Below the pieces are notes generated by a model. The model was not told the origin of the DNA. It made no database searches and worked only from the letters and a program-made list of their open reading frames with translations. A DNA stretch of 28,630 nucleotides from a virus, in the IMG/VR virus record IMGVR_UViG_3300032893_000232, positions 1-28,630 of that record; one strand, given 5' to 3'. The stretch's first letter is position 1. The number at the start of each line of letters is the position of its first letter. The translations under genes were made by a program, and so were the position numbers. Positions 1-28,630 of the stretch are shown one piece after another.

Positions 1-1
1 C

Positions 2-307
2 CTTAAAGCTAGTGGTATTACAGGATTGATCTTCTATCTTGCAGAGCACGGTGGAACAGCTATTACCCATATGTCAGAGAACCATCCTTTCTTGGCGGCA
101 GGGGCTGCAGGTACGGCTGCTGCTGGAGCTACTCTCAATCCAATCTTATCTAGGGTATTGACTAATCCTAAGATAGTGGGCTGGTTAGCTAAATCTTCAA
201 CCCTACCCCCCGGAGCTATACCCTCTGCTATTAACCAATTGAATCGGATGAATGATCCTGATGGGAATGATTTGCTTAAAGTAATGAGAGAGCAGAATGG
301 CCGGTAA
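2..307 (+). CDS. C-terminal end of an unidentified large protein, probably a virion protein (partial)
   Basis: The frame is open to the left edge, so only the last 101 residues are visible and the true start lies outside the window. The segment is rich in Ala, Gly and Thr with a short hydrophobic run (AAGAAGTAAAGA), then a stretch ending in a hydrophilic tail (NQLNRMNDPDGNDLLKVM). I recognise no catalytic motif. It overlaps the first tail-spike gene by 11 bases and lies on the same strand, so it belongs to the late virion operon. In podoviruses the gene just before the spikes often encodes a large internal or ejection protein, which would fit, but that is inference from position only. Confidence 0.6.
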   Translation, partial: LKASGITGLIFYLAEHGGTAITHMSENHPFLAAGAAGTAAAGATLNPILSRVLTNPKIVGWLAKSSTLPPGAIPSAINQLNRMNDPDGNDLLKVMREQNGR

Positions 308-2204
308 TCCTACTGGGATTCTGTTTAATGATCCCCAAGCTAAGCCTCTATCTACTACGGGTTCCCCGCAGGCAGGGGCTTACTGGATATTCTATTTAAC
401 GGGGACTACTACTCCAGCTAACGTCTATCAAGATGGTGGTTTAACTACTCCCCTGAGTCAGGTTCCGGGAACTGCTCAGCCTAGCTGTACCGCCGATAGT
501 GCCGGTAGATTCAATCCTATCTATCTTGATCCAAGTGTTACTTATCGAGTCCAGCTATTCAATCAAACGGGCTCAAAGCTGGAAGATACGGACCCGTATG
601 TAGTCCCAACTGGTATAACGACGGCTACTGAGATTGGAGAGCTTTTATATCCCCAGTCTGTTGCTGAGATTAACGCCGGGGTTAGTCCTGTAAACTATGA
701 ATATCCACCTAATCACATTTTTCGCTACATAACTGATTTGGCGAATGTTCTGGCAGGAACTAGTGGGGTAGATAACTCGGTGGGAGCCCAGAACTGGCTC
801 AATACTCTTACTGTGGGGTGCACCGCTACCCTTATTGGAACAGTTAATGCTCAAGGTCTAATCCTTAAGACCAGTGATGTGCGTTTTACTGGCGGTGGAT
901 GGCTTAAACCTGTTTCTAATGCTGTAACGGCCACGGTACTTCAGATTGGCCAAGACTCAACTAGTACTTACGTTAGGCGTATAGCCGGTTCCCTTAATAT
1001 TGGGGACAAGACTGCCTTCTATACTAACTGGAGCAATATCACTGGGCTGGCACTCCAATATGGGGCTGAGCATAACTTAACTCTTAATCTTTACGGATTA
1101 GGGGTTGGTATGACCTTTAATCCCACACTAGGGGCTTCTGCCTATTGTCAATTTGTTCTACAGGATGTAATCAATAATGGGGTAGGGATTCTATTCAACG
1201 CAACCGGTACGGGCGGTTATTGTAATGAACATGATTTCTTCGGCGGTCGATTCTCCATGAATTCAAGTTCATGGGCTGCTGGCCAGTGCTATATCTACGG
1301 GCACAAGGTTGGAACGAACCTACCCAACAATATTCGTTTCTGGGGTCCTTCTTTTGAAGGCGCCAATAGAGTCTTAGATTGGGGTGGAGAAAGTCTCCGT
1401 ATTGAAAATGCTAGATGGGAAACCGGACTAAGTAGTGGAACTGCGGGCACTGATTTTGATACAGTTTTCTGGAATTTTACTTCCGATGCAACTAGGAATC
1501 GAATCAATCTCTCGTACAATTCTCAATGGTTATCCGGAGTCTATACTAATAGTCTCGGCTCTGGAACCCAAATCAATAACAGTACCTTCACGATGGTGGG
1601 GGATATGACCCCTTTCATTACAGCCGGGTGCTGGTTAGCTGTAACGATTTCCGGAGTTGTTCAAATTGTTCCAGTATTCGGGGCAACGTACAGTTCACCG
1701 AATACTACCGTCTACTGTGCTTCAGATTTAATAACGGCTTCACCTACCGCTGTTGTGGGTGCTCGTATTAATGATGCTGGGACGTTAAATTCTATTAAGT
1801 TGACCGTTAATGACGTTCCCACTATAGCTTCCTGTGGCTCTGAGGCTATCAATGATATGTTGATGTTTTTGAATCATTGCGCTCTATATATTACATCATT
1901 GAATGTCAACTATCCCGCCATGACTCTTTCGAGTCCTGCATCCGCGGCTAATGATGCCTTGCGCATTGTGAATGCAGGATCGGGGGGCAGGACTGCTGGA
2001 ATTACCGGAGCAGGTGATGGAACCTTTAATAAGTTAGGTTTATACGGTAATTCTCCAGCAGGCCAAGTTACTGGGTGGGGTACACCTACTGGCATAACAC
2101 AGGTATCAAACGTCCCCGGAGCTAGTGCTACTCTCGCACAATGTTCAGGAGTACTTGCCAAAATTATCGCTGATCTTAAAACTCTAGGATATTACGCAGC
2201 CTAA
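297..2204 (+). CDS. Tail spike / tail fibre protein 1 (receptor binding)
   Basis: A 635-residue adhesin. Residues 1 to about 140 form a virion-anchor domain (motifs PTGILFNDP, AGRFNPIYLDPSVTYRV, LYPQSVAEINAG) shared with the next gene. The middle is Gly/Asn/Thr-rich with alternating hydrophobics, as expected of a trimeric beta-helix. The last 70 residues carry a KLGLYGNSPAGQ motif and a short terminal helix (LAKIIADLKTLGYY) of the kind that closes many phage fibres. It should bind a cell-surface glycan or receptor; no catalytic residues of a depolymerase can be assigned. The ATG lies inside the previous gene's end and its stop overlaps the next ATG (TAATG), so translation is coupled. Codons are AT-leaning throughout, unlike the next gene's C-terminal part. 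The anchor homology is visible; receptor function is inferred. Confidence 0.85.
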   Translation: MAGNPTGILFNDPQAKPLSTTGSPQAGAYWIFYLTGTTTPANVYQDGGLTTPLSQVPGTAQPSCTADSAGRFNPIYLDPSVTYRVQLFNQTGSKLEDTDPYVVPTGITTATEIGELLYPQSVAEINAGVSPVNYEYPPNHIFRYITDLANVLAGTSGVDNSVGAQNWLNTLTVGCTATLIGTVNAQGLILKTSDVRFTGGGWLKPVSNAVTATVLQIGQDSTSTYVRRIAGSLNIGDKTAFYTNWSNITGLALQYGAEHNLTLNLYGLGVGMTFNPTLGASAYCQFVLQDVINNGVGILFNATGTGGYCNEHDFFGGRFSMNSSSWAAGQCYIYGHKVGTNLPNNIRFWGPSFEGANRVLDWGGESLRIENARWETGLSSGTAGTDFDTVFWNFTSDATRNRINLSYNSQWLSGVYTNSLGSGTQINNSTFTMVGDMTPFITAGCWLAVTISGVVQIVPVFGATYSSPNTTVYCASDLITASPTAVVGARINDAGTLNSIKLTVNDVPTIASCGSEAINDMLMFLNHCALYITSLNVNYPAMTLSSPASAANDALRIVNAGSGGRTAGITGAGDGTFNKLGLYGNSPAGQVTGWGTPTGITQVSNVPGASATLAQCSGVLAKIIADLKTLGYYAA

Positions 2205-4114
2205 TGACTTCCCCTCCGACTGGTATACTCTTTTACGATCCTAGAGATAAACCTACTTCTACTACTGGAACCTTCCAGCAGGGGTGTTACAGGTATTTCT
2301 ACTATACGGGAACCCTTACTCTAGCCCCCATCTATTCAGATGGTAATTTATCTGTTCCCCTCGGGCAACCGGTTACTGCAGGATCAGATGGGCGGTTTAC
2401 ACAGGTCTACCTTGATCCCTCGATTACCTATCGAGTTAAGCTCTTTAATTCAGGGAATAGTCAGCTAGATGATACTGATCCATTTGTAGTACCTTCTGGC
2501 TTACCTACTGCTAATCAGATCGGAGAAGTTCTTTATCCTCAAACCGCCGCCGAGCTCGCTGCGGGTGTGACGCCGACGAACTATGCGTACCCGCCTTACA
2601 ACGTACTGCGCTACGGGGCTGATCCGTCCGGGGTAGCTTCAAGCGTTACAGCATTCGACGATGCTTACAGCGCCGCTATGGCGGAGCTCCCGCAGCACGC
2701 CGCGGTCTACATCCCGGCGGGGAAATATCTGATCCCCTCGCCAGGACTTTCATGGACTAATCAGAACGACATCGCGCTAGTTGGCGATGGGCCGAACATG
2801 ACGGTCCTCACTGGGTCCGGCAGTAACTACACGATCCTTTCGATTAGCGCGGACACGGGTGCAGGCACCACCGGCACGAATCTGCGCCTGCAGAATTTCG
2901 GTATTTCCGCTGGAAGCGGCTTCACCGGCGTGAGCGGGATCTATCTTGCCGATTACTTTACTTTCTATCTTGGCAACTTGCAGCTCTACACGAGTGGCAA
3001 CTCGCTCAAGATGGCCGGCATGGCCTTGGGCGTGGTGGATAACGTCAACGCGCAGACTGCAGGGACCAACGCCGCCGGTAATAGCGCGCTTCTCTTGACG
3101 ACCGACACTGATTCAGTTGCTTGCGGTCCGATCATCTTTAATGGTGGTAACTTCAACGGTCAGAGCAGTGTGACTGCGGGCGGCGCGGTCTGGACCAAGG
3201 GCACGTTCGGCATCGTCTTCAACTCGACGTTGTTTACGGCTTTCGGCGGGTCGCTTACAAGCGTATTTGCCGCAACCAACAATGACGACATCACAATCAA
3301 CGGCGGTTACAGTGAGTCAGGCCGCAACACCAGCAGCAGCTCTACGGCGGTCCTGTTCGATCTCGGTGTCACAGCGGCGTGCCAAAACTTCAAACTCAAT
3401 GGCGGGACGTATTTCGCCGGCGCTAGCGGAAAAACGCTGAACTATGGCATCCTCGCGCATAACACGCAGGCGCTTTCGGTCGAGGGGGCAACATTCTCGG
3501 GCTTTAACACGGCGGCCATCAAGTACACCGTGAGCACGGCTTCGATGATCAATCTGAAGAACGTGTACAGCTCGGGCTCGGGCGGCCCGCCAGTTCTCGA
3601 CTCAAGCACCAACGGGCCGAACGCCGGCTACCTGAAGTCGTGGAACGATCCATGGCCCCGGCTCGACGCATCTTTGGTTGGCACCGGAGTCACTGCTGTT
3701 ACAGGAGATGGCACGGCTTACACCGTCCTCTTCGACACGGCGAACTTCGATACAACCAGCATGTACGCCTCGGGCACCGGGATCGCGACCGTGCCGACGC
3801 AAGGTGCAGGCATGTACGATGTGTCGGTCGCGGTGATGATCAACTCGCTCACCACCTCGTATACAAACTACCAGCTCGACATCGTGCAGAAGACCGCCGG
3901 TGGTAGCGTCGTGACGACTCACTCTGTGAGCACAAACCCAGGCGTGGTCAAGAACGCCGCGAACCAAGCATCCCTGCACCAAAACTGCCTCCTGAAGTGC
4001 GCCGGCGGGGATCAGATCTACGTGGTCGTCACAGTATCGGGTAGTTCGAAGTCTGTGGGCATTGTGGGGGCCGCTACCGAGTATACGCGGCTTAATGTGC
4101 GCTACATTGGATGA
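2204..4114 (+). CDS. Tail spike protein 2, pectate-lyase-like beta-helix with C1q-like tip
   Basis: A 636-residue spike. Residues 1 to about 130 match the anchor of spike 1 (PTGILFYDP, DGRFTQVYLDPSITYRV, LYPQTAAELAAGV). From about residue 133 (VLRYGADPSG) the sequence resembles the Pectate_lyase_3 family: a capping region, then beta-helix coils, with IPAGKYLIP and ALVGDGPNMT as typical early-coil motifs. The last 140 residues (VLFDTANFDTT, GAGMYDVSVAV, CAGGDQIYVVV, YTRLNVRYIG) look like a C1q/TNF-type trimeric jelly roll. Such spikes bind and often cleave surface polysaccharide, but I cannot assign catalytic acids. Base composition switches from AT-leaning to strongly GC-rich near 2540, inside the anchor, so most of this gene looks imported. 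It starts on the stop codon of spike 1. Confidence 0.88.
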   Translation: MTSPPTGILFYDPRDKPTSTTGTFQQGCYRYFYYTGTLTLAPIYSDGNLSVPLGQPVTAGSDGRFTQVYLDPSITYRVKLFNSGNSQLDDTDPFVVPSGLPTANQIGEVLYPQTAAELAAGVTPTNYAYPPYNVLRYGADPSGVASSVTAFDDAYSAAMAELPQHAAVYIPAGKYLIPSPGLSWTNQNDIALVGDGPNMTVLTGSGSNYTILSISADTGAGTTGTNLRLQNFGISAGSGFTGVSGIYLADYFTFYLGNLQLYTSGNSLKMAGMALGVVDNVNAQTAGTNAAGNSALLLTTDTDSVACGPIIFNGGNFNGQSSVTAGGAVWTKGTFGIVFNSTLFTAFGGSLTSVFAATNNDDITINGGYSESGRNTSSSSTAVLFDLGVTAACQNFKLNGGTYFAGASGKTLNYGILAHNTQALSVEGATFSGFNTAAIKYTVSTASMINLKNVYSSGSGGPPVLDSSTNGPNAGYLKSWNDPWPRLDASLVGTGVTAVTGDGTAYTVLFDTANFDTTSMYASGTGIATVPTQGAGMYDVSVAVMINSLTTSYTNYQLDIVQKTAGGSVVTTHSVSTNPGVVKNAANQASLHQNCLLKCAGGDQIYVVVTVSGSSKSVGIVGAATEYTRLNVRYIG

Positions 4115-4209
4115 GCGTTTCCCTTCGAAACAACTTCTTTGGCAATGCCGAAACCGAGTACGACTACTCTGTTAATTCCCCAGCAAGTTGGTTCAGAAGC
4201 TCTGCCTGA
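4111..4209 (+). CDS. Possible 32-codon ORF at the end of the tail operon
   Basis: An ATG overlaps the spike-2 stop (ATGA) and opens a frame of 32 residues beginning MSVSLRNNFFGNAETEYD and ending at the TGA at 4207. The stop-start overlap is the same arrangement that links the other genes of this operon. Its 3' half runs antisense through the last 46 bases of the - strand gene at 4164. The frame is short and has no recognisable motif, so it may be the remnant of a longer gene cut off where the two operons meet, or chance. Confidence 0.25.
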   Translation: MSVSLRNNFFGNAETEYDYSVNSPASWFRSSA

Positions 4210-4379
4210 ACTCTCTGGAATAGGAGGTCTTTCGTATCCCCAGTCTTACTTGGGTCCTTACGAATAGTCTCCAAATCAAACATTAGTTCTACGCCCATCG
4301 CCCGGTACTCCCGGGCGATTTGCTTTCTGTCAGACCTTCTCTGCCGGTATCCTTTGGATACCTTGGCTATAGTGCTCAC
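4164..4379 (-). CDS. Unknown 71-residue basic/helical protein
   Basis: This is the last gene of the long - strand operon, ending against the tail genes. It starts with GTG on the previous stop (GTGA overlap), which supports the start. The first 25 residues are basic (KGYRQRRSDRKQIAREYR) and the rest looks like a helix with an acidic end (LLNQLAGELTE). A nucleic-acid-binding role is possible from the basic N-terminus, but I recognise no family. No hairpin with a U-run is visible just beyond the stop. Confidence 0.6.
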   Translation of the reverse strand: MSTIAKVSKGYRQRRSDRKQIAREYRAMGVELMFDLETIRKDPSKTGDTKDLLFQRVQAELLNQLAGELTE

Positions 4380-4633
4380 GGGGACTTCTGTCCTGTTAGG
4401 ATCGCAGCAGCCTGAGATACCCTCTGCAGATCAGCTTGGATAGCCAACTCACAGTGGTTAGTCTGAAGATGATTTAGACACCACCCTAAGACCTTAGCCC
4501 ACCGTGGCGGACTCGCCTTCCTAAGGGCGAGACCGGTCATGCTACTGATGGTAATGTCGTAGTCTCTCCAAATCCAAGAGCAGGCTAGAATGTCTATGGC
4601 CCTAGCCAAGACCATTCCATAGCTATTATTCAT
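4376..4633 (-). CDS. Unknown 85-residue protein
   Basis: I do not recognise the family. The protein has three Cys, several Trp (SWIWRDYD, PPRWAKVLGWC) and a helical C-terminal half. ATG codons in frame also lie at 4645 and 4639. I prefer 4633 because GAGGA precedes it at normal spacing and because this ATG overlaps the end of the 34-residue gene at 4626, giving coupling of the kind seen throughout the operon. It in turn overlaps the next gene by four bases (GTGA). Confidence 0.55.
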   Translation of the reverse strand: MNNSYGMVLARAIDILACSWIWRDYDITISSMTGLALRKASPPRWAKVLGWCLNHLQTNHCELAIQADLQRVSQAAAILTGQKSP

Positions 4634-4730
4634 CGTCATCCTCATGGAGAATGTTAAAGAGAACTACGCTCATTAAGATCGAGAAAACGCTAATACCTAC
4701 AATTAGACCAGCTATGTTAGCATCGTCCAT
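4626..4730 (-). CDS. 34-residue single-span membrane microprotein
   Basis: This is a small gene in an apparent gap. An AGGAGG lies 10 bases before the ATG, and the ATG overlaps the previous stop (TAATG). Residues 5 to about 28 form one hydrophobic span (NIAGLIVGISVFSILMSVV), followed by the acidic tail HEDDDE. The predicted topology is one transmembrane helix with an acidic end. It could be a lysis-related or superinfection-related microprotein, but nothing in the neighbourhood supports either, so the function is unknown. Confidence 0.65.
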   Translation of the reverse strand: MDDANIAGLIVGISVFSILMSVVLFNILHEDDDE

Positions 4731-4879
4731 TACAGCGGTTCCTCCTCTCCCTCGTAATTAATGAAGGTCTTGAATCCCTGACGACGCATTTCCTCCTTAA
4801 TCTTTTCGTCTAGTTCTTTGTCTGTAAGGTTAAAACGTCCAAGTAGTTCTTGTTCTTTTTCAGTCAGTTCTTTCTTCAA
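4730..4879 (-). CDS. 49-residue charged helical protein, TTG start
   Basis: The frame begins at a TTG overlapping the stop of the exonuclease gene and ends TAATG into the membrane microprotein. An in-frame stop sits just upstream of the TTG, and the next possible start (ATG at residue 31) would leave only 19 residues. The sequence is highly charged (KKELTEKEQELLGRFNLT, KELDEKIKEEMRRQGF) and should be helical, with a NYEGEEEP tail. No ribosome site is obvious beyond the purine-rich end of the preceding gene. Function unknown. Confidence 0.5.
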   Translation of the reverse strand: MKKELTEKEQELLGRFNLTDKELDEKIKEEMRRQGFKTFINYEGEEEPL

Positions 4880-5619
4880 TTCTTTTTCTTACTCTTTAAT
4901 GTAACACGCTCAGGAGGTCCCTGATACCAACTACCACATTCCTGACATTGGTATCTAATAGACCTGCGAGATTTAGCGACTCGATATCCACGAGAATGTA
5001 CTCTATGGGAACCACAAACAGGACACTGCTGGTTTGCAGCCTTTACGTTGGTGGGTTTCTCCACAAGGTTGACATTCGGATGATTATGGATCACCGGCCG
5101 AATTATATCATAAATATCAGCTAAGACTTTAATGTCTTTGATATTATGCTCAACTACATAGTCAATACCTTCTCTATGCCCAGCCCTTGCAAGCTGCCAC
5201 TGTTTGCCTAATACCGGAGTCTTACGATCAGCACCAAATAACTCCGCCACATTCGCCAGACGATTGCTAAAGAGCTTTAGGTGGTTTCTAGCAGCTTTCC
5301 ACCCATCAACACTAGGAATAGTGGGAAGAGTATTTAGACCGTTAACAAGCAGGCGGGTATTTGTAAAAGGAATATCGAAGCGATCTCCATACCAAGTAAA
5401 CCAAATATCAGCCTCTGCTAAGGCATTAGACAAATCAATCAAAATAGCCTTATCGTTTGTTCGATCTTGGTTATATCCTTTATAGTCGTCGATTCGGAGA
5501 ACCGAAATCTTTCTCTTTGGATCGTTTAGATCGCACCAAGCTGCACTGATAACCCATCCCCAACTGGCGGATAGATCAGTCGTTTCTATGTCCCATGCTA
5601 ATATCTTAGCTTTAGCCAC
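4876..5619 (-). CDS. DEDD-family 3'-5' exonuclease with C-terminal zinc ribbon
   Basis: A 247-residue protein of the RNase H-like (DnaQ/YprB-type) exonuclease fold. Exo motif I is near the N-terminus (WDIETTDL, D10 and E12 from this start), motif II is TWYGDRFDIPF, and motif III is HNIKDIKVLADIY. The C-terminal 45 residues hold a zinc ribbon: CPVCG, a basic stretch, then CQECGSWY. It should remove nucleotides from 3' ends of DNA or RNA; the ribbon could bring it to nucleic acid. I chose the GTG at 5619 because GGAGGA precedes it and it sits on the stop of the upstream gene; an in-frame ATG at 5652 would add 11 residues with no sign of conservation. The DNA polymerase in this window has its own proofreading domain, so this enzyme has a separate job. 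Confidence 0.8.
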   Translation of the reverse strand: MAKAKILAWDIETTDLSASWGWVISAAWCDLNDPKRKISVLRIDDYKGYNQDRTNDKAILIDLSNALAEADIWFTWYGDRFDIPFTNTRLLVNGLNTLPTIPSVDGWKAARNHLKLFSNRLANVAELFGADRKTPVLGKQWQLARAGHREGIDYVVEHNIKDIKVLADIYDIIRPVIHNHPNVNLVEKPTNVKAANQQCPVCGSHRVHSRGYRVAKSRRSIRYQCQECGSWYQGPPERVTLKSKKKN

Positions 5620-5797
5620 GATCCAGAATGTCCTCCATATAATCCTTTTCAATCCCTAGAATTTCTCCACTTTGGAGAGTTATATCGAGGGCCTCTTCTG
5701 TACCGCACTCCCCGGTATCATTAGCAATCAATGTTAGCCAAGTAAGTACGGCCTCCTTGAGAGTGTAAAGTTCAGCTTTCGTCAGTTCTTTAGTCAT
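5612..5797 (-). CDS. Unknown 61-residue acidic protein
   Basis: A helical, acidic small protein (KAELYTLKEAVLTWLTLI, then ECGTEEALDITLQSGEILGI). The ATG lies within the end of the previous gene and its stop overlaps the exonuclease GTG, so it is embedded in the coupled array. No family recognised. Confidence 0.55.
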   Translation of the reverse strand: MTKELTKAELYTLKEAVLTWLTLIANDTGECGTEEALDITLQSGEILGIEKDYMEDILDRG

Positions 5798-6068
5798 ATT
5801 TCTTTATCAAATGGTAATCTCCGGTCTTGAGAATAAGTTGCCAATAGACCATTCCAGACTTACTCGCAATTCCGTACAATCGGGCATCATTTCCACCCCC
5901 TTGTATAACCCCGATCTCTTTTATCTCGAAATCTTGGTTGGGAAACTTATCGTTACCTTGGAGAAATTGCTCTCCAAAATCCCATACTGGAATATCATTG
6001 GAATCTGCAACTCCCCGGACCCAATAAGTCTTAGGTTTATTAGCAGCTAGAATATCCCCGATTTTCAC
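5790..6068 (-). CDS. Unknown 92-residue protein
   Basis: It starts with GTG on the stop of the DUF5664 gene (GTGA). The sequence looks like a small mixed alpha/beta or beta-barrel domain (KPKTYWVRGVADSND, FEIKEIGVIQGG, MVYWQLILKTGDYHLI). I do not recognise it. Neighbours are nucleotide and nuclease genes. Confidence 0.55.
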   Translation of the reverse strand: MKIGDILAANKPKTYWVRGVADSNDIPVWDFGEQFLQGNDKFPNQDFEIKEIGVIQGGGNDARLYGIASKSGMVYWQLILKTGDYHLIKKYD

Positions 6069-6433
6069 TTTTTCTCTCTTTCTATTAATTTGAGCTCTAA
6101 TCTAGCTAAAGCATTCCAAGCTACCATTTCATCATGGTAGATCTTAGCTTCTCCTGTTTCCGGATCAATTCCATCTGGGTCTGTAAATTCAGCAAGCAGA
6201 TGCCTTGCAAGCGCGTCACTGTAACGCTTAATCCCTCCAACGACCCTTTTCCAATTAATGTCATCGTATTCGAGATTATATTTCTTAGCTCCGTAAAGCG
6301 ATACCCGGGCGACAGCTTTAAGCGCCCTCGGGAAATATTGAAAGAGTCCTTGGAATACTGGTTCCTTGCCTGCATCACTCTTTTTTCCGGGAAGTGAGCC
6401 AACGTCTTGGGATAGCTCCGATTGAGAAATCAA
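6065..6433 (-). CDS. dATP/dGTP diphosphohydrolase-like protein (DUF5664 family)
   Basis: A 122-residue protein whose pattern matches the phage DUF5664 family, annotated as the N-terminal domain of dATP/dGTP diphosphohydrolases: KKSDAGKEP, then FPRALKAVARVSLYGAKKYN, GIKRYSDALARHLLAE, the acidic linker DPETGEAKI, and HDEMVAWNALARLEL. The all-alpha fold resembles MazG-type pyrophosphatases, in which Glu/Asp from these helices bind metal. It should act on dNTPs, altering pools or destroying a host nucleotide. The start is TTG, supported by a strong AGGAGA six bases upstream; this makes it overlap the endonuclease I gene by 59 bases. A relative of this fold (MazZ) works in 2-aminoadenine synthesis, but no purZ is seen here. 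Confidence 0.78.
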   Translation of the reverse strand: MISQSELSQDVGSLPGKKSDAGKEPVFQGLFQYFPRALKAVARVSLYGAKKYNLEYDDINWKRVVGGIKRYSDALARHLLAEFTDPDGIDPETGEAKIYHDEMVAWNALARLELKLIEREKK

Positions 6434-6830
6434 ATCCTTTCTCCTGACACCAATTTGAATACCTCTTTTCTGATCCTTTGGTCAAACGGTTATCTTCTGC
6501 TAAATATAGAACCAAGTATTTCCCCCGGTCCCCGAGAGATTTACGTACGAGGATGAGCTTGCTGCGGTCCTTGCTTGTAAGACGGCCCTTGACCTCAAGT
6601 AATATCCCGTTGTCGAGTACGAAGTCGGGAGTGTAGCTCGATACCTGGACGGTAGATTTACTACCACACGCAGGACATAATCCCTTTCGGACCGGCTTTT
6701 CGTAAGTAATTCTGATACTTTCATACTCGAACTTTATCCCCTTAGCTTCCAGAGAGGCTGCTACTTTTTCTTCTAGGCCCGACCGGTATCCAGACTTCCT
6801 ATGCTTTCCCCACGTCCACCCTCGGGGCAT
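6375..6830 (-). CDS. T7-type endonuclease I (Holliday junction resolvase)
   Basis: A 151-residue member of the phage endonuclease I family. Expected catalytic residues are present: E20 in YRSGLEEKVA, D69 in YTPDFVL, and E79 and K81 in LLEVKGRL. The C-terminal half follows the family (KYLVLYLAEDNRLTKGSEK, YSNWCQEKGF, IPRRW). It cleaves branched DNA during phage recombination and packaging. An insertion with CPACG (C52, C55) sits before the TPDF strand; only two Cys are evident there, so zinc binding is uncertain. The length is close to T7 gp3. Its 3' end is overlapped by the next gene's start. Confidence 0.9.
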   Translation of the reverse strand: MPRGWTWGKHRKSGYRSGLEEKVAASLEAKGIKFEYESIRITYEKPVRKGLCPACGSKSTVQVSSYTPDFVLDNGILLEVKGRLTSKDRSKLILVRKSLGDRGKYLVLYLAEDNRLTKGSEKRYSNWCQEKGFDFSIGAIPRRWLTSRKKE

Positions 6831-6839
6831 TATTGGGCC

Positions 6840-7076
6840 TTACGTAGCATTTATTTCTTCCCTTGTTTCAACCCACAATCTAGCTCCACAGGAGAGCGGC
6901 TTATTGGGAGAATAGATGACCTTGGAAGGACCCAGAATTTCAACTGATTTGAATTTCTTGGGCCCAAGTGAAGTCTGAATAGTAATAGGAGGATCGTTGC
7001 GGCCATGTTTTAGATTAGAGGCCATAATCCTCTTATCCACATGGACTCGTTTGATAGTTCCTTTCTTATAATTCAT
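6840..7076 (-). CDS. Conserved phage hypothetical protein, 78 residues
   Basis: The pattern IKRVHVDKRIMASNLKHG followed by DPPITIQTS, VEILGPSKVIYSP and KPLSCGARLWVET resembles a small protein I recall from many tailed phages, usually unannotated. It looks like a compact beta-rich domain. Function unknown. It starts on the DUF4406 stop (TAATG), and a gap of nine bases separates it from endonuclease I. Confidence 0.65.
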   Translation of the reverse strand: MNYKKGTIKRVHVDKRIMASNLKHGRNDPPITIQTSLGPKKFKSVEILGPSKVIYSPNKPLSCGARLWVETREEINAT

Positions 7077-7546
7077 TAGGCAACCAATCCTAATTTCTGA
7101 AGGGTAGACTTATCCACCCACTGTCCAACACACACTCCGGCAACGACCTGCTGCGGGAGTTCCTCTAAGAAAGCTTCTTCCTCATTTGCACGGTACTCGA
7201 AGAAGGGATAATTGTGCAGGAGACCTACGAAGGCTTCCAGACGAGCACCAGTAGATCGCTCCCATCCCGGAAGGAAGATAATCCCATTGAGATCATCAAT
7301 AAGGATTCTAACGTCTCGGGCTAGGATTTCTCCAGCCGTCTCTCCCCCAATCTTTCCGCTCTCTCCGATAAGGCCAGTCTCAGATCGGAGAGCTTCTTCT
7401 CTGATCTCTTTTGAGTCCAGCTCATGTGGGGATACGATATCGTATCCAAGCTCCCTAAGATGCTTAGCGGCAGCTTCAAAGGCTGGAAAATTGTATTTCT
7501 CATACCCCCTCATCGGTCCTGCAAGATACCATTTAACATTAGTCAT
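7076..7546 (-). CDS. DUF4406 protein, nucleoside 2-deoxyribosyltransferase-like
   Basis: A 156-residue protein with the DUF4406 signature: WYLAGPMRGYEKYNFPAF at the N-terminus, LRELGYDIVSPHELD, then an acidic strand-helix (LARDVRILIDDLNGIIFLPGWERSTGARLEA). The fold is that of nucleoside 2-deoxyribosyltransferases, which cleave or exchange the N-glycosidic bond of deoxynucleosides; the PGWERSTGARLE segment carries the conserved Glu region. A role in nucleotide salvage or base modification is plausible, with substrate unknown. The C-terminal 45 residues are extra. It overlaps its upstream neighbour by eight bases. Confidence 0.8.
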   Translation of the reverse strand: MTNVKWYLAGPMRGYEKYNFPAFEAAAKHLRELGYDIVSPHELDSKEIREEALRSETGLIGESGKIGGETAGEILARDVRILIDDLNGIIFLPGWERSTGARLEAFVGLLHNYPFFEYRANEEEAFLEELPQQVVAGVCVGQWVDKSTLQKLGLVA

Positions 7547-8009
7547 TTGTTCTTATACTTCCTATCACATCCTGATTTATAGTTGTATCACTACGCTTTA
7601 ACATTACCTCTTGATACCCTATATGTTCTCCCTGCTTATTCTCAACTTCAATTAAACGAGTATAATATGGAGTATCGTAGCAATCCCCAGACTTGATTAT
7701 TTGCGCAGCTTCATACGCTGTATTAACTCGTCGCTTATGTTCTAATGCTACATCAAGAAGAATCCCGTACATCAAGGGCTGCATCCAATAACGGATTTCC
7801 TCTTTAAAGCCCTGTTTTTCCATCAAACTACGAGGAAGATGATTTAAGAGTCTAGTCAGAAAGAAATTAAGTTCTCCTGCAAAAGCCCCATCATAATTAT
7901 AGGTCGCTGCGATTTTCGCTATGGTGTCAGCTACTACTTTAGCAAGAGGCTCTAAATTATTTCTATCGTTTGCTGGGGGGTTTGTTTTTTCGCTTGGTAC
8001 GTATGGCAT
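7539..8009 (-). CDS. Conserved phage hypothetical protein (MPYVP type), 156 residues
   Basis: It begins MPYVPSEKTNPP and has a helical core (LAKVVADTIAKIAATYN, GELNFFLTRLLNHL, LLDVALEHKRRVNTAYE). This resembles the phage family I associate with DUF6899, with the MPY start and GELN..ITRL motif, but the match is from memory. Function unknown. The start is preceded by an A-rich run with no good ribosome site, and the first 47 bases also encode the end of the small CPLC gene, so it may depend on coupling. Confidence 0.6.
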   Translation of the reverse strand: MPYVPSEKTNPPANDRNNLEPLAKVVADTIAKIAATYNYDGAFAGELNFFLTRLLNHLPRSLMEKQGFKEEIRYWMQPLMYGILLDVALEHKRRVNTAYEAAQIIKSGDCYDTPYYTRLIEVENKQGEHIGYQEVMLKRSDTTINQDVIGSIRTND

Positions 8010-8127
8010 TTTTTTTCTTTTTTGGTTTTCCTACAAGCACCTTAGGTGCGGTAAATTCTGGATTATTGGACAAATCAATTAGTGTGTAATGGAGGCATAA
8101 GGGACATTGTATTCTTTTCCCTTTCAT
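7963..8127 (-). CDS. 54-residue basic protein with a CPLC knuckle
   Basis: A small gene in an apparent gap. GGAG lies six bases before the ATG. Residues 6-13 read IQCPLCLH, half of a zinc ribbon, and the C-terminal half is very basic and Lys-rich (GKPKKKKNAIRTKRKNKPP). It could bind nucleic acid. Its end overlaps the next gene by 47 bases in another frame; the Lys-rich tail comes from an A-rich stretch that also precedes the next ATG, so the end of the reading frame may be partly passive. An inverted repeat (GCACCTTAGGTGC) lies inside it near 8036-8048. Confidence 0.5.
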   Translation of the reverse strand: MKGKRIQCPLCLHYTLIDLSNNPEFTAPKVLVGKPKKKKNAIRTKRKNKPPSKR

Positions 8128-8158
8128 AACTACTCCGTAGCTTCTATAATGCTTCGCA

Positions 8159-8560
8159 TTAAACTAAGTCCTTGATTGCTTGGCGCAATGTGGGTTGTTT
8201 ACTACCATAGACATAGAGCTTATTAGTCAATTTCTTAGCTATCCCTAGGGCTATAGCAGCCCTCATATTCCTATCCGCAAAGGCACTGAGCATCTTATAC
8301 TCTGCACTATGCCCTATTACTTCCTCTCTATAACGCCACTCAGGGTCCACTAAGTACCTCTCCCACCACTCCTCAGCCCCCCCAGCCATCGCCCGCTGGC
8401 GGGCTCCGTGAGCTTCCTCATGGGCAATTATGGAGGGGGATAGATTATGGCCTCCGGGATTATAGATAGTGTCCCCAAATGCGAATATCACATTAGGAGT
8501 TACCGGGAATACCTCCTTGATCCTTTCGATTATCGGAGGTTCCGCTACCACTATCTTCAT
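8159..8560 (-). CDS. Putative zinc metallopeptidase with HEEAH motif
   Basis: A 133-residue protein with H47-E48-E49-A50-H51 (SIIAHEEAHGARQ), the HExxH motif of zinc peptidases, followed by WWERYLVDPEWRYREEVIGHSAEY, where E79/E80 or E87 could be the third ligand. The N-terminal half is beta-rich (VVAEPPIIERI, PNVIFAFGDTIYNP). No signal peptide or membrane segment is visible, so it should act in the cytoplasm. A phage enzyme of this size could process a phage protein or attack a host target; the substrate is unknown. Some HExxH-like folds are inactive. It overlaps its upstream neighbour by four bases. Confidence 0.6.
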   Translation of the reverse strand: MKIVVAEPPIIERIKEVFPVTPNVIFAFGDTIYNPGGHNLSPSIIAHEEAHGARQRAMAGGAEEWWERYLVDPEWRYREEVIGHSAEYKMLSAFADRNMRAAIALGIAKKLTNKLYVYGSKQPTLRQAIKDLV

Positions 8561-8760
8561 AGGTGAAGAGTATTCTCATAGTCTTCTAGGACCATATTTA
8601 CATAGGCGCAGGCTTCCTCAGCTTCCTTATAGTCTTTAGGGCTAGAATCATATACTATATTGTCCTTTCTCCAGCCCCGAATAACCAAGGTGGCTATGGT
8701 CCCACCCTCTCCGTGTCCAGACCAATGTCTCCTCTCTACGACGCACTTAAGGTTCTTCAT
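8557..8760 (-). CDS. Unknown 67-residue protein
   Basis: A small beta-alpha domain (LKCVVERRHWSG, TIATLVIRGWRKDN, then an acidic helix KEAEEACAYVNMVLEDYE). No family recognised. It is embedded in the coupled array between the exonuclease (14-base overlap) and the metallopeptidase. Confidence 0.6.
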   Translation of the reverse strand: MKNLKCVVERRHWSGHGEGGTIATLVIRGWRKDNIVYDSSPKDYKEAEEACAYVNMVLEDYENTLHL

Positions 8761-9508
8761 ATGTGCTCTCTAATAGGAAGGGTACCGGCAATATATCTGT
8801 CCCTGAGCGTAAGATATATACCAAACGGGCCTGTTCGATGAAGTAATCTCTACTGAGATCGTGAGATCGATACTCAAGCCATGCTCGTCTGCAAAGTTCT
8901 TTACTAGATCGGGAACCCTTAAGAACCTCTTTTGCTTTCTTTGGGCCAATTCCTCTAATTCCCGGAATGTTATCTCCAGAATCTCCCTGCAAAAGTTTGG
9001 TATATAAGTGAAAGTCTCCAGCTTTTCTACTGACCCATCTTGCTTGGTGTTTAACGAAATTGTAATGAAATCCTGATACTTGAAGAAAATCCGAGTCGAT
9101 ACTGCAAGCGCACCGTCCGACAGGATCGACTGTGAGAGCTTGTCCAATGGCGTCGTCTGCTTCAATCCCCCTTGCAATTTGTGCTCCATATTGTTCAATT
9201 ATATAGTCCTTGCCTTCCTTAAAGTAGAGAGGCTTAGGCTTGTTTTTACGGTGTCCCTTGTACGGCTGAGTAACACTAATAATCTCTCTAAAACTATGGG
9301 GCGCGCTGAACCAAGCTTCGTAAGACTCACCATGTCCAACAAGGCTGCCGAATGACTCATCAATAAACTCTCGTACACGGTCAAATCCGTAGTTAACTTG
9401 TTTTTCTCCATTTTTAGGTAACGGATGAGCCGCCCAACAACACCGATGGAGAATTATGTCTGCGTCGATTAAAAGATGCTTCGATTTGATATCGTCGTAA
9501 GTAAGCAA
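8747..9508 (-). CDS. 5'-3' exonuclease (T7 gp6 / FEN family)
   Basis: A 253-residue FEN-type nuclease. Metal-binding acids are D15 (LLIDADIILHR), E116, D118 and D119 (GIEADDAIGQ), D138 and D140 (SIDSDFLQV), and D176 and D179 (LLQGDSGDNIPG). The helix-three-turn-helix DNA clamp follows (IRGIGPKKAKEVL). It removes RNA primers and degrades DNA from 5' ends, supplying nucleotides or ends for recombination. The start is TTG at 9508, just before the first beta-strand, with only a weak GAG nearby. The first 95 bases overlap the tail of the HNH gene, which suggests the HNH gene inserted against this start and that translation may be coupled. Confidence 0.88.
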   Translation of the reverse strand: MLTYDDIKSKHLLIDADIILHRCCWAAHPLPKNGEKQVNYGFDRVREFIDESFGSLVGHGESYEAWFSAPHSFREIISVTQPYKGHRKNKPKPLYFKEGKDYIIEQYGAQIARGIEADDAIGQALTVDPVGRCACSIDSDFLQVSGFHYNFVKHQARWVSRKAGDFHLYTKLLQGDSGDNIPGIRGIGPKKAKEVLKGSRSSKELCRRAWLEYRSHDLSRDYFIEQARLVYILRSGTDILPVPFLLESTYEEP

Positions 9509-9857
9509 TAGCTTTCTCTAAATTTCCGATGTTGTCTTTGAACCAGCCCAATCCCAAATTGCATCTTCGACATAATAGTCCCCGAATTTGCCCCGTTTTA
9601 TGGTCATGGTCTACATGATAGTCTTTATCTAAATCATTTCCACAGATTTGGCATTCCCCATCTTGCTGTATGATTTTAAACAATAGAGCCTGCTTAGTGA
9701 GGCCATATTTTATCCAGCGTCTGTAGTGTTTACCATATTCGCTTAGATAACGACGAGAACAGGCCTTACATTTATACCTAAATCCATCTTTAGACCTAGG
9801 GTCCCGCCCAAACTCCTCTATTGGGCGGGACTCCCCACATTTGGAACAGTGTTTTAT
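9414..9857 (-). CDS. HNH endonuclease, recombination endonuclease VII type; no standard start codon
   Basis: A 147-residue frame with two zinc sites and an endonuclease VII-like core. Zinc knuckles are C4/C7 (HCSKCGESRP) with C30/C33 (CKACSRRY), and C69/C72 (CQICGN) with C96/C99 (LLCRRCN); the catalytic His-Me motif is VDHDHKTG (D83, H84) with N100. The protein look begins right after the upstream stop, but no ATG, GTG or TTG occurs there: the only candidates are two consecutive ATA codons at 9860 and 9857. The first standard start (TTG at 9683) would remove the whole first zinc finger. The C-terminal 30 residues overlap the 5'-3' exonuclease. Phage HNH genes like this are usually free-standing homing enzymes. 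It may use AUA, be fed by frameshifting from the gene upstream, or be decaying. Confidence 0.72.
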   Translation of the reverse strand: MKHCSKCGESRPIEEFGRDPRSKDGFRYKCKACSRRYLSEYGKHYRRWIKYGLTKQALLFKIIQQDGECQICGNDLDKDYHVDHDHKTGQIRGLLCRRCNLGLGWFKDNIGNLEKAIAYLRRYQIEASFNRRRHNSPSVLLGGSSVT

Positions 9858-10150
9858 TATGACGCCTTGATTTTAGGTAAAGGAAGTTCCCCGGGCAGAA
9901 GTTCCATCTGTCCAGACTGCGAAGCTTCCTTCTCAGCTTGGGGAACGTTGACGAAGTGATTCAACCAATCCTTGACAAAGGACAGGTTTTCATTGGCGAA
10001 TTCAACTACTTTGTATTTTCGATGTTGAATTGCGTACTGAGGCAAATCCTCCGGTTTGATTGATGCAACTAGAACCGCGTAATCCTCAGTTCCAAGCTCT
10101 TCGATTTCAAAATAGATAATAGGTTCGTTGATTTTGTTTTTCTCACCCAT
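9857..10150 (-). CDS. Unknown 97-residue protein between SSB and HNH
   Basis: An acidic mixed alpha/beta domain (PIIYFEIEELGTEDYAVLVA, KYKVVEFANENLSFVKDWLN) with a Pro-rich end (LLPGELPLPKIKAS). No family recognised. It lies five bases after the SSB stop and ends on the ATAATAA where the HNH frame begins. Position suggests a replication accessory role, without proof. Confidence 0.6.
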   Translation of the reverse strand: MGEKNKINEPIIYFEIEELGTEDYAVLVASIKPEDLPQYAIQHRKYKVVEFANENLSFVKDWLNHFVNVPQAEKEASQSGQMELLPGELPLPKIKAS

Positions 10151-10155
10151 TTAGA

Positions 10156-10719
10156 TTAAGTCCAGCTTTCGTCTTCGATTACAGCCTCACTTGCAGGCTC
10201 AGCCTCAGGAGTCTGTTCAGGGTCAGGTTTACCCATCAATTTGTCAGTATACTTATTCAAAAGCTCCCAAACAAACGATTCTCGCTTGGCCACAGTCTTG
10301 GGCATTGGAACAGCTTCATACTTAAGCATCAGGTCGATAATACTGATCGCAGTATTTCGACTAGCGCCAAGTTCTCTCGCTGCGTCGTTCTCAATGTCTC
10401 GCTGGAGCCTCTGAGCCCAGTATCCGTCGGCATTCGATGCTCCGCCCTTAGGTGGTACGGTAGACTTGCTCGCCGTACTAACCGAGGCTTGGGATGGAGT
10501 TCCGTCGGTAATGTGCTTGATTGTCTTACCATTGACTTCCAGATACCCCTTCTCGTTTGGACTAGCCTCAAAGGCAATAGTCAGACCAACATCGGGTGGG
10601 CGACGAGTACCAGTGTTAAAGATACCATCTTGACCAGACAGCGTGAAGGAATAAAAAGTCTTATCCTTCCACGGCTTAGTCAGATGCTTTTGGATTACTC
10701 CCCTATACTCACTCATCAT
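10156..10719 (-). CDS. Single-stranded DNA-binding protein (probable)
   Basis: A 187-residue protein with an N-terminal OB-fold-like region (residues 1 to about 70: YRGVIQKHLTKPWKDKTFYS, FNTGTRRPPDVGLTIAFEA), a Ser/Thr linker, a helical segment (YWAQRLQRDIENDAARELG, ISIIDLMLKYE) and an acidic C-terminal tail ending EAVIEDESWT. An OB domain plus acidic tail is the layout of phage SSBs such as T7 gp2.5, in which the tail recruits polymerase and helicase. Gene order next to nucleases and polymerase agrees. Upstream lies an AT-rich leader and four hairpins, reminiscent of self-regulated SSB messages. The ribosome site is weak. It could also be another OB-fold replication protein. Confidence 0.68.
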   Translation of the reverse strand: MMSEYRGVIQKHLTKPWKDKTFYSFTLSGQDGIFNTGTRRPPDVGLTIAFEASPNEKGYLEVNGKTIKHITDGTPSQASVSTASKSTVPPKGGASNADGYWAQRLQRDIENDAARELGASRNTAISIIDLMLKYEAVPMPKTVAKRESFVWELLNKYTDKLMGKPDPEQTPEAEPASEAVIEDESWT

Positions 10720-10757
10720 TCTTAGTTTAATTTACCTTTTTGTTATTTAAACTTGGC
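10720..10757 (-). promoter_or_regulatory. AT-rich unstructured leader of the SSB gene
   Basis: These 38 bases between the last hairpin and the SSB ATG are almost all A/T on the - strand (TTTAAATAACAAAAAGG, AATTAAACTAAG) and have no internal pairing that I can see. The only ribosome-site-like element is AAAAAGG at long spacing. Such a stretch would be a natural loading site for the SSB itself. Confidence 0.4.
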
Positions 10758-10863
10758 GCACCTAGGGGTGCTGTTATTGTTCTCTCTTAGCTTGGGGAGG
10801 GTTGCAGTCCCCTCCCAATTATTTACATGTCAGCATCCGCTGACTAGGGTAGCCGAAGGCTAC
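10758..10863 (-). promoter_or_regulatory. Four tandem hairpins between the CCG-type gene and SSB
   Basis: On the - strand, in order: GTAGCC-TTC-GGCTAC (10863-10849), starting within the stop of the preceding gene; GTCAGC-GGAT-GCTGAC (10844-10829), perfect; a 10-bp GC-rich stem with one A-C mismatch and one G-T wobble around the loop ACTGCAA (10818-10792); and GCACC-CCTA-GGTGC (10771-10758), perfect. None is followed by a long U-run, so simple terminators are unlikely. The spacing is close to regular and the last stem ends 38 bases before the SSB start. Possible roles are an SSB translational operator, mRNA processing sites, or a structured replication origin. Confidence 0.7.
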
Positions 10864-11339
10864 ATTACGTCGTGATGGGCAATCGCAATACTTAGACTGC
10901 TATCACGCGGAGTTGGGCCATGTTTGGCCTCATAAGCTTCATGCAGCTTATTCCGGAACTTCTCCGACACGTTCCAGATATAGACCTTTACATCAGCCCC
11001 GTAGTTCTTATGCCACGGGCTCTCAGTTACAGTCTCGCCTTGGGCCTTAACCCAGTCCATGAAGGAGTGTGGGCTAAACTTCTGCCTCATCTGGGCATCG
11101 GTACCCGATACCAAGACCACAGGCTTAATCATCCAAGGACACTTCAGCTTGTACTTATCCTGCTTCTCCTTGGGAAGCACAAGCTTCTCGACTAACCACT
11201 CGTAAGAGTAGTTCTCTTCCTTGATCTTGTAGGCTCCCCCATCGTAGACAGTCTCACCATACATATGGTGAATCTCCATTCCGCAGCACCCGGGGGTCTT
11301 ACTACGGTTAATCATGAACTCTTCTACTTGCATACCCAT
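10860..11339 (-). CDS. Unknown 159-residue 'CCG' protein, paralogue of the gene at 16903
   Basis: Residues 9-21 (MINRSKTPGCCGM) and the block PVVLVSGTDAQ, FSPHSFMDWVKAQGETV, then VKVYIWNVSEKFRNKLHEAYE match, in the same order, the 128-residue protein at 16903-17289. Family function is unknown. Two adjacent Cys then Gly near the N-terminus suggest metal or disulphide chemistry. AGGA eight bases before the ATG supports this start, although homology begins at the internal ATG nine codons in. The stop codon lies within the first of four hairpins. Confidence 0.7.
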   Translation of the reverse strand: MGMQVEEFMINRSKTPGCCGMEIHHMYGETVYDGGAYKIKEENYSYEWLVEKLVLPKEKQDKYKLKCPWMIKPVVLVSGTDAQMRQKFSPHSFMDWVKAQGETVTESPWHKNYGADVKVYIWNVSEKFRNKLHEAYEAKHGPTPRDSSLSIAIAHHDVM

Positions 11340-11361
11340 TTTTATTTTCCTTTAGACAGTT

Positions 11362-11424
11362 TTAGTTATCGAAAGTTCCCCAAATCACCATCTTTTCTTC
11401 TAAGTCATTGATTCTAGGCCACAT
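11362..11424 (-). CDS. Possible 20-codon ORF, uncertain
   Basis: An ATG overlapping the end of the zinc-ribbon gene opens a 20-residue frame (MWPRINDLEEKMVIWGTFDN). An AGGAGG lies 16 bases upstream, too far for a normal site. It fills most of the gap before the CCG gene but may be chance; the same bases include the TGGGGAACTTT element described in the findings. Confidence 0.2.
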   Translation of the reverse strand: MWPRINDLEEKMVIWGTFDN

Positions 11425-11638
11425 TTAGTTGTTGGTATAACCTCCTTAATCCAGCCTCCTGTTCATCCCGAAGATCGCAGTTGGGGCAAAACCCATCCAT
11501 GAATACGTGCTCTCCACACTCATCGCAGCATTCCCCATGAGCCCACTCAGACAAGATTACAGGTCCTGTCTGATGTTCAACTGGAAACGCTACAGTCAGC
11601 GTTTCATGCGGCTTTGCGGGTGATAGGGTCCCAGTCAT
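11414..11638 (-). CDS. 74-residue zinc-ribbon protein
   Basis: Residues 37-55 carry CCDECGEHVFMDGFCPNCD, a compact two-knuckle zinc ribbon (CDEC and CPNC). A Pro-rich N-terminus precedes it and a short helix (RDEQEAGLRRLYQQLNVA) follows. A strong GGAGG six bases before the ATG supports the start, although this makes 35 bases overlap the end of the polymerase gene. It probably binds nucleic acid or a replication protein; nothing narrower can be said. Confidence 0.7.
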   Translation of the reverse strand: MTGTLSPAKPHETLTVAFPVEHQTGPVILSEWAHGECCDECGEHVFMDGFCPNCDLRDEQEAGLRRLYQQLNVA

Positions 11639-13496
11639 ACTTTTCCTCCGTCCCTTCCCCCCAGTGGTCGCCTATTTTGGTTTCACACCCAAGAAGGCTA
11701 ATATAATGCAGGTTATAGACACGACTAAGGTAATCACAACAATCCACAGTAAAACACCGTTTAGCAAGTTCTCCAAAAGTTCTCTGCTCATCGGGGGGTA
11801 TCTCCGCAACTACCGAGTCGTGGACTGTTCCGACGAGGAACATTTGTAGACGCTCAGCTTTGATCCTGTGCCACATGAATATAAGACTGATTGGAACCAT
11901 ATCCGCTGTAGCCAAGGATTGGATTGGATAATTGAAGACAGCAGTTCGTACGCTAATGTATCCTCGGCCGTCGGCTGTCGGCTTAAGATGTGCGTCCGGC
12001 CAGTAAAAGATGATGCCCGTTGCGGTCTTAATCTTTTTAGTCTGGAGTACGTCCATTGCCCAGCGGCTTTGGGTTTCGTAGATTTTTGCATAACGCTCCT
12101 GAAAGAACTTTATATACCGCCGTTCTCCAACGTCCCCAGTTGTAGCTCCGTACAGTGGGCGAAAGGTCCTAGGTTTGCAGTTGTATCGATCTTCCTTAGT
12201 GAGTTGCTTTCTGGATTTTCGGTAATAGGCTTCTGCAGTCTGCCAATGCACGTCCCATCCTGCTGTACGCATATCAGATTGGGCGACCGGATCATTTCCC
12301 AGATGGGCCGCCACCCTAAACTCAAGTTGTACTGCATCCGCCTCGCCGACTTTCCATCCCTCGTTTCTAGCCTTCCATAAGCTCTTAAGGGAGCGGTCAA
12401 CGTTTTGCCCTTGTACTTTGTATTTGAGCCCACTGCTACTTAACCTTCCAGTCCCCGTTACGGTCTGGTTGAATTGGAAATGAAGGAGTCCAGCGTTCTC
12501 TTCAACGCACGCCTTGAGTTTCTCTAGGTTCTGGAGTCGTTTCTCTGACTTCTTAAACACTCGATACGCGTCTTTAAACTCCATTTGTTGTTGTGTAAGG
12601 ACTGCAAGCTCTTCAATAGCATCAGCGTCCGTTCTAGGTCGTCCAGTAGCTGTGCGAAGTGGACTGCCTCTTCGAGAAAGTTCGTGGAATCCCAATTCTC
12701 CGTAGAGAAGTTCAGAGACTTGGTTTGGAGATCGCCAATTGATATCTCCAGAGAACTGAGATAATCGACGATATGCTTCTTGTCGTTCAGAGTAAGTTCG
12801 ATCATACTCTTCCTTTACGCGTTCCGCATCTAATTGGGTTCCTCTTAACTCGATATCCGCAAGTACCGGGGTTAGTAGACACCGGGCGTACATTGCGGGC
12901 AATAGGCCCTCGTTTGCAAGGATTTCTCTTTGCTTCAGAAATATCTTGTGACATAGGAGCGTGTCTGCGGAGCAGTATTCCAATAACCACTGCTCGGGGA
13001 TTTCGGATGGGCATACTCCGCCTTCGATTAGTTGCTTTACTACGCTTACTTTCCGCCCAAGGCTGTATCTTTCGGCCGTTCCTTCAAGACTGAGATCAAC
13101 CTTTCGGTTCCCTGCGATAACATATTCCGCAATGAGAGTGTCCCAGACAAGTACAGTGCTAAGATCAAGTCCGGCACGGTGAAGCCATTGAAGCTCAAAC
13201 TTAGATTGATGGGCGACAAAGAATCGACAAGCTTGAATAGCCTTAACCAGTCGTTGCTGCTCAAATTCAGAGCCGAACTGTGATTGAACCACACTTTGTG
13301 AGTCGTGGATATCCCTATCTTTAGGATATATTTTACTGGATCTTTCCAGCCAAGTTGCAAGAACGATTCGATTTGTTCGGTTGAGAGCGCTTCCTTTGTC
13401 TCGATTACTAGTTTCAAAGTCTGCGACGACATACCTATTCTCCAGATAGATGTTTGGGTCTGGATGTTCCAGAAAACTTGGCAAGTTGCTTTTCAA
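11604..13496 (-). CDS. Family-A DNA polymerase with proofreading domain
   Basis: A 630-residue replicative polymerase. The 3'-5' exonuclease domain has D26/E28 (VVADFETS), a divergent motif II (HQSKFE; E101 where Asp is usual), and Y174/D178 (YCSADTLL). Polymerase motif A is D387 with E392 and R394 (ADAVQLEFRVAAHL). Motif B is R437, K441, F445, Y449-G450 (RYNCKPRTFRPLYG); Phe at the position equivalent to E. coli Pol I F762 predicts dideoxynucleotide discrimination. Motif C is H559-D560 (VHDSVVAEIP), with Ser after the Asp where many have Glu. It copies the phage genome with helicase and SSB. The N-terminus is uncertain: this TTG start overlaps the upstream gene by 62 bases and has a poor ribosome site. 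The C-terminal tail (EKYDWDPITRKAA) follows the last family element. Confidence 0.95.
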   Translation of the reverse strand: MKSNLPSFLEHPDPNIYLENRYVVADFETSNRDKGSALNRTNRIVLATWLERSSKIYPKDRDIHDSQSVVQSQFGSEFEQQRLVKAIQACRFFVAHQSKFELQWLHRAGLDLSTVLVWDTLIAEYVIAGNRKVDLSLEGTAERYSLGRKVSVVKQLIEGGVCPSEIPEQWLLEYCSADTLLCHKIFLKQREILANEGLLPAMYARCLLTPVLADIELRGTQLDAERVKEEYDRTYSERQEAYRRLSQFSGDINWRSPNQVSELLYGELGFHELSRRGSPLRTATGRPRTDADAIEELAVLTQQQMEFKDAYRVFKKSEKRLQNLEKLKACVEENAGLLHFQFNQTVTGTGRLSSSGLKYKVQGQNVDRSLKSLWKARNEGWKVGEADAVQLEFRVAAHLGNDPVAQSDMRTAGWDVHWQTAEAYYRKSRKQLTKEDRYNCKPRTFRPLYGATTGDVGERRYIKFFQERYAKIYETQSRWAMDVLQTKKIKTATGIIFYWPDAHLKPTADGRGYISVRTAVFNYPIQSLATADMVPISLIFMWHRIKAERLQMFLVGTVHDSVVAEIPPDEQRTFGELAKRCFTVDCCDYLSRVYNLHYISLLGCETKIGDHWGEGTEEKYDWDPITRKAA

Positions 13497-13722
13497 TTTC
13501 TTTTCTTTGTTCTTCTAAATCAGCCATCCAATCTTGGTGGTCTTGGCACAAGTCTTCAATTGCTTGCGCTTTACTGTCTACAAAATCTGCTCCGTTGTCG
13601 TCGCCATAGACTAAATACCCCCAAGTCGTTGGATTATGTCCGTCAGGATAAACCTCTCCAATGACTACTCCCTCTATCTTGATTATCTCGCCACCCTCAT
13701 AGACTGTCTTAGGCTTTTTCAT
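13435..13722 (-). CDS. Unknown 95-residue protein upstream of DNA polymerase
   Basis: Starts ATGA on the SLOG stop. The N-terminal half looks like a small beta domain (GGEIIKIEGVVIGEVYP, TTWGYLVYGDDNG), and the C-terminal half is a charged helix (DWMADLEEQRKEIEKQLAKF). The last 20 codons overlap the polymerase start in another frame. No family recognised. Confidence 0.6.
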   Translation of the reverse strand: MKKPKTVYEGGEIIKIEGVVIGEVYPDGHNPTTWGYLVYGDDNGADFVDSKAQAIEDLCQDHQDWMADLEEQRKEIEKQLAKFSGTSRPKHLSGE

Positions 13723-14063
13723 GTGATCTCCCTAACTGGAATTCCAGCCTTCTTAAGAATACTGGTCATATGAGCAGTTCCTCTTCCTCCGGGAAAAGCT
13801 ACTCCTAAGTCTGGTCTACCTTCTTCCAGCATTTGTTGGTTTCTCATAATTCCAGCCGTTTTCCCGTATTGAAACCACCTTGCCGGATAACAGTGAACAA
13901 CATTGCCATATCTGATAGCTGTCTCGAAAGAGAGTTTATCGGCCCCTTTGGCCATTCCACAAATTACTTCAAATTCATCGAACTCTTCAATCAAGTCCAG
14001 ATAGATTTGATCCATCTGTGTAATATCATGATAGTCTCTACCTCCATAGATGAGGATTCTCAT
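13719..14063 (-). CDS. SLOG-family protein (DUF2493, YspA-like)
   Basis: A 114-residue Rossmann-like protein with the DUF2493/YAcAr pattern: RILIYGGRDYHD at the N-terminus, VICGMAKGADKLSFETA, CYPARWFQYGKTAGIMRN, and DLGVAFPGGRGTAHM. SLOG proteins bind nucleotides or nucleotide-derived signals such as NAD or ADP-ribose derivatives; the GGRGTA loop is the expected phosphate or nucleotide contact. Phage copies are common and unexplained. It is coupled both ways by ATGA overlaps. Confidence 0.82.
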   Translation of the reverse strand: MRILIYGGRDYHDITQMDQIYLDLIEEFDEFEVICGMAKGADKLSFETAIRYGNVVHCYPARWFQYGKTAGIMRNQQMLEEGRPDLGVAFPGGRGTAHMTSILKKAGIPVREIT

Positions 14064-14257
14064 TTCAGAAACTCCCGGATGGTTTTAGCCATCTGTTTCA
14101 TTCTCTTGGAACGATCTGCCATGGGTTTATACCCCGAGGAAAGATACTGAGACCAAGCCGCATCCGCCCACAGTTCCAAATCTTTAGCCATCTTCTCAAA
14201 CTTGGGTTTGTAGTCGTATATCTTCCAAGCTGACTCAGAGCCTACTCCGCCCATCAT
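14060..14257 (-). CDS. Unknown 65-residue helical protein
   Basis: A basic helical protein (KFEKMAKDLELWADAAWSQYL, then RSKRMKQMAKTIREFLK). Starts ATGA on the phosphoesterase stop and ends ATGA into the SLOG gene. No family recognised. Confidence 0.6.
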   Translation of the reverse strand: MMGGVGSESAWKIYDYKPKFEKMAKDLELWADAAWSQYLSSGYKPMADRSKRMKQMAKTIREFLK

Positions 14258-14841
14258 AGCTGATATCCTCTAAATTCTGGACCGTGGAGTGGAGGATGCC
14301 CGTCATCGGGATTTGTTCCCTGTTGAATAGCCTGTTGTAATAGAATCGGCTTCCAATCTTTTAAGTGTTCTACACTTACCGGAACATACCGCATATCGTT
14401 GAAAGTGCTAAAATTTTCTCCTACCCCTACACTATCTACTACTCGGGCCGCATGAGTATGACCGTGGATGTTGAGGCGGAATCTCCGGAGTTGATTCGGA
14501 TGCACTGGAACATGGGTGAGTATATTCTGGCCTACCACTGCAGCCCCATAGAGAACCTCGAAATGCTGCCTCAGCATTCTATACTTATCCGTGCTGCCGT
14601 CATGATTCCCAAGAACCAGTCTCTTATATCCTCTCAAAAGAGGTAGTTTAGTGTAACCATCCCTAAAATATACATCACCTAAATGCCAGATCGTATCATT
14701 CTCAGCTACTACGGAATTCCAAGCTTCCACCAGAGCCTTGTCGTGAGCCTCAATATCCCCCCCAAATCCTCGGGTCTCGGCCATGAGTTTATGGCCGAAA
14801 TGAGTATCACTGATGACCCAGACTTTAGCCTGTCTAGCCAT
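14254..14841 (-). CDS. Calcineurin-like metallophosphoesterase
   Basis: A 195-residue member with all five motifs: D12/H14 (ISDTHFGH), D56 (HLGDVYF), N79-H80-D81 (LGNHDGS), H110 (ILTHVPVH) and H126/H128/H130 (NIHGHTH), which together hold two metal ions. Members cleave phosphomonoesters or phosphodiesters, including nucleotides and RNA ends. It follows the RNA ligase with a TAATG overlap, suggesting the two enzymes are made together; this phosphatase may heal RNA ends before ligation, but a nucleotide hydrolase role is equally compatible with the motifs. Confidence 0.9.
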   Translation of the reverse strand: MARQAKVWVISDTHFGHKLMAETRGFGGDIEAHDKALVEAWNSVVAENDTIWHLGDVYFRDGYTKLPLLRGYKRLVLGNHDGSTDKYRMLRQHFEVLYGAAVVGQNILTHVPVHPNQLRRFRLNIHGHTHAARVVDSVGVGENFSTFNDMRYVPVSVEHLKDWKPILLQQAIQQGTNPDDGHPPLHGPEFRGYQL

Positions 14842-15473
14842 TATACACCACCACTCTTTTCAATCCGCTCCAGTTCTTGGGCTGCTGAGTAAGCCTGTAC
14901 ATTCTTGGGAACGTCATCTTTCTCTAGGGTTGCTTTTACCATGAAATTCCCATGAGTATGGAAGGCTACTACTCCCTCCGGCTTGCTATAGCCGGGCGCA
15001 GCTACTGATCCGTTACTTCTCAAAAACTCCAGAGAAAAGTCTACGAGATCGTTAATCCGAGTCCCCCGAACAATCTCGGGGACCACATGGCAACAATCCG
15101 GTTTCCACTCAGCCCATCGAGTTGTGTTGAATAGACTGAATCGCTTCTCGTCTAATCCATACCCCCTCTGAATTCCTTTTCCCCACCACTCTCCGAAGTG
15201 ATGACCAACTCCAAGTCCAAGTAACTCTTCGATATGGTCGTAGCACCATCTGGCGAATCCGTGATTGTCCTTATCCGGTGTAATCCATCTGGTACGTGAT
15301 CCGACATAAATATCGTAATGGACTCCATTCTGGACGGTTCTAATTCCACTCTCGTCCGGTAAATCCCCGACTGAGGGCGTAATAAGAATCGATGCGTTAG
15401 TACCATCTATCTTCTCCGTTACGATAATCTCCCGATGGAGCCTTGGAATCTTTGGATAATCGTCAAATTGCAT
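14841..15473 (-). CDS. RNA ligase, Rnl2-like family
   Basis: A 210-residue nucleotidyltransferase. Motif I is TEKIDGTNA with K21 as the AMP-accepting lysine; motif Ia-like VGSRTRW follows; motif III/IIIa region GEWWGKGIQRGYG (E95) and FSLFN; motif IV PEGVVAF (E166); motif V MVKATL (K180). This set fits Rnl2-type RNA ligases that join 3'-OH and 5'-phosphate RNA ends. AAGGA nine bases upstream supports the ATG. It is shorter than T4 Rnl2, with little C-terminal domain. The 30 bases around its start are duplicated 52 bases upstream. The partner downstream is a metallophosphoesterase. Confidence 0.85.
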   Translation of the reverse strand: MQFDDYPKIPRLHREIIVTEKIDGTNASILITPSVGDLPDESGIRTVQNGVHYDIYVGSRTRWITPDKDNHGFARWCYDHIEELLGLGVGHHFGEWWGKGIQRGYGLDEKRFSLFNTTRWAEWKPDCCHVVPEIVRGTRINDLVDFSLEFLRSNGSVAAPGYSKPEGVVAFHTHGNFMVKATLEKDDVPKNVQAYSAAQELERIEKSGGV

Positions 15474-15525
15474 AACGATTATCCTTTGGCCAAGTTACAC
15501 TTGGCGGAAAGTCGTCGAATTGCAT
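15463..15525 (-). CDS. 20-codon ORF duplicating the RNA ligase start; probable relic
   Basis: The frame begins MQFDDFPPSVTW and stops after 20 codons; the RNA ligase begins MQFDDYPKIPRL. The ribosome site (AAAGGAT) and the first six codons are nearly identical at base level. It starts TAATG on the preceding gene's stop and ends inside the ligase's first codons. It may be the stub of a deleted tandem copy, or a small upstream ORF that feeds ribosomes to the ligase. Confidence 0.3.
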   Translation of the reverse strand: MQFDDFPPSVTWPKDNRYAI

Positions 15526-15686
15526 TACTGAATCCTTTTAACGTCTCCAGTCTTGGAGCCTTCGGCTACCTGAAGAACTTGGACATTCTCAAGTCCATGC
15601 TCTCTAGCACATGCCTCAGCCTCTTCCTTGGTCTCAAAGACCATTGCATCATTGATATCCGTAGAGAAGTCTTCCGGTTTATTCAT
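15525..15686 (-). CDS. 53-residue acidic protein
   Basis: A complete small gene in an apparent gap. It begins MNKPEDFSTDINDAMVFETK and continues as a charged helix-strand unit (EEAEACAREHGLENVQVLQV). The AMVFETKEEAEACAREHG pattern is common in small phage proteins with a ferredoxin-like or DUF-type fold, where a strand is followed by a helix starting at 'T.EEA'. AGAGGA lies 12 bases upstream. Function unknown. Confidence 0.6.
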   Translation of the reverse strand: MNKPEDFSTDINDAMVFETKEEAEACAREHGLENVQVLQVAEGSKTGDVKRIQ

Positions 15687-15694
15687 ATAGGTTG

Positions 15695-16903
15695 TTATTC
15701 CTCTAAAACTCTAGAAAGCATTGGATCAATTCTTATAGGAAACCCATCGTGATTTCCACTTACTTTATTCTTTGGAAAAGATAAATACCTCACATTCATC
15801 TTTTCATCTTCCTCAGTTGCTCCCACGCCCAGCATTAAATCAACTTGGCCGGGAATTCCAACGTTACTTGAGTCAACGTCCCCTCGGTTGAGGATTCTCT
15901 TGCCTGAGGCACTATCCGCAGCCTGCGAGACGGAGACCACCAGAAGCTTATTACGTTTGGCAAGGTTCCTCGCTTCTGTCGCAGCCTTTTCGAGAGCCTG
16001 AGTTCGATTATCGCTATCCACATCAATGTTACGAAGCTGGTCCAGAACAACAACTCTAGGCTGGAACTTAGTAACCAACCGCTGAATTGTGTCGAAATTT
16101 CCCGGAGCCAGCGGAGCAAAGATAACATTCTCGTATTTCCTTCGTTCTAGTAAGCTTTGCGCCTTAGCGGGGTCTTTAAGTACTTCATGTTTAGGCATTA
16201 AGGTGAGGCGGTTTATATACCGCATCATCAAATCTTCTACAGGGTCCTCATTTCCTACGTAAAGACAAGGAATATCACTAACAGCCCAACCAGCCAGCAT
16301 GTTAAGAACAATAAGCGTTTTCGCAATCTCAGTCGGTCCGAATACGAGGATGTGATGTCCCGGACGACAGCCACCACCCAACATATCATTGAGCCGCTTA
16401 GGCAGGATAGGAATAAGACCTTTAGGATCAAAGGATTTCTCCAGTAGATCGGTTACTGCAAACTTATGACGAATGTCCTCATCTTCACTAGAGCCAGTGG
16501 AAGAAGCCGAACCGATAAGGTCCGAGTACTTTCCTAATAAGCTCTTGATTGTATTCAAGTCTTCTGACTCTCTCTGCAAGGCCACCGCCAGCCTTAGCCC
16601 AGCGTCGTTCCGCCTCATCGAGTTCAGCTCTTGTAACACATTCTCCGGACTTGTTTCCGGAGGGTTCAAAAGGAAGTTCTTCAGTAGTTCCAGTTGGGAC
16701 TTGTTCTGGACCTTTCGTGAGAGTTTTGGAACTAATAGTTCCGTATCCACAGAATTTGCAGCGGAATCCGTTGTATAGTAATCCGTTATAAGTCCAAGTA
16801 ATAGGGTCGTGTCCGGAGCTAGCTCCGCAGTTCCCACAGAATCCTTTAACGATTCCCACGCTTTGCGGGACTTGAGACATGCTGCTAGAATCCTGCTTTC
16901 CAT
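15695..16903 (-). CDS. Replicative DNA helicase, DnaB/gp4-like RecA fold
   Basis: A 402-residue helicase. The N-terminal 130 residues resemble a DnaB-type N-domain (ESRILAACLKSRKAWESL, LITDYYTTDSAANSVDTELL), with a Ser-rich hinge, then the RecA core. Walker A is unusual: GPTEIAKT has Ala where Gly normally precedes Lys. Other core elements are YVGNEDP, Walker B RVVVLDQLRN, the VVSVSQAA strand, and GDVDSSNVGIPGQVDLMLGVG with the late arginine/sensor region. It should unwind the fork 5'-3' with the separate primase encoded just upstream. I chose ATG at 16903 because it overlaps the preceding stop (TGATG); GTG and TTG two and three codons earlier are possible. A second credible frame runs through the N-domain coding region. 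Confidence 0.88.
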   Translation of the reverse strand: MESRILAACLKSRKAWESLKDSVGTAELAPDTTLLLGLITDYYTTDSAANSVDTELLVPKLSRKVQNKSQLELLKNFLLNPPETSPENVLQELNSMRRNDAGLRLAVALQRESEDLNTIKSLLGKYSDLIGSASSTGSSEDEDIRHKFAVTDLLEKSFDPKGLIPILPKRLNDMLGGGCRPGHHILVFGPTEIAKTLIVLNMLAGWAVSDIPCLYVGNEDPVEDLMMRYINRLTLMPKHEVLKDPAKAQSLLERRKYENVIFAPLAPGNFDTIQRLVTKFQPRVVVLDQLRNIDVDSDNRTQALEKAATEARNLAKRNKLLVVSVSQAADSASGKRILNRGDVDSSNVGIPGQVDLMLGVGATEEDEKMNVRYLSFPKNKVSGNHDGFPIRIDPMLSRVLEE

Positions 16904-16922
16904 CACCAATTACTCGGTTCAT
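16488..16922 (-). CDS. Possible overprinted zinc-ribbon protein inside the helicase gene
   Basis: A 144-codon frame starting ATG at 16922, with GGAG ten bases upstream, overlaps the helicase N-domain in a different frame. It encodes FCGNCGASSGH, an aromatic/Gly stretch, then FRCKFCGYGTIS: two CxxCG knuckles 21 residues apart, exactly a zinc-ribbon layout. A charged helical C-terminus follows (RAELDEAERRWAKAGGGLAE). The helicase frame across the same bases also looks real, so this would be a genuine double-coding region. The frame is also open further upstream to 17186, inside the CCG gene, which weakens the case a little. Either a real overlapping gene or a striking coincidence. Confidence 0.4.
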   Translation of the reverse strand: MNRVIGDGKQDSSSMSQVPQSVGIVKGFCGNCGASSGHDPITWTYNGLLYNGFRCKFCGYGTISSKTLTKGPEQVPTGTTEELPFEPSGNKSGECVTRAELDEAERRWAKAGGGLAERVRRLEYNQELIRKVLGPYRFGFFHWL

Positions 16923-17289
16923 TGCCTTCGTTCTCCCACTCTTTAACGGCCTTGTCGTACTTGGCCATAAAAGCCCTTGAGGGTTTCCAGAAGAAGCCTT
17001 GGATGCGATTTCCGTGGCGAGTATGGAGCACTTTAAGGCTCTTAATGACTCGTTCCCCACGTCGTTCCAACCAAGCTGCGAAGGAGAAAGGGTTGAGGGG
17101 CCGTGCTTCTTGATTGGAAGCTCCAGAGAACATAATAATCGGATGTTCTTCTGGACGGCCCCACGACATATCTCCTCCAAGTTCATCTACCAGAACCTTC
17201 ATTGTCCACTTGTCGGAAGTACTATCTATCTCCTTAAAGCCCCACTCCGCAATTCCACAGCAGTGATTCGTCGAATAGTTCTTGATCAT
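16903..17289 (-). CDS. Unknown 128-residue 'CCG' protein, paralogue of the gene at 10860
   Basis: Matches the protein at 10860-11339 in three blocks: an N-terminal MIKNYSTNHCCGI, a middle PIIMFSGASNQ, and LNPFSFAAWLERRGERV followed by a strand and a helix (FFWKPSRAFMAKYDKAVKEW). It is shorter by about 30 residues in the spacer after CCG. Function unknown. It sits between primase and helicase and its stop overlaps the helicase ATG, which suggests a replication-linked role. GGAG is 13 bases upstream of the ATG. Confidence 0.7.
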   Translation of the reverse strand: MIKNYSTNHCCGIAEWGFKEIDSTSDKWTMKVLVDELGGDMSWGRPEEHPIIMFSGASNQEARPLNPFSFAAWLERRGERVIKSLKVLHTRHGNRIQGFFWKPSRAFMAKYDKAVKEWENEGNEPSNW

Positions 17290-17327
17290 TGTTCTTATTA
17301 TTCTCCATGTTATCAGACAGATACATT

Positions 17328-18191
17328 TTAGGAAGCTCCTTCGATTCGGGCTCTTATTTCCTCGTCCGAGCAGTATTTCAAATCTCTCTCAAGAATAGCA
17401 ACCTTAAAGTCCCCAAATAGCCTGAATTTCTTCTTAAATTTCAATGCCTTATCCGTGGCATCTTTGTCTAGTGCGAGAACAAGTGTACGGTCCAGCGAAT
17501 GAGCAAGTAACTCACGGCAACTATCGTAATTAATATGGCTCCCGTATAGACATGCCGCAGGATAGGTTCTAGAAACCTTAATCGCTGACAGAGAATCTTC
17601 CACCGCGACGGTGGCTTGAAGATTAGACGCTCGGTAGCTTTCCCGAGTAAACCAGCCCACTCTTGACCAAGCCTGTTCGATATATAGTTCCACCTTTCTT
17701 TGGGTGGTATCTCCAAAATTTCTTCTAACCTCCGTGCCCAATCGTATTTCATTGCTATCGCGGATCGGGATAACAAGCCTGCCGCTACCATCTTCTTCGC
17801 AAACTCCAAACCGATCAAGTTCTTCTTTTTCAAGATCGAATAAGGATAGAAACTGGGACAACGTAGTTGCTCCCAAACCCACGGTTCTACCGCTATACAT
17901 TCGTGTAGGCGGGTCAGTTGAGTTGCTGACGGGAGGATTATCAGGGTATGGGGTCTCGGATATAATCCCATTTCCTTTGCCACCAATATACCCATTGAAA
18001 CCACAAGTGGCACGGTGACAACAGTATCCAACTCTAGTTTGTGAAATTCGGGTAAGGGAAAGTGAATTTTCCCTAGTTCTACCGCCACCGCATAGGGGAC
18101 AAACAATCCCGCTTCGCTGTTCGCCCACTCCCAAGGAGGCGGCAAGTCGTCGAATTTGCTCACGAGCAGATCGGAAACCTTCACGATTCAT
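17328..18191 (-). CDS. DNA primase (zinc-binding plus toprim domain)
   Basis: A 287-residue primase of the T7 gp4 type but without a fused helicase. The zinc-binding domain uses C31/C34 (VCPLCGG), then C57 or C58 and C63 (YCCHRATCGFNG). The toprim core has E198 (VAVEDSLSAIK) and D242/D244 (LALDKDAT). It makes RNA primers for the lagging strand. AAGGA precedes the ATG at short spacing. T7 encodes primase and helicase as one protein; here they are separate genes with an unknown CCG protein between them. Confidence 0.88.
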   Translation of the reverse strand: MNREGFRSAREQIRRLAASLGVGEQRSGIVCPLCGGGRTRENSLSLTRISQTRVGYCCHRATCGFNGYIGGKGNGIISETPYPDNPPVSNSTDPPTRMYSGRTVGLGATTLSQFLSLFDLEKEELDRFGVCEEDGSGRLVIPIRDSNEIRLGTEVRRNFGDTTQRKVELYIEQAWSRVGWFTRESYRASNLQATVAVEDSLSAIKVSRTYPAACLYGSHINYDSCRELLAHSLDRTLVLALDKDATDKALKFKKKFRLFGDFKVAILERDLKYCSDEEIRARIEGAS

Positions 18192-18419
18192 TTATTCCTT
18201 AAGGGCTTCTTCGGCTATACCTCTAGCCCACTTATTAGCGAAAGGTAAACCATTCCCTCCTGTAGCATCTTTAATCTGATGGAGTGCCATAGTTAATTTC
18301 TCAATTCTTGGCATCACTTCTCTTTCGAGAAGAAAGACCTCAAACGGCTCATGGCGGAGTAAGATCATCGTCCGAGTTAGACGTAGGAAAAGAGGTCTTG
18401 GTAAATCTTGGATTCTCAT
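18192..18419 (-). CDS. Unknown 75-residue protein
   Basis: A basic N-terminus (MRIQDLPRPLFLRLTR) and a helical body (LLEREVMPRIEKLTMALHQI). I place the start at the ATG overlapping the previous stop (ATGA) with GAGG ten bases upstream; a longer frame to 18503 would read through GC-rich sequence of the neighbouring gene and looks like a shadow. No family recognised. It ends three bases before the primase ATG. Confidence 0.6.
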   Translation of the reverse strand: MRIQDLPRPLFLRLTRTMILLRHEPFEVFLLEREVMPRIEKLTMALHQIKDATGGNGLPFANKWARGIAEEALKE

Positions 18420-18823
18420 ATCGTCTCGTCCTCGGACTTCCTGTCCGTAATTGGTGGTGCGGCTTCGAGGGCCTCGCGGATGATGAGCGATGTTTGACGG
18501 CAAAAGCCGCAGCTAGAGATCAGGATTGTCTCGCTGATCTTCTCCAGCGCCGCGCGCAGCTGCTCGATAGTGTCGAGCTGCGAACTGATCGTGATGCACA
18601 AGTCCTCGTAGACGACAGCGTTTGATTGGAGCCGCTCGATCTCGGCCTGCTGCTCGGTGAACCTGTCCAGCAGTAGTTTCGAGTGCTTATGCGCGCCTTC
18701 GAGAAGGAAGCCAGCGGCCGGATCAAACACTAAGCCAGAGTTGGACGTGCCTGCTCTAGCCCACACGCGAGCGTGCTCCTCGATCAGCTTGCGAATCGGC
18801 ACCACCGGATTTGAGGGACTCAT
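18416..18823 (-). CDS. Unknown 135-residue coiled-coil protein of foreign base composition
   Basis: A GC-rich gene in an AT-leaning neighbourhood: codons end mostly in G or C (CAG CTG CGC GCG GCG runs). The N-terminal 50 residues include a short helix (IRKLIEEHARVWARAG); the centre is a predicted coiled coil (RFTEQQAEIERLQ, SQLDTIEQLRAALEKI); near the end is CGFCRQTSLIIREALEA, half a zinc knuckle. Function unknown. It is coupled by ATGA overlaps on both sides, so it has been fitted into the operon cleanly. Probably acquired recently from a GC-rich host or phage. Confidence 0.7.
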   Translation of the reverse strand: MSPSNPVVPIRKLIEEHARVWARAGTSNSGLVFDPAAGFLLEGAHKHSKLLLDRFTEQQAEIERLQSNAVVYEDLCITISSQLDTIEQLRAALEKISETILISSCGFCRQTSLIIREALEAAPPITDRKSEDETI

Positions 18824-19200
18824 ACCCCTCTCTCCACATCGTCCACTACGGGAGTAAAGTCTGCATCGATTACCACGGGATGAGGCTTCTTTTTCTCCTT
18901 AGCTGCTGAGAGTGCAGGATGCTTCGCAAGAGTCTCCGGATCGATTTCATCCGAAATGATGATTACTTCTCCCAGAGCCTCGTCATCTTCGTCCTCGTCC
19001 AGAGGCTTCCCCGTCATGGGATCGAGCTTGGGTTCCTCTTCATCCCATTGAGACTCTTCCAGAGCAAGGAGGACTACGCCTTCCTCTGAAAAGTAGGAAA
19101 ACTCAAGGACTGGTACTTCTCCAATTTCATCGTTGACGGCATATACCTCCGTTTTCTCGGGTACCAGTTTCAGAGCCTCAATTAGCTGCCTAGCATTCAT
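18820..19200 (-). CDS. Acidic 126-residue phage protein
   Basis: The N-terminal 50 residues (NARQLIEALKLVPEKTEVYA, PVLEFSYFSEEGVVLLAL) follow a common phage pattern in which a helix beginning with a 'LI.AL..VP' motif precedes beta-strands; the remainder is very acidic (DEDEDDEALGEVIIISDEID) with a basic patch (AAKEKKKPHP) and an acidic end. I prefer ATG at 19200; a GTG four codons earlier is possible. The first codons overlap the acidic gene upstream. Function unknown; it may form a pair with that gene. Confidence 0.65.
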   Translation of the reverse strand: MNARQLIEALKLVPEKTEVYAVNDEIGEVPVLEFSYFSEEGVVLLALEESQWDEEEPKLDPMTGKPLDEDEDDEALGEVIIISDEIDPETLAKHPALSAAKEKKKPHPVVIDADFTPVVDDVERGV

Positions 19201-19486
19201 CGTTGTTCCCACCTTCGTTAATCCACTTCTGGTATTCCAGATCGAGTTCTAGAAGCTCCAAATCCTCATCGTCTAGAGCAATCGAATCCCCTTCTTCCGC
19301 AAATTCCCGTCCTTCCGCTTGATCCAACTCCACGGAGAAGTCTTCCTCGAAGGAATGCTCATCCATACGACTAGGAGTAAGATCAAAGTCCAAGTCCCTA
19401 CGTACATCATCACTTGGTAACTCATACTCGGTGTCCTCTTGTTCCAAGTCGTCGGCCAGATCGCTGTATGCGTTGTTCTTGTCCAT
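19190..19486 (-). CDS. Extremely acidic 98-residue protein, possible DNA mimic
   Basis: By my count about 37 of 98 residues are Asp or Glu and only six are Lys or Arg (runs such as DLADDLEQEDTEYELPSDD and ALDDEDLELLELDLE). Phage proteins of this size and charge include DNA mimics that block restriction enzymes, RNA polymerase or nucleoid proteins (T7 Ocr is the classic example), but acidity alone does not prove this. I start at ATG 19486, preceded by AAGGA at nine bases, because the in-frame extension to 19609 is not acidic and looks like leader sequence. This is the first gene after a probable promoter, so it may be expressed early. Confidence 0.6.
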   Translation of the reverse strand: MDKNNAYSDLADDLEQEDTEYELPSDDVRRDLDFDLTPSRMDEHSFEEDFSVELDQAEGREFAEEGDSIALDDEDLELLELDLEYQKWINEGGNNDEC

Positions 19487-19670
19487 CGAGATATATCCTT
19501 TGGCAGATTTTACAGGGCCGTCGATCAGAGGGACATTGTAGTGTAACAACATCCATATTCTCAGCAGACCGCTGTTTATTGTGCTCATAGTGACAAAGGG
19601 ACGATCCATTAATCCTGATGTGGTAAGTGAACCTTAAGTACTTACTAGAATAGATATAGTCCACAGTAGT
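19487..19670 (-). other. Leader region upstream of the acidic genes
   Basis: About 180 bases between the probable promoter and the acidic gene. Two weak frames cross it: an in-frame N-terminal extension of the acidic protein from ATG 19609 (AGGA just upstream), and a 44-codon frame from 19556 with CPSDRRPCKIC. Neither is convincing. If untranslated, this is an unusually long leader for this phage. Confidence 0.4.
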
Positions 19671-19706
19671 CTTAGTTATTATATATCATCCCAAAAACCA
19701 GTTAGA
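19671..19706 (-). promoter_or_regulatory. Probable sigma70-like promoter
   Basis: On the - strand a perfect TATAAT lies at 19683-19678 inside TGATATATAAT, which also offers a TGA-TATATA extended -10. The -35 region is poor (TTTCTA at a 19-base spacer). It lies in one of the few real gaps of the - strand operon, in AT-rich sequence, ahead of the acidic genes. Confidence 0.4.
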
Positions 19707-19716
19707 AACGACTTAT

Positions 19717-19748
19717 TAGACCCACTTTTAAGTGGTAAAGTTCCCCAC
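19717..19748 (-). promoter_or_regulatory. Inverted repeat with alternative pairing after the HNH gene
   Basis: CCACTT-TT-AAGTGG (19722-19735) is a perfect inverted repeat just beyond the HNH gene stop. On the - strand an upstream AGTGG can instead pair with the CCACT of this repeat, so two hairpins exclude each other. There is no long U-run. The outer bases (TGGGGAACTTT ... GTCTAA) recur near 11352-11382. Confidence 0.45.
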
Positions 19749-19754
19749 TATTTT

Positions 19755-20135
19755 CTAATCTTCTTCAAGTGCTTGAATTCTATCATATTTTAGCTCTTTT
19801 AAGGCTCTTGCTACGACCTTTTTAAGGTTAACTTTCTTCTTCAAGTCCTTGGTTAACTGAGTCTTTTTCTGAGGTTTACCTACCCTATCCGCAGCATTCT
19901 CCGCACTGGTGCCCCAATACAGATGCCTTGGATTCGAGCAAAGTTTGTTATCACAAGCATGACAAAGATGAAACTTGTTCCCTTTAGGAACAGTTGTTCC
20001 TAAGAAATGCGCCAATAAGGCCCTACATTCTCCAGAAGTCTTAGTCCCTAGAAGTAAACACGCCTCATTCAGGTTTAAGTGAGCTTGCCTACTCTCCCTA
20101 GGTCGTTGAATATACTCATGAATATCAAGGAACAT
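19755..20135 (-). CDS. HNH endonuclease (HNH_3-like)
   Basis: A 126-residue HNH nuclease. The core is [20 protein letters not shown] followed by [11 protein letters not shown]56, C58, H59, C61 and C66 in the His/Cys cluster, N68, H71, and N80 as the final catalytic region. The C-terminal third is Lys-rich ([14 protein letters not shown]), probably DNA binding. Such free-standing HNH genes are mobile and often sit at operon edges; this one lies between the peptide-ligase cluster and the promoter gap. It overlaps the upstream gene by 11 bases. Confidence 0.85.
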
Positions 20136-20892
20136 TTTCTTCTTTTAAGGCTGATTTGAACAGTACTGATGCTTTGCGCATGGCACTAGCAACCAAAGAA
20201 TTCCAGTTCCTATCTTTCAAGATTTTCTTAGTCTCCGGAGACATAGATTGACTCTGCCAGCCCTCGAATACAGCCTTTGCCCATGTTTCCCGGTCAGGTT
20301 CCTGAGGATTGAACATCTGCGCCGAGTTTGGAATTATGAATTCGTAGGCGTATTCAGGTATCCAAATCCACATTTGGCTGAGACTGAAGTCCTCCGGAGA
20401 GTTGTGTCGGACATTTTTTCCAATGGGAGAACAGTACATGGTTCCGATTCTGTACTTAATCAAATACTCGACTAAGGTAGAGGTATGAAACTCGAACTTG
20501 AACTTTCCACCAGAGCCACGTCCATAGTAGGGTCTACAAGGAGTGTCCTTATTGACGCAATCCCCCATGAGAACGAAAGTAAATTTTGGATATTGCTTAC
20601 CGATCCCAGTAGATAACAGATATGTAATGATTGTTCTAATGAGAGGCTCGTCAGGTTCCCACGGAATTCCATGAGTTACTCCGTTAGAATAGGCTCCTAT
20701 TGAATAGAGACAGGCTGCCTGACACCCGAGACTCGATTGGCTGTAACTTCCTGAGATCGTGTAACTTTCGCTTCTCCCATCATCGAACTTCACCGTGAAC
20801 TTGGGCATCTGCACGTCGAATGTGTAGCCCATTTCGGTGCTCTTGGTATCGTTTGAGGATGGCTTCTGCATAGAGTTGGATGGTTCGTTCAT
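20125..20892 (-). CDS. Unknown protein of the peptide-ligase cluster (up to 255 residues)
   Basis: I do not recognise this family. It has a beta-rich N-terminal half ([19 protein letters not shown]), a Cys-containing segment ([27 protein letters not shown]), a central region ([34 protein letters not shown]) and a helical end ([12 protein letters not shown]). Conserved-looking Cys and Gly-rich loops could belong to an enzyme. The start is unsure: this ATG overlaps the ATP-grasp gene by 113 bases, while in-frame ATGs at 20832 and 20808 give proteins starting MGYTFDV or MPKFTVKF; none has a good ribosome site. Position makes it part of the ligase operon, possibly enzyme, acceptor or carrier. Confidence 0.65.
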
Positions 20893-21697
20893 TTTCTAAC
20901 CCCGGGCCAGTGTTAACTTCACAAATCCTGAAACTCTTCAGTTCTCTTGTCTCTTTGTCCAAGATTCCAAGAACATCAACAGCCCCAAAATCCAGACCAA
21001 GAGAAGCGACACACTCACTGCAAGCCTTGCGAATAGCGTTGATGGAATCCGTGTCCAGATCAAGCCCATCGTGAGCATGCACCCACCCATTATCAAGGCT
21101 CCGAATATCCCTCCTTGAATTCGGATAGTCATGCTTGAGCTTTTTCTGAGTGAAATCAATGAGTTCACCGTCCTTCCACACATGGAACCTAAACTCATGG
21201 GTTTTGGGATAGTAGCGAGTGTACAACGGGGCCTCAGGAAGTTCCTTACCCGGCTGTACTATCTCAATACCGGCTCCACTACTTCCAGTAAGAGTCTTTC
21301 TCGCCACTACCCCAAAGCCTTTTTTGAGCCACTTTAAAGCCTTTTCGCGGTCACTAGTGGCTCTAAGTATCGGTAATTCACTCCCTCCTGCAAAATGCTG
21401 GAAGAATTTGAGCTTGTTAATAGCCCGGTCAACATTTTCGCTTCCATTGAGCCATTTCGGGCTAAGTCGAAAGCGGCTGTCACTGAGCCATGTCGCAGGA
21501 TTAGTCGATCCCCAATTAACGACCATCGGAGACGAGTTCCCCCGGAAATAGGGACGTCTCCGCCTATACCTCTCAGGCAGATCGTCTCTCCATCGACGAG
21601 AGCCAAGAGCGGTAGCGAGTTTCCGGGCGGAATTAGAATTTCGAGCGGCATATACAACTAGATCGTAGAACTTAAACCTATCTTTTCTTTTTCTCAT
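20780..21697 (-). CDS. ATP-grasp ligase, RimK-like
   Basis: A 305-residue ATP-grasp enzyme. The basic N-terminus (MRKRKDRFKFYD) is followed by an N-domain, then the nucleotide-binding loop GVVARKTLTGSSGAGI (K134), the substrate/ATP segment YTRYYPKTHEFRFHV (R161, E168, R170), KKLKHDY, GWVHAH, and the metal site DFGAVDVLG (D241) with FRICEVNTGPGLE (E260, N262). Such enzymes activate a carboxylate as acyl phosphate and couple it to an amine, often adding an amino acid to a peptide. In this operon it likely forms one amide bond of an unknown product. Confidence 0.9.
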   Translation of the reverse strand: MRKRKDRFKFYDLVVYAARNSNSARKLATALGSRRWRDDLPERYRRRRPYFRGNSSPMVVNWGSTNPATWLSDSRFRLSPKWLNGSENVDRAINKLKFFQHFAGGSELPILRATSDREKALKWLKKGFGVVARKTLTGSSGAGIEIVQPGKELPEAPLYTRYYPKTHEFRFHVWKDGELIDFTQKKLKHDYPNSRRDIRSLDNGWVHAHDGLDLDTDSINAIRKACSECVASLGLDFGAVDVLGILDKETRELKSFRICEVNTGPGLENERTIQLYAEAILKRYQEHRNGLHIRRADAQVHGEVR

Positions 21698-21709
21698 TTT
21701 GATAGCTTT

Positions 21710-22498
21710 CTACAGTCCGGCGTTAACAACCCCCGGTCCTGCTATTGAGATTCGATGAATCTTTCTTTGTTGAGTGAAGTTAGCTTTGTACCAGACCTTC
21801 CCGCGAGCATCCACGACGGTCTTATGACTATCCGGTTTGCTGGTCGGGATCATTAGCAAAGGCTTCACTTTCCCATCTGTGCCTGTGATCTCTCCACGAA
21901 TTCGGTAAGTCCCTATGTTCTTTCCACTCTCAACCTCGAATAGCTCTGCGTATCCGGGCTTGTCCTTGAGCATGCTCCATCGAACTTTGGGGGCAGCTAC
22001 CGTCTGGATTATTGGTTTTACTGGTACGGACACTGGTGCTGATAGAGTCAAGATCGGCCTCTCTTTATTGTCGTATGCATCAAACCCTGAGAAAAACATC
22101 TTCGGAGATAACGGTCCCCTCCAATTACCATCCGGGACGTACCATTGGTAGTGGTCTACTTCTTCCCGAGATTGGGTGTAGACCCACACCTTCCCGAACT
22201 CTGGAATTTCTACCTGTTCTCTCTGGAAGAACCCCGTATTTACCCCCTCATATCTGTCCAAGGCTGTGATTGTGGCTAAATCCCGAACCTTATATACCTC
22301 CCCTGTAATCGCAACCCCCTTTTCATACAGGTGAATTGCTGGGAATCCTCCGACATGAAACATGATTCCTTTCAAGTACTTGGAATCTCCCATGAAATCG
22401 GAATCCCACAGATACTGTTTGTGAGGATCGAATCCCTTCTTAAGGGTTCCGTAGACATACACTAAGGGTCGTTGTGGGTCGTGTGCAATCATGCTCAT
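21710..22498 (-). CDS. Gamma-glutamylcyclotransferase-like (AIG2/GGCT) protein with C-terminal extension
   Basis: A 262-residue protein. Residues 12 to about 130 are a GGCT/AIG2 domain: VYVYGTLKKGF (substrate-binding YGTL loop), ITGEVYKV (E67), LDRYEGVNTGFFQREQV. GGCT enzymes release pyroglutamate from gamma-glutamyl amides. Residues about 150-262 are a beta-rich extension (GYAELFEVESGKNIGTYRIRG, KVKPLLMIPTSK) that I do not recognise. It could trim or recycle gamma-linked amides made by the neighbouring ligases. It begins one base after the amidotransferase stop, with AGGTG upstream. Confidence 0.85.
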   Translation of the reverse strand: MSMIAHDPQRPLVYVYGTLKKGFDPHKQYLWDSDFMGDSKYLKGIMFHVGGFPAIHLYEKGVAITGEVYKVRDLATITALDRYEGVNTGFFQREQVEIPEFGKVWVYTQSREEVDHYQWYVPDGNWRGPLSPKMFFSGFDAYDNKERPILTLSAPVSVPVKPIIQTVAAPKVRWSMLKDKPGYAELFEVESGKNIGTYRIRGEITGTDGKVKPLLMIPTSKPDSHKTVVDARGKVWYKANFTQQRKIHRISIAGPGVVNAGL

Positions 22499-22499
22499 G

Positions 22500-24083
22500 T
22501 TACATCACCTGACTGGCATTGTCGCGCGGCCACTTAATCTCGGGATTTGTTTCCCCAACATAATCCCAGAATTCTTGTTTGTTTTGGCATTCTGGGCAGA
22601 TTGGCTCATCCCCCCTTATCCAGATGAGTTCAAGATGATCTTTAGTATGAATATCCCCAGTGCAATAAGAGCAGCCATTTTTAGTAAGCTCCAAGAACCT
22701 TGCTGGGGTGACATACTGTCCTGTGGGTCCCAAGTATATACGTCCCTCTTCTTGTGGACCGTAGTAGTGCGGGTAGATGCTACTTTTGGACTGTGCTTCA
22801 CGAAGTTTCTCGCGAAAAAAGGTCTCCGACCTCTCCGCGTGCAGGACGTGCTCGGTCACAACCATGACTGTACGATTGTTGGCATCGAGCTTCTTGATAT
22901 TCACCACGTTGCAGAACACCTTGCCGAACTCCTTGTACTTCTGATAATCGGCTCTGTTGACATTCAGCATAGCAAAGGTGAGTTTCGGGAAGGTTGTGGA
23001 ACTCCCCAACATCAGCCCTAAGTCCTTGTTATTCTTATGTTCTTCCCATGAATCGGGGGTTAGGATTACGGCTTGGTGGAACCTCAATCCGAATTTCGCC
23101 AGTTCCTTCGATGCTGACTGTACCCGAGAAGGTTTGCGAGGTAAGCCCGCGAGCTTGGTTTCCGGGAGGGCGATCCGCTTAAGCCGAAGAAATTCCTTTA
23201 CGGCCTCGGTGTTCTCAAGGTCCACCACTCGTCCATCCGTGCCCAGAATCTCTCGAAGCAACTCCTGTTTAGAAATCTCCCCCTCGGCCAAAGGGCGGAT
23301 ATTATTCCCCCCGGTCGAATAGTTCGGCCCAAGATGCGTAATCGGGTACGTCGGGGGCCTTGCAACAAAAGGGCGGTGAACGTACTCCCTTACGTTATCC
23401 ACACTGAACTTGAACCATCCCATCGCATCCGGAAACAGAACCTTCTCGATCTTCATTCCCCGACGCTCAAGTAAGTGGATCAGGTTGGTGTACTCGGACG
23501 TGTAATACAGTGTGTTACGACCTTTGACGTAGGCAAAATACAGCGGTTTCTTGTCATTTCGAGCGATGTTGAAGCTGCCATCCCGCGTGTTGTGCCAGAC
23601 CATGGCGAATGGTCCCTTGAGCATTTCGAGGACCTTTTCCTCGTCCTCGTTCTCCTTCACATTGGCCATGCAGTAGGCCACGACCTCGCTGTCCACGACC
23701 ATATCCTTCGGTCGATCTTGGAACGGCATGAGATCATAGGTGTTCTCGATGGTTCCGTTGTGTTCGAGGGTAATATGCTTGTGCTGGAATGGGTGGGCAT
23801 TCCGCGTGACATTGTTCCCTTTGGTAGCAGATCGACAATGACCCATCACAATGGAGTAATCATTGATCTGCTCGAATACCTTCTGGACGAACGGCCGTCC
23901 GCAGAAATCGAACGCACACAAGGCGTCCTTGTAGATGATGGGAGATTCTTTCTCCTTCCCTTTCGTGGTCAGACTGAGACCTATGGCCTCAAATCCCCTC
24001 CACATATTCGAGAGTAGGCCCTCATGAAGGAACCCGGAACTCTCAGTTTTCTCGCTAGAAACAAACCCGACCAATCCGCACAC
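22500..24083 (-). CDS. Class-II glutamine amidotransferase, GlmS-like
   Basis: A 527-residue enzyme. Cys2 (MCGLVGFV) becomes the N-terminal nucleophile after Met removal; GHCRSATKGNN (R84), HITLEHNGTIENT (N109-G110) and DSEVV (D131) complete the glutaminase site, which releases ammonia from glutamine. The first 250 residues are this domain. The C-terminal half lacks the GlmS isomerase motifs and ends in a zinc ribbon (C471/C474 in CSYCTGD, C496/C499 in ICPECQ). The start is GTG with AGGAG eight bases upstream, fixed by the need for Cys at position 2. It probably supplies ammonia for amide synthesis by the amidoligases. Confidence 0.92.
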   Translation of the reverse strand: MCGLVGFVSSEKTESSGFLHEGLLSNMWRGFEAIGLSLTTKGKEKESPIIYKDALCAFDFCGRPFVQKVFEQINDYSIVMGHCRSATKGNNVTRNAHPFQHKHITLEHNGTIENTYDLMPFQDRPKDMVVDSEVVAYCMANVKENEDEEKVLEMLKGPFAMVWHNTRDGSFNIARNDKKPLYFAYVKGRNTLYYTSEYTNLIHLLERRGMKIEKVLFPDAMGWFKFSVDNVREYVHRPFVARPPTYPITHLGPNYSTGGNNIRPLAEGEISKQELLREILGTDGRVVDLENTEAVKEFLRLKRIALPETKLAGLPRKPSRVQSASKELAKFGLRFHQAVILTPDSWEEHKNNKDLGLMLGSSTTFPKLTFAMLNVNRADYQKYKEFGKVFCNVVNIKKLDANNRTVMVVTEHVLHAERSETFFREKLREAQSKSSIYPHYYGPQEEGRIYLGPTGQYVTPARFLELTKNGCSYCTGDIHTKDHLELIWIRGDEPICPECQNKQEFWDYVGETNPEIKWPRDNASQVM

Positions 24084-24098
24084 TTTATTATCTCCTAG

Positions 24099-25280
24099 TT
24101 AGAACTGTCCAAGAGGATTCCACACCACATCCGGAGGATTAATGTTCATGTTCTGTTCTGCTACTGGTTGCGCTGGCGGTTCCGGGGGCATAAGCGCAAC
24201 ATAGGCATCGTCTATGATCTGCCCCGGGGCATTCACCTGAGCAAATGCCATATCATAGCCACCTTTTTTGAGACTTTTCTTATAGTCCTCAACTATTTTT
24301 TTTAGCTCTTCCTTTTTCTTGGCATCTACGTCTCTCGCTCGTTCCAAGAACCGATTGAACCCGTAATGCTTCCCCTCAGGAACCTGTAACTCTTCCCAAT
24401 CCTTCTGTTTCAAGCCGTAGAGTACCAAATCCTTGGCAGTTGGTATCCCAACCTCATGCATCAGACGGGGAGCATCTGCGGTCCAGAGCTTGGCTGCAAG
24501 CTCATTTCCGAACACGTATTTCAAGAACTCATGGCTTGGGGTTGATTTGGCGGTCTTGATTATCGCCCCATCGCTGGTAGGCAGCTTGAATGTGGCTGCC
24601 TTGAGGGACTGGATCATATTAATCCAGTCGATAACCCTCGGAAAGTCGTGGGTGGTCCGCATGTGGCGGAATTCCACGGACCCGAACTTGGACAAGGCTT
24701 GGAGATTCAACGCTGAGTAGCGATTGAACTTCTTGGATACCCCGTAAGTCAGATTGCTTTGGTACTTCTCGTCCTGCAATGCGGACTTTACGAGCTTGCA
24801 AGTCTCCAGCAAGGATTCGTCGGCTTTGTAGAACGGAATGCAGAAGATGAAATTTTCCCGGTTATCTCCAATCCACTGGAACAGGATCGGCTCAACAATG
24901 GTGTAGAGAATGATGAATCCGATCAACTGGGACAATTCCAAATCTCGCACATCCAAGTGTACGTGGATACCCGCTCTGACGCTGCACTTCCACTGGAGCT
25001 TACGGGCACCCTCCATGAGTCCCTGAATGGCATTGTAGGCATCCGCTCCGAACATGGGGGAGGCGAAGATGAATTCAGTCCCATTGTCTTTGAGACTATC
25101 ATCCTTGTGGGTGGTCCACGAGGACTTCAGAAGCTGATTCCCCTCAAAAATGAGAGGTACATCGTGAACCCCCTCGTACTCAAATTCCAGTCCAATCATG
25201 GACTTGGGAAGAACCCACCGGGCATCCGGGGAATAGGTACGGAGTTCTTTTGGTTTCCCTAAAACGTCGCCAAGAGCCAT
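24099..25280 (-). CDS. Amidoligase (glutamine synthetase-fold COOH-NH2 ligase)
   Basis: A 393-residue member of the putative amidoligase family. Metal and ATP site features: IGLEFEYEG (E32, E34), DNGTEFIFASP (E69), GIHVHLDV (H106, H108) and GSVEFRHMRTT (E203, R205, R208). The fold is that of glutamine synthetase and glutamate-cysteine ligase, forming an amide from a carboxylate and an amine using ATP. The C-terminal region includes charged helices (DAKKKEELKKIVEDYKK) and a Pro-rich tail (MPPEPPAQPVAEQ). AAGGA seven bases upstream supports the ATG. Substrates unknown. Confidence 0.88.
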   Translation of the reverse strand: MALGDVLGKPKELRTYSPDARWVLPKSMIGLEFEYEGVHDVPLIFEGNQLLKSSWTTHKDDSLKDNGTEFIFASPMFGADAYNAIQGLMEGARKLQWKCSVRAGIHVHLDVRDLELSQLIGFIILYTIVEPILFQWIGDNRENFIFCIPFYKADESLLETCKLVKSALQDEKYQSNLTYGVSKKFNRYSALNLQALSKFGSVEFRHMRTTHDFPRVIDWINMIQSLKAATFKLPTSDGAIIKTAKSTPSHEFLKYVFGNELAAKLWTADAPRLMHEVGIPTAKDLVLYGLKQKDWEELQVPEGKHYGFNRFLERARDVDAKKKEELKKIVEDYKKSLKKGGYDMAFAQVNAPGQIIDDAYVALMPPEPPAQPVAEQNMNINPPDVVWNPLGQF

Positions 25281-25291
25281 ATATTTATCCT

Positions 25292-26005
25292 TTAGATCGT
25301 TCGGACGTAGGCGTCGGGATACTTTTCTTGTAGTTCTTCCTGATAATCGTCAAATTCCGGACTCAACAGGATGGTTTTGGGGTCAGGAACGTAGCCCATT
25401 TGCCACCGTTTGTAGGCTAGGATTGGATAGCGGCGATCCGGAAGGCTAAACAACCCCAAGTTATTGGTTATTGGCTCTCCAACTGAGAGACCTTCCTCTA
25501 ATCGATTGAAAGCTTCCTTTAAGGTGCAGAACTTCCGATTAAAGAGTTTCCACACAATGTCCCACTTCGAGGTTACCCCCTCAACAAGAGCCATCGAGTA
25601 CACAGTCTTGCGACTTGTCAAATTCCGCAGATAGAACGATGTAAAGTCGTAGAATCTCAATCGATCCAACCGGAGTCCCCGATTGGTGTGTCTCTCGGCT
25701 AAGACTGCGGTATAGATCAATTCCGATTCATCTTCCAGCATTCCAACCGGGGGTGTTCCGAAATCACACTGTTGTTTCAGCTCCTCCCAATCTAAGATTA
25801 CTTTTTGGAGTTTGTGGCCATTAAACTCTCCCACCGGATTCCCGTTAGCCGGGAACATTAAGGCTACTGGTATCTTGGTACCATTTGGATTTCCAGTTGG
25901 GCAGAGGGGGTGAATGGTTTTATCATCCCCCCTGAATCCAATCCAACCTCCAGTGTAGTACCGAACGAAGTCCTCCGGAAGCTCAACATCACATTTGCGG
26001 ATCAT
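25292..26005 (-). CDS. Unknown 237-residue protein of the peptide-ligase cluster
   Basis: Not recognised. It has aromatic- and Gly-rich N-terminal sequence (FVRYYTGGWIGFRGDDKTIH), PNGTKIPVALMFPANGNPVG, a central segment (RLDRLRFYDFTSFYLRNLTSR) and a Tyr/Pro-rich end. It is set between the two ligases with an ATGA overlap to the upstream one and AAGGAG before its ATG. The pattern of YDF and RNL motifs suggests a globular enzyme or binding protein rather than a structural one. A strong candidate for a specific component of this system. Confidence 0.7.
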   Translation of the reverse strand: MIRKCDVELPEDFVRYYTGGWIGFRGDDKTIHPLCPTGNPNGTKIPVALMFPANGNPVGEFNGHKLQKVILDWEELKQQCDFGTPPVGMLEDESELIYTAVLAERHTNRGLRLDRLRFYDFTSFYLRNLTSRKTVYSMALVEGVTSKWDIVWKLFNRKFCTLKEAFNRLEEGLSVGEPITNNLGLFSLPDRRYPILAYKRWQMGYVPDPKTILLSPEFDDYQEELQEKYPDAYVRTI

Positions 26006-27033
26006 GGGAGATTGTCTCCTTCCATAGGCTCATCTTCTGCAGGCATATAAGCCTCCGGGGGAGGAGCCATGAATGGATTGGCGGCCTTCTTGTACAATAA
26101 TCTGGGATCACGCCCCAGATCGAGCAGAGAATACATATTCCCCGGCCAGAACTTCACTACGTGTTCGACAATCTCCTTAGCCAAAACAACATTCTCCGTG
26201 TTGATTGCCTTCTGGACCTCCTGCCACGGAACCTTCTGGTAAATATCCTTGAGAGTGTTGGCCTCACGGTTGGCCATGTGGGCCAAGCTGAAGATATTCT
26301 TGGCCAGATAGGTCTGAAGATGCCCGGTTTGTTCGTTGTTCTTCAGCCAGAAATTGGAGGGGGTACGATATTCAATCCCATAAGGCTTGGGACGAAACAC
26401 TCCTGCGACGCCGTAGAACTTTCGACGATCTCCTTGCTTATCCAAATTCAGGAAGGGTAGTCCAGCCACCAAATCCATGAATCGTGCAAATACGGGCCTT
26501 GGGACTTCTGCGTGATTGTACTGGACGTGAAGGTGTCCACCACAGAACCGTTCGTTCCCCAGTTCCTCAATCCCGAACGGTCTCCGAATCATCGAATCAC
26601 GTGGCAGATAGGCGCAGTAGTCCGGACTACACCCGATAACTTTGGCGAGAGGGTGTTCCAGAAACTTGGGCTGGAAGGTATAGCGATTCTTGAAAGAGAG
26701 CCCGAGACTCTTGTTGGCCAGCGTATTCTGGCGCAGATAATTCAGGAAACCTTGGATGTAACGTGGGAAATATTCCGGGTCTGAGACTGCCGGAACATTG
26801 AATTCAAACATCACATTATCTTCTTGGTAGGCAAAGTCGCCTACCGACCCTTTATCGTAGGGGATATGCCCGAGAAGGGATAACGGAACCTTAACAGGTT
26901 CTTGTTTGGTTCCTCCCACCAACCCGCAGACGGGAATTACGACTGGGGTTTTCTTTTTCTCCGACCTGACTTCGGTTACGAACAGTTCAGGATCAGCCCC
27001 TAAGCGGGGGCCAGCGTCTAGCTTTTCTGCCAT
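26002..27033 (-). CDS. COOH-NH2 ligase type 2 (phiEco32-like family)
   Basis: A 343-residue protein matching the phage phiEco32-like COOH-NH2 ligase type 2: GADPELFVTE (D14, E16) at the N-terminus, DNVMFEFNV (E77), FCGGHLHVQY (H167, H169), and RRKFYGVAGVFRPKPYGIEY followed by RTPSNFW (E221, R223). The fold is that of glutamine synthetase-like amidoligases. It should form an ATP-dependent amide bond. The C-terminal tail is Pro/Glu-rich (PPPEAYMPAEDEPMEG). It is the first gene of the cluster, with GAGAG before the ATG, and overlaps the next gene by four bases. Confidence 0.9.
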   Translation of the reverse strand: MAEKLDAGPRLGADPELFVTEVRSEKKKTPVVIPVCGLVGGTKQEPVKVPLSLLGHIPYDKGSVGDFAYQEDNVMFEFNVPAVSDPEYFPRYIQGFLNYLRQNTLANKSLGLSFKNRYTFQPKFLEHPLAKVIGCSPDYCAYLPRDSMIRRPFGIEELGNERFCGGHLHVQYNHAEVPRPVFARFMDLVAGLPFLNLDKQGDRRKFYGVAGVFRPKPYGIEYRTPSNFWLKNNEQTGHLQTYLAKNIFSLAHMANREANTLKDIYQKVPWQEVQKAINTENVVLAKEIVEHVVKFWPGNMYSLLDLGRDPRLLYKKAANPFMAPPPEAYMPAEDEPMEGDNLP

Positions 27034-27058
27034 GTCTCTCTTTTAGTTCCTTCACAGG

Positions 27059-27382
27059 TTAATGGATAAAGTCCAACATCTTCTCTCGCACGGGCTGGAG
27101 AGGGTTCCATCCCGTTATCTTCTGGATTTCTTCCCAAGAACTCGTTTCCTCTTTCGGAGGCGGAAGTTTTTGCAGGTAAATCTCAGCTACCCAACACCCT
27201 AGACCGCCTTCTACCTGAACATCCCATCCTAACATTCTATGGGGTGAGCTAGCATGGCTGGGATGGTACAGGGGGCCCAATTCCAAAACGCAAATTTTCC
27301 CAATATTCATACTGAACTTGACATCAACTTTGCCCAGAGGGATAGGGAGAATGATGCACCGATCACCTACTTTAAAGCCCAT
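27059..27382 (-). CDS. Unknown 107-residue SH3/KOW-like protein
   Basis: The strong GGAGGT four bases upstream of the ATG at 27382 fixes the start; a longer frame would read into the tRNA gene. It begins GFKVGDRCIILPIPLGK, like small SH3 or KOW barrels, continues ICVLELGPLYHPSHASS and GWDVQVEG, then ends with SSWEEIQKITGWNP, a helix common at the end of such phage proteins. Function unknown. Confidence 0.65.
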   Translation of the reverse strand: MGFKVGDRCIILPIPLGKVDVKFSMNIGKICVLELGPLYHPSHASSPHRMLGWDVQVEGGLGCWVAEIYLQKLPPPKEETSSWEEIQKITGWNPLQPVREKMLDFIH

Positions 27383-27398
27383 ACCTACCTCCAAGTTA

Positions 27399-27470
27399 TG
27401 CCGGAGGTAGGAATCGAACCCACGACCCATGCACCACAACTGCATGCCTCTACCACTGAGTTACTCCGGC
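27399..27470 (-). tRNA. tRNA, anticodon ambiguous (TGT by fold, GTG/His by loop sequence)
   Basis: A full cloverleaf on the - strand. The acceptor stem is GCCGGAG with CTCCGGC (7 bp); the D-arm is ACTC-AGTGGTA-GAGG (one A-G mismatch); the anticodon stem is ATGCA/TGCAT with loop GTTGTGG; the variable loop is GGGTC; the T-arm is GTGGG-TTCGATT-CCTAC. The discriminator is A and no CCA is encoded. Strict folding places TGT at 34-36, which would be Thr, but G32, G37 and G38 are atypical for Thr. The loop text TTGTGGT is exactly that of bacterial tRNA-His(GTG) and the GTCGTGGGTTCGA stretch also looks His-like. The gene lies between a terminator and the SH3-like gene. Confidence 0.85.
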
Positions 27471-27475
27471 ATACG

Positions 27476-27511
27476 TTAAATAAAACGGGGTCCGCTAAGA
27501 GCGATCACCCC
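27476..27511 (-). terminator. Rho-independent terminator upstream of the tRNA
   Basis: On the - strand GGGGT and ACCCC (27511-27507 with 27491-27487) pair, enclosing a second stem CGCT-CTT-AGCG, followed by GTTTTATTTAA. It would stop transcription of the small genes at 27549 and above, so the tRNA and peptide-ligase cluster may need their own promoter or antitermination. Confidence 0.7.
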
Positions 27512-27548
27512 AAAAGCATGGCAGTTACCCGATCTGCCGAGGGTATGT

Positions 27549-27752
27549 TTAGCCGTCCCTCAGGTTCTGACTACTCTCAAACGCGGCGTCCCTATGAATT
27601 CCTAATTGCTCAACTTCCGTGAGCTTTCTCAAGTCCGGTCTGCGATGCTTCGCCTTGAGCGGAGTATCCGCAAGTCCAAGACAATACAAGCAGTTATGAG
27701 CAAAACTACCTGTCTTGTTATTCGGGCAGAGCATCGGATGGATCATCGTCAT
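27549..27752 (-). CDS. Unknown 67-residue Cys-containing protein
   Basis: Begins MTMIHPMLCPNNKTGSFAHN and continues CLYCLGLADTP, then a charged helical region. The Cys trio (CPNN, CLYC) could form a small zinc site with His. Its first 35 bases overlap the end of the next gene upstream. Several in-frame ATG codons lie close together, so the start is loose by a few codons. It ends about 40 bases before the terminator. Confidence 0.5.
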   Translation of the reverse strand: MTMIHPMLCPNNKTGSFAHNCLYCLGLADTPLKAKHRRPDLRKLTEVEQLGIHRDAAFESSQNLRDG

Positions 27753-28026
27753 CGTAAATCTCCGTCTCTAATTCCTCGATGATGGCTACTTGCAAAAATT
27801 CTTCACATATTTCTTTACTTGGGAACGGCCCACGTTCGGCTGCATCGTTCCAGTTCCTGAAGTACCAGCCATCAGCATGTTGGTGAGGGGGATATAGACA
27901 GAATGAGTCATAAAGAATCGTCATTCCGTCGTATTGGAAACCCCCCTCATACTCTTGGTCTGCGAGTTCAGTGTGGACAACGTTCAGATTCTCATACTTC
28001 TTTTTTATTAGATCTTGAACTTTCAC
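27718..28026 (-). CDS. Unknown 102-residue acidic protein
   Basis: Begins MKVQDLIKKKYENLNVVHTE, passes through aromatic sequence (CLYPPHQHADGWYFRNW), then GPFPSKEICEEFLQVA and an acidic tail (EIYDDDDPSDALPE). The WYFRNW...GPFPSKEE-like segment is a small domain I have seen in other phage proteins without known function. It lies two bases after the membrane protein stop. Confidence 0.6.
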   Translation of the reverse strand: MKVQDLIKKKYENLNVVHTELADQEYEGGFQYDGMTILYDSFCLYPPHQHADGWYFRNWNDAAERGPFPSKEICEEFLQVAIIEELETEIYDDDDPSDALPE

Positions 28027-28028
28027 GT

Positions 28029-28238
28029 TTATCTGCTGTCTATAATCTCAATGGCCCAAATCAGACCCACAATCAGTAGGATAAATCCTAGAAATACTCC
28101 TGATCCCACAAGAAAGGCGAAAGCGTCTTGGTCCCCCTCAAAAGCCTTTGTTATTACATGGATAATCGCACATATTAACAAACCTCCTACGGCGAAGGCC
28201 AGCAAAGCAACGTAAAGGACGGCGATTACACGTTTCAC
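28029..28238 (-). CDS. 69-residue two-span membrane protein
   Basis: Two hydrophobic spans: residues 4 to about 30 (VIAVLYVALLAFAVGGLLIC) and about 41-64 (AFLVGSGVFLGFILLIVGLI), separated by a short charged loop (KAFEGDQDA). The GTG start overlaps the previous stop (GTGA). No lysis gene neighbours it, so a holin role is not supported; superinfection exclusion or membrane remodelling are other options. Confidence 0.65.
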   Translation of the reverse strand: MKRVIAVLYVALLAFAVGGLLICAIIHVITKAFEGDQDAFAFLVGSGVFLGFILLIVGLIWAIEIIDSR

Positions 28239-28462
28239 GGGCTACACCGACGGCCACAGGTACAAGCAGCGGGCTCATCTATGGTTTTGATAGCCGCCTC
28301 AAGCTCCACGATGTGCTGAGTTGCGCTATCAATCTCCTTCTGAATGGCCGCGATCTTCTGCTGGTGGGACACGATTTGTTCCTGCTGTCGGTCGATGTGA
28401 TGCTTCAGGTTCGTGATGTGGACATGGAGAATATTGGCAGAGTACTTAAGATTCATGGTCAT
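28235..28462 (-). CDS. 75-residue coiled-coil protein with Cys-rich end
   Basis: A Gln/Glu/Ile heptad-like helix (NLKHHIDRQQEQIVSHQQ, KIAAIQKEIDSATQHIVELE) ends in ACTCGRRCSP with three Cys, possibly a metal site. It starts ATGA on the stop of the partial gene at the right edge. Function unknown. Confidence 0.6.
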   Translation of the reverse strand: MTMNLKYSANILHVHITNLKHHIDRQQEQIVSHQQKIAAIQKEIDSATQHIVELEAAIKTIDEPAACTCGRRCSP

Positions 28463-28630
28463 TTCCCCTTTAGGATGATTAAGGAATCGGCCCTCTCAAG
28501 GACTTGTAAACCCGAGTCTTTAACTGCCCAAGCCACACCCTTACAATTAGTGCGGCCAAAATCATGAACACCAATAATCGGCGCACGAAGCCCAATTGCA
28601 TACCTAATCGCTCTCATTGTTGTTATGTAG
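28459..28630 (-). CDS. C-terminal part of an unknown gene at the right edge (partial)
   Basis: The frame is open to the window edge; the visible 57 codons include an internal ATG. The sequence (MRAIRYAIGLRAPIIGVHDF, then GRTNCKGVAWAVKDSGLQVL) looks like the end of a Rossmann-like domain, with a strand, a Gly-rich turn and a helix. It may be related to the SLOG/NTP-binding folds, but the diagnostic N-terminus is missing. Confidence 0.5.
   Translation of the reverse strand, partial: YITTMRAIRYAIGLRAPIIGVHDFGRTNCKGVAWAVKDSGLQVLERADSLIILKGK

Follow-up and report, generated by a model that had tools for sequence, protein, structure and literature searches.

The seven-gene cluster described here is very probably a divergent, working copy of the amidoligase cassette of phiEco32/LUZ24-type phages; it lies in a viral window of 28,630 nucleotides (the whole stretch of IMG/VR record IMGVR_UViG_3300032893_000232 that was analysed). 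The cluster type is already published, and the window copy is a new distant relative. A predicted 'Peptidoglycan Modification Cassette' has been described from phiEco32, LUZ24, PA11 and RIO-1 (PMC5498523; also PMC6256558, PMC10580990), and the same three papers propose, as a hypothesis, that its target is host peptidoglycan and that superinfection is thereby blocked. Iyer 2009 and Hardies 2013 are cited there, and, as relayed by later citing papers, the joining of amino-acid-like building blocks has been predicted since 2009 (Iyer 2009). The sequence-only reading had predicted an amide-linked product for a seven-gene peptide-ligase cluster and had pointed to the earlier comparative genomics of Iyer, Aravind and colleagues. 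The predicted amide-bond pathway is coherent in neighbourhood, strand, residues and correlated divergence, but the cassette type is in print, and so is the host peptidoglycan target. We found no published experiment that tests the cassette biochemically or genetically, and a CRISPRi-ART phage knock-down paper mentions no phage of the cassette type.

Layout of the cluster and its published relatives

Seven closely spaced ORFs, all on the minus strand, run from 27033 down to 20125 (Table 1). Five encode enzymes: a pair of GS-clan ligases, a glutaminase of class II, a cyclotransferase of the GGACT type and an ATP-grasp ligase; the products of the other two have no Pfam hits. Transcription proceeds from the COOH-NH2 ligase gene through X, amidoligase, glutaminase, GGACT and ATP-grasp to B; as far as the ATP-grasp gene, neighbouring ORFs are separated by -4, 11, 15, 1 and 12 bases. 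The family matches of the enzymes are far beyond chance. A helicase gene (15695-16909) and a primase-like gene follow downstream on the same strand, and primase/helicase genes are also found 3' of the cassette in LUZ24, PA11, Klyazma, CW02 and phiEco32. An RNA ligase and a tRNA-Thr are also encoded in the window.

Table 1. Genes of the window cassette and the adjoining primase-like gene
Feature	Position	Strand	Evidence
COOH-NH2 ligase, GS clan, PF14395, 343 aa	26002..27033	-	Pfam 41.5 bits (cut-off 25); phrog_3815 E 3e-42
Family X, cassette protein, non-enzyme-like, 237 aa	25292..26005	-	Iterative HMM; AF2 model; BFVD matches
Amidoligase_2, GS clan, PF12224, 393 aa	24099..25280	-	Pfam 27.0 bits (cut-off 22); phrog_7469 E 3e-44
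Class-II glutamine amidotransferase (Ntn, C2 nucleophile), C-terminal four-Cys region, 527 aa, GTG start	22500..24083	-	GATase_6 64.8 bits (Pfam cut-off 27)
Gamma-glutamyl cyclotransferase (GGACT/AIG2) with ~130 aa C-terminal extension	21710..22498	-	PF06094 68.3 bits (cut-off 22.8)
RimK-like ATP-grasp ligase, 305 aa	20780..21697	-	phrog_2599 E 2e-57; profile vs RimK 5zct E 5e-9
Protein B, up to 255 aa	20125..20892	-	Relatives in 8 other loci after ATP-grasp gene
Primase-like gene, context, outside cassette proper	17328..18191	-	phrog_47 E 5e-9

The cassettes of phiEco32, LUZ24, PaP3 and tf (phi32_77-86, LUZ24 gp16-gp22) share with the window the order COOH-NH2 ligase, X, amidoligase and class-II glutaminase, followed by ATP-grasp and GGACT, all on one strand in a single block that precedes primase/helicase. 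In contrast to these, the window enzymes are only ~22-35% identical, the window GGACT gene lies 5' of the ATP-grasp gene and encodes a C-terminal extension (GGACT-type proteins of comparable length occur in the closest relatives of the window), B is present at the end, and genes like those for gp14 and gp15 were not seen upstream. The Zobellviridae cassettes (PA11, RIO-1, CW02, Klyazma) have the same four enzymes and X, but their glutaminase gene is upstream of the ligases and a C26-type GATase1 is usual. The cassette of Pseudoalteromonas phage PSA-HP1 (PMC5498523) and the seven-ORF peptide-bond segment of phiM6 (PMC6256558) have the same predicted enzymes in seven genes, likewise with predicted function; the two texts name the enzymes but assign no conserved role to X. 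A DNA-level search returned no close phage record for the window, and the podovirus portal family PF12236 was not detected in its close relatives; therefore, no virion type is claimed for this phage.

Conservation of the cassette and its enzymes

Each of the two ligases matches ~300 phage records, and the cassette is carried by ~300 sequenced phages and by over 500 viral contigs. It was found in no isolate bacterial chromosome, and a search of 84,980 prokaryotic genomes yielded only 12 short MAG contigs. The four core enzymes (PF14395, PF12224, class-II glutaminase and ATP-grasp), which lie on one strand in the window, occur together in 146 of 179 loci, always on one strand (146/146) and with a median span of 5.0 kb; most of the remaining 33 loci are cut by contig ends. 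This conserved same-strand neighbourhood agrees with the expectation of the sequence-only reading, which had held that homologues occurring singly would speak against a joint pathway; the complete clusters are not of that kind. The cassette proteins diverge in a correlated manner (Mantel r 0.37-0.78, 0/2000 permutations), to which shared phage ancestry contributes as well as coupling. The proteins could be unrelated or decaying metabolic passengers with no joint function, and the glutaminase gene of phage TL is annotated as split in two, so that this isolate may be able to do without the cassette. Against this stand constant co-occurrence and catalytic residues that are up to 100% conserved over about 140 divergent members; this conservation already contradicts the passenger explanation, which is scarcely credible.

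Both glutamine synthetase-fold ligases called earlier score above their Pfam cut-offs, and profile searches by sequence found no PDB relatives of either. In the COOH-NH2 ligase, D14, E16, D72, E77, G134, C135, H167, R203, Y207, R214, E221 and R223 are 100% conserved (135-136 members), as are E32, E34, H106, H108, Y188, E203 and R205 across aligned amidoligases, in keeping with the catalytic role suggested for E32. The protein described as a GlmS-like glutaminase has, like the GlmS/PurF class-II amidotransferases, an N-terminal glutaminase domain with an intact active site (C2 98%; R84, H97, N109 and G110 100%; D131 96%), but only residues 2-206 match the full-length glmS model, at 56 bits against a cut-off of 418; the protein falls outside that family, with no sugar-isomerase or PRTase domain and, in its C-terminal part, a region of four conserved Cys instead.

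The gamma-glutamylcyclotransferase-like assignment is upheld by the PF06094 score and by a YGTL motif (Y16 G17 T18 L19) and putative catalytic Glu (E84), of which Y16, G17 and L19 are conserved and E84 is found in 74/75. A GGACT protein (as in the window) and/or a gamma-glutamyl hydrolase of C26 type (GATase1) is present in 138 of the 146 complete clusters, 44 having GGACT alone, 59 C26 alone and 35 both, and the Cys/His/Glu triad of the C26-type enzyme is conserved in 97-100% of 98.

Among solved structures, those nearest to the ATP-grasp family are RimK ligases (5zct, 4iwx; E 5e-9 to 6e-9), followed by cyanophycin synthases and graspetide ligases. The window protein resembles the RimK family of alpha-L-glutamate ligases in its ATP-grasp fold and catalytic D, E and N residues, but at 18.2 bits it is far below the cut-off of the RimK subfamily (TIGR00768, 143.4), and the cassette enzymes, unlike those of the RimK family, are always accompanied by GS-type ligases. 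Among 153 aligned members, K95, E168, R170, K185, D241 and E260 are 100% conserved, N262 99% and R133 83%. The catalytic residues visible in all five enzymes are near-invariant across family members except K134 of the ATP-grasp protein, which had been picked for inactivation and is conserved in just 24%. The window ATP-grasp protein is strongly basic (+18), whereas those of phiEco32 (-9) and LUZ24 (+1) are not; its charge was considered as a pointer to a nucleic-acid substrate and rejected because it is not conserved.

Proteins X and B

The product of 25292, formerly called an orphan, belongs to a family, X, that is common to cassette-bearing phages and joins two PHROGs of no assigned function into one. 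An iterative HMM recovered 128 ORFs, including 16/16 of the reference phages first examined, and 116 of them lie, as in the window and the phiEco32/LUZ24-type cassette, between the COOH-NH2 ligase and the amidoligase. X is present in all 13 loci fetched later that have an intact amidoligase gene, and accompanies the cassette in 120/146 complete loci. The AF2 model of the window protein (pLDDT 85, pTM 0.82) matches X of CW02 and Vp_R1 in BFVD; against the PDB, the fold search gave nothing better than weak matches to SH3/Tudor-like barrels (E of 0.18 or higher), and the sequence profile found no relatives. Its conserved positions are Arg and Gly only (R105, G88, G110, G204), with no invariant Lys, Glu or Ser and no C-terminal acceptor tail as in a carrier or tag. 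In the 26 clusters without X, the N-terminal part of longer amidoligases would fit X in size and place, but the profile comparison gave a probability of 0.1; therefore, that equation is not supported. Recognition of X as a constant component supplies a partner that attempts to reconstitute the cassette in vitro would otherwise lack.

Protein B, the second supposed orphan, does have relatives at 8 other loci, always directly 3' of the ATP-grasp gene, but they are confined to close kin of the window; none was found in the PDB or PHROG. Its gene overlaps the ATP-grasp gene by 53-113 bases according to start codon, the real start being, judged from the relatives, probably at 20832 or 20808. G56, C57, N114, L144, P156, N160 and W177 are invariant, and an N-x-x-H motif is present in all relatives but one. 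Its AF2 model (pLDDT 53) is unreliable and was left out of the fold search.

Predicted pathway and candidate products

The characteristic substrates of the GGCT and C26 families are small gamma-glutamyl compounds. The presence of a GGACT or C26-type enzyme in 138/146 clusters therefore indicates a gamma-glutamyl small-molecule pathway, which we favour slightly as the mechanism of the cassette. Glutamine would supply ammonia (or a gamma-glutamyl group) through the class-II glutaminase; the pair of GS-clan ligases, one of them partnered by X, would use ATP to activate carboxylates and make amide bonds of the gamma-glutamyl type; a further amino-acid residue would be added by the RimK-like ATP-grasp enzyme; and GGACT, or the C26-type hydrolase in other phages, would remove gamma-glutamyl groups as deprotection or trimming. 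We infer this reaction order, the partnership with X and the small-molecule substrate; the build-and-trim pathway suggested earlier is compatible with the gamma-glutamyl-cleaving type of enzyme in those 138 clusters. None of the seven window proteins has an N-terminal hydrophobic segment, and therefore the action must be cytosolic. Long ATP-grasp, glutaminase and ligase ORFs contain no informative Pfam domain fusions and so give no substrate clue. A small cytosolic molecule is the most likely substrate, and the leading specific candidate would be a precursor of peptidoglycan with a side chain that, once altered, hinders superinfection; this identification is possible but doubtful, and a superinfection block through peptidoglycan inside one lytic cycle needs fast wall turnover, which counts against it.

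Synthesis and turnover of glutathione employ a GS-type ligase, an ATP-grasp ligase and GGCT. This likeness would suit a free soluble product, such as a gamma-glutamyl peptide resembling glutathione or a small inhibitor, with host metabolism, redox state or defence as its target, as would the lack of any envelope-targeting part seen in the cassette and the early expression suggested by phage SU10, in which MS detected the glutaminase, the ATP-grasp protein and a YtfP/GGACT protein, all listed as early products (PMC4281155). Two GS-type ligases and a glutaminase are more than glutathione requires, and no transporter or sensor is conserved, making a free product rather unlikely. It is improbable, too, that the cassette makes a previously unseen gamma-glutamyl compound, neither peptidoglycan nor protein, that disables a host or rival-phage function by way of an X-centred ligase complex, in which the fold of X would have no known relatives outside these phages.

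A cassette that tags proteins would use its ATP-grasp and GS-type ligases to put glutamate or a short peptide on a protein of the host or the virion, much as RimK does with ribosomal protein S6, or PafA with Pup. The RimK relationship and the basic window enzyme agree with such tagging, and that RimK-like ATP-grasp enzymes act on proteins too counts against the small-molecule mechanism. The low RimK subfamily score, the unconserved charge and the small gamma-glutamyl compounds typical of GGACT and C26 enzymes argue against tagging, as does X, the sole conserved non-enzyme, which has no carrier or tag features; no Pup/PafA- or LysW-type carrier with a conserved C-terminal acceptor residue was found in the cluster, and B is kept only in close kin. 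A peptide tag on protein, one of the products listed by the sequence-only reading, is thus conceivable but not specifically favoured, and we consider it unlikely.

A role of the cassette in hypermodifying phage nucleic acid (DNA or RNA) by adding amino acids or peptides would accord with the adjoining replication genes and with the RNA ligase and tRNA-Thr gene of the window. Known 5-hydroxymethyluracil routes require a thymidylate-synthase-type base hydroxymethylase, but this was found in only 1 of 12 cassette contigs tested, several of which are fragments, and no base-modifying gene is constant in the cassette, so that hypermodification is highly unlikely. Bas92, a laboratory phage that grows on E. 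coli K-12, carries the full cassette set (Bas92_0059-0068), which makes the question of the product testable.

A divergent member of a published cassette

The IMG/VR virus record is the window itself (28,630 bases), in which seven minus-strand ORFs run from 27033 to 20125, separated by gaps of -4, 11, 15, 1 and 12 bases up to the last gene, which overlaps the one preceding it. In order of transcription they encode a COOH-NH2 ligase (PF14395), a protein here called X, an amidoligase (PF12224), a class-II glutaminase, a gamma-glutamyl cyclotransferase (GGACT), a RimK-like ATP-grasp ligase and a protein here called B. Four of the seven proteins have Pfam matches above the curated cut-off, and the ATP-grasp enzyme was assigned through phrog_2599 and its own family profile. 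With all seven ORFs in place, the sequence-only reading observed the cluster soundly and reasoned well from it; regarding the cluster as unknown overstates the novelty, since the cassette type is already published and about 300 phage records match each ligase. Among 50,697 phage records, 306 match the COOH-NH2 ligase, 340 the amidoligase, 299 the ATP-grasp ligase and 320 the glutaminase, all below 60% protein identity and mostly at about 25-35%; none matches the window at the DNA level. Named phages with the cassette include phiEco32, LUZ24, PaP3, tf, PA11, 7-11, Vp_R1, Klyazma, RIO-1, CW02, phiM6 and RHph_N3_19.

Published claims about its function reportedly go back to Iyer et al. 2009 and Hardies et al. 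2013. A seven-gene version has been named the "Peptidoglycan Modification Cassette" (PMC5498523), a 7-ORF peptide-bond segment has been proposed to modify host peptidoglycan (PMC6256558), and the cassette has been regarded as a means against superinfection (PMC10580990). These functions are predictions, and a literature search found no experiment on the cassette. The window cluster is a divergent new member of it. New here are the constancy of X in the cassette, two alternating types of gamma-glutamyl-cleaving enzyme, the corrected catalytic residues and the near absence of the cassette from bacterial genomes.

Conservation of the core enzymes and of proteins X and B

The four core enzymes (the COOH-NH2 ligase, the amidoligase, the glutaminase and the ATP-grasp ligase) were sought with HMMs across 179 loci, comprising 16 named phages, the window, its own copy (L005) and 161 IMG/VR loci, some of which share a contig and overlap. 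The full set of four is present in 146 loci, invariably on one strand, with a median span of 5.0 kb. Most of the other 33 loci are truncated by a contig end; the long loci L108, L120, L125, L150, L162, L169 and L171 have the amidoligase and/or the ATP-grasp ligase only. Pairwise distances between components rise and fall together (r 0.37-0.78, a level reached in none of 2000 permutations). This shows joint inheritance, which could reflect functional coupling, common ancestry of the phages or both.

Active-site positions are near-invariant in all four enzymes: C2 (98%), R84, H97, N109 and G110 (each 100%) in the glutaminase; D14, E16, D72, E77, H167, R203, E221 and R223 (100%) in the COOH-NH2 ligase; K95, E168, R170, K185, D241, E260 (100%) and N262 (99%) in the ATP-grasp ligase; and E34, H106, H108, E203 and R205 (100%) in the amidoligase, together with E32 (100%), which had been proposed as a residue to inactivate. 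The ATP-grasp residue proposed for inactivation, K134, is shared by only 24% of members and is thus the wrong one to mutate.

Protein X had been considered an orphan, which does not hold. An iterative HMM seeded with X from the window and from six near relatives converged at 128 ORFs, including counterparts in all 16 reference phages (among them phi32_85, LUZ24 gp17, PaP3 p47 and PA11 gp006), and 116 of these ORFs lie exactly between the COOH-NH2 ligase and the amidoligase. Of the loci fetched later, outside the model, all 13 whose amidoligase gene is intact also have X (L179-L183, L186, L188-L190, L192-L195). X merges phrog_4877 and phrog_11055, both of 'unknown function'; the X protein from L018, a close relative, matches each of them. 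Compared with predicted structures of viral proteins, the AlphaFold2 model of X (pLDDT 85, pTM 0.82) gives 11 matches with E values of 9e-5 or lower, the X proteins of CW02 and Vp_R1 among them (next match, E 0.024); a PDB fold search gave no significant match. Its conserved positions are arginine and glycine (R105, G88, G110, G204) rather than a catalytic set, from which we infer that X is a partner, structural or substrate-binding, of the adjacent ligase. X is undetectable in 26 complete clusters (including L041, L045 and L060), most of which have the order GGACT, ATP-grasp, C26-type protein, COOH-NH2 ligase, glutaminase, amidoligase, and most of which have an N-terminal amidoligase extension of about 190 residues without known relative. 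This extension was considered as an equivalent of X, and profile comparison found no similarity between them.

Protein B, also called an orphan, is confined to the window and eight relatives, always immediately after the ATP-grasp gene; it is a lineage-specific addition. G56 and C57 are invariant and an N-x-x-H motif is nearly constant; its structure model is too poor for interpretation.

Gamma-glutamyl-cleaving enzymes and predicted chemistry

GGACT and C26-type class-I GATases are unrelated enzyme types, both known for cleavage of gamma-glutamyl bonds. The 146 complete clusters have GGACT only (44), a C26-type protein only (59), both (35) or neither (8), and the C26-type Cys-His-Glu triad is kept (C87 97%, H183 97%, E185 100%; n=98). 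Thus the two types alternate in one cassette, the best sequence evidence on its chemistry, suggesting a gamma-glutamyl intermediate that would be removed or trimmed. Gamma-glutamyl-cleaving enzymes characteristically act on small molecules, and on this family-level reasoning a small molecule is a likelier substrate than a protein. The cassette is predicted to assemble amide bonds, fed by glutamine and driven by ATP, with gamma-glutamyl chemistry and a small acceptor in the cytosol. The leading specific candidate for the acceptor is a peptidoglycan precursor; all seven proteins lack a hydrophobic segment at the N-terminus, in keeping with a precursor located in the cytosol. Of three other possible roles, production of a free soluble peptide is the most plausible; protein tagging ranks below it, and modification of nucleic acid comes last, weakened by the presence of a thymidylate-synthase-type enzyme on only one of 12 cassette contigs.

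Distribution, expression and neighbouring genes

Profiles run against 84,980 species genomes of bacteria and archaea matched only 12 contigs, all MAG-derived (4.8-49.5 kb). The cassette, present on nine of them, is thus a property of phages and seems to be absent from host chromosomes. The MAG contigs L184, L185 and L187, two of them only about 5 kb, encode a COOH-NH2 ligase with no amidoligase, glutaminase or ATP-grasp ligase detected, and L184 and L185 also encode GGACT and a C26-type protein; these are possibly a reduced or different system. Proteins detected by proteomics for the phiEco32-like phage SU10 include the glutaminase, the ATP-grasp enzyme and YtfP/GGACT, which are listed there among the products of early genes (PMC4281155). 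In phage TL (L192) the glutaminase gene is annotated as two fragments (3001-4102), and this phage may do without the full-length enzyme or its record may contain a sequence error. Two annotated glutamine amidotransferase genes flank the ligases in the rhizobial phages RHph_N3_19 (L194) and phiM6 (L195).

Downstream of the window cluster, on the same strand, are an HNH gene, small genes, a primase-like gene, a helicase, an RNA ligase and a family-A DNA polymerase.

Features of the window in and around the cassette
Feature	Position	Strand	Remarks
Two large neighbouring proteins	297-2204 and 2204-4114	+	N-termini alike (GILF-DP--KP-STTG), remainders differ
Rnl2-like RNA ligase	14841-15473	-	PF09414, phrog_548; adjoins calcineurin-like phosphoesterase
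Protein B	20125-20892	-	
GGACT	21710-22498	-	C-terminal extension of about 130 residues
Protein X	25292-26005	-	
ORF	27059-27445		overlaps tRNA-Thr; true start therefore probably internal
tRNA-Thr (anticodon TGT)	27398-27471	-	immediately upstream of cassette

The closest relatives also encode GGACT proteins of similar length. The RNA ligase and the phosphoesterase possibly function in RNA repair. The two large proteins are probably tail spikes, and homologues of the first occur in four of seven close relatives.
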